From positions 1-36,835 of IMG/VR virus record IMGVR_UViG_3300032084_001130: a stretch of 36,835 nt of DNA; one strand, written 5' to 3'. The notes under the pieces are model-generated. The model was not told where the DNA came from. It saw nothing but the letters and a program-made list of their open reading frames with translations, and did not search any database. The stretch is from a virus. The translations under genes and the position numbers were made by a program. Below, in pieces: positions 1 to 36,835 of the stretch. Within the stretch, counting starts at the first letter, position 1; every line of letters starts with the position of its first letter.

Positions 1-2038
1 TGTTATTCATTGCGTTATTGTCAAAAGACCAAGCGAATTGGTATTTGTTTTTATACTTTGACACTTCTGGTACAACCACTGGTAGTGGTGCTCCACTCTT
101 AGATTTCTTTGTTGTGATTAAAGTTCTAGGTGCTTCAATACCATTTGTTGATGATGAAACAACCGATGAACTTTCACAAGGCATCTGAGCTGTAAGTGTC
201 GAGTTTCTCATTCCAAACTCTAAAACATCTCTTCTCAATTTATCCCAATCTTTAGATAATTCTCTATGAACAATCTTATCTACATTTTTGTTGTAGTGGT
301 CGATTGGTAGTAATCCTTTCGCATATTTTGTTCTATCGAACCATTCACAAGGACCTTCTTCTTTTGCTAATTCAACAGAAGCTTTAATTAGATAGTATTG
401 AATATTCTCAAATAACTCATCAATTTTCTCTAATGATTCTGGATTATCATATGATAAACCATTCTTAACCATCCAATAAGCAAAATTAGTTACACCAACA
501 CCGATACTTCTTCTCTTTAACATCTTTCTAGCGGCTGCCATAGGATATTCTTGATAACTAATAACACTATCTAATCCTCTTACAATATATTCACATACAA
601 CCTCTAATTCATCTAAGTTTTTAATTGTCCCTAAATTTATTGCTGCCAATACACAAAGAGCAATTTCAGCATCTGTATCATCACCATCATCAATATGTGA
701 TATAGGTGATGTGGGCAAATTTATTTCCGTACAAAGATTTGACATATTGATTTTATCTGTAAATGCTGAGTGATCGTTGGCATTATCTATATTCATAATA
801 TAGATTCTTCCTGTCTCAACTCTTTCTTGTATCAATAAATCCATTAATTCTCTAGCATTTATTTCTCTTCTAGGAATTGTTGTGTCAGCCTCAAACTGCT
901 CATATAACGCATCAAACTCATCATTATACCCAAAGGCTTCATATAATCCCGGTACATCTGATGGTGAGAATAATGAAATCACTTTGTTTTCAACAAATCT
1001 CTTATAGAATAATCTACTGAATTGAATTGCGTGATCCATTCTTCTAACTCTGTTTAAGTCGTTTCCTCTGTTGTTTTTCAAAACAATGATATCCTCAATC
1101 TCTAAGTGCCAGAAAGGATAGTAAGCCGTAGCTGCACCACCTCTAATACCACCTTGTGAACAAGATTTAACCGTACCTTCAAACATCTTTAAGAAAGGGA
1201 TAATACCTGTGTGAACTGCTTCACCACCTCTAATCTTAGAACCAATACCTCTTAAACGGAAGTTTAATCCAATACCTGCTCTTTTAGAGATATATTTACC
1301 TACTGCAGTGTTAGAGTTAAAGATAGAATCTAAATCATCAGCCACATCAATCAACACACAAGAAGAATATTGTCTTGTTGGTGTCCTTACTCCCGCAACA
1401 ATTGGTGTTGGTAAAGAGATTTTATGTGTTGAGATTAAATCGTAGAAAGTTTTTATCTTTCTTAATCTATCTTTAGTGTCTCCACCTTTAGCAAATAAAG
1501 TCATAGCAATCAACATATACATAAATTGTGGTGTTTCATAGACAACATCAGTTTTTCTATCTTTGATTAGATACTTATCAACCAATTGTTGTAATCCACC
1601 ATATGTCAATTCCTCATCTCTATTGTGTTTAATATACCCTTCAATCTTATCGAAATCATATTCCGTATAATGATTAAGAATATCGGCATCATATACACCT
1701 CTCTCTACATTAAGTTTAATAAAATCTTTTAGTCTAGGAAAACTTCTGTATGTGTTGAAGATTTCTTTCCTTAAAAGATAATTTAATAATTTACTAGCAA
1801 CAAACTGATAATTAGGAGTATCCTCAGTTATCATATCTGCCGCTGATTGAATCAATACTTTATGTATTTGAGTTGTTGTGATACCATCAAATAATTGTAG
1901 GTGAGCATTCATAGCTACATCTGAAGCACTAACTCCGTTAATGTCCTCAACAGCCCATTCTAAAACTCTGTTAATCTTTTCATAATTAACAGTCTCCTTC
2001 TCACCATTTCGTTTAACTACATTAATTTTTGACATCAT
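1..2038 (-). CDS. nrdA: Ribonucleoside-diphosphate reductase, large (alpha) subunit, 3' end cut by window
   Basis: Class I ribonucleotide reductase large subunit, which makes deoxynucleotides for phage DNA synthesis. The frame runs 679 codons from ATG 2038 to the window edge, so roughly the last 80 residues, including the expected C-terminal cysteine pair, lie outside. An ATP-cone domain occupies about residues 1-95. Visible family landmarks are C227 (YSSCVL), C436 in NLCTEI with E438, C462 in IALCVLAAINLG, and PCESSSVVSSSTNGIEAP near the end. C227, C436 and C462 correspond to the redox and radical cysteines of E. coli NrdA. A second ATG follows at once (2035). It is the last visible gene of the replication operon, 26 nt after gp41. 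No intein or intron interrupts the visible part. Identification is firm; the small subunit is not in the window. Confidence 0.95.
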   Translation of the reverse strand, partial: MMSKINVVKRNGEKETVNYEKINRVLEWAVEDINGVSASDVAMNAHLQLFDGITTTQIHKVLIQSAADMITEDTPNYQFVASKLLNYLLRKEIFNTYRSFPRLKDFIKLNVERGVYDADILNHYTEYDFDKIEGYIKHNRDEELTYGGLQQLVDKYLIKDRKTDVVYETPQFMYMLIAMTLFAKGGDTKDRLRKIKTFYDLISTHKISLPTPIVAGVRTPTRQYSSCVLIDVADDLDSIFNSNTAVGKYISKRAGIGLNFRLRGIGSKIRGGEAVHTGIIPFLKMFEGTVKSCSQGGIRGGAATAYYPFWHLEIEDIIVLKNNRGNDLNRVRRMDHAIQFSRLFYKRFVENKVISLFSPSDVPGLYEAFGYNDEFDALYEQFEADTTIPRREINARELMDLLIQERVETGRIYIMNIDNANDHSAFTDKINMSNLCTEINLPTSPISHIDDGDDTDAEIALCVLAAINLGTIKNLDELEVVCEYIVRGLDSVISYQEYPMAAARKMLKRRSIGVGVTNFAYWMVKNGLSYDNPESLEKIDELFENIQYYLIKASVELAKEEGPCEWFDRTKYAKGLLPIDHYNKNVDKIVHRELSKDWDKLRRDVLEFGMRNSTLTAQMPCESSSVVSSSTNGIEAPRTLITTKKSKSGAPLPVVVPEVSKYKNKYQFAWSFDNNAMNN

Positions 2039-2064
2039 AATATTTTTAATTTATTAATAAAACT

Positions 2065-3459
2065 TTATTGTTTTTTCTTTTTCATCCTTTCTTCTTTCTT
2101 AGCCATAGCCTGTATAACCATATCCGACCTTCTTTTGTCTTCGCCTTTCTCGAATTGTAAGAATGAAACATCACTAGTTTCCTCAGTGTCTATTTTAAGA
2201 GTACCATTATCAAAAACAATATCTTCAAAGATAATCCCATCTTTACCAAATCTAGATTTAAGTATCGCTAATGTTGCCCTACCTTCCTCTTTCTGTTCTA
2301 ATGTCTTAGCAACTGACATAATAAAGTGACCTATTTGTCCTTTCTTAATAGAACCACCAATCATATCCGCTTCTACGACATTTGCTCCGATAGAACTTCT
2401 ATTACCTTGTACTGCTGTCCATCCCGCAATATTTAATTCCGCAATCATAGTCTCAAACTGCCTCATAATTGGACCTTCACCAGAATATTCATCCTTAAAT
2501 TGTTTTGTGCTCTCAACACAATCAATATAATCTAAGAATATAACATCAGGTTTCATTCCCGTTGAAATTAGTTTTCTTAAATATTGTTTAATGTTAGGAA
2601 TTGTTGTACCATCACTAGCCATCTTTTTAAGGATTAGATTTCCTTTTCTACCTTTGAATCCTTCAATAGTCTTTTTAACTTCATCCTTCTTTTCCGTTAG
2701 CTCATTTAATGGTATCTCAGTCCAACATGTGAAATGTTTTCTTTGAATAACCTTTGGATTATCCTCAAAAAATATTTGTACTACATTATAACCTAAATTA
2801 TATGCAGTATTTGCCATTCTTGTTATCATCGTAGTTTTGCCGACCCCGAACGGGGCAAGAATAACCCCTAATTCTCCTTTCGATAACCCACCGTCCATTA
2901 GATTATCTAAACCTACTAATCCTGTTGGGATTGGTTTTCTGAAATCATCAGATAAAACATCCTCAATAGCGTGAAACACATCTATACCACCATCAGATTC
3001 GGAACCAACAGAAAGAGCTTCTTTCATTATTTCTTCACACTCATCATACCTATCAAAATCACCAGATTCTAATATCTTTTGAATTTTTTGTGTGGCTTTC
3101 TTTAACTCTTGTTGTTTACAAAACTGAACAGCGGTGTCTTGTATATGTATACAATCTTTATCATCACTACCTTGTATTTCTTTAATCATTGCAATTGCCG
3201 ATTCTCTGGCAATTTCCCTCTTAATATCCTTATTCACCACTTGTTGTAGTGTGTCATAGGTTGGGATAGTTTCATACTTTTCGTGATAATCTTTAACACT
3301 AGCAACTAATAACCTTAGATATTCATTGTCAAAGTATTGTGGATCGAGAATCTCGATAATAGATTCAGAAAACTTGATGTCTTCCATTACTTGTCTAGCC
3401 AACTTTACCTGAAAACTATATCCTAAAAACCCTAAATTCTTACTCTCTTTTTTTGACAT
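2065..3459 (-). CDS. 41: Replicative DNA helicase, gp41/DnaB-like
   Basis: Hexameric 5'-3' replicative helicase of the DnaB/T4 gp41 family, which unwinds DNA at the phage fork. At 464 aa it is close to T4 gp41 (475 aa). The N-terminal ~170 residues are helical; the RecA-like motor follows, with Walker A APFGVGKT at about 202-209, Walker B DVIFLD ending at D310, and a later GNRSS plus LAILKSRFG segment typical of DnaB sensor and arginine-finger regions. The C-terminus is lysine-rich (MKKKKQ). It sits between a 154-aa unknown and nrdA in the operon that starts at gp32. The leader is AT-rich with no Shine-Dalgarno sequence. No primase domain is fused and no primase gene is visible in the window. 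Confidence 0.93.
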   Translation of the reverse strand: MSKKESKNLGFLGYSFQVKLARQVMEDIKFSESIIEILDPQYFDNEYLRLLVASVKDYHEKYETIPTYDTLQQVVNKDIKREIARESAIAMIKEIQGSDDKDCIHIQDTAVQFCKQQELKKATQKIQKILESGDFDRYDECEEIMKEALSVGSESDGGIDVFHAIEDVLSDDFRKPIPTGLVGLDNLMDGGLSKGELGVILAPFGVGKTTMITRMANTAYNLGYNVVQIFFEDNPKVIQRKHFTCWTEIPLNELTEKKDEVKKTIEGFKGRKGNLILKKMASDGTTIPNIKQYLRKLISTGMKPDVIFLDYIDCVESTKQFKDEYSGEGPIMRQFETMIAELNIAGWTAVQGNRSSIGANVVEADMIGGSIKKGQIGHFIMSVAKTLEQKEEGRATLAILKSRFGKDGIIFEDIVFDNGTLKIDTEETSDVSFLQFEKGEDKRRSDMVIQAMAKKEERMKKKKQ

Positions 3460-3492
3460 AAATTGAAAATCTTTGTAATTAATAAATATGTG

Positions 3493-3957
3493 TTAAAGCG
3501 TGATTCCCGCGTACTCCGTTGTTAATTTTTTGCTACTCAACGTTTTTTGTATCTTAGAGATAATTCCCGGAATTAATTTTCTAATATCCACATCATATCT
3601 CACTTTTGGTGGGTACCAGTTTCCACTGAATTGTTTCTGAGCAACTACATTTCCATGTACTTTAATCTCAAAAGAAAATACATCCTCATCAGCAAATAAA
3701 TCTTTTACTTCGATATCTTCTGGATTTTGTTTTGTAAATGGATTGTAGTATCTGTAAAGATAATCTTCAGCTTTTTCTCTGAATTGATCTTCAATCATAC
3801 CAACAACCTCATCAATACAATTCTTAATCTCTAAAGATCTTAATGATTTTGGGTTATATCCTCTAACATTAAAGTTTCTTCCTACAATCGGTCTCTCATT
3901 TCCGTTAATTCTTAAATAAAACTCGAACGGAAGGTTTTCATAATTTTTCTTACTCAT
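3493..3957 (-). CDS. Unknown protein in the replication operon (154 aa)
   Basis: I do not recognise this family. It is a 154-aa soluble protein with no membrane segment and no catalytic motif that I can see. Its middle (DLFADEDVFSFEIKVHG, then NWYPPKVRYDVDIRKLIPG) looks like alternating beta strands, and the N-terminal half carries an amphipathic helix with many charges. It lies 10 nt after the RNase H gene and 33 nt before gp41, inside a run of replication genes, so a replication accessory role is reasonable by context. T4 has the helicase loader gp59 as a replication accessory, but I see no sequence argument for gp59. Real gene, function unassigned. Confidence 0.8.
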   Translation of the reverse strand: MSKKNYENLPFEFYLRINGNERPIVGRNFNVRGYNPKSLRSLEIKNCIDEVVGMIEDQFREKAEDYLYRYYNPFTKQNPEDIEVKDLFADEDVFSFEIKVHGNVVAQKQFSGNWYPPKVRYDVDIRKLIPGIISKIQKTLSSKKLTTEYAGITL

Positions 3958-3967
3958 AATCTGTTAA

Positions 3968-5011
3968 TTAATTTGTTTGATTAAAATACTTTTTTTCTTT
4001 TTTAATAATACTCAGAAAAGGTCTCAAATACTCTATATAACCATCTCTCCCACCTGGTATCGCCATAACGAATCCATCTTCTAACATCATCTTTAATACG
4101 TTCTTTGTGTTTCTATCCTCTGGGTCTACTGGTGAATCAATAATGGTGTTTAGATTCTCTTTACACTCTTCTGTAATAATCGGTTTTTTAAGGTTAATAA
4201 TTTTTTCGTTAATTTCAAATAATCTTTCTTTTTGTGAACCATCTGTTACACCATTTAATATATTGTCTAATGTCTTTAATCTCTTTTTTCTTTCACTTTG
4301 TATTGTCTCAATCTTATTGAATATTTCCTCTAAAGTCAATTTTTTTTCTCCTAACTCAGGAAAATATTTCAACAATGTTTTCTCCTTTACACCTTTCACT
4401 CCTTTAATGTTATCACTAGCATCACCAGTAATAATTTTAATAAGTGCAGAGTTTTCTTGATGATGGTCGAAATGCTCATTATAGTTGTTCTTAGAGACTA
4501 TCTTTCTTTTGTTAATAACATATATAGCAATCCTCTCATCAATCAACTGGCACATATCCCTGTCGTTTGTAAGGATAACAATTTTCTCATCTTCTCTAAT
4601 CTGATTACAATAATAAGCAATACAATCATCTGCCTCACAAACTTCATCCTCATATTGTCTAAGGAATAGTTCTTCAGCATATAACTTAACTCTTTCTTTT
4701 TGAATAAATAACTCTGGTTCTTTAGGTTCAGATTGGTTATAGAAGTCCTTATCTCTGTTCTGTTTATATTCTGGATAGATATCATATCTCAATCTACCAC
4801 TGAATTGCCCATCCCAGAAGATAAAAACTCTATCAAACCTGTTTTCTGTAATAACCTTTCTCAAAAGTGAAAAGAACTGGAAAAGACCCCCAATATGTTC
4901 CCCATTATAATAAAGGTTAGATGCTCCATGATACGCTGTTTTAATCAGTGCATCACCATCAACCAATAATGTGTGTTTATATCTTTTTTTATTCTTTAGG
5001 GGCCTTCCCAC
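3968..5011 (-). CDS. rnh: T4 RNase H-like 5'-3' exonuclease (FEN/PIN family)
   Basis: Structure-specific 5' nuclease related to T4 RNase H and FEN-1, expected to remove RNA primers and process flaps on the lagging strand. The 347 residues carry the acidic metal-binding set in order: D18 and D20 (LLVDGDAL), D67 (FIFWDG), D128/D129 (CEADDC), D150/D152 (LTNDRD) and D197/D200 (TGDASD), followed by a helix-hairpin-helix-like KGVKGVKEKTLLKYF. The start is GTG at 5009-5011, because the nearby ATG (5018) is in another frame and a TGA lies two codons upstream in this frame. It is preceded by uvsX (34-nt gap) and followed by a 154-aa unknown. Length and motif order fit the family well. Confidence 0.92.
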   Translation of the reverse strand: MGRPLKNKKRYKHTLLVDGDALIKTAYHGASNLYYNGEHIGGLFQFFSLLRKVITENRFDRVFIFWDGQFSGRLRYDIYPEYKQNRDKDFYNQSEPKEPELFIQKERVKLYAEELFLRQYEDEVCEADDCIAYYCNQIREDEKIVILTNDRDMCQLIDERIAIYVINKRKIVSKNNYNEHFDHHQENSALIKIITGDASDNIKGVKGVKEKTLLKYFPELGEKKLTLEEIFNKIETIQSERKKRLKTLDNILNGVTDGSQKERLFEINEKIINLKKPIITEECKENLNTIIDSPVDPEDRNTKNVLKMMLEDGFVMAIPGGRDGYIEYLRPFLSIIKKEKKYFNQTN

Positions 5012-5045
5012 TTCTCATAAATTAAATGGTTAAACAATAGAAATA

Positions 5046-6095
5046 TTAATTATCAGAATAATCAACAGCCGATTCAATAACTCCTTCTTCTTCAATACCA
5101 AAATCTACAGCTTCTGCAGTGGTTTCAAAAACATTCGCCCAATAATCTTTGTATTCGGCTTTGTAGTTATCAATTGCCTTTTTGTCATCCTCGATAAATC
5201 CGTGTGTTGTCGCTAGTAACTTACAATCAGCATATCCTAAACCATTCATATGGTTTTTGTGGATACCAACTTTTGTTCTGATAGCAAAGTTTACCTTTCT
5301 ACCTTTGTTGGTTGCCGATAGTTTAGATACACCAGAACTCTTCTGATTACCAAATAAGAATACTAAAGAACAAGATAAATAAATAGATTGTCCTCCCTTT
5401 GGTTGTATTCTTGGTTGAGAGAATGGATTATCTGGTAATTCAACCCAAGGCTGATTAACAAATATCATTGTATTGGTATAAGGGCTACTTTCTTTTCTAG
5501 AAGATGTAATCCTTTGTGCCATACCCATACCCCATTTCTCTGAGATAATTCTTGCAGTGTGTTGGTTACCACCTTTTCCGTTGAAAGACATTTCACAAGG
5601 AATTGTCCCAATAGAATCCCATAGGAATACTATGTCGTGTGGTATCTCACCGTTCTTCTGTGCATTTAATACTTCAGTTACATATTCGAATGCTTGCTCA
5701 ATATAATCAAAACCTAATTTGTATAATAAGAAACCATCCCAATAAGCTTCTACCTCACCTGTATCTTCATTAACTTCTTCAACATACTCTGTTTGTAATC
5801 CCATTGTCTTAGCATGTTCAAAACTCCATTTCTGTTCTGTTATAATGAAAACAGGTAAAATACCTTTTTTCTGAGCATCTACTGCCGCTTGTATCATAGC
5901 AGTGGTTTTACCCGTATCTGAATGTCCTAAAAACATATTGATTTGTCCCATAGCAGGACCTGGAATACCAGTCGCCTTCTGGAAGGCTTCTCCCAGATCA
6001 AAGTATTTTTGTTCTTTATACTTATCACTGGAAGAAAACTTTTTCCTTATAGACGAAAAATCAGTAGTTTTTTTCTTTAATGGTTTTTTAGCCAT
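5046..6095 (-). CDS. uvsX: UvsX, RecA-like recombinase
   Basis: Strand-exchange protein of the RecA/UvsX family, used in T4-type phages for recombination-dependent replication and repair. It is 349 aa; T4 UvsX is about 390. Walker A is GHSDTGKT at 57-64 and Walker B is HDIVFLWD ending at D160. The segment around VNQPWVELPDNPF and QPKGGQSIYLSCSLVFLFG corresponds to the DNA-binding loop region of the family. It is translated 19 nt after gp32, its partner on single-stranded DNA, and precedes the RNase H gene. I see no uvsY nearby. The tail is acidic (FGIEEEGVIESAVDYSDN). Confidence 0.94.
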   Translation of the reverse strand: MAKKPLKKKTTDFSSIRKKFSSSDKYKEQKYFDLGEAFQKATGIPGPAMGQINMFLGHSDTGKTTAMIQAAVDAQKKGILPVFIITEQKWSFEHAKTMGLQTEYVEEVNEDTGEVEAYWDGFLLYKLGFDYIEQAFEYVTEVLNAQKNGEIPHDIVFLWDSIGTIPCEMSFNGKGGNQHTARIISEKWGMGMAQRITSSRKESSPYTNTMIFVNQPWVELPDNPFSQPRIQPKGGQSIYLSCSLVFLFGNQKSSGVSKLSATNKGRKVNFAIRTKVGIHKNHMNGLGYADCKLLATTHGFIEDDKKAIDNYKAEYKDYWANVFETTAEAVDFGIEEEGVIESAVDYSDN

Positions 6096-6114
6096 ATCTT
6101 CTTAATTTTTAATA

Positions 6115-7017
6115 TTAGAAAGGTAACTCGTCATCGTCATCCTCAGAATCCAATGCTACAGCTTCCACTTCTAATTCGTTTTCATCATCTTCAGTTAAAC
6201 CTTCCATCATATTGATTTCTTCCTCTAATGATGCAGTTTCTTTTTCTTCTTTGTCTTCTTCTGCGACAAACTTCTTTAATTCTGAATCCCAAACTGGTGT
6301 CTTTTGTTCAGCAACAATATTAACAAACTCAACAGGTTTAACAGAATATACATCTCTCCATGTCTCTTCGTTTGCCATCCACTCTTTTGCCTCTGCAGAC
6401 TTAGGGTCAGTCAATACTGAAGGATCTTCAGCCATAATGTTTGTTACAACACTCCAACCTTTATCGTTTCTTGTTGTTGTAATAACAATGTCTCTTCCTT
6501 CTCTAGGATCCATAATGTTTCCTCTCTTCTTTAGAATAGGAATTAATTTATCCATAACACCATCTCCTGTGTATTTGTGTTTGAATCTCCAGAACTTAAC
6601 TCCGTGGTCTTCGTTATCTCTGTCAATTCCTTTAACAACATAATACTTTCTTGCAGTATATGATGAAGCCAAAGCTTTTGCTTTTTTACTTCCATCTTCG
6701 TATAAAGCATCTTTTGCTTCACAGATTTTACAAGGTTCACCATCATTCAATTTTGTGCAATGGATTTTTTCATACTTACCATTTACGTTCATCTCATGGT
6801 AATAAGTCTCAACGAATGGAGACTTTGTAGGGTCATTCGATGGTAAAATCCTAAACGTCTTCTCAGCACTCTTTTCACCTTTTCTTAATTTTTCAGTGAA
6901 GTACTTCTTCAATCTTTCTTCGTTTGAAACTTTAGGTTTACTACCATTCCCTCTCTCGCTATTCTTTTCATATTGTGAAAGAATTGCGTCTAACGGATTA
7001 ATTTCATTTTTCGCCAT
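6115..7017 (-). CDS. 32: Single-stranded DNA-binding protein gp32
   Basis: T4 gp32-type ssDNA-binding protein, coating single strands during replication and recombination. Residues 1-50 give the basic N-terminal region (LKKYFTEKLRKGEKSAEK). The OB-fold core follows with FRILPSNDPTKSPF, matching T4's IRFLPSKND region. Zinc ligands are visible as H74 (YYHEMN), C87 (IHC), C96 and C99 (PCKIC), the same H-C-C-C order as T4 H64/C77/C87/C90. From about residue 250 the protein is very acidic and ends in DSEDDDDELPF. That tip resembles the bacterial SSB tail (DDDIPF) and differs from T4 gp32, as I recall it. It is the first gene of the replication operon, with a host-like promoter at 7058-7088 and a terminator upstream at 7106-7141. 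Confidence 0.94.
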   Translation of the reverse strand: MAKNEINPLDAILSQYEKNSERGNGSKPKVSNEERLKKYFTEKLRKGEKSAEKTFRILPSNDPTKSPFVETYYHEMNVNGKYEKIHCTKLNDGEPCKICEAKDALYEDGSKKAKALASSYTARKYYVVKGIDRDNEDHGVKFWRFKHKYTGDGVMDKLIPILKKRGNIMDPREGRDIVITTTRNDKGWSVVTNIMAEDPSVLTDPKSAEAKEWMANEETWRDVYSVKPVEFVNIVAEQKTPVWDSELKKFVAEEDKEEKETASLEEEINMMEGLTEDDENELEVEAVALDSEDDDDELPF

Positions 7018-7050
7018 TTAACTCTTTTTTTTAGTTTATAAAATAATTTA

Positions 7051-7090
7051 ATTTACTCAAATATAATCACGTTTTTTCAGAAAGTCAATT
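7051..7090 (-). promoter_or_regulatory. Bacteroidota-type promoter of the gp32 replication operon
   Basis: Read on the minus strand, TTGAC at 7088-7084 is followed by a 20-nt spacer and TATATTTG at 7065-7058. This is a perfect match to the Bacteroidota primary sigma -7 box TAnnTTTG with a -33 TTG. The expected start point is near 7051, leaving a leader of about 34 nt before the gp32 ATG. No late-type ATATTTATA element lies here, so host RNA polymerase could transcribe the operon early. Confidence 0.8.
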
Positions 7091-7105
7091 ACGACTAAAA
7101 ACAAA

Positions 7106-7141
7106 AAACGGACAATGATTTAATATAATCAATGCCCGTTT
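7106..7141 (-). terminator. Intrinsic terminator after the acidic late gene
   Basis: Two 15-nt arms (7106-7120 and 7127-7141) pair with two mismatches around a 6-nt loop. On the minus strand the stem ends in CCGTTT and runs into a T-rich tract (TTTGTTTTTAG), the layout of a rho-independent terminator. On the plus strand no T-tract follows. It separates the late unit (8084-7171) from the gp32 promoter. Confidence 0.82.
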
Positions 7142-7170
7142 AACTGTCAATATTTTATAGTTGTTTATTC

Positions 7171-7905
7171 CTATTCTTTAGGATTGAAACTACTTTTGAT
7201 GTCTGATTCATTATACTCATCATCAATATCTTGTTGTGTTAATACATACTCTTCTTCTTCACCTTCTTCACCAGTTGCATCATAACCTTCTCTGTCATTC
7301 CAAAAGTCAGTTAGTTTTACACTGTAAGGGAAAGAATCCATAGACCTCATACTTAACTTCTCAGTTGGTGAAGGGTTTCTTTGGATAACCTCTTTTTCCA
7401 ACTCATCCATTTTATTGATGATTGCGTCCATACCTGTAAGTTTTTGTTCCAATTCTGAAAACTTACCTAATAAGTCATCAATTTTAGAGGATGCTTGTGA
7501 AGCTTCTTCTTTTGCTTCTTCAGTTTTATCAACGATATCTGTTACGTCAACTTCAACTTCTTCATCACCACCCATTGGTTCTTCCATAGATGGCTCATCA
7601 GCAAACTCATCTTCAACCCCCATTTCACCACCAAATGGATCTTCATCCATTTCTTCACCACCTTCTTCAGCAGCAGGTTCTTCAAATGATACTTCTTCTC
7701 CTTCTTCAGGTGTTGGTTCTGCAGCTAAGTCTTCAGGAATATCTACATCTTCCTCTTCTTGCTCAGTTAATTCAGCATCAAAAAGTAATTTGTCTTTATC
7801 ACCATTAGGTACATCACCTTCCATTCCCATCATAAAGGTGTATTCTAAGATTGAGTTAAATCTTTTTAACTGCTCTTTTAATAATTCTTTGTTTTCCTCT
7901 TCCAT
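7171..7905 (-). CDS. Highly acidic protein, probable virion/prohead core component (244 aa)
   Basis: I do not recognise a named family. The 244-aa protein is strongly acidic: residues ~45-125 are dominated by E, D, P and G (runs such as EEGEEVSFEEP), followed by a coiled-coil-like stretch (KIDDLLGKFSELEQKLTGMD) and a C-terminal part with FPYSVKLTDFWNDREGY. The N-terminus (LLKEQLKRFNSILEY) resembles the tag of the proteins at 23694 and 25731 and contains I-L-E at 19-21. A late-type promoter (8112) drives it together with a 59-aa gene whose stop overlaps its ATG by one base, and a terminator follows. Low-complexity acidic proteins of this kind suit a scaffold, prohead core or internal protein. 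That role is inferred from composition and late expression only. Confidence 0.82.
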   Translation of the reverse strand: MEEENKELLKEQLKRFNSILEYTFMMGMEGDVPNGDKDKLLFDAELTEQEEEDVDIPEDLAAEPTPEEGEEVSFEEPAAEEGGEEMDEDPFGGEMGVEDEFADEPSMEEPMGGDEEVEVDVTDIVDKTEEAKEEASQASSKIDDLLGKFSELEQKLTGMDAIINKMDELEKEVIQRNPSPTEKLSMRSMDSFPYSVKLTDFWNDREGYDATGEEGEEEEYVLTQQDIDDEYNESDIKSSFNPKE

Positions 7906-8084
7906 TACATTAAAAGTTCTCTTCCGTCATTGGTTTTATAAACCTTATTTACTCTTTCAACAATCTCTTTTCCATCATTGATAATACACTCATCACCAAC
8001 ACATTCTTTCTCATTGTTTTCCCCTAAGAAATCATCAAGATTGTTTTCTAATTCTTTTTTCTTGTTCTTATCTTCTGTATTCAT
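7905..8084 (-). CDS. Small late protein with CX4C (59 aa)
   Basis: A 59-aa reading frame from ATG 8084 to TAA 7907-7905; the stop shares its last A with the ATG of the acidic gene (TAATG), a translational coupling layout. The first half is charged (MNTEDKNKKKELENNLDDF); the second half has ECVGDEC, then DGKEIVERVNKVY and TNDGRELL. The paired cysteines could bind a metal, but this is not shown. The late-type promoter at 8112-8119 lies 28 nt upstream. I do not recognise a functional family. The alternative ATG at 8089 hits a stop after two codons, so 8084 is the start. Confidence 0.7.
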   Translation of the reverse strand: MNTEDKNKKKELENNLDDFLGENNEKECVGDECIINDGKEIVERVNKVYKTNDGRELLM

Positions 8085-8110
8085 AACATTCGATTTTATT
8101 CGTCTTATAC

Positions 8111-8120
8111 TTATAAATAT
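8111..8120 (-). promoter_or_regulatory. Late-type promoter element (59-aa / acidic gene unit)
   Basis: On the minus strand this reads ATATTTATAA, followed by an A-rich stretch, one of eight copies of the same oriented element. It lies in the 37-nt gap between the 136-aa gene and the 59-aa gene, so it would start the unit ending at the 7106-7141 terminator. Confidence 0.65.
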
Positions 8121-8121
8121 G

Positions 8122-8532
8122 TTATTCTTCAGAAAACTCCCTCTTTATATCATTAAAAACTAAACCTTCTGGTGTTGTTAAAACCAGTTTATTCTGATAC
8201 TTTTCCCAATCTAATTCGTAATTTCTGTGCTCTACATTACCACTTTCCAAACCATTCTCTTCTTCGATAAGTCTGTTAAGTGCGTTAATTGTGTATAAAC
8301 ATTCACCTTTTTTATGAATTATAATTGTTCTAGGGAATATTGACTTTAAGTCAATCTTTTTTCCGTCTTTTAAGAATACTTTGTATGTAACAATTTTCTT
8401 TATAGGGTCATCTATATTATCATAGATGAATATTCTTTCTCTGTCTAACTTAAATCTCTTTTGCAAATAATTTAAGAACGTCTCTAACCTTTCTGGGAAA
8501 ACAAAAGACGCTAATATGATACTTCTATTCAT
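8122..8532 (-). CDS. Unknown protein (136 aa)
   Basis: Soluble 136-aa protein of unknown function. It starts MNRSIILASFVFPERLETFL, then predicted alternating strands and helices (RIFIYDN, KIVTYKVFLKDGKKI, TIIIHKKGECLYTINALNRLIEE). The pattern of a short beta strand followed by an amphipathic helix near the start suggests a small alpha/beta fold. Its start overlaps the end of the 201-aa gene by 8 nt, so the two are co-translated. It lies between the baseplate hub gene and a late unit and is not obviously a virion protein. I considered the translational repressor RegA because of its size and found no convincing motif match. Confidence 0.8.
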   Translation of the reverse strand: MNRSIILASFVFPERLETFLNYLQKRFKLDRERIFIYDNIDDPIKKIVTYKVFLKDGKKIDLKSIFPRTIIIHKKGECLYTINALNRLIEEENGLESGNVEHRNYELDWEKYQNKLVLTTPEGLVFNDIKREFSEE

Positions 8533-9130
8533 TTCTATTTTCTATCTCGTATATATAAGGTATTAACCTAACCTTTCCATTTATTTTATTTATCATTCCC
8601 CTATATATATTAAATATCTTTTCATCTATGAAAAGACAATTGGGAATTCTACTTAGTTTGGTTAGAATTTTATTGTAATCAATACCTATATAACTCAATA
8701 TTTCAATATCTACCCCAAACACAATATTATCACCATAAATGTATATCATTCTGTTGAGGTGATTATATACCTTTGGGTTTTTAAGTGAATAGATTTTTTT
8801 AATAATCTTTTTGATTTTCTTTTTTGTGTCGTGCATAACATCTATATAAACATAATTGATGTCTTTACCTATGTTGGAATAGCATTTAGACATAAAAGAT
8901 TCTATGTCTTTGTCGTAATCAACTTTCCTTTCTTTTGTTGTGAATGTCCATTGGGTTTTATCGTCAATCTTCTTATGTAGGATAGAAACTTTATCTCCGT
9001 AGATTTCTTTAGTCTTTTCCCAACCCACAATAAGTGTAGGTAAACTATCATCTATAGTTTCTAATTTTCTACAAACCTTAAAATTGTCGTCTTCGATTTT
9101 AGAAGAAGTTATAATATTCCCAATATACAT
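8525..9130 (-). CDS. Unknown protein (201 aa) translationally coupled to the 136-aa gene
   Basis: A 201-aa soluble protein with no assigned family. It starts MYIGNIITSSKIEDD and has LPTLIVGWEKTKEIYGDK, YVYIDVMHD, a lysine-rich KKKIKKIIKKIYSL and MIYIYGDNIVFGVDIEIL. The strand-turn-strand YGDNIVFGVD with conserved-looking aspartates could be a nuclease or nucleotidyl fold, but this is speculation. A host-type -7 box (TATATTTG, 9142-9135) lies only 4 nt before the ATG, so its transcript would be nearly leaderless if that box is used. The downstream gene overlaps by 8 nt. It is separated from the hub gene by 39 nt. Confidence 0.8.
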   Translation of the reverse strand: MYIGNIITSSKIEDDNFKVCRKLETIDDSLPTLIVGWEKTKEIYGDKVSILHKKIDDKTQWTFTTKERKVDYDKDIESFMSKCYSNIGKDINYVYIDVMHDTKKKIKKIIKKIYSLKNPKVYNHLNRMIYIYGDNIVFGVDIEILSYIGIDYNKILTKLSRIPNCLFIDEKIFNIYRGMINKINGKVRLIPYIYEIENRNE

Positions 9131-9134
9131 GTCA

Positions 9135-9159
9135 CAAATATAAGAATAATTTGTTACAA
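9135..9159 (-). promoter_or_regulatory. Candidate host-type promoter before the 201-aa gene
   Basis: On the minus strand TTG (9159-9157) precedes TATATTTG (9142-9135), a perfect TAnnTTTG box. The spacer is only 14 nt, shorter than the usual 17-23, and the box ends 4 nt before the ATG at 9130. The promoter is therefore either weak or gives a leaderless message. Confidence 0.4.
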
Positions 9160-9169
9160 AAGAAAGTTA

Positions 9170-12100
9170 CTATGCGGTATTCTCAGCCCCTCCGATGTAG
9201 TCAGTCTTTAAATTAAAGTAATCAACTAATTTTTCTAACTTCTGTATTCTTTTATTTTGTTTCTTATCACCTTCATATGGATTAACTCTTCTACTAACTG
9301 TTTGTGCTTCTGCAACAGTTCCGTTTGGTAATTTACCAACACCACTATTTTTCCACCATATTAAAGATGCAATTAAACATCTATCAACACCTTCTTGTGT
9401 TGTAGCATCAAATAATTTATCTATTTTTAAATAACCATCTTTAGTATTATATTCTGTCGTAATCCCTTTAAATAATTTATCACCAACTGTAGTATTACCT
9501 TCATATGTTGTAGTGTCCCCTGTTAGATTTTCATAGTTTTTTCTACCAGTAACCTGTATAAATCCTCTCCCTTTAAATCTTAGACCATCACCAGTTTTAG
9601 TATTACCTAATTCTTTAGCTATTTCACTTGGTTTCTCATAATTAAGTTGGTCTGAACTACCATTTGTTGCAACACCGTTGTTATCAGGTTCAGGGTTATT
9701 CCATTTCTCAATAACCCATCCAGGATTAAAGTTTAATGACTCATGTGAACACTGAGCTAAGAAATTACATACCTGACTATTGGTTGTAATTCCATATCGT
9801 GGTAACCATTTTTTAAGTGCATTAGATAATAACGTTTTATTTATATTAGATGCTCCTATACCACTACCACTAACAAATAAATCATTCAGACTTTCAACAC
9901 TCAATTTAGTTTCACTAAATGTGTCTGTTGGGTCTATTATTTGGAAATTAAAGTTGGTTTGACTTGATGTGAAATTACTTACTTTTAATCTTTGTGCAAT
10001 TTCATCCACCTCATTCAAATCAACATTCAAAAATGTAGTAATACTATCTTCAACAGGTACGGTGTAGATTGATTGCCTTAACCCTGTAAAAGAAGTTTCC
10101 ATATGGTTTGGTGTAATAGAATGTTCAACACTACTAATTAAATAAGAACCCTTAAAAAATGGTACATTATCCAACTGAAAATACATCAATGGTTGTATAT
10201 TCATATTACCTAAACCACTCACTTTACATTTATATGATCTTGTTGAGAACAAGTCGTATAAGTCATTTCCTTTTAATACCCTTTGGGTACCTCCTCTTTT
10301 ATCTACTAATTCACTTAACTGTCTAAAATATTCTCCAGTTGCTTGATGTTCTTCCTGATTTAAATTAATGTTTTTAAATACTGATTGGTTTTCAGCACCA
10401 AATGCAACTCTAAATGCAACTAACTTATTAGTTAAATCAACACCTGTAGGGTTAAAGTCTTTTGGTTCTTGTCCCCTTTCAAATAAGTTAAACCCATCAT
10501 CTTTATACTGATACCTTTTATCCTCATCAATACTTAAAACTTTAGATTGCCCACCAGCCAATATACAAACATATGTTGGTCCTGTGTCAAATCTATCATC
10601 TATATTGGTTATTGGTGTAAAAGCCTCTTCAACTTCTAATACATTCTTATAATTAATATATGATGGTAGTATTTGAAATAGGAAGTTACTATCTCTTAAT
10701 ACTTTAGAAATGTATAAATATAGATCGAGTTTGGTTTCACCTGCTAATGATACTACACTATTTAGATTACATACTGCCTTATTACCAATGTCTGACCACG
10801 CTCTATTAATAAACCTAAAATAGTCTATTAAGTCTTTTGGTTGTCCATCTTTGTTTCTACTATTTGCACCACAGACATTAAACACCCTACCATCTTCGGT
10901 ACCACCAATCCATTTATTATAGATTTCTTTAAAATAGTTGTAGAAGGCAAGTTTTATCGAGTTGTCATTTAAAGTCTTTTGTTTACTATCATCCTCAACA
11001 CCATTACCACTATCATCACTACTATCAGGTTCGTTTTCTTTAGCAAATTCCTCAAACCCAACTCTAAACATATCTAAATAACTTTTTAAGTTTGTTTCAG
11101 TTATTTCAATATTAAAGTTATTACCAGTAAACGCTTTTGGTGTTGGTATTCCAACCTGTATTACGTCATCTAAAAAATTACGTAACTTATTAGATTTATC
11201 CTTTTGTATATTTTGAATAGTGTTTTTATATTCTTTTACACCATCTAAAAATTCTTCCCAACTACTTTTACTTTCAACCCAATTTTCAAAATATTCTATT
11301 AAATGTTCTTGTGTTTTTCTAGGTATTATAGTGTTTAACTTCATTTCCTTTTTAAAACTTTCACTTTCTTTCCAAGACCCACCTAAAGATTTAATATATT
11401 CAGTTTTACTCCCAACCTCAATTTCTCCTGACGATTTTATTGGGTCATCAGTTTGATTTATTCTCCACAATAGAGAACCAACCCATACCATATATAATTT
11501 TGGTATATCTATTACCTTAGATACTTTTTTTTCATTTAAATCATTTTTTGTTACATACTTTTCTAATACATCTTCAAAACGTATAAAAGGTAATGTATTT
11601 AACATTAAAAATGCTCTAGATTTTTCACTTGTATTACCAGTCCATAATTGACTTTCTGTTAAAGTTTTTTCTTTATCATCAGATTTTACCCTTAATACAT
11701 TTATGTTTTGGAAGTCTTTATTATCAACATCATCTATATCTGATATCTCTAATGTAAAATTTTCTTCCCACTCTGATGGTTTTAATTTAGTATATATTTT
11801 TTTATCTTCTCCACCCCAAACTAAATACGATATATTATGTCTATATACTGAGTCAGTATTTTGATAAAATATTCCTTTACTAGTATCTTTCTTATCACTT
11901 TTTGATTTTTGTTCTTTAGATTTTAGTGATTTAATTTTATTGTCTAAATTGGTTTTTATTGTATCATCTAAACTATTTCTATTATCTAAAATAGAATCGA
12001 CTTTAGGTCCAATAATTAAATACAGGTTATCATCATTATTAATATTACCAGTAATAGTTTTGTTAGTAAAACCATCTATATTATTATAATCATCAGAAAG

Positions 12101-14308
12101 TTTATATTTGTTACCATCTTTTATTATTATTTTTTTATCTACACCATAATTAATTACATCACTTGTATTAAAATTTTCTTTAATTGTATCCCTATAATTA
12201 GGTACTACTATATTTGTAGCCGCAACCGCACCATCAATCTGAGCAAAATTAGTTAAATTACCATCACTTAAATTACTATAAGATGATAGTGTAATTGTTC
12301 TTACCAATAAGTTTTTATATAACTCTGTTGGTATTCCTTTACCTTCAATAACATTTGTCCATAGCTGGTTACCGTTATACTCAACATAAGGATTTTTATT
12401 GTAGTCCAATATGTTTATTGGTAACCAATTATCTGTAACATTACCTTGCTTAACTTGTGCAACAAGTTTTCTATTTTGTTCTAATTGTTTAGATGTTTTT
12501 ACATAACCGTCAATAACATCCTCAACAAACTTAATTTCAGGAAATAAACTTTCATCCACCCCATTAATACTACCTAACCAAGTTTCTTTTTCCCCTTCAT
12601 CACCATCTGTTTCATATACCGTAGGCCATGGGTAAATAACTTTACCTGTATTATCTGTATTACCACCTAATACACCATATCTAAACTTACCATTCTCTTC
12701 TGCTTTTTTAGACACATCATAAAGTGATTCCAACATAACTTGTGTGTTATTCATAATAACTTCAAAAGTATTTTGTATAGTCGGATTAAATTTTATTGAT
12801 TTTGAAATTTGCTTATTAATTAATTCAGTAACTTTTTTTAATTTTACTTCTCTTTCTTCTTCTAATTGTTTCTTAACTTTTCGTACACTATCTCTAGTCT
12901 TACTAAAATCATAAACCGTAACTTTTGAAGTCTTACTAAACTTTTTAGATGGTTTTTTCTCTAAAAAATCAAGTAATTTTTCTGGATTAGAGTAGGGTTG
13001 ATTTTCTGATGGTACAAAATCACTGTTAGATGTTGCACTGTTATAGGGTAAAGATCCTTTAGTGTAAAAAGTATTTAGAAATTGTTGTAAGTTATTATAC
13101 TCACCAATAGTTTGTTTGTATTTCTCATTTTGTACTTCAGGAAATAAAGACCCCTCAAATTTATACTCATTTTCTTTCCCTATTGATGTAATATATTTTT
13201 TATATTCTGCAAATAATTTACTACCACTCTTAACATATTCTTCAAACGACCCATTATTACCTTCTGAAACTATGATTATATCTCTAATTGATAATATGGT
13301 ATTAAATACAGTTAATGAAGATGAATTAATTGGACCACTGAAAAATGTATCTGCAGATTTCTTTTGATCTTTGTTTTGGTTTTCATTATTTTGTTCAAAA
13401 ATAATCGGTGCCCCAATATAACTTATCACACTATCAACTATAGATAGTGTAGTATTAATCTCTTTTAATTCCTTAAACTCCGGTAAATTATCTTTAATTG
13501 ATTCTACGTCTAGTTCTATCTTAGATATGTCATTTAAGAAGTCTGATATTAATGGTGTTGCTGATTTAGTACCATCTTTATCAGTGATAGATGTATTCGC
13601 CAACCTATTTTTACCTTCTTCTGTATTTACTACACCAATAACTTGTTGCATTTTAATATCTGATAAAAATGCACTTTGAAATCCAATAAACTTCGCCTTA
13701 ATATCAAAATTACCACTTTCTGAATTAAACTCTGAACTCCATTTTAACATATGTAAACAATATGTAACTGGCTTACCATAATAACCTTTAACAGTTAAGT
13801 TAAAAACAGGGTAAGGCATCTTAAAAAATAAACTATATGGAGATTTCCTATTATCAGCATCAATAATATCAAATAAAGAAGCACCTCTTAAATCAGTAAA
13901 AGTAATATCAACTTGTGGCACTAAACTTGAGTTATAAGTAATATTAATACTTTTAATTCCAAATCCTTCAACAATACCCCCATAATTTTGTTCATCTAAA
14001 CTTAACCCACCTATATCAGTATAATCTGTAGTTGCATAAGATACTCCGTTATTTGCAACTGAACCATCGCTATTATAATCAATTTTAGTTGCAATAAAAT
14101 TAACTTCATTACCATTAGGGTCATCATCACTTTCTATAGATGGTCCTTTACCACTATCATTAAAAATAACACTTCTACTTCTAGGTATTGCTTTTAACTT
14201 AACATAAATAAATAAATCCTCCAACGGAGGAGTTTCTCTTCCGGGTGGGTTTGGATCTACTAATAATAAATGTCCTTTCTCTTCTCCCTTTGGTTTATTC
14301 GATGCCAT
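9170..14308 (-). CDS. Baseplate hub protein with C-terminal GH19 lysozyme/chitinase-type domain (1712 aa)
   Basis: Very large baseplate hub/tail-lysin protein. The first ~250 residues (KMPYPVFNLTVKGYYGKPVTYCLHMLKW) and the region before the lysin (MYFQLDNVPFFKGSYLISSVEHSI, then HMETSFTGLR) look like T4 gp27-type hub strands. Residues ~1493-1700 are a glycoside hydrolase family 19 domain: FLAQCSHES with catalytic E1523, KGRGFIQVTGRKNY at ~1578-1591, and VSRRVNPYEGD near the end. T4 uses gp5 with a different (T4 lysozyme-type) domain for local peptidoglycan digestion; here an unrelated fold seems to serve. The central ~1000 residues are low in recognisable motifs. The start overlaps gp53 by 14 nt. 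Hub assignment is by context and partial resemblance; the GH19 call is firm. Confidence 0.85.
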   Translation of the reverse strand: MASNKPKGEEKGHLLLVDPNPPGRETPPLEDLFIYVKLKAIPRSRSVIFNDSGKGPSIESDDDPNGNEVNFIATKIDYNSDGSVANNGVSYATTDYTDIGGLSLDEQNYGGIVEGFGIKSINITYNSSLVPQVDITFTDLRGASLFDIIDADNRKSPYSLFFKMPYPVFNLTVKGYYGKPVTYCLHMLKWSSEFNSESGNFDIKAKFIGFQSAFLSDIKMQQVIGVVNTEEGKNRLANTSITDKDGTKSATPLISDFLNDISKIELDVESIKDNLPEFKELKEINTTLSIVDSVISYIGAPIIFEQNNENQNKDQKKSADTFFSGPINSSSLTVFNTILSIRDIIIVSEGNNGSFEEYVKSGSKLFAEYKKYITSIGKENEYKFEGSLFPEVQNEKYKQTIGEYNNLQQFLNTFYTKGSLPYNSATSNSDFVPSENQPYSNPEKLLDFLEKKPSKKFSKTSKVTVYDFSKTRDSVRKVKKQLEEEREVKLKKVTELINKQISKSIKFNPTIQNTFEVIMNNTQVMLESLYDVSKKAEENGKFRYGVLGGNTDNTGKVIYPWPTVYETDGDEGEKETWLGSINGVDESLFPEIKFVEDVIDGYVKTSKQLEQNRKLVAQVKQGNVTDNWLPINILDYNKNPYVEYNGNQLWTNVIEGKGIPTELYKNLLVRTITLSSYSNLSDGNLTNFAQIDGAVAATNIVVPNYRDTIKENFNTSDVINYGVDKKIIIKDGNKYKLSDDYNNIDGFTNKTITGNINNDDNLYLIIGPKVDSILDNRNSLDDTIKTNLDNKIKSLKSKEQKSKSDKKDTSKGIFYQNTDSVYRHNISYLVWGGEDKKIYTKLKPSEWEENFTLEISDIDDVDNKDFQNINVLRVKSDDKEKTLTESQLWTGNTSEKSRAFLMLNTLPFIRFEDVLEKYVTKNDLNEKKVSKVIDIPKLYMVWVGSLLWRINQTDDPIKSSGEIEVGSKTEYIKSLGGSWKESESFKKEMKLNTIIPRKTQEHLIEYFENWVESKSSWEEFLDGVKEYKNTIQNIQKDKSNKLRNFLDDVIQVGIPTPKAFTGNNFNIEITETNLKSYLDMFRVGFEEFAKENEPDSSDDSGNGVEDDSKQKTLNDNSIKLAFYNYFKEIYNKWIGGTEDGRVFNVCGANSRNKDGQPKDLIDYFRFINRAWSDIGNKAVCNLNSVVSLAGETKLDLYLYISKVLRDSNFLFQILPSYINYKNVLEVEEAFTPITNIDDRFDTGPTYVCILAGGQSKVLSIDEDKRYQYKDDGFNLFERGQEPKDFNPTGVDLTNKLVAFRVAFGAENQSVFKNINLNQEEHQATGEYFRQLSELVDKRGGTQRVLKGNDLYDLFSTRSYKCKVSGLGNMNIQPLMYFQLDNVPFFKGSYLISSVEHSITPNHMETSFTGLRQSIYTVPVEDSITTFLNVDLNEVDEIAQRLKVSNFTSSQTNFNFQIIDPTDTFSETKLSVESLNDLFVSGSGIGASNINKTLLSNALKKWLPRYGITTNSQVCNFLAQCSHESLNFNPGWVIEKWNNPEPDNNGVATNGSSDQLNYEKPSEIAKELGNTKTGDGLRFKGRGFIQVTGRKNYENLTGDTTTYEGNTTVGDKLFKGITTEYNTKDGYLKIDKLFDATTQEGVDRCLIASLIWWKNSGVGKLPNGTVAEAQTVSRRVNPYEGDKKQNKRIQKLEKLVDYFNLKTDYIGGAENTA

Positions 14309-14621
14309 ATATTGTGTTATACCTTTCTACTTCTCTTATATATTGTTGTAAACTATCTTTAAAAGGATATGGTATTCTTATAATTTCACCATCAGAAATA
14401 TTATCTTCTAACCCCCCATATTGTGGGTTGGACAACATAATTAACCACCCATGATAAGGATTACCATAATACTCCTGACTCAACTTATCCATCCTATCTC
14501 TTTGTAGTTTCCACACAACTGTTTTGTCAGTTCCTTTCGGTTCAATTTTTATAAATGGCAAGATTTTATATTCTCCATCTATATTGAATTTACTATATCT
14601 ATTATAATATTCTTTTGCCAT
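14295..14621 (-). CDS. 53: Baseplate wedge protein gp53-like
   Basis: Short (108 aa) relative of T4 gp53 (196 aa), a baseplate wedge component. The diagnostic block is DRMDKLSQEYYGNPYHGWLIMLSNP at residues ~43-67, followed by DGEIIRIPYPF, a LysM-like pattern typical of the gp53 family. It lies directly between the large OmpA-containing baseplate gene (20-nt gap upstream) and the hub/lysin gene (14-nt overlap downstream), which fits a wedge role. The T4 C-terminal extension is missing, so this is a minimal version. Confidence 0.85.
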   Translation of the reverse strand: MAKEYYNRYSKFNIDGEYKILPFIKIEPKGTDKTVVWKLQRDRMDKLSQEYYGNPYHGWLIMLSNPQYGGLEDNISDGEIIRIPYPFKDSLQQYIREVERYNTIYGIE

Positions 14622-14641
14622 TTATGTAGTTTTTTATATTG

Positions 14642-17600
14642 TTATTGTAATTCCCAAGCAACCCCATCGTATTTATACGTATATGATTTAGTTTTTGGGT
14701 TTATTTCTTTACCTCTACTAAAAGAAGCACTTATTTTAAACTTAATTGTATTTTCTTCTATTAAAGTTTCCAATTCCTGTTCTTTCTTAGTTATTTCTTT
14801 TTGTAGTTTCTTTTTCTTACGATTATTAGTTTCTGACTCTAATTCTATTTCTAATTCTTCAATATCACTATATAATAAATCTATTTCTGATGTATTATTA
14901 TATGTTTCTTTACCTATTACAGATAAAGGTATTTCCCAACTACTCTTCTCCAAAAACCCATTAAATATTTCTGAATTGTCATTAAGATTAACAATAACAA
15001 TTTTTAATTTGTTTTCACCAGAATTATCTACTAATTCAGACGGTGATGTAAGTTCTTCATTTTCATTTAGTGAGGATACAATAGTTATTGGGTCATAAGT
15101 AGAGTCTTCTCCATTATTTATTCTTATATCACCTAATTTTTTTATTTCCTCTTGTTCATTAGCTTCAGCTTTCAATTTAGTTGCCTCCTGATCGATAGGT
15201 ATTTCATTTTTAAGTGATTCAGTAAGTTGCTTAGACGCATCTTCACCTCTTATCTCACTTAATCTAACACCGTCAACAATCTCACCAGCACCATTATTTA
15301 ATCTAATACTATCAGCTCTAGGGTCATACATTTCAGTATTTGCATAGAAGTTATAAGACATCGCATTTTGTAATCTATTTATCGGACCTTGTAATGATTG
15401 TCCACCAATAATTTCAATAGACATACTAGCTTCAGCCATCATAGGTTGTACCCCAATACCTTCAGGATTTAAATCCCATTGAGGTGTCCCACCTCCAGCA
15501 CCATAATTTATACTTAATGATTTGATTACAACTTTAGTATGAATAAAATCACCAATTCTTAATATACAGATAGGTGGTCTACCAAAAGCTAAATTATCAG
15601 GTTTTATATTGTCATTACTATTATACACACTAGCACCTTGTCTCATACATTGTTGTAAGAAGTTTAATCTAGTATTTAATCCTTCTGGTGTATTTGAGTG
15701 AAAACCAGGATGGAAGTAAGTTAATTTACTACTAATATTATCAAAATAATTTGGGTAGTCCTCTGCAATAACATCGAAATATGTTGTTTCGTTAATGAAT
15801 AATTCACTAACAATATCTAAATCTCTTTGTAATAATTCATTTAGTGCAGATTGTACATCTGCATCTTCTGAATCATCCCCTTTAGGGAAATAAGTTATTG
15901 TTACGTCTACTCTTCTATCTTTAATCGCCAATTCACTATCTGGGTCAGCAAATGGAGATGCCGATGATAAGTCAGTATTATTATTTGAAATTCTTTTTTC
16001 CTTAATTTCTTTTTTATTTGTTGTACTAAATACTTTACTCAAAATTCCCCTATATACATTCGACGCTCTAGTATCAGATAACAATTTAATATTATCTGTA
16101 TCCACAATAATTTTACCGTCTTCACCAGATTCACACACAAACCCTTTACACTGAATGGTTATTGAATAGCTGTCGTTTTTTAATATTTTATTAATCTCAT
16201 TTTTGACAGAACTTATTCCATTAAACGTATCATTCAACCCATCTGGATTATATCCCCCAAAATCAGGCACAGTATCTTTACCATCTGCAAAATATACACT
16301 AAACGTTTCTGTTTTAGTACCTTCAGAATTTTTAGATTGTCTAACAATACTATTTAATTTCTTTTCTAATTCCGTTTTTGTATTTAAATCTAAACTATTT
16401 TCTTTTTGGATTAAATCCAATAATTCTTGTGGGGTTGTTATACCAGCAAAAAACTTTTCTAATTCATTGTTTTGTCTTCCCCTATATTCATTAACAACTC
16501 TAGGGTGATCCACCAAAAGTTTAAATTTAAGTGTTCCACTTCTTCTAGTATTATTGTAAGTATATAAAGGTTCTGCCCTACCTAAAAACTCTGTTTCAGT
16601 CCAATTGGCAGTTGTTGTTTCATCAAAAGATAAATCATACGGAGCAAACCACATAATCCTTCCTTTTCTACCACTTAATAAATCACCAGGTCCAATCTCT
16701 TGTATTGGTAAATCTGCTATGTTATCAGACCACGCTAAGTTTTCTAATGATAACATATATTTTTTATATGTTGTAAATGATTCCTCTAAATAAGGGTATG
16801 ATTTAACAATACCATTACTTTGTAAAACACTTAATGATGCTTTACCCGAATCAACTGAAAATCCTGGTTTTTCTTTATCTTTAATAAATAAACCACTTTT
16901 TCTAATTGCATTTTGGTAAGAGTACCCTTTTTCTAATTGATCTCTTTCTGTACCTTCGGAAGATTTTAACCATACCCTTGCAAATTCACCACTATTGTTT
17001 TGTATTGCATTACCTCTACTTACAACCTTATCGGTTAATTTATCTTTGAAGAATTTTTTTGTTTGATCAATGAATACATCAGTCTCAGAAAATTCATCAG
17101 CCAAATATTTTGTTTTATCTAAAATAGTATCTTCAGCGAAACTTTCATTTTCCGTACCCCATGTAAAGTTTTCAGGTGGTCTTACTAAACCACTACCACC
17201 ATCTTCTATAAAATCTTCAGCTTTAAATTGTCTTGTAACACCATAACCTCTATTAGTAGAGTTTTCACTACCAATATAATATCTACTATTTGGTGCTCTA
17301 TCCCCTAATAAACCAAATAATCTAGGGCTACTATAGTTAGGGACATATCTATTTAACTTTAAATGTCTAAATAAAGCGTTTTTCTGTCCACCACCAGTTC
17401 TCTTTAACAACTCATCCATTCTCTTTTCGGTTGTTAAATTTAATTCAGTGGTTACACCTAACTTAGTTAAAACATTTCTTATACCATTAGCAATTTTTCC
17501 ACTATTGGCTCTGGATTGATTATATTCTTGCCAACCAATTACACCCTTTGGTATTGTACTTACAGGTAATTGAGTACCTGTTATTTTACCAATCAACTCA

Positions 17601-18229
17601 ACACCTTTCCCAATAATATTTGCAGGTGTTGTAATGTCGTAATTACGTTGAATTAATTCATTCCCCTGTAATAAACTTAATAGGTCTAAATTAACTCTAT
17701 CAATAGTTTCATTGATAATCGCTTGTGTTACTTTTTCGTTTATTGCTAATTGAAGTCTTTCAGATGCTATATTTGCTAATCTAGAATCAAAATTAGTACT
17801 TCTATCAGCATCAATTGATGTAAATGGATTCTGTATACCTATTTCACCAGAACCTTCAATTAAACCAAAGTTTTGGTACGTATAGTTACCATTTACAACA
17901 ATGTTTGGATTAATAATTAAATCCACTACTTGATATGGAACAATACCATCAGAATCTTGATATTTGTTTTGACTTAGATTTACTGTTCTACGGCCTTCAC
18001 CATTATCTTGTAAAGCATCTTCATCTATTTGAACTGTTTCAGGTATTAATGGATTTGGTAAACTAAATAATTGACCTATATCTTCGTAGAAGGTTTGGTA
18101 ATTACCTTCTTGTACCTCATTGGGTATTGGAGGAGGTAAGTTTCTATCCAGTAAACTATTTCTTAGTTCTTCGGTTGTAACAGAAACACCATTAATAATT
18201 AATGTTTTATTTAAAATCCCTAAAGGCAT
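14642..18229 (-). CDS. Large baseplate structural protein with OmpA-like domain (1195 aa)
   Basis: Virion structural protein whose exact T4 counterpart I cannot name. Residues 520-580 (GRIMWFAPYDLSFDETT, LGRAEPLYTYNNTRRSG, LKFKLLVDHPRV) have the look of a baseplate or tail-tube-like beta fold. Residues ~642-782 are an OmpA-like peptidoglycan-binding domain: FSVYFADGKDTVP at the start, ITIQCKGF, LSDTRASNVY at 717-726 and KDRRVDVTITYF at the end. After ~900 comes QPMMAEASMSIEIIGGQSL. Near the C-terminus (about 1110-1170) is a long charged coiled coil (IEELEIELESETNNRKKKKL). A late-type promoter lies 17 nt before the ATG. With the GH19 domain of the hub gene it would let the tail tip bind and cut peptidoglycan. 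Confidence 0.8.
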   Translation of the reverse strand: MPLGILNKTLIINGVSVTTEELRNSLLDRNLPPPIPNEVQEGNYQTFYEDIGQLFSLPNPLIPETVQIDEDALQDNGEGRRTVNLSQNKYQDSDGIVPYQVVDLIINPNIVVNGNYTYQNFGLIEGSGEIGIQNPFTSIDADRSTNFDSRLANIASERLQLAINEKVTQAIINETIDRVNLDLLSLLQGNELIQRNYDITTPANIIGKGVELIGKITGTQLPVSTIPKGVIGWQEYNQSRANSGKIANGIRNVLTKLGVTTELNLTTEKRMDELLKRTGGGQKNALFRHLKLNRYVPNYSSPRLFGLLGDRAPNSRYYIGSENSTNRGYGVTRQFKAEDFIEDGGSGLVRPPENFTWGTENESFAEDTILDKTKYLADEFSETDVFIDQTKKFFKDKLTDKVVSRGNAIQNNSGEFARVWLKSSEGTERDQLEKGYSYQNAIRKSGLFIKDKEKPGFSVDSGKASLSVLQSNGIVKSYPYLEESFTTYKKYMLSLENLAWSDNIADLPIQEIGPGDLLSGRKGRIMWFAPYDLSFDETTTANWTETEFLGRAEPLYTYNNTRRSGTLKFKLLVDHPRVVNEYRGRQNNELEKFFAGITTPQELLDLIQKENSLDLNTKTELEKKLNSIVRQSKNSEGTKTETFSVYFADGKDTVPDFGGYNPDGLNDTFNGISSVKNEINKILKNDSYSITIQCKGFVCESGEDGKIIVDTDNIKLLSDTRASNVYRGILSKVFSTTNKKEIKEKRISNNNTDLSSASPFADPDSELAIKDRRVDVTITYFPKGDDSEDADVQSALNELLQRDLDIVSELFINETTYFDVIAEDYPNYFDNISSKLTYFHPGFHSNTPEGLNTRLNFLQQCMRQGASVYNSNDNIKPDNLAFGRPPICILRIGDFIHTKVVIKSLSINYGAGGGTPQWDLNPEGIGVQPMMAEASMSIEIIGGQSLQGPINRLQNAMSYNFYANTEMYDPRADSIRLNNGAGEIVDGVRLSEIRGEDASKQLTESLKNEIPIDQEATKLKAEANEQEEIKKLGDIRINNGEDSTYDPITIVSSLNENEELTSPSELVDNSGENKLKIVIVNLNDNSEIFNGFLEKSSWEIPLSVIGKETYNNTSEIDLLYSDIEELEIELESETNNRKKKKLQKEITKKEQELETLIEENTIKFKISASFSRGKEINPKTKSYTYKYDGVAWELQ

Positions 18230-18244
18230 AAAAATTTCTTTTTA

Positions 18245-18254
18245 TTATAAATAT
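18245..18254 (-). promoter_or_regulatory. Late-type promoter element (large baseplate gene)
   Basis: Minus-strand ATATTTATAA followed by TAAAAAGAAA, 16-25 nt before the ATG at 18229. It is among the best matches to the consensus shared by eight units. Confidence 0.72.
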
Positions 18255-18293
18255 CATGCAAGAAATTTCCCGGGTTAAAATATAATATATATA

Positions 18294-18324
18294 GAATAAT
18301 ATATTATTTACATGTAATATATTC
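18294..18324. other. AT-rich hairpin with 3-nt bulge
   Basis: GAATA (18294-18298) and TATTA (18302-18306) pair with TAATA (18315-18319) and TATTC (18320-18324), leaving a 3-nt bulge and an 8-nt loop. The loop region also contains the palindrome TTACATGTAA (18308-18317). No T-tract follows on either strand, so a terminator is unlikely; it may be a protein site or leader structure. Confidence 0.4.
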
Positions 18325-18370
18325 TTGTCTAGTCTTGTTTTTCTTGTTATAGTTGCTTGTTTTTACTTGT
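18324..18370 (-). repeat. Five phased ACAAG direct repeats
   Basis: Minus-strand ACAAG (plus CTTGT) occurs at 18324, 18334, 18343, 18356 and 18366, with spacings of 10, 9, 13 and 10 nt, about one helical turn each. An inverted sixth copy (ACAAGT on plus, 18380-18385) pairs with ACTTGT at 18365-18370. The block lies in the 215-nt gap between the tape-measure and large baseplate genes, 95-140 nt before the ATG at 18229. No reading frame covers it. Confidence 0.55.
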
Positions 18371-18444
18371 TTAATATATACAAGTCATGTCAAAACTTTT
18401 TGGAAAGTAAAGGTTATTATGAAAATAAAATTTTAAAATAGTTT

Positions 18445-20586
18445 TTAAGTCCCTACAAGGGCATCTTTACCTGGTCTTTTACCATCACCAATCATAGCAT
18501 TAACACCAGCAATAATTTGATATTTTACGGATTCCATCATTTCTTTTTTATCTTGTTCAGTAAAAGAAATAGTTTCTGAACTACCATCCATAGAAATATT
18601 GATATTACCGAAATTAATTGTCCCACTAACATCTAATTTTTGATTTGAGTTAACTGATGATAATAATTTTTTAGAATCACCAGCAGCGATTAAATCTCTA
18701 CTATCTAATTTTTGATTTGAGTTAACTGATGATAATAATTTTTTAGGATCACCAGCAGCGATTAAATCTCTACTATCTAATTTTTGATTTGAGATAACTG
18801 ATGATAATAATTTTTTAGGATCGCCAGCAGCGATTAAATCTCTATTATCTAATTGAAAACTACCAAAACTACCTGTCAACACTCTATTATCATCTCCTGG
18901 TCCTGAATATAAATCATATGCTTTTTTTCTCGGAGCTGCGGCAGCAGGTTGTTGATTTAGAGGTTTCCTTACTGATGCTGCACCACCTTGCTGACTCTGT
19001 TTTTTAGTCCAATTTTTTATTGTAAGAGTATTAATATTATTTGCTGCAATCGACTTAATACTTTGTATGTTAGTAATCATACCACTTTTAATCATATCAC
19101 CTAAATCTTTACCTAAACTATCTATTCCTGTTAACTTTAATGCATTTTTAGCTTCATTAATTAAATTATCTGCAACGGCCTGTGTTGCCGTCTGCAATTC
19201 AATCATAGGGGATTTCAATTGATCTTCAACCTTACCATAAACATCTGTTTTAATTACTATTCCTGTTTGAGTTGCGTTTAGTATTGATTGTAATGTTTCA
19301 TTAGTTGTCATCACACCTTTAGCAGTTTGCATTATTGCATCTTCCTCTGTTGACGGAGTGGCAAGTGCTTGTTCTATTTGATCAGTATTTAAGTCTTCTA
19401 CAGGAACCGCTTGTCCACTAATATCTACTTTCCATTGACCCGAAGTTTTATCGAACTTAGCAAGTGATGAAATCTTATCCATAGTATCTTCATCGAAAAG
19501 ATTTCCACCAACGTCCATTTTGATTCTCTGCATTTTGTTCATTTGGAATGCCGTGTCAATAAGTCGTTCTTTGTTTATCCCTAAAGCATCTGCCATACCA
19601 ATTAACCTTTGTCTGTTTTCAGCAACCATATCGAATTGTCCAGTTTCTTCATTAAACTGAACCATACCTTTTGTTGCTTCACCTACTTTTCTAGCGAACT
19701 CTTCTGGTGCGTTTCTTGCATCAAACATCATCTGCATTGGGTCACCAAAAGCCGATGCCATTTCACCCCCTAATAATTGCAAGTTAGCTGCTGCTTCAAT
19801 AGCTGCTTCTGGTTCATAGAATCTATCTGCCATACCCAACATATCAGAGACATCCATTCTCATCTTAACAGCAAGTTTTGACATTTCAGTCATAGCTTTT
19901 ACACCACCTCTGAAAGACATTCTTTGCATATTCTCAAAGTTGTCAGATAAAACCTTAACTACTTTGGATGAGTTTAACCCTAATTTTTGAGAGTCTTTTA
20001 CTATTTGGTTAATATTCTCTGCAAATTGCTCCGAACCAATACCAATTAAATCAAACCTCTCTGCTAAAGCCGTTGCGGAATCACCCATAAGTCCAGTTGC
20101 TTGTTCTATGGCAAATATTCTTTGTACTTCCTCATCGTCTAATATTCTTACCCTACCGGATTGATCAGCAAACTTAGAGTAAATGGTGTTAACATCATCT
20201 ATATCACCACCAAGTCTTTGTACCAACATTACAGACTTATTAAACTCATCCCCTAATATCTTTTGGTTTTGGTATCCAATACCAATATTAACTGAAGTTT
20301 GCTTAAATGCCTTCGCTAATTTTTCCCCTAACCTATATTGAGCGTCTAAACTTTTACCAAACTTATATATCTCGGTATATACACTAGCAAAAGACTGAGC
20401 AATACCATCTACTAACATCTTTCCTTTACCAATTTCAGTTACAAAAGAACCTGCAGCAGATGAAGCATTATTAAGTGGTCCAGATAAACCAGCAATTTCT
20501 TTTTTAAGACAACCAATAACCTCACCAACAATATTTAACGGGGTATTTTTATCAATTTTAGGTAAATTATTACAATCTACTGCCAT
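18445..20586 (-). CDS. Tape-measure-like tail protein with C-terminal repeats (713 aa)
   Basis: Probable tail tape-measure or tail-length protein. It is almost entirely helical and rich in A, K, Q and G, with hydrophobic heptad-like stretches (SKVVKVLSDNFENMQRM, AAIEAAANLQLLGGEMASAF). The N-terminal region (GEVIGCLKKEIAGLSGPLNNASSAAG) and its place just before the baseplate genes agree with this role. At about residues 579-650 three near-identical 24-residue units occur, each containing RDLIAAGD and KKLLSSV. The segment before them is Q/A/P-rich (QQPAAAAPRKKA), like a linker. A tape measure should scale with tail length; 713 aa is modest. Its ATG follows a 32-aa frame with a GAGGAG sequence just upstream, one of few Shine-Dalgarno-like sequences in the window. 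Confidence 0.72.
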   Translation of the reverse strand: MAVDCNNLPKIDKNTPLNIVGEVIGCLKKEIAGLSGPLNNASSAAGSFVTEIGKGKMLVDGIAQSFASVYTEIYKFGKSLDAQYRLGEKLAKAFKQTSVNIGIGYQNQKILGDEFNKSVMLVQRLGGDIDDVNTIYSKFADQSGRVRILDDEEVQRIFAIEQATGLMGDSATALAERFDLIGIGSEQFAENINQIVKDSQKLGLNSSKVVKVLSDNFENMQRMSFRGGVKAMTEMSKLAVKMRMDVSDMLGMADRFYEPEAAIEAAANLQLLGGEMASAFGDPMQMMFDARNAPEEFARKVGEATKGMVQFNEETGQFDMVAENRQRLIGMADALGINKERLIDTAFQMNKMQRIKMDVGGNLFDEDTMDKISSLAKFDKTSGQWKVDISGQAVPVEDLNTDQIEQALATPSTEEDAIMQTAKGVMTTNETLQSILNATQTGIVIKTDVYGKVEDQLKSPMIELQTATQAVADNLINEAKNALKLTGIDSLGKDLGDMIKSGMITNIQSIKSIAANNINTLTIKNWTKKQSQQGGAASVRKPLNQQPAAAAPRKKAYDLYSGPGDDNRVLTGSFGSFQLDNRDLIAAGDPKKLLSSVISNQKLDSRDLIAAGDPKKLLSSVNSNQKLDSRDLIAAGDSKKLLSSVNSNQKLDVSGTINFGNINISMDGSSETISFTEQDKKEMMESVKYQIIAGVNAMIGDGKRPGKDALVGT
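18637..18852 (-). repeat. Three 72-bp in-frame tandem repeats in the tape-measure-like gene
   Basis: Units at 18637-18708, 18709-18780 and 18781-18852 encode 24 residues each (consensus begins LDSRDLIAAGD, ends SSVNSNQK). Units 2 and 3 differ by only a few bases; unit 1 is slightly more divergent (N for S, I for N). The near identity at DNA level suggests recent duplication. Confidence 0.88.
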
Positions 20587-20587
20587 T

Positions 20588-20686
20588 TTACTCCTCTTCT
20601 TTAGGTATATTATTCATTATAGAATTTTCAATATCTTCTATTTTTTCTTTGATTGTACTTAAAATAATGTCAAATAAATCATCCAT
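20588..20686 (-). CDS. Tiny coupled reading frame (32 aa)
   Basis: ATG 20686 to TAA 20590-20588, encoding a 32-aa acidic, helical peptide starting MDDLFDIILSTIKEKIED. It begins 2 nt after the stop of the 215-aa gene and ends 1 nt before the ATG of the tape-measure-like gene, so the three frames are packed without gaps. The tight packing supports translation, but the product may serve mainly to couple translation. No family recognised. Confidence 0.5.
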   Translation of the reverse strand: MDDLFDIILSTIKEKIEDIENSIMNNIPKEEE

Positions 20687-20688
20687 AA

Positions 20689-21336
20689 TTATTTCATTTC
20701 TACAATTCTATAAAAACAATCTTCTTTTTCTCCCTCAATAGGATTAACAAAAGGATTTTTATATCTACTATATATTAAGTTCACATCACCTTTTTGTTCT
20801 CTGTAAATGTCTAAGTTAGAGTACTCTAGTTTAATAAACATGGTGTCTGGAAAACTGTTTGTTTTTAATATTAAATATTTTTCTGATTCATTAACCTCCA
20901 TAACCTTAAAATACATTGTACTAACTAAGTTTCTTTGAAACTCTGGAGATTTCATTTTCTTTATATCTAAATCTACTTTTTTCTTAAACTCAATAACGAT
21001 TTTTTTGAATGGTAGTTGTTTTTCCTTTTTTTCCTCTAATTTAGCAATTAATGATTTTAATTCTGCAATTTCAGAAGTTAATTCAGATATACCTGTAATA
21101 ATGTCTTCTTTAGAAGTAGACTCCATATCCTCAACCTCTTTTTCTTTACTGATTAATGCTTTACCAGCTTTTTTTAAGGTTTGAGTTGCAACTAATGTAG
21201 GTATATAGGATTTACCTTTAGTTAATAATCTTAGTAGTTGAAGTATTCCAACACCCTCACTTAATAAATTGTCAACACCATTATTTAATTCTTCAATTAA
21301 TAAATCATGTTTTTTTATTTTATCGTTTAAGTCCAT
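20689..21336 (-). CDS. Unknown tail-region protein with coiled coil (215 aa)
   Basis: Not recognised. Residues 1-110 are helical and coiled-coil-like (DKIKKHDLLIEELNNGVDNLL, then ITGISELTSEIAELKSLIAKLEEKKE). The C-terminal ~90 residues look like a small beta domain (TMYFKVMEVNESEKYLILKT, FIKLEYSNLDIY, FYRIVEMK). It has its own late-type promoter 13-22 nt upstream and lies between the gp26-like genes and the tape-measure-like gene, the usual place for tail assembly or baseplate hub factors such as T4 gp28/gp29 neighbours. A virion or assembly role is inferred from position. Confidence 0.78.
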   Translation of the reverse strand: MDLNDKIKKHDLLIEELNNGVDNLLSEGVGILQLLRLLTKGKSYIPTLVATQTLKKAGKALISKEKEVEDMESTSKEDIITGISELTSEIAELKSLIAKLEEKKEKQLPFKKIVIEFKKKVDLDIKKMKSPEFQRNLVSTMYFKVMEVNESEKYLILKTNSFPDTMFIKLEYSNLDIYREQKGDVNLIYSRYKNPFVNPIEGEKEDCFYRIVEMK

Positions 21337-21348
21337 AATAGTTTTTCT

Positions 21349-21358
21349 ATATAAATAT
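21349..21358 (-). promoter_or_regulatory. Late-type promoter element (215-aa gene)
   Basis: Minus-strand ATATTTATATAGAAAAAC, 13 nt before the ATG at 21336. It shares the ATATTTATA core and the A-rich downstream flank with the other copies. Confidence 0.65.
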
Positions 21359-21375
21359 CTTAATATATAAAAACA

Positions 21376-21561
21376 CTACTCTTCTTTTGGTTGTAACATA
21401 CCTATGAAGTTGTTTCTTTGCCATGTGGGCATAGATAATACATCGGAATAAGAAAATCCTTTAGTAACTAGAAATAGTATTTGTGTTTGAATTGCTTGAA
21501 GGTACTCAGAGTTCAGGCCATAAAAAATTTGATCCGATTCTAAGAAATGTGGCAACCTCAA
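21376..21561 (-). CDS. Small tail assembly frame overlapping the gp26-like gene (up to 61 aa)
   Basis: A short frame overlapping the 3' end of the gp26-like gene by 56 nt in the +1 frame. The product contains IQTQILFLVTKGFSYSDVLS and MPTWQRNNF, a pattern I associate with C-terminal parts of tail assembly chaperones. There is no ATG at its start. Either TTG 21561 or TTG 21555 would serve; an AAGGAGG on the minus strand (21570-21564) sits 8 nt before the latter, an unusually good Shine-Dalgarno for this genome. Alternatively, ribosomes could shift +1 from the gp26-like frame at the T6 run at 21527-21522, producing a fusion. The function is uncertain. Confidence 0.6.
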   Translation of the reverse strand: MRLPHFLESDQIFYGLNSEYLQAIQTQILFLVTKGFSYSDVLSMPTWQRNNFIGMLQPKEE

Positions 21562-22291
21562 CCCCTCCTTGGATTGTCGCAGTTGTATTGAAATCTATAC
21601 CTGGTTCTAAATCAGTAATATACTTTCTAAGTGCTCTACTATCCTTCAGTGAAAGTTTTTTAATGATAGACGATAATTTCATCTTATCTCTATCATCATT
21701 TATTTGCATAATTTGTCTTTCTAACCTTAATGTAATTTTTTGAGAAACTTCATCTCCATTTCTTTCCATTAAAGTTTCATCTTGCTGATCAATTTCTTCC
21801 TCATCCTTACCAGTTAAGAATCTAAACTTAACCTTATATTTTGATTGTGGTAACTCAAAATCAAACTCACCATTTTCATCTGGTTGTACACTTAATTTCT
21901 TTTGTTTTAATGAAGGTAAATCAATTTCACCTGCAACAACTTTACCACTATTAGGGTCTAGTACTGCTTGTGTGTATTTATCCCCTAAACCAGTTGATCT
22001 TAAAAATATTAAAATCGCCATTCTATCACCTTCTAGTAAATCTTTAGTATCAAAACCTAAGTCTTTAACTTTTCTTTCTAAAAGAATATCTACTAATTTA
22101 CCGCTATTAATAATGTTTTGTGACGATAGTATATTTTCATCTATCGTTGTTAAATAAGAAACCTTAACTGAGGATTTTTTATTCTTATATAAAATACCTT
22201 GTGATGGTAATTCTAATACATCGTATTGTTCTTTATATTCATCCGGCACGAAATTCGGATCCATATTTGCTATGTGAGGACTTTGTTCCAT
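21506..22291 (-). CDS. 26: Baseplate hub / tail assembly protein, gp26-like
   Basis: A 261-aa protein resembling the T4 gp26-type baseplate family. Diagnostic features are LELPSQGILYKNKKSSVKVSYLTT near the start, DENILSSQNII, and LLEGDRMAILIFLRSTGLGDKY, the pattern of this phage family. T4 gp26 is 208 aa and works in baseplate hub assembly. The C-terminal half (GKDEEEIDQQDETLMERNGDE, then LKDSRALRKYITDLEPG) is charged and helical. Its own late-type promoter lies 14 nt before the ATG. The 3' end overlaps a small frame (21376-21561) with a T6 run in the overlap. Assignment by motif memory, moderately sure. Confidence 0.72.
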   Translation of the reverse strand: MEQSPHIANMDPNFVPDEYKEQYDVLELPSQGILYKNKKSSVKVSYLTTIDENILSSQNIINSGKLVDILLERKVKDLGFDTKDLLEGDRMAILIFLRSTGLGDKYTQAVLDPNSGKVVAGEIDLPSLKQKKLSVQPDENGEFDFELPQSKYKVKFRFLTGKDEEEIDQQDETLMERNGDEVSQKITLRLERQIMQINDDRDKMKLSSIIKKLSLKDSRALRKYITDLEPGIDFNTTATIQGGVEVATFLRIGSNFLWPEL

Positions 22292-22304
22292 AAAACTCTT
22301 TTTT

Positions 22305-22315
22305 ATATAAATATA
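22305..22315 (-). promoter_or_regulatory. Late-type promoter element (gp26-like gene)
   Basis: Minus-strand ATATATTTATATAAAAAAGAG, 14 nt before the ATG at 22291. It carries the ATATTTATA core plus the A-rich AAAAAAG flank. Confidence 0.68.
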
Positions 22316-22317
22316 TT

Positions 22318-22341
22318 AATCTTTATTTTAAAATAAAGATT
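22318..22341. terminator. Perfect 24-bp palindrome at the end of the 45-aa gene, possible terminator
   Basis: Twelve-base arms AATCTTTATTTT and AAAATAAAGATT form an exact palindrome overlapping the stop codon of the 45-aa gene, just before the next late-type promoter. The stem is AT-rich and has no loop or clear T-tract, so it would be a weak terminator; its position between two transcription units is the main support. Confidence 0.4.
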
Positions 22342-22465
22342 TTAATTCTTCTTCTAACTCTTCTAATTCGTTAGATAATGATGAGAGTAATTCTTCATCT
22401 AAATTACCCTCACTTATTATCTGTTTAATATAAATTAGTCTCTCTTTAATTTCTAAAACATTCAT
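22328..22465 (-). CDS. Small helical protein (45 aa)
   Basis: ATG 22465 to TAA 22330-22328, a 45-aa frame that starts MNVLEIKERLIYIKQIISEG and ends LSNELEELEEELKSLF. It is an amphipathic, probably coiled-coil peptide with an acidic C-terminal half. The stop lies inside a palindrome; the upstream leader is an (AAAT) repeat region following the 400-aa gene. Start choice: a second ATG at 22461 is out of frame. No function recognised. Confidence 0.6.
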   Translation of the reverse strand: MNVLEIKERLIYIKQIISEGNLDEELLSSLSNELEELEEELKSLF

Positions 22466-22470
22466 ATTTT

Positions 22471-22494
22471 TTTATTTATTTATTTATTTATTTA
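22471..22494. repeat. Tetranucleotide repeat, six TTTA units
   Basis: Six perfect TTTA units on plus (TAAA on minus) fill the gap between the 400-aa gene, whose stop codon is the last unit, and the 45-aa gene. It is intergenic except for that stop. Changes in unit number would alter only spacing and not reading frame. Confidence 0.85.
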
Positions 22495-23694
22495 TTGGTA
22501 TTTGGGGTCACCGAAAGTACTTTTAAATGATTCTTTACCGCCAGATTTAATACTTTCTTTAGCATCTTTTATATTTCCTTTTATTATATCAATATATTTA
22601 TCATACCCCTTAGCTTTAAAGTAACTCATCCCTAAGTCCTTAACATTTTGAGCCTGTGTGGCAGTCATACTCCCTTCATCAACTAATTTCTGTAAAATTT
22701 TATCATCAACTTCTTCACAATCACCAGCAATTGCTTTTATCCAACCACCTGTAAGTATGTTTACTATATTTCCAATTAATGGGTCTGCATTCAAACTTTC
22801 AACTATTTTAGATAACGAATTTACTTGATGTTTTTCCCATAAAGATTTTTCTTCAGGACCCCAACTTGAGATTAAATTGTTAGTTTCTTCATCACCAAAT
22901 AACTCACACCTAATAGTTTTATAAGCCCAACCATAAATCCATGCTTGTGCCCATAGATAAACAAAAGTCTTTACCCAAGGGGATTTACCTCTAAACGCTT
23001 GACGAATATTAAGTGGTGTTAATATTTGAAGTGCCCTCAAAAGTTCATCTGATTGATCTTTAGTATACCAAGACTTAGTTGAGGACAATATTTTTTTAAT
23101 GGTATTAATACCACTATTAATATGTTTAATAGTGTCTGATACTGACGTTAATATTTTTTTAACGGAAGGTATGTCATAACCAGTCATTTTACTAATGAAA
23201 TTGATATTATCATCTGTTAATTTATTACTAGGTAACATTAAAAGTTTTTTAGTGCTTTCTATATTATTAGAAAGTGCTGGTAAATTTGTTGAGATGTCAT
23301 TAAATAATTTTGTATTTTCAGGTTTTGATATAGAAGGATCAATTTCTAATGCATTAAAATACTCTGTAATATCATCCATTATCTTTTTATTATCACTAAG
23401 TATTTTATTCACTTCACTTATCTTAGGGTTTGTGTTAATGTCAGGCAACCCTTTTAATTTTTTAATATTTTCGGTAACATTATTTGCCCATTCAGAAGCA
23501 TTAAAGTTTTTTATGAATTTCGCATCGTCTAATTGAGTCCTTAACTTACCAAAATTTACGTCCATACCAACCACTAGTTTTTTTAACTTAGATGTGACAG
23601 TTGATTCTGTAATTAAATCTATATTTTTACCATAAAGAGTTTCTTCAGACATTAACTCTTTTATTCTTTTTATTTGTTCGTCTAATTTTTTCAT
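22492..23694 (-). CDS. Tagged late protein of unknown function (400 aa)
   Basis: Not recognised. Its N-terminus (MKKLDEQIKRIKELMSEE) is one of the shared tag helices, with I-K-E at 11-13 and L-D-E at 4-6. The rest is mostly helical, lysine-rich and repetitive in feel, with a hydrophobic, tryptophan-rich centre (WVKTFVYLWAQAWIYGWAYKT at about 245-265) and a second hydrophobic stretch (ADPLIGNIVNILTGGWIKAIAG). These could insert into or lie on a membrane. The protein ends in a G/S/K-rich tail. It is the last gene of the three-gene late operon started at 25731. By tag and composition it could be a packaged, injected protein; this is inference. Confidence 0.78.
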   Translation of the reverse strand: MKKLDEQIKRIKELMSEETLYGKNIDLITESTVTSKLKKLVVGMDVNFGKLRTQLDDAKFIKNFNASEWANNVTENIKKLKGLPDINTNPKISEVNKILSDNKKIMDDITEYFNALEIDPSISKPENTKLFNDISTNLPALSNNIESTKKLLMLPSNKLTDDNINFISKMTGYDIPSVKKILTSVSDTIKHINSGINTIKKILSSTKSWYTKDQSDELLRALQILTPLNIRQAFRGKSPWVKTFVYLWAQAWIYGWAYKTIRCELFGDEETNNLISSWGPEEKSLWEKHQVNSLSKIVESLNADPLIGNIVNILTGGWIKAIAGDCEEVDDKILQKLVDEGSMTATQAQNVKDLGMSYFKAKGYDKYIDIIKGNIKDAKESIKSGGKESFKSTFGDPKYQ

Positions 23695-23707
23695 AATCTA
23701 TGTTTTT

Positions 23708-24409
23708 TTACTTATTACATTTTCCCATTTTACCTAATTCTTCATGAAATTTTCTAACTAAAGATTGTGTAGAAATACTAACGTCTGTAATTTCTTCATA
23801 TAATTTATCACCATATTCATAATAATACTCTTGACGTAATTTACAAAAGTCTTCTTTATTATTCATATATTTTCTAACTATGGTAGTTATTTGTTTAAAA
23901 TCTTCATCATCAACATTATATGACAATAAATCTTCTAATTTTTCTATGTCACCCTCAAAGTCTAAGGTATTATTTGTATTACTACCCTCTTTTTTTGTAG
24001 AAGAATCTATTAAAAAATCATTTAATATGTTCCAAGAAGTAATTTTTCTATAAAGTATATTTTTCTCACCTTCAACCAACCTAAAGTTACTTATTTTAAT
24101 TGACGTACCAGATAGTTCTACATCATCAGTAGTAAAAGTGGTGACTGAATTGTCTTTATCTTGCGTTACATTTAATTGCATATAATTATCATCATAAAGA
24201 TAAATAATTATGTTATAATTCCCTATTTTTTTATTAAATGTTATAAGACAAATATTACCGTCCATTTCTGATGAGACAAATCTATACCCATCTTTTTCTA
24301 TTATTTCTTTACAACCTTTTAGGAAATCACTTTTTAAGTAACATTCTTCATTTTGTTCTTTTATTAGAAAAAGATTTTTTAATTGATTTTCCGTTATTTT
24401 AATTTTCAT
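23708..24409 (-). CDS. Tagged late protein of unknown function (233 aa)
   Basis: Unrecognised 233-aa protein. It begins with a tag helix (MKIKITENQLKNLFLIKEQN) whose I16-K17-E18 fits a prohead-protease site. The following ~110 residues look beta-rich (ICLITFNKKIGNYNIIIYLYDD, TTFTTDDVELSGTSIKISNF), and residues ~150-233 are helical and acidic (FEGDIEKLEDLLSYNVDDEDF). It starts 2 nt after the LysM protein's stop and is followed by the 400-aa gene after 13 nt, so the three are one operon. Four cysteines lie outside the tag, with no clear metal motif. Confidence 0.78.
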   Translation of the reverse strand: MKIKITENQLKNLFLIKEQNEECYLKSDFLKGCKEIIEKDGYRFVSSEMDGNICLITFNKKIGNYNIIIYLYDDNYMQLNVTQDKDNSVTTFTTDDVELSGTSIKISNFRLVEGEKNILYRKITSWNILNDFLIDSSTKKEGSNTNNTLDFEGDIEKLEDLLSYNVDDEDFKQITTIVRKYMNNKEDFCKLRQEYYYEYGDKLYEEITDVSISTQSLVRKFHEELGKMGKCNK

Positions 24410-24411
24410 AA

Positions 24412-25731
24412 TTATTTTATTTTTAATGTAGTGCCCTTATATATATGTTCAGGTGAAGGTGTTTCTCTACCTTTACAGTAAGTTTTATTACATGTTTTTA
24501 CACCACCATATTTTTTTTGTGTTTTCTCTATTATATCTCTATTTTTATCATATAATTCTGTCCATTTCATACCATACTTTTTTGCAATAGACGAAAGGTT
24601 TTCTCCACTTTCTATTACATGGGCGTCAGAGGAACCAATAGGTCCAACAGTAGACCAAAACTCATCATCACTCATTTCACCACCATTTTTTTCAATCGAA
24701 TCTATAAGTTGTAAATGTTCATTTTCTCCCATTTTTTCTAGTTCCTTTGATTTTTTTGAATCGGTAATCATAGATATATAAGTTTCTTGTGTTTTAGAAC
24801 TTTTAGTCTTTAGGTATGACTCAATACCTTTAGTCAAACCAACCATACCAGCAACAGAGACACTTTGAGCAATAATGTTTGATATTAATTTCTTTGTTTC
24901 ATTAGCATTTAGTGCTTTATATATGTCGCCACCATTATCTTTTAATATCTTATTAAAATCTTTAGAACCGATTAGTGTTCTTAGTTGGTATTTTTTCAAT
25001 CCAAATTTTAACATAAACTTTTTAGTGAAGTCATTAAATCTACCCATATTTTTAATCCCTTCTTTAGCTTGAGGGGTACTTAATATATTTATCACCTCAC
25101 CCAACTGTTTCTTTTCAACATCTGAAAGTCCTTTAGAATATTTTTCAATAACTTGATCAACTTTCTTAATATCACCTTTCTTAATACTTTGTTTTGATAA
25201 TTCCTTTAATATATTATCTGTATTTTTCATAACACCTTTAGATGCTTTAGTCAAAGCTTTAAATTCAGTTACTCCAGGTATAATACCTAACGCAGATAAT
25301 CCGGCAAACCCTAATGACGCACTTGCCTTACCTAATTCACCTTTACTTGAATGGTGAATTGCTTCACCTAAATATACTACTGAGTTAATTAAATCTAAAA
25401 CACCTGAAGCTGCAGTACCTATAACTGGCACAACAGAAACTGCCATTGAAACATTGTCAACAACACAATGTCCGTAATCCAACCAACTACTTTCATCTCT
25501 CAATTTAGAACAATCAAACACATCATAAATAAGATTACCTAATGCTTTCATGGATTCTTGATCTTTTTTACGAATTGCTTTATACATATCCGTACCGGGC
25601 CTATCAGGCTGTCCTGGCATTAAGTAATCTGGTTTCTGTTCATTTAACAAAGATTCGGTTTCTCTTAAAACCTCTTCGTTTAAGAATATCCTATTATATT
25701 GTGATTCAGTTATTTTTAATACCTTTTTCAT
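24412..25731 (-). CDS. Tagged late protein with glycine/alanine-rich hydrophobic region and C-terminal LysM (439 aa)
   Basis: The protein has four visible parts. A tag helix covers residues 1-31 (KITESQYNRIFLNE, then LRETESLLNEQ), with (I/L)-x-E triplets at L17-E19, L22-E24 and L29-E31. Residues 94-155 are small and hydrophobic (SMAVSVVPVIGTAASGVLDL, GFAGLSALGIIPG), resembling pre-toxin/translocation regions of polymorphic toxins. A long lysine-rich helical middle follows. Residues ~371-439 are a LysM peptidoglycan-binding domain (HVIESGENLSSIAKKYGMKW, then PEHIYKGTTLKI), with a cysteine-bearing insertion. It opens a three-gene operon with a late-type promoter (25749) just after the tail-tube terminator. 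No catalytic motif is seen. Delivery of a wall- or membrane-acting protein is a possible role, inferred. Confidence 0.82.
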   Translation of the reverse strand: MKKVLKITESQYNRIFLNEEVLRETESLLNEQKPDYLMPGQPDRPGTDMYKAIRKKDQESMKALGNLIYDVFDCSKLRDESSWLDYGHCVVDNVSMAVSVVPVIGTAASGVLDLINSVVYLGEAIHHSSKGELGKASASLGFAGLSALGIIPGVTEFKALTKASKGVMKNTDNILKELSKQSIKKGDIKKVDQVIEKYSKGLSDVEKKQLGEVINILSTPQAKEGIKNMGRFNDFTKKFMLKFGLKKYQLRTLIGSKDFNKILKDNGGDIYKALNANETKKLISNIIAQSVSVAGMVGLTKGIESYLKTKSSKTQETYISMITDSKKSKELEKMGENEHLQLIDSIEKNGGEMSDDEFWSTVGPIGSSDAHVIESGENLSSIAKKYGMKWTELYDKNRDIIEKTQKKYGGVKTCNKTYCKGRETPSPEHIYKGTTLKIK

Positions 25732-25748
25732 TAAGATTAAGCTTTCTT

Positions 25749-25758
25749 TATAAATATC
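25749..25758 (-). promoter_or_regulatory. Late-type promoter element (tagged three-gene operon)
   Basis: Minus-strand GATATTTATAAAGAAAG, 17 nt before the ATG at 25731 and just downstream of the tail-tube terminator, so it starts a new transcription unit. Confidence 0.68.
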
Positions 25759-25772
25759 GTTACAAACAAAAA

Positions 25773-25796
25773 AAGCCCTCCAATAATGGAAGGCTT
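25773..25796 (-). terminator. Intrinsic terminator after the tail tube gene
   Basis: Arms at 25773-25782 and 25787-25796 form a 10-bp stem with one mismatch and a 4-nt loop. On the minus strand it ends GGGCTT and is followed by a T-tract (TTTTTG...). It is the clearest rho-independent terminator in the window and separates gp19 from the tagged operon. Confidence 0.9.
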
Positions 25797-25832
25797 AATA
25801 TAATATTTTTTCTTATATTTGATAAAGGAATA

Positions 25833-26321
25833 TCAGAACACGTTGATTGCTCTATCAAATCTTAAAGTGCAAGTAATATCTGCTAAATCAGAAGATGAAT
25901 AATCTAAACTACCGAAGTCAGCATCATTTAATTGTGTACCTTGTAAAATCCATTTTTGTACCACAACTCCAGTTGGATCTAACATTTCTAATTCTACATC
26001 TTTTTTATAACCTGCAGCATAACCTTGTCTACCTGTTACTGATTCAGAGTGTAATCTAACCCACTCCATTAATGCTTGTGTTGCTGATGGACCGATTGGG
26101 TCTCTAAATGTTACTGAAATACTTTCCCACTTAAATCTACCAATCACATAAGTTGATGTATTAAGGAAAGGAATTTCTGTTTCGTCACTTGTATATTTTG
26201 GTCTAGATGCTGTTGACACCCACCACTCTTGAATACCCAATTCATCAGGGAATCTTAATATAAATCGATTCTTTCTTAACGGCTCGTAAGGTACGGGCAT
26301 TCTCATTAACATATCTGCCAT
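25833..26321 (-). CDS. 19: Tail tube protein gp19
   Basis: Major tail tube subunit, 162 aa against 163 for T4 gp19. It starts MADMLMRMPVPYEPLRKNRF and contains RFPDELGIQEWWVSTASRP, FKWESISVTFRDPIG, QALMEWVRLHSESVTGRQGY and a C-terminal DLADITCTLRFDRAINVF, the standard order of the family. It follows the HAD gene in the tail-sheath cluster, has a late-type promoter ~40 nt upstream, and ends at a strong terminator, giving it a separate, abundant transcript as expected for a major virion protein. Confidence 0.95.
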   Translation of the reverse strand: MADMLMRMPVPYEPLRKNRFILRFPDELGIQEWWVSTASRPKYTSDETEIPFLNTSTYVIGRFKWESISVTFRDPIGPSATQALMEWVRLHSESVTGRQGYAAGYKKDVELEMLDPTGVVVQKWILQGTQLNDADFGSLDYSSSDLADITCTLRFDRAINVF

Positions 26322-26357
26322 AATTCTATTGTTTTAATTTGTTTTTATTCTTTTTAT

Positions 26358-26370
26358 TTATAAATATTTA
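26358..26370 (-). promoter_or_regulatory. Late-type promoter element (tail tube gene)
   Basis: Minus-strand AAATATTTATAAATAAAAAG, 37-50 nt before the ATG at 26321. The core is nearly palindromic here (TATTTATAAATA), but the A-rich AAAAAG flank lies on the side expected for minus-strand transcription. Confidence 0.62.
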
Positions 26371-26382
26371 GTTTTCAAAAAA

Positions 26383-27201
26383 TTATCTTTCGATTACTAT
26401 TCTTTTCTTCTTTGGGTTATTAGGGTCAGATGTATCATAAACTAAAAACCTTACACTAGGGTAAGCTTTCTTTAATTCATTATTGATATAATCTTCTGCC
26501 TTTTTAACATTTCCTAAGTCATCATCACTAAATCCCACACTTAATCCTTTGTATTCTGGATTTATTTCTAATTCCTTAGCCGCCTTTACAACTCTACTAA
26601 CAAAATCTCTCAGTGCAATTGTTTTAGCAATTTCAGGATTTTCAGCACCACCTTCAGCACCAAACTTTTCCTTAAACTCATCTGAAGATACTCCGTGATA
26701 ATCTTGTAATGATAAATACTCATCTATTGATGAACCTCTTAGGTTATCTAACATAGTTTGTTTTTCATCATCACTAAATGTCATATCGATTAATATTCTT
26801 GTACCATCTCTAAGTGCTTTTGGTGATTGTCCTCTTGCAGTGATAATAGAAAAATCATTACCATAAATTAAAGCTTCTTTGAACTTATCGAAACTAGGTC
26901 CAAACTCACCAGCCTCAATTGCTTTCTTAGTATCAACAATAAAAGCACCATAATCTCTAAAATCAGCAAATGCCTCTAAAGGGTTATCGTTTAATAATCT
27001 ATATTCCGTACCTACCAAATGTCTCATTTCAGCAAACTCTGAAGTAGAAACATCTACTGGAACATAGTCATCACCAACCTTCTTCTCTAAGTGAATATGT
27101 GTTGGCATATTAAGAATGTTATCATCCCAGTCAAAAGAGTATGCTCTTTTTTGAAACTCTAACAATGTCTTATACTGTGATTCTGTTAATTTTAATTTCA
27201 T
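26383..27201 (-). CDS. Tagged HAD-superfamily phosphatase-like protein (272 aa)
   Basis: HAD-type hydrolase placed between sheath and tube genes. The catalytic pair is D24/D26 in SFDWDDNI, the motif II threonine is T121 (SIITARGQ), a candidate motif III lysine is K194, and the metal-binding acids are D226-D228 (GFSDDDLGN). Together these are a full set, so an active phosphotransfer or phosphatase enzyme is likely. The first 15 residues (MKLKLTESQYKTLLE) are a shared tag helix ending in L-L-E, and the HAD fold begins right after it. The substrate is unknown: nucleotide 3'-phosphate, sugar phosphate or protein are possible. A GAAA-loop hairpin lies just upstream, and no late element precedes it, so it is read through from the sheath gene. 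Confidence 0.85.
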   Translation of the reverse strand: MKLKLTESQYKTLLEFQKRAYSFDWDDNILNMPTHIHLEKKVGDDYVPVDVSTSEFAEMRHLVGTEYRLLNDNPLEAFADFRDYGAFIVDTKKAIEAGEFGPSFDKFKEALIYGNDFSIITARGQSPKALRDGTRILIDMTFSDDEKQTMLDNLRGSSIDEYLSLQDYHGVSSDEFKEKFGAEGGAENPEIAKTIALRDFVSRVVKAAKELEINPEYKGLSVGFSDDDLGNVKKAEDYINNELKKAYPSVRFLVYDTSDPNNPKKKRIVIER

Positions 27202-27217
27202 AGGGTTATATTAAATG

Positions 27218-27235
27218 GGGGAGATTTCTCTCCCC
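27218..27235 (-). terminator. GAAA-tetraloop hairpin between sheath and HAD gene
   Basis: On the minus strand GGGGAGA, loop GAAA, TCTCCCC forms a perfect 7-bp stem, GC-rich within an AT-rich gap. No T-tract follows, so it is more likely an attenuator, processing or stabilising element at the 3' end of the sheath message than a full terminator. Confidence 0.6.
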
Positions 27236-27253
27236 ACATTATTATTTTTATTA

Positions 27254-30070
27254 TTAAATATTATCGAAGTTAGCACCTGTGTTAGTGATATTAAACTCAA
27301 CGCTGATGTATTCTAATGATCTTGTTGGTTTAATAAAGATTCTACCATTTAACTCATTTCTATCAATAGATTCTGGATCGCTGTCTACTTGTACTCTAAA
27401 GTCAGTTAAACCTCTTTCCTTTCTAATGTTATCCAATATTGGATTTACTAATGATAAGAATTGGTTTCTTACAACATCATCATTTTGTTCAAATAATAAT
27501 CTGATAGAAACTGCTGAAATAAGTTTTCTAGCTTGTAACAATAATCTTCTAACGTTGATTCTGTTAAGTGCCGTTTCTTTTTCTTGTAATGTTTTGTTAC
27601 CCCAAATTACTACACCCACATCTGAGAATGTTGCCATTGGGTTAATCATACCTTCATATAACGTATCTCTTTGGTCTAAAGTCAATTTAGTTCTCGCTTT
27701 AATTGCATTTGTTGTACCTCTATTGATACCTGCTGTAGCAAACCAAGGGAAAGCAATATTATCTGTAAGTGCAATGTTCCTAACAACCTCTAATGTTGGT
27801 GGTAACCATACATATTGGTTATTCTCAGTATCTTGCATCTGTAACCAAGGGAAGTAAGTAGCGGAATAGTTAGAATCAATTCCTGAATCTTCAATTACAT
27901 CAACTGCCTCATCTGGAGTTAGTGCAACTAAACCAGAACTATCAGTATCAGGAGTTGTGATTACATATAATGAATCTGCCCTTTCTTCTTCTACCATATC
28001 GATAGCTTCTTCTAATAAAGTGATGTTATCTCTTGAATCGATACCTGGTGTTGCAAATACATTAATGTTAACCGCTTCTGGGTTAGCGAAAGTTCTAATA
28101 CCTTCGAAGTATGCGTACCAGTCAGAATCTAAACCATCAACTTCAGTAGAAGTAACTCTCGATTCAAATGTACCTGAATCTAATCCTAATGTTGCTTTAC
28201 TACCATTGATTTTATATCTGTCGTCATTTGTTCTCTTAGTTCTATAAATGTCCCAACCATCAAATCCACCAAATGGTGCTAATGTGAACTTTCTAGAATC
28301 TAATCTTTCATAATCTGTATTATTTAAGTCAGCGTCATTTCTAAACTCAGCGTTACCTACTTGGAAAGTGTTAGATACACCTGCAATAACTGTAGTTGTA
28401 ACACCAGAGTCCATATGGAAACCATCTGTTCTACCTGTCCAAGCATCTGCTCCTTTATAGTTAAAGAAATCTTGATCTACACCGATATCTGTACTTAAAC
28501 CTAAGTAAGCTTTTCTTTTCTTCTCATTGTTTGTGTAAGAAGTTTTATATTCGATTAATGGAGATTTAGCGGTTCCATTACCGCCCTCATATTCTCTTAC
28601 AGTAACACCTTCAAATCCTGCAGGGAAAGCGTCTTCTGGATACTTATCTGCCATTTCAACCATAATGTATTTACTTCTTAATACGAACTCACCATCTGCA
28701 GTACCAATTTTTCTACCAATAAATCCACTATCTGTTGGGTTCATAGAAAGTTTTGAGAACTTCTCAACAATAACTGGTCTAGAGTCATCATCATAAAACT
28801 TTCTTACAACTAAGTCAAAAGTTCTATCATCTGGTTTAATGTTGATGATTGAAACTTTAATATCTTCGTTTGCTGCATTACCATCAGAAATTGTAATTAA
28901 TCTAAATAATCTAAATAAATCATTACCTCTCAATTCAGATAATACATAAGGAGTAACTGCTGAAGTATACTCTTCATTATAATCATCTAAGTTACTAGCG
29001 ATTTGTATAATAGTAGAGTTAATACCTCTTACTTTACCATCTGCGTTTAAGTCATCTAAACTATTTTTATATATTTCTTCTACAAATAATTCTGAATCTT
29101 TATCTAACGCAGAAACACCTAATACTTTAGTAATATAATTTTTCTTAGTTGTATCAAAAGATACATTATAAGTAAATGTTTCACTATCTCTATTTGTTCC
29201 TGTAATTGTGAAAGTTGCTAATGGATCTTTTTCTATTGTGTCTGCGTCTGCACCTTCAATATCAACTGAAGTTGCTGCACTAACAGGAACATCAAACTCC
29301 ATTTCTTCATCAGCGTTTACTGAACCTCTACTTCTTAGAGTAGCGACAACACTTCCTTCTACATCACTGTAAGCCGTACCACTATATTGTACATATGTAC
29401 TAGCTGAAGTTGTACCTGTTACGATTGATGGGTCAGAACCAGAAGTACCTTGAGCAGTTACTACTAAGTTGAATGTCGCCCCTGCGAAATCACTTCCTGT
29501 TTTAACATATTTTGCTGAGTCTACAGAAATAGACTCACTAACTGAAAGGTTTCCTAAGTTACTAAACTCACTTGTTAATTCACCATCATTGTATAAATCT
29601 TCAATACCTGAAGCTGATGCGTCCCATACAATACTTGTAGGTGTACCAGCAGTAGATGCTGAATAAGTCATAGCTAATGGTAATGTAGTATCAGCAGCAG
29701 TTTCTACAACTGTATCTGGATCGATAGCTGCGTCAATAGTAAGTGACCATGCCCCACCTGCTTTATATCCTGATAAACCTAATACTCTTGACACATACAA
29801 TTGGTTTGTTTGTGATAAGAATGATTTAGCAATATAGTTTAATTCATATTTTTGAAATCCAGTCCCCTCAAACTTCTCACTATTCAATCCACCAAAATAC
29901 TTTTGGAACTCATCATAGTCTGAAATAAATACTGGTTCAAATGCTGGACCTTTAGGAGTTTCTCCCACTAAACCTAATGTGGTAACTCCGACTTGTCTTG
30001 TGACAAATGTTAAGTCCTTTTCTGAGGTGAATACACCTGGACTTACAAAAATTCTGTCTGTTGATGCCAT
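27254..30070 (-). CDS. 18: Tail sheath protein gp18, enlarged
   Basis: Contractile tail sheath subunit. The N-terminus (MASTDRIFVSPGVFTSEKDLT, then VGVTTLGLVGETPKGPAFEP) and the C-terminal ~300 residues (NINVFATPGIDSRDNITLLE, AFPWFATAGINRG, RINVRRLLLQARKLISAVSI, FIKPTRSLEYISVEFNI) are typical sheath. It has 938 aa compared with 659 for T4 gp18. The extra length sits in residues ~105-560, which are rich in S, T, D and V with beta-strand patterns such as FDVPVSAATSVDIEG and TYNVSFDTTKKN. This looks like surface domains inserted on the sheath. A late-type promoter lies 44 nt upstream. It is the start of the gp18-HAD-gp19 cluster. Confidence 0.95.
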   Translation of the reverse strand: MASTDRIFVSPGVFTSEKDLTFVTRQVGVTTLGLVGETPKGPAFEPVFISDYDEFQKYFGGLNSEKFEGTGFQKYELNYIAKSFLSQTNQLYVSRVLGLSGYKAGGAWSLTIDAAIDPDTVVETAADTTLPLAMTYSASTAGTPTSIVWDASASGIEDLYNDGELTSEFSNLGNLSVSESISVDSAKYVKTGSDFAGATFNLVVTAQGTSGSDPSIVTGTTSASTYVQYSGTAYSDVEGSVVATLRSRGSVNADEEMEFDVPVSAATSVDIEGADADTIEKDPLATFTITGTNRDSETFTYNVSFDTTKKNYITKVLGVSALDKDSELFVEEIYKNSLDDLNADGKVRGINSTIIQIASNLDDYNEEYTSAVTPYVLSELRGNDLFRLFRLITISDGNAANEDIKVSIINIKPDDRTFDLVVRKFYDDDSRPVIVEKFSKLSMNPTDSGFIGRKIGTADGEFVLRSKYIMVEMADKYPEDAFPAGFEGVTVREYEGGNGTAKSPLIEYKTSYTNNEKKRKAYLGLSTDIGVDQDFFNYKGADAWTGRTDGFHMDSGVTTTVIAGVSNTFQVGNAEFRNDADLNNTDYERLDSRKFTLAPFGGFDGWDIYRTKRTNDDRYKINGSKATLGLDSGTFESRVTSTEVDGLDSDWYAYFEGIRTFANPEAVNINVFATPGIDSRDNITLLEEAIDMVEEERADSLYVITTPDTDSSGLVALTPDEAVDVIEDSGIDSNYSATYFPWLQMQDTENNQYVWLPPTLEVVRNIALTDNIAFPWFATAGINRGTTNAIKARTKLTLDQRDTLYEGMINPMATFSDVGVVIWGNKTLQEKETALNRINVRRLLLQARKLISAVSIRLLFEQNDDVVRNQFLSLVNPILDNIRKERGLTDFRVQVDSDPESIDRNELNGRIFIKPTRSLEYISVEFNITNTGANFDNI

Positions 30071-30111
30071 TTAATTTAAATTTTATTTTGTTTTATTATA
30101 ATATCCTTTTC

Positions 30112-30125
30112 ATTATAAATATATT
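30112..30125 (-). promoter_or_regulatory. Late-type promoter element (tail sheath gene)
   Basis: Minus-strand ATATATTTATAATGAAAAGG, 41-54 nt before the ATG at 30070. Core and downstream A/G-rich flank match the other late elements; the leader is unusually long and purely A/T. Confidence 0.68.
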
Positions 30126-30148
30126 GGTTTTAAGCAAAGTTTCTCAAA

Positions 30149-30178
30149 TGAATGTTATACATTCACATTTAGTGTGAA
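30149..30178 (+). promoter_or_regulatory. Two overlapping inverted repeats (candidate operator)
   Basis: The first palindrome is TGAATGT-tat-ACATTCA (30149-30165, 7-bp arms). The second is TTCACA-tttag-TGTGAA (30162-30178, 6-bp arms); they share 4 nt. They fill the region just upstream of the -7 box of the RHH gene, the expected place for a repressor site. Confidence 0.7.
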
Positions 30179-30186
30179 AAAAAACT

Positions 30187-30194
30187 TACTTTTG
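30187..30194 (+). promoter_or_regulatory. Host-type -7 box of the RHH gene
   Basis: TACTTTTG fits the Bacteroidota TAnnTTTG box. Transcription would start near 30200, about 11 nt before the ATG. No clear -33 TTG is present; the inverted repeats occupy its place. Confidence 0.55.
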
Positions 30195-30210
30195 TCATAC
30201 TTATATTAAA

Positions 30211-30366
30211 ATGTCTATGAAAAGGACTAAAAATCTAAAGATTACACCATCTACACATGAATTACTAAAAAAGTATTGTGAAGAGCATGGTCTCAAAATG
30301 TTTGCATTTGTGGAAAAGATTATCAAAGAAAAGTGTGATAAACCTAAAGATATGTATGGTGAATAA
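30211..30366 (+). CDS. Small ribbon-helix-helix DNA-binding protein (51 aa)
   Basis: A 51-aa protein with the pattern of a ribbon-helix-helix repressor: KNLKITPSTHELLKKYCEEH (ribbon strand, then helix 1), GLKMFAFVEKIIKEKC (turn and helix 2), and a short tail KPKDMYGE. This is the right length for an Arc/CopG-type dimer. It is on the plus strand, opposite to almost every neighbour, and is preceded by two overlapping inverted repeats and a host-type -7 box. It converges on the 90-aa gene, whose stop lies 19 nt away. Autoregulation at the inverted repeats is likely. An ATG two codons downstream (M3) is an alternative start. Confidence 0.75.
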   Translation: MSMKRTKNLKITPSTHELLKKYCEEHGLKMFAFVEKIIKEKCDKPKDMYGE

Positions 30367-30385
30367 TATTAACCTTCTGAATTAG

Positions 30386-30658
30386 TTATTTTTTTCTTGT
30401 TACAAAAACAAAGTTCCCATCATAACAATATTCATTATCAACAAAGTTGTCCGTTAAACAATACATATAAGGTTCTGGGTGTGATAACATAATATTTGCC
30501 AATCTTTGTTCATCTATGTTTTCTAATTTATTACCATTTTTATCATACCACACATACCAGTCTCTATTAATTGTAAAAGTACATGGGTATTGAAAATTGT
30601 TCATGAAGTTTATCCCTTCATTAACACTATTAAATGACATTAGTATAATTTGTTTCAT
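30386..30658 (-). CDS. Unknown small protein (90 aa)
   Basis: A 90-aa soluble protein, unrecognised. It starts MKQIILMSFNSVNEGINFMN and has DWYVWYDKNGNKLENIDEQR, SHPEPYMYCL and GNFVFVTRKK, a beta-rich pattern with many aromatic residues. It starts 5 nt after the fibre gene's stop and is presumably part of the same transcript. It could be a fibre-associated or assembly factor by position, but no feature proves it. It converges with the RHH gene. Confidence 0.7.
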   Translation of the reverse strand: MKQIILMSFNSVNEGINFMNNFQYPCTFTINRDWYVWYDKNGNKLENIDEQRLANIMLSHPEPYMYCLTDNFVDNEYCYDGNFVFVTRKK

Positions 30659-30663
30659 AATAT

Positions 30664-33600
30664 TTAATTTCTAGTTATTCTTTGAATCCATACAGTGTTT
30701 TCAACGGACTCACCTGTGTTATAAACTATTACGTGATATGCTGGATAAGTAACATCATTTTCTGCGGTTATAAATACTTCTAATCTATTACCACTAGAAA
30801 CACCAGCCGTATAAACATCATAATTAACACCTGTTGTTGTGATAAATGTGTTCTGTGTCGAACCACCAACTAAATAGGCTAAACTTCTCATATCACCACT
30901 ACCACCAGGAGCAACTTTCATTTGAAATTCTAAGTCATTACCCGTTTCATCCCAATTAAATAATACATTTGTATCTTCAAAAATTGGTCTTGTATCAACT
31001 GAATTTGATATTGAATAGTAAAAGTTTTCAACTGTTGAGTTACTATCACCACCAGCAGTTGTACCAGTAACCACTTGACCATTTGAATCGAAACCTAAAT
31101 TACCAACAGGAGTACCACCACCTATTGTAGTTATATTAAGTGTTGTGGCAGTTAAACTACCATCTACAATGGTATCACTATCTATAAATGTGTCATACCC
31201 AGCATTACCAATAAACACTCTATCTTGATTATCCACACCAATTAGAGATACATTAGCATCGGCAACTGTCCTACCTTGTAAGAAATAAGAATTATCTCTT
31301 AAATTAATATGTCCGTTAAATACATTTATTGCTGAGTTTGATGTAATACTAGTTGCTGTAAGTGTATTAAGTGTTGAATCACCTGTAACATCTAAATCAC
31401 CATTTATTGTTAAACCACTAACTTGATTTATGGTTGTAGTATATAAACCACCATTATCATCAGTTATTGTAAATGTATTATTATCATTATATGTAAACCC
31501 TGTGGTAGTTATACCCACATCAGTTCTAATAACTTCTTGAGGTTTATCATCACCATTACCAACCCATAAGTAATCTGTTGTTAAGTTTGGTAATCCAGCA
31601 GTTCTTGCTGTGTTAAATATAAATAATTGACCATCAGTTGTACCAACCTTTAATATCTTAGCTATTCTTTGTATTTGTGTATTTGTTCCTGATGGTCTAA
31701 ATTTAGTTAATCCACCATCAGTTGTATTCATATATAATACATCATTAACCGCCCACGTCTCACCATTAGGGTTAATTGTCGATACCGTACTTGTTGTATC
31801 CACACCAACTAACTTACCAAAAGTGATTAAAGGATAAACACCAGCGTTATCAAAATCCTCACCTGTAAATCCAATTACTGGCATTGTTGATGCGGTTGTT
31901 GCGTTTGCTAACTCAACCTCATGTATATCATTATCAAAACCTGTAATATAAACTGGACAACCTTTATCTATTGTACCAGCAGTACCTTTTTTAGCCCATA
32001 TTGTTACATTACCTGTTGATACGTATTCTTCACCAGTAACCCACTGATTATCCGCAACATCAAAGTAAAGTAACCTACCTTGATATGTATTGTCAGGTGT
32101 TGTAGGGATATTCGATGTTACATCATCTAAATCATCTAATGTTATACCTGTATATGTCGTTGCGGATAACACACCATTTATTGTTAAACCTGTAAGAGTA
32201 TTAATTGTAGCTGTTAAGGCACTTAAACCATTATTCCTAGATATAGTTAATGTATTAGCATCATTATATGTAAATCCAGTTACAAAAGTATTGGTATCAG
32301 GTGGTATTGTAACATCTACTTTAATAATATCATCTATTGTTGTGATTGTAGTATTACTACCACCACTAACTGTTCTAAAATATAAATCAGTTCCAGACTT
32401 ACCACTAAATACTTCATTAGCACCACCACTATTAATACCATTTCCTATCTTACTGTCTAATTGCGTTTGTACATTACCACTATAAGTATTAAAATCGCTT
32501 ATATTTAACTTACTATCAATCTGAGTTTGTACACTACCACTATAACTATTAAAGTCAGTTATTTCACTAAGAGTATGAGTGTGAGCACTGCTACCTAAAT
32601 CTGATAAATTAATACTTGATTTAGTGAAGTGTATTGTTGTATCACCAGTATGTGACACAAAATCAGTATTATTAGTTTTACCACTTAATACTGGTGATAA
32701 GTTAACACTATATAAATTACTTCCTTGTATGTTATTATCAAACTCAATTGTTTCACCATTAAGATTAGCAGCAGTTGTGTAACTATCAGTCATACCAGTA
32801 GTAAACCCACTAACTTGGAATGTACCACCACTACTATTAGTATATGTGACAATACCAGTAGAAGCGTTGTAAACCCCACTAACAACATAAACATCTGATG
32901 CTAAAACAGATAAATCGGTATTAAATGTTGTACCATCATTTCTTGTTGTTGATAAAATATATGTTGAGTTACTAAAAGTTTGACCAGTAACAAATGTATC
33001 ATTAACATCTATTGTGGATAAATCTAATGTATATGTTGTACCATCATTTTTTGTAAATGTAGCTAACGTAGTCCCATTATCGTATGTAGCACCTGTTGTA
33101 AATGTATCAGTAATTCCTGTTATATTAACAAAATTACCATCATTTCTTAAAAGTGATAATGTATCGGTAGAATCATTATAAACCCCATCAATAACATAAG
33201 TGTTAGCACTCACCGAACTAACCAATGAAGTTAAATCAACATCAAATGTGGTATCAACAGAGTTACCAACAAAGTTTATTTCTTTTGTACCACCATTGTA
33301 AGTACCACCACTAACAAACTTATCTTGGTCTGTTGGGAACGTTACTTCTAAATTAACTGAACTAGAATTAGAAGATATGTTTACTGTACCACCTGTAGAT
33401 GTTATTCCCTTAAACTCTAAATCTAAACCATTCTTTTGAGCAAATATCCCTTCAGATGAAAGATTTGTTGCCCCACTAATCTTAGTGTTTAATTCAGTTT
33501 GTACATTACCACTATAAGTATTAAATGTTGATACATCTAATTTACTATCTAATTCTGTCTGTAAGTTAATTACCTCACTAATACTATGTGTATGAGCTGT

Positions 33601-34896
33601 TGCAGTTAATTTACTGAATGATGTTTGATGTGGGTTGTTTGTATCACCTGTATGGCTATTGAAAACTGTAGTTTCTACCTTACTATCTATTTGTGTTTGT
33701 ACATCTCCACTATAAGCGTTAAAATCAGTAATCTCACTAAGTGTATGTGTGTGAGCAGTAGACGTTAAATTACCAAAAGATGTTTGGTGAGGGTTACTAG
33801 TGTCTCCCGTATGTGAATTAAATAATGTTAAGTCGGTTTTACCACTAACTAATCCCGATAAATCAATAGGATTAACATCAACATTATTATTCTTTTCTAA
33901 AATTAAATCATTACCTGATAAAGTACCTCCAGTAACAAAAGTATTTGTATCTGTACCGCCAGTTGTACCAATAACTACTATACCACCAGAATCAAAACCT
34001 AAATTGTTTACTGGTTTACCATTAGGGATATTACCAATAGTAAGTGTTCCACCAACTATTGTATTTCCACTAACAACTAAAGATTCTGTAGGTGAGTTAG
34101 TACCAATACCTACTCTTTGGTTTAATATGTCTATTGTAATACCGCTTGTTGAACCGAAATAAACATTACCTTCATCATTTGAGTTTATTCTAAGTGGTGA
34201 ACAAGAATGGATATTAGAAACATAGATATCACCTATACAAGTACCACTAGTGTTTCCTGTAAATGTTTGTGAAAATCCTGTTACAACAATATCTACACCA
34301 TCATTTCTTCTTATTGTTAAATCATCACCATTAAGGGTTGATCCTGTAACAAATGTATCATTAACATCTATACTAGATAAATCAACAGTATAAGATGTAT
34401 TATCATTTTTAACAAAAGTAATTAAGGAAGTTCCGTTATCATATGTTCCACCTGTAGTAAATGTGTCTGTAACACCTGTAATATCTATAGTTACATTATC
34501 ATTTCTAAATAATGATATTATATCTGTAGAAGGGTTATAAGTACCGCCAGTAACAAAAGTATTTGTACTATCAATTATCGCAGAAACATCTACACTAAAC
34601 GGAGTAAATCCTGTAGTCCCTGTAAAATATAATGATTGAGTAGATGCACTATATACACCACCAGTTACAAAATTATCTGTTGATACAATACCACTTAATT
34701 TGCTACCATCACCATAAAATGTTGTACCACTAATATCACCAATAACACTAAGGTTACTATTAATATTGATTGTATCACCTGTACAAGGTGTGATATTTGA
34801 CAAATATATTTCAGTACACGCACTGAAGATATCAACATCACCTACAGTTTGTATTACATAACTTTTATTTATGTTAGAATCTTCGCAAGAACTCAT
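30664..34896 (-). CDS. Tail fibre / adhesin-like protein, repetitive (1410 aa)
   Basis: Large receptor-binding or fibre protein, inferred from composition: very rich in T, S, N, G and D, with repeated beta units of the form TFVTGGTYN...ISLFRNDN...FNVDLS throughout the first ~730 residues. Three modules of fibre type (SHTGDTSNPHQTSF, then TAHTHTLSEITDF, YSGDVQTQIDSK) occur at about 352-400, 406-470 and 740-820. The C-terminal ~350 residues are different: KKGTAGTIDKGCPVYITG-like strands, then GSGDMRSLAYLVGGSTQNTF and an aromatic, non-repetitive tail that could be the receptor-binding or trimerisation tip. It lies between tail terminator and sheath genes and shows no catalytic motif. Host range should map to this gene. 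Confidence 0.78.
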   Translation of the reverse strand: MSSCEDSNINKSYVIQTVGDVDIFSACTEIYLSNITPCTGDTININSNLSVIGDISGTTFYGDGSKLSGIVSTDNFVTGGVYSASTQSLYFTGTTGFTPFSVDVSAIIDSTNTFVTGGTYNPSTDIISLFRNDNVTIDITGVTDTFTTGGTYDNGTSLITFVKNDNTSYTVDLSSIDVNDTFVTGSTLNGDDLTIRRNDGVDIVVTGFSQTFTGNTSGTCIGDIYVSNIHSCSPLRINSNDEGNVYFGSTSGITIDILNQRVGIGTNSPTESLVVSGNTIVGGTLTIGNIPNGKPVNNLGFDSGGIVVIGTTGGTDTNTFVTGGTLSGNDLILEKNNNVDVNPIDLSGLVSGKTDLTLFNSHTGDTSNPHQTSFGNLTSTAHTHTLSEITDFNAYSGDVQTQIDSKVETTVFNSHTGDTNNPHQTSFSKLTATAHTHSISEVINLQTELDSKLDVSTFNTYSGNVQTELNTKISGATNLSSEGIFAQKNGLDLEFKGITSTGGTVNISSNSSSVNLEVTFPTDQDKFVSGGTYNGGTKEINFVGNSVDTTFDVDLTSLVSSVSANTYVIDGVYNDSTDTLSLLRNDGNFVNITGITDTFTTGATYDNGTTLATFTKNDGTTYTLDLSTIDVNDTFVTGQTFSNSTYILSTTRNDGTTFNTDLSVLASDVYVVSGVYNASTGIVTYTNSSGGTFQVSGFTTGMTDSYTTAANLNGETIEFDNNIQGSNLYSVNLSPVLSGKTNNTDFVSHTGDTTIHFTKSSINLSDLGSSAHTHTLSEITDFNSYSGSVQTQIDSKLNISDFNTYSGNVQTQLDSKIGNGINSGGANEVFSGKSGTDLYFRTVSGGSNTTITTIDDIIKVDVTIPPDTNTFVTGFTYNDANTLTISRNNGLSALTATINTLTGLTINGVLSATTYTGITLDDLDDVTSNIPTTPDNTYQGRLLYFDVADNQWVTGEEYVSTGNVTIWAKKGTAGTIDKGCPVYITGFDNDIHEVELANATTASTMPVIGFTGEDFDNAGVYPLITFGKLVGVDTTSTVSTINPNGETWAVNDVLYMNTTDGGLTKFRPSGTNTQIQRIAKILKVGTTDGQLFIFNTARTAGLPNLTTDYLWVGNGDDKPQEVIRTDVGITTTGFTYNDNNTFTITDDNGGLYTTTINQVSGLTINGDLDVTGDSTLNTLTATSITSNSAINVFNGHINLRDNSYFLQGRTVADANVSLIGVDNQDRVFIGNAGYDTFIDSDTIVDGSLTATTLNITTIGGGTPVGNLGFDSNGQVVTGTTAGGDSNSTVENFYYSISNSVDTRPIFEDTNVLFNWDETGNDLEFQMKVAPGGSGDMRSLAYLVGGSTQNTFITTTGVNYDVYTAGVSSGNRLEVFITAENDVTYPAYHVIVYNTGESVENTVWIQRITRN
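33480..33840 (-). repeat. Tandem fibre modules (SHTGDT / TAHTHTLSEI)
   Basis: Two adjacent modules of about 50 codons, each with SHTGDT.NPHQTSF, then TAHTHT or THSISEV, then an LDSK/IDSK segment, at roughly 33700-33840 and 33480-33660. A third diverged copy lies near 32440-32665. Boundaries are approximate. Confidence 0.7.
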
Positions 34897-35924
34897 AATA
34901 ATATACCATTTATTTTAATCGTACTTTCTTTCTGTATGTCAGTTTTATTTACACTAATAAATAGATCGTCTCCATTTTTTACACTAAATGGAATTGTCTC
35001 ATCAGTACCATTAACTTTGTATGATACACTATTAGCATTTTCTGTAGTTTCAGATGTATATCTTGCTTTAAGATTAATAGGTATTGTTGCGCTACTAATA
35101 CCTCTCTTAAATGTGATAGAAATACATATTGTTTTTTCTTCTTCGTCTTTGGTGATTTGATATTGAGATCTCTTAATATCATCACTCAATTCTACAAGTG
35201 TGACAGACCTACTAATTGCAGGGGTAACCTCAAAGTCGTCTTCATCCAATAAATAACCCATCATTTTTATGTTAAACATCTGAACATAATACTTTCTTTC
35301 ATCTAAGTTATTTATAACACTTTCATCACCAATACTATCTAATAACAATGGCATTGGGTGTCCATTAACTTTGATATAATGTTCTAATGGAGAAAATGTT
35401 TGGATTATTTTTCTATTTAATTTATTTAAGTCTCTCATTCTATTGCAGAATAGTCTAACTTCATAAATCAAATCAATTGGAACTGGTTGAGGTATTTTAT
35501 AGATATCCATACCTTTTCTATTTCCATCCCATGTTGGGACTTTCATATATGTAAAAGTAGGTTTACCAGGAATATTAAAATATCCTGCTTGATTTGTTCC
35601 CACTTGCGCATCTGGTTTTCTAACAACCGTTATGAAAGGTATTTTTATATTTTTGTATTCATCTGAATATTGCCAAGTTTTTGCAAACTCCGCCCATCTC
35701 TGAATGGTTAAGAATATTACTGGAACTTTTTCACCTGCTAAAGTTAAATCAATACCTGATTCAATAAACTCAACAAAAGATTTATCCATATCTTCATGCA
35801 AAACACCTTTAGGTAGATAAGTACCATTATTGGATATATCTTCAAATAATTCCTCTCTTCTATCATTACCCGTTTTATCTGGGTTTATATTTAAGTTTTT
35901 TCTATTTTTCTTAGGTAAACCCAT
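34893..35924 (-). CDS. 15: Tail terminator protein gp15-like
   Basis: Resembles T4 gp15, the tail terminator that stabilises the tail and joins it to the neck. The key stretch is PVPIDLIYEVRLFCNRMRD...KIIQTFSPLEHYIKVNGHPMPLLLDSI, then KYYVQMFNIKMMGYLLDEDDF. It aligns by eye with T4's SPIKMIYELSIFTRYEDDMFQ...QILPYFQPHF...RIEWSLTFEVNGWMY region. At 343 aa it is longer than T4 gp15 (272 aa); residues 250-343 (ISITFKRGISSATIPINLK, SVSYKVNGTDETIPF) are an extra beta-rich part. It follows the gp14-like gene by 2 nt and precedes the fibre gene, overlapping it by 4 nt. Confidence 0.85.
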   Translation of the reverse strand: MGLPKKNRKNLNINPDKTGNDRREELFEDISNNGTYLPKGVLHEDMDKSFVEFIESGIDLTLAGEKVPVIFLTIQRWAEFAKTWQYSDEYKNIKIPFITVVRKPDAQVGTNQAGYFNIPGKPTFTYMKVPTWDGNRKGMDIYKIPQPVPIDLIYEVRLFCNRMRDLNKLNRKIIQTFSPLEHYIKVNGHPMPLLLDSIGDESVINNLDERKYYVQMFNIKMMGYLLDEDDFEVTPAISRSVTLVELSDDIKRSQYQITKDEEEKTICISITFKRGISSATIPINLKARYTSETTENANSVSYKVNGTDETIPFSVKNGDDLFISVNKTDIQKESTIKINGILL

Positions 35925-35926
35925 AT

Positions 35927-36445
35927 CTATCCATTAAACTCATCTTCCGATGCTGGCACACAAGTAACAGTTCTATAAAATCCTTTATAACCATTTATTG
36001 TGTGTTTATTATCACTAAATATTGAACCATCATTAGAAACGGTATAATATTTAATTGTCTTTTCATCTTCTTGATATCCTATATAATCACCATAAGTAAT
36101 CTCAACACCCAATTCCTCTAAATGTTTCTGATATACACCGAAAGTAATATTTCCGTGTTCTTTATATCTCATACTACCATCTGAATTATATGATTTGTTC
36201 TGTGGTTCATCCATTTTGAAGTTAACAGATAACTCCACAGGTGGCTTAAACATAATTCCATTCTTAGGTGCTTCACCATATACATCATCTGTATTGGTTT
36301 TTTGTCTATCTACCTGAAAAAGTATTACTTTAATGTTTATATCACCTTCTAACCACTCTCTACCAAAGTCTACCTCTAGGTCAAAATCATCACCAGAGAA
36401 AAACTTATTCGATCTATTTATAGGAAGTTGTTTATTTTTAGGCAT
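35927..36445 (-). CDS. Neck / head-completion protein, gp14-like
   Basis: Probable neck protein. It is first in a late unit and directly before the gp15-like gene (2-nt gap), the order gp14-gp15 of T4. The sequence supports a head-completion fold only loosely: DFGREWLEGDINIKVILFQV near the start, YGDYIGYQEDEKTIKYYTVSN, and a C-terminal KGFYRTVTCVPASEDEF. The segment GDYIGYQEDEKTIKYY recalls T4 gp14 (GDLIYFPMDNSLFEIN). It is shorter (172 aa) than T4 gp14 (256). A late-type promoter lies ~11 nt upstream. I am confident it is a real structural gene and less sure it is gp14 and not gp13 or another neck protein. Confidence 0.6.
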   Translation of the reverse strand: MPKNKQLPINRSNKFFSGDDFDLEVDFGREWLEGDINIKVILFQVDRQKTNTDDVYGEAPKNGIMFKPPVELSVNFKMDEPQNKSYNSDGSMRYKEHGNITFGVYQKHLEELGVEITYGDYIGYQEDEKTIKYYTVSNDGSIFSDNKHTINGYKGFYRTVTCVPASEDEFNG

Positions 36446-36456
36446 ATCTTTTTATC

Positions 36457-36469
36457 ATAAATATTTATA
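36457..36469. promoter_or_regulatory. Palindromic late-type element in a divergent gap
   Basis: ATAAATATTTAT (36457-36468) is a perfect palindrome. Both strands therefore carry the ATATTTATA-type core: minus ATATTTATGATAAAAAG toward the neck gene, plus ATATTTATACTTTATAAAAAAAG toward the gene at 36501. It may serve both directions. Confidence 0.6.
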
Positions 36470-36500
36470 CTTTATAAAAAAAGTATTATTATTATAAATA

Positions 36501-36835
36501 ATGTTGGACATTAACAATTTAAAAGGAAAAAAAGCCGAAAACATATTGAAAGAATATGACGGCAGGAACCCCTATATACGGTTTATGAAGAAGAAGTATG
36601 AAACTGAATCTTCTTACTACCTTACATCAGGGCAATCTAAATATGTGCTCGATTTTCACGATACTGAACCACAAAAAATGGATAAGGTAATTGAAATTAC
36701 AGAATATTTCGCAGAAAGCCTAAAAGAAGAACATAAATTAAAAAATCTCCCAAAGAAAATAAAGGTAGAAACATTACTCGCAGAAACAGATAAAGCATAT
36801 CATGTTTTGTGTAAGTTATATAGAAATCAAAAAGG
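36501..36835 (+). CDS. N-terminal part of a plus-strand gene, possibly an SF2/SNF2-type helicase
   Basis: Open frame from ATG 36501 to the window edge (111 complete codons), so only the start is seen. It begins MLDINNLKGKKAENILKEYD, with SYYLTSGQSKYVLDFHDTEP and KVETLLAETDKAYHVLCKLYRNQK. I have an impression of similarity to the N-terminal region of SNF2/UvsW-type DNA helicases in related phages (the ETQSKYI and KLYRNQK patterns), but no helicase motif is inside the window. The plus-strand direction and the TATAAATA directly before the ATG are unusual; a late-type element lies 31 nt further upstream. Low confidence in the function, good confidence in the gene. Confidence 0.45.
   Translation, partial: MLDINNLKGKKAENILKEYDGRNPYIRFMKKKYETESSYYLTSGQSKYVLDFHDTEPQKMDKVIEITEYFAESLKEEHKLKNLPKKIKVETLLAETDKAYHVLCKLYRNQK

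Follow-up and report, generated by a model that had tools for sequence, protein, structure and literature searches.

Candidate cleavable capsid-targeting tags on unrelated proteins of an uncultivated T4-like phage

The window analysed here, a 36.8-kb stretch of viral DNA, carries four genes, all on the minus strand and with their starts confirmed by an ORF check, whose products (an HAD-like protein, a LysM protein, p233 and p400) begin with the tags listed in Table 1. With an arrow marking the predicted cut, these N-termini are MKLKLTESQYKTLLE↓F for the HAD-like protein, MKKVLKITESQYNRIFLNE↓E for the LysM protein, MKIKITENQLKNLFLIKE↓Q for p233 and MKKLDEQIKRIKELMSEETLYGKNIDLITE↓S for p400. The genes lie inside a tail cluster, away from head genes, and are flanked by gp18, gp19 and a gp26-like hub gene; Pfam finds no known family for the bodies of p233 or p400. 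Two further proteins are weaker candidates: p215 has orthologs with LLNE↓Q, NINE↓G and LLKE↓S at about the same place as its own possible cut, and p244, tentatively a head-core protein, has two distant orthologs that close the N-terminal stretch with NLEE↓Q or NLTE↓Q.

Table 1. Positions of the tagged genes, their predicted tags and their bodies in the window
Feature	Positions	Strand	Evidence
HAD-like ORF	26383-27201	-	
HAD-like type-A tag, residues 1-15, predicted cut LLE15↓F	27157..27201	-	19/19 near orthologs; pLDDT
HAD-like phosphatase body, residues 16-272	26383..27156	-	alignments, AlphaFold, Foldseek
LysM ORF	24412-25731	-	
LysM type-A tag, residues 1-19, predicted cut FLNE19↓E	25675..25731	-	
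LysM protein body, LysM at residues 371-397	24412..25674	-	Pfam PF01476 E=6e-5
p233 ORF	23708-24409	-	
p233 type-A tag, residues 1-18, predicted cut LIKE18↓Q	24356..24409	-	
p233 body, no known family	23708..24355	-	
p400 ORF	22492-23694	-	
p400 type-D tag (EQIKRIKELMSEETLYGK...), residues 1-30, predicted cut LITE30↓S	23605..23694	-	
p400 body, no known family	22492..23604	-	
p215 ORF	20689-21336		
p215 candidate fifth tag, residues 1-27, possible cut LLSE27↓G	21256..21336	-	weaker evidence
p244, weak candidate, EQLKR + ILEY near N-terminus	7171..7905	-	acidic protein, beside gp32

The sequence-only reading had each tag reach an (I/L)-x-E triplet within about 20 residues; one correction applies, as the LMSEE of p400 does not strictly fit (L/I)xE. 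In the HAD-like protein triplets end at residues 7 and 15, in the LysM protein at 9, 19, 24 and 31, in p233 at 7, 18 and 38, and in p400 at 6, 13 and 30. Since the core of tag A itself holds an (L/I)-T-E (residue 7 in the HAD-like protein), the exact cut is uncertain; the LysM protein has a further triplet, LLNE31↓Q, beyond its predicted cut. Comparison of p400 with type-D relatives reveals a conserved (R/T)LYG(N/K) element that precedes ITE30↓S, the likely cut.

In a set of 35 near relatives of the HAD-like protein, D24-x-D26, T121, K193 and D226-D228 are invariant, and the HAD phosphatase motifs DxD, T/S, K and (D)DD are conserved; T121 is nearly invariant when the HADs of huge phages, which were left out of the alignment used for structure prediction, are included. 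The AlphaFold model, putatively of a Rossmann-like HAD fold, has a pLDDT of 81, with residues 1-16 below 50 and a core from residue 18 on, which puts it three residues past the predicted cut, in agreement with the earlier claim that the fold begins just past that point. Foldseek matches among viral proteins, with E down to 1.7e-7, include a PNKP phosphatase-domain protein and an RNA-repair HAD-domain protein, so that predicted structure and intact motifs liken the body to these phosphatase domains; it differs from them in having no significant Pfam or PDB-sequence match and no PDB fold match below E=0.09. The HAD core also has tagless bacterial homologs, one of them encoded among cellular genes on a contig of 1.4 Mb, and its cellular relatives are found in Verrucomicrobiota.

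The tags recur far beyond the window. A profile trained on the HAD tags of other phages only gives the N-termini of the LysM protein and p233 scores of about 6 bits, a value reached only 13 times in roughly 627,000 internal residues, mostly at genuine tags near residue 30; at 4 bits it yields 36 distinct non-HAD N-terminal matches in relatives. We distinguish four tag types, A-D, by regexes that were drawn up after the N-termini had been inspected, with the identical regexes applied to internal positions as a control: in the window, three N-termini match tag A and one matches tag D, where internal density predicts 0.1 and 0.0. Type D is present on 19 distinct proteins, and one relative, G003, has about 14-17 tagged genes. 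The single kind of tag noted on four unrelated bodies is therefore real and larger in extent than first described, extending to dozens of relatives' proteins. LysM and M23 domains are among the tagged cargo, and most tagged bodies have no Pfam function. Pattern searches of viral contigs returned no relatives of p400, the LysM protein or p233, apparently because these bodies change too fast, and neighbouring genes within the HAD loci were examined in their place; in the case of the LysM protein, tagged proteins with diverged bodies occur in L004, L008 and L041. Searching phage isolates with short tag queries by tblastn gave nothing, so no isolate carrying tags A-D was found.

The distribution of the tags is selective. 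Orthologs of window genes served as the control, a T4-based early/late census having too few homologs, and tags occur on none of the early orthologs (0 of only 24 distinct) and on none of the tail or baseplate orthologs (0 of 184 distinct). The N-terminal motif is accordingly not equally common in early proteins, and in relatives it recurs on unrelated accessory proteins but is absent from early and from tail structural ones.

The triplet is close to invariant. It falls within 14 residues past the tag core in 25 of 30 distinct non-HAD type-A proteins, as against a mean of 7.4 (maximum 15) in shuffles and 3.4 (maximum 10) at internal positions. P1' is Q in 14 of these 25, and proteome-wide [LI]xEQ stands at 2.7 per 1000 at residues 21-30 versus about 0.4 beyond residue 150. 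Within the 32 residues ahead of the HAD core, [LI]xE is present in 46 of 47 distinct phage HADs, all 19 distinct near orthologs among those with a triplet ahead of the core, versus 1 of 40 bacterial homologs.

Tags have also been exchanged between bodies. The proteins L041:8681 (type A) and L041:14449 (type D) have ...E↓QRRP(L/F)QSLKRAFTAG in common at 66% identity, and L028:1974 (A) and L029:12229 (D) have ITE↓GAGWKALWQAVKT in common at 61% identity, homology between the differently tagged bodies resuming at the triplet. One D tag is found in L002 and L010, 88% identical over 25 residues, ahead of bodies without further match. The tag of the huge-phage HAD, MIKRFESFIEESK..., is T4-like and resembles the tags MIKKYNDFILESK and MKLKKYNQFVNEE of its own genome; it looks as though the tag follows the genome, each phage lineage having attached its own tag to a cellular-type enzyme.

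Head genes and gp21 fall outside this fragmentary window, and the maturation machinery was read in relatives with HAD identities of about 46-62%. Peptidase_S77 (gp21) is present with E ~1e-26 in G003, G004, G009 and G011, and a gp21-family protein also in G043 and G045. In G003, gp21 occupies 39534-40223 and a gp22-like scaffold gene 40338-41840. The gp23 proteins of G003, G009 and G011 have LLTE↓A, LINE↓Q and LINE↓A, respectively, ahead of the region matching mature T4 gp23*; these (L/I)xE sites are placed where T4 gp23 is cut, and their P3-P1 pattern is that of the tag triplets. By capsid protein, two cultured phages are relatives: Flavobacterium phage immuto and Microcystis phage Mel-JY01. 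Both encode a prohead protease, and their gp23 sites read IVSE↓A and LISE↓A. Other tag-like N-termini occur in immuto, for example MADNFNLRSFLTENKLTKNAQLLKEGS and MENFDLKKFLVENKLTTNSKILKENS; the examined parts of these two genomes showed none of the tag types A-D.

We infer from these sequence comparisons that the N-terminal stretches are, in all likelihood, cleavable and lineage-specific capsid-targeting propeptides, akin in function to the T4 capsid-targeting sequence (CTS) and not homologous to it in sequence. The predictions of this reading that could be computed, namely recurrence, the triplet, tag swaps, the relatives' protease and gp23 site, and the start of the modelled HAD core, all came out in its favour. 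The tags very probably load proteins into the virus head for delivery to the next host: a tag would bind the scaffold or core of a T4-like prohead, the tagged protein would be enclosed, and during head maturation a gp21-family protease would cut after Glu, whereupon the tag would leave. The mature protein, whether HAD-like phosphatase, LysM protein or another, would then stay with the DNA and enter the next host. Packaging, cleavage and injection are in this sense predicted from sequence.

The tags could instead be docking peptides for the tail tube, hub or baseplate, with the LysM and HAD-like proteins tail-associated and the triplet serving in a binding helix and not as a cut site. The window's tagged genes have gp18, gp19 and the gp26-like hub gene on either side, which would fit, and LysM and M23 cargo would be apt for a tail passing through peptidoglycan; we nevertheless consider this unlikely, since G003 has tagged genes at 1.7 to 34 kb as well, adjoining gp20/21/22/23, since homology between differently tagged bodies restarts at the triplet, and since the P3-P1 pattern matches the gp23 site. 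It is quite improbable, too, that the tag binds scaffold and loads the prohead and then stays on, or is cut in some proteins only; type D does keep (R/T)LYGN downstream of its first Glu-rich stretch, so that some of what is conserved may serve a lasting role, yet the triplet is retained in 46 of the 47 phage HADs despite a linker of variable length behind it. Tags swapped between bodies are what gene-start recombination would give, and the common N-termini might be its leftovers, or a translation-start module, with no targeting role. We regard this as very unlikely: in the genomes concerned no early or tail gene is tagged, the position of the triplet is constrained, and the D tag on unrelated bodies differs both silently and in amino acids and is thus not a recently copied piece of DNA. 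Chance or composition might account for Lys/Glu-rich helices where the genome is AT-rich (GC in the window is 27-35%, and K, E, I and L abound in its proteins), but this is refuted by shuffles, which never attain the observed triplet counts, and by internal regions of the same proteins, where the expectation is near zero.

If the capsid-targeting reading is true, injected effectors could be recognised in a genome by their position behind a tag that ends in (L/I)xE. Head-carried, injected proteins are known for very few phages because purified virions are required; here a sequence-recognisable tag, a predicted cut and a tagless bacterial control would provide predictions for a large, metagenome-only group of aquatic phages. 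Among hypothetical genes, the tags would flag proteins for counter-defence or takeover in the first minute of infection, and they would add new loading peptides to the single T4 one, with cargo bodies kept while tags are exchanged. We lean towards the broader view that many uncultivated T4-like lineages have their own interchangeable loading codes, placing some 10-20 unrelated proteins, including an enzyme-like HAD, into the head. No earlier description of these tags was found in the literature searched, the coverage of which was incomplete.

Among known systems, the inner-head (ejection) proteins of phiKZ and SPN3US have N-terminal propeptides, probably head-targeting, that are removed by a Glu-directed prohead protease (PMC5694885). 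Glu-directed removal is the likeness to the tags described here, whereas those propeptides are mostly longer than 100 residues and have another cleavage motif, and no related tags were found here. T4 Alt (MELITE↓LF) and gp24 (LLRE↓S), as read from their sequences, show that the triplet alone can end quite different leaders, although, unlike the tags, these leaders are not common to several proteins. The nearest parallel is the T4 CTS of IPI, IPII and IPIII with gp21, for which both the targeting sequence and the (L/I)-x-E cleavage rule are described (PMC9026906). In T4, according to that work, an Asp at position 10 prevents processing while leaving targeting intact. The window's tags (types A and D) are unrelated in sequence to MKTYQEFIAE, T4-like tags being seen in huge-phage lineages; the T4 CTS has about 10 residues, whereas the tags have 15-30 and come in several types per genome, and, unlike the T4 internal proteins, the cargo here includes large proteins, an enzyme-like HAD, and LysM and M23 proteins. 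Common to both systems are a short N-terminal peptide on unrelated proteins that ends in (L/I)-x-E, early and tail proteins without the tag and, in the relatives, a gp21-family protease together with a gp23-type capsid protein.

The four window ORFs of the sequence-only reading stand with the starts and N-termini that it gave them, and their bodies are as unrelated as it claimed: one is HAD-like, one carries LysM (PF01476, E=6e-5), and no family was found for the other two. The (L/I)-x-E triplets that it saw are found in all four, but in p400 the cut is more likely at ITE30↓S (the arrow marks a cut, a predicted one except in T4) than at LMSEE, since relatives with the same type of tag keep (R/T)LYGN and then usually close the leader with (L/I)xE, the next residue being Q, G or S. 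In type-D tags (window 23605-23694; locus:ORF positions L029:12229 and L021:15534) RLYGN is strongly conserved after a Glu-rich helix.

The N-terminal pattern, which that reading proposed seeking across the phage and its relatives, recurs widely. Every ORF of the loci and genomes retrieved was scanned with a profile whose training set was limited to HAD tags from other phages. Proteins other than the HAD gave 26 distinct N-terminal matches at a threshold of 6 bits and 36 when it was lowered to 4 bits. Most high-scoring internal matches come from one family, tagged at residue 30, and another is a tag inside a 962-residue protein. The former, a family of the G009-like relatives (L065:465-968, L068:3547-4050, G011:11661-12257), has an N-terminal LLAE↓T leader ahead of the type-A tag, giving two targeting-like elements per protein; the latter (L008:6765-9650) has another complete type-A tag at residue 730 (MKNKIIITESQYKRLFLEQ) and resembles a fusion of two cargo proteins with a cut site in its interior. 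Among non-HAD type-A proteins, 25 of 30 distinct sequences have [LI]xE no more than 14 residues past the core. Shuffling in 2000 rounds gave a mean of 7.4 such sequences and never more than 15, and internal segments gave 3.4, at most 10; in 14 of the 25, Q comes directly after the triplet. Regexes for three more tag types, B (e.g. MKKLIRKILKEE), C (e.g. RLTESDLKRIVKRVLTEE) and D (e.g. NEEIERIKSLFTEERLYGNL), match N-termini far above the internal density, and in 766 proteins predicted from the window and six genomes [LI]xEQ is most frequent at residues 21-30 (2.7 per 1000 vs ~0.4 beyond residue 150). The finding survives a computational version of the refutation test set by the sequence-only reading, on whether early proteins bear the motif as often: tags A-D are on 0 of 24 early orthologs of window genes, a small sample, and on 0 of 184 orthologs of its tail, baseplate and neighbouring structural-cluster genes.

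Two proteins of genome L041, 8681 (tag A) and 14449 (tag D), both continue ...E↓QRRP(L/F)QSLKRAFTAG (66% identity), and L028:1974 (A) and L029:12229 (D) have the common continuation ITE↓GAGWKALWQAVKT (61% identity); conversely, the D tags of L002:3109 and L010:11292 are 88% alike over 25 residues, with no match further on. The same bodies behind different tags, and the same tag on different bodies, show that tags and bodies swap partners, with the triplet as the junction.

The window, a 36.8-kb T4-like myovirus fragment that is the whole of a single virus record, carries its late genes, large baseplate proteins among them, on the minus strand (Table); towards coordinate 1 lie genes read from sequence as early (gp32, UvsX, gp41, NrdA), and head genes are absent from the 36.8 kb. 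The minus-strand word TATTTATA occurs at 18246, 21350, 22306, 25749, 26359 and 30114, 14-44 bases upstream of a 1195-aa baseplate gene, p215, gp26, LysM, gp19 and gp18; the last 60 bases ahead of gene starts in several relatives hold it clearly more often than control AT-rich words, and it is possibly a late promoter common to tagged and structural genes. A 713-residue protein (18445-20586) has tandem ~24-residue copies (LDSRDLIAAGDPKKLLSSVNSNQK) in its C-terminal part, and a chitinase/lysozyme-like domain, reminiscent of a tail lysozyme, lies near residues 1450-1595 of a 1712-residue baseplate-like protein (9170-14308).

Table. Tagged and structural genes of the window, with bacterial loci of the HAD core
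Feature	Position or loci	Strand	Remark
Tail sheath (gp18)	27254-30070	minus	
HAD-like protein	26383-27201	minus	type-A tag
Tail tube (gp19)	25833-26321	minus	
LysM protein	24412-25731	minus	type-A tag
p233	23708-24409	minus	type-A tag
p400	22492-23694	minus	type-D tag
gp26-like hub protein	21506-22291	minus	
p215	20689-21336	minus	weaker tag candidate
Bacterial HAD-core loci	L215-L293		core widespread in Kiritimatiellae, Lentisphaerae, other Verrucomicrobiota

The HAD-like protein was found at eighty loci in viral contigs. In all 19 distinct near forms [LI]xE lies within the 32 residues ahead of the conserved core, RAYSFDWDDN, and 5 to 15 residues separate its Glu from that core. The AlphaFold model (mean pLDDT 81; residues 1-16 below 50) has its first core strand from residue 18, in agreement with the claim that the fold starts right after the predicted cut. 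The tag A core itself holds a second triplet (L/I-T-E), which is lost in several HADs (IITK, G009-like group) with the later one kept, so the later triplet is favoured as the cut site. PNKP-phosphatase and RNA-repair HAD domains are among the structural neighbours of the HAD-like protein in viruses, so nucleic-acid end repair is no more than a reasonable guess for its role.

The HAD core also occurs in bacterial genomes, mainly of the taxa in the Table, with ~40% identity that starts at the core; the one copy examined, without a Pfam family, lies on a 1.4-Mb contig adjoining VanZ, metallophosphatase and ECF sigma-factor genes. Of 47 distinct phage forms, 46 carry [LI]xE in the 32-residue stretch ahead of the core, well above shuffles of the same sequences, vs 1 of 40 distinct bacterial forms. 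More distant phage HADs (at least 585 confirmed) have leaders of other kinds, among the matches listed T4-like MIKKFNQFIKES..., MKRSLILTERQLTKLIKE..., MNYKKIVREIISE... and FNKKILKEG.... In the huge-phage genome G040, where tag types A-D are near background, leaders similar to that of the HAD, MIKRFESFIEESK, stand on other proteins of that genome (MIKKYNDFILESK and MKLKKYNQFVNEE). The leader goes with the genome and not with the cargo. A tagged phage HAD (61% identity) also lies on a 51-kb contig (L214, QCKH01000012.1) of the Prochlorococcus single-cell genome AG-409-L21, possibly a host hint or a co-sorted virus.

Peptidase_S77 (gp21) is encoded in relatives G003, G004, G009 and G011, and also in G043 and G045. 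In G003, G009 and G011, T4 homology identifies gp20 and gp23, position and composition point to a gp22-like protein, and the gp23 sites read LLTE↓A, LINE↓Q and LINE↓A; the G003 site ends with Glu60, and residue 71 of that gp23 pairs in the alignment with residue 27 of mature T4 gp23*. In the huge-phage lineage G038-G041 (L296-L299), weak Peptidase_S77 matches lie within ORFs of ~700 residues, an arrangement suggestive of a prohead protease joined to a larger head protein.

In T4, gp21 is established to cleave after L/I-X-E (PMC9026906), a rule that T4 sequences follow (IPII/IPIII FIAE↓A, gp24 LLRE↓S, gp23 FLTE↓A). The first ten residues of IPIII are enough for packaging (PMC9026906); IPI blocks a restriction system, and IPIII is required for infection of one E. 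coli strain (PMC9391042). We infer that the tags would likewise bind the scaffold of the prohead and be cut off, and that the tagged proteins would be present in the virion and then injected. The tags of the window clade very probably work like the T4 capsid-targeting sequence, but they are not members of that family by sequence.
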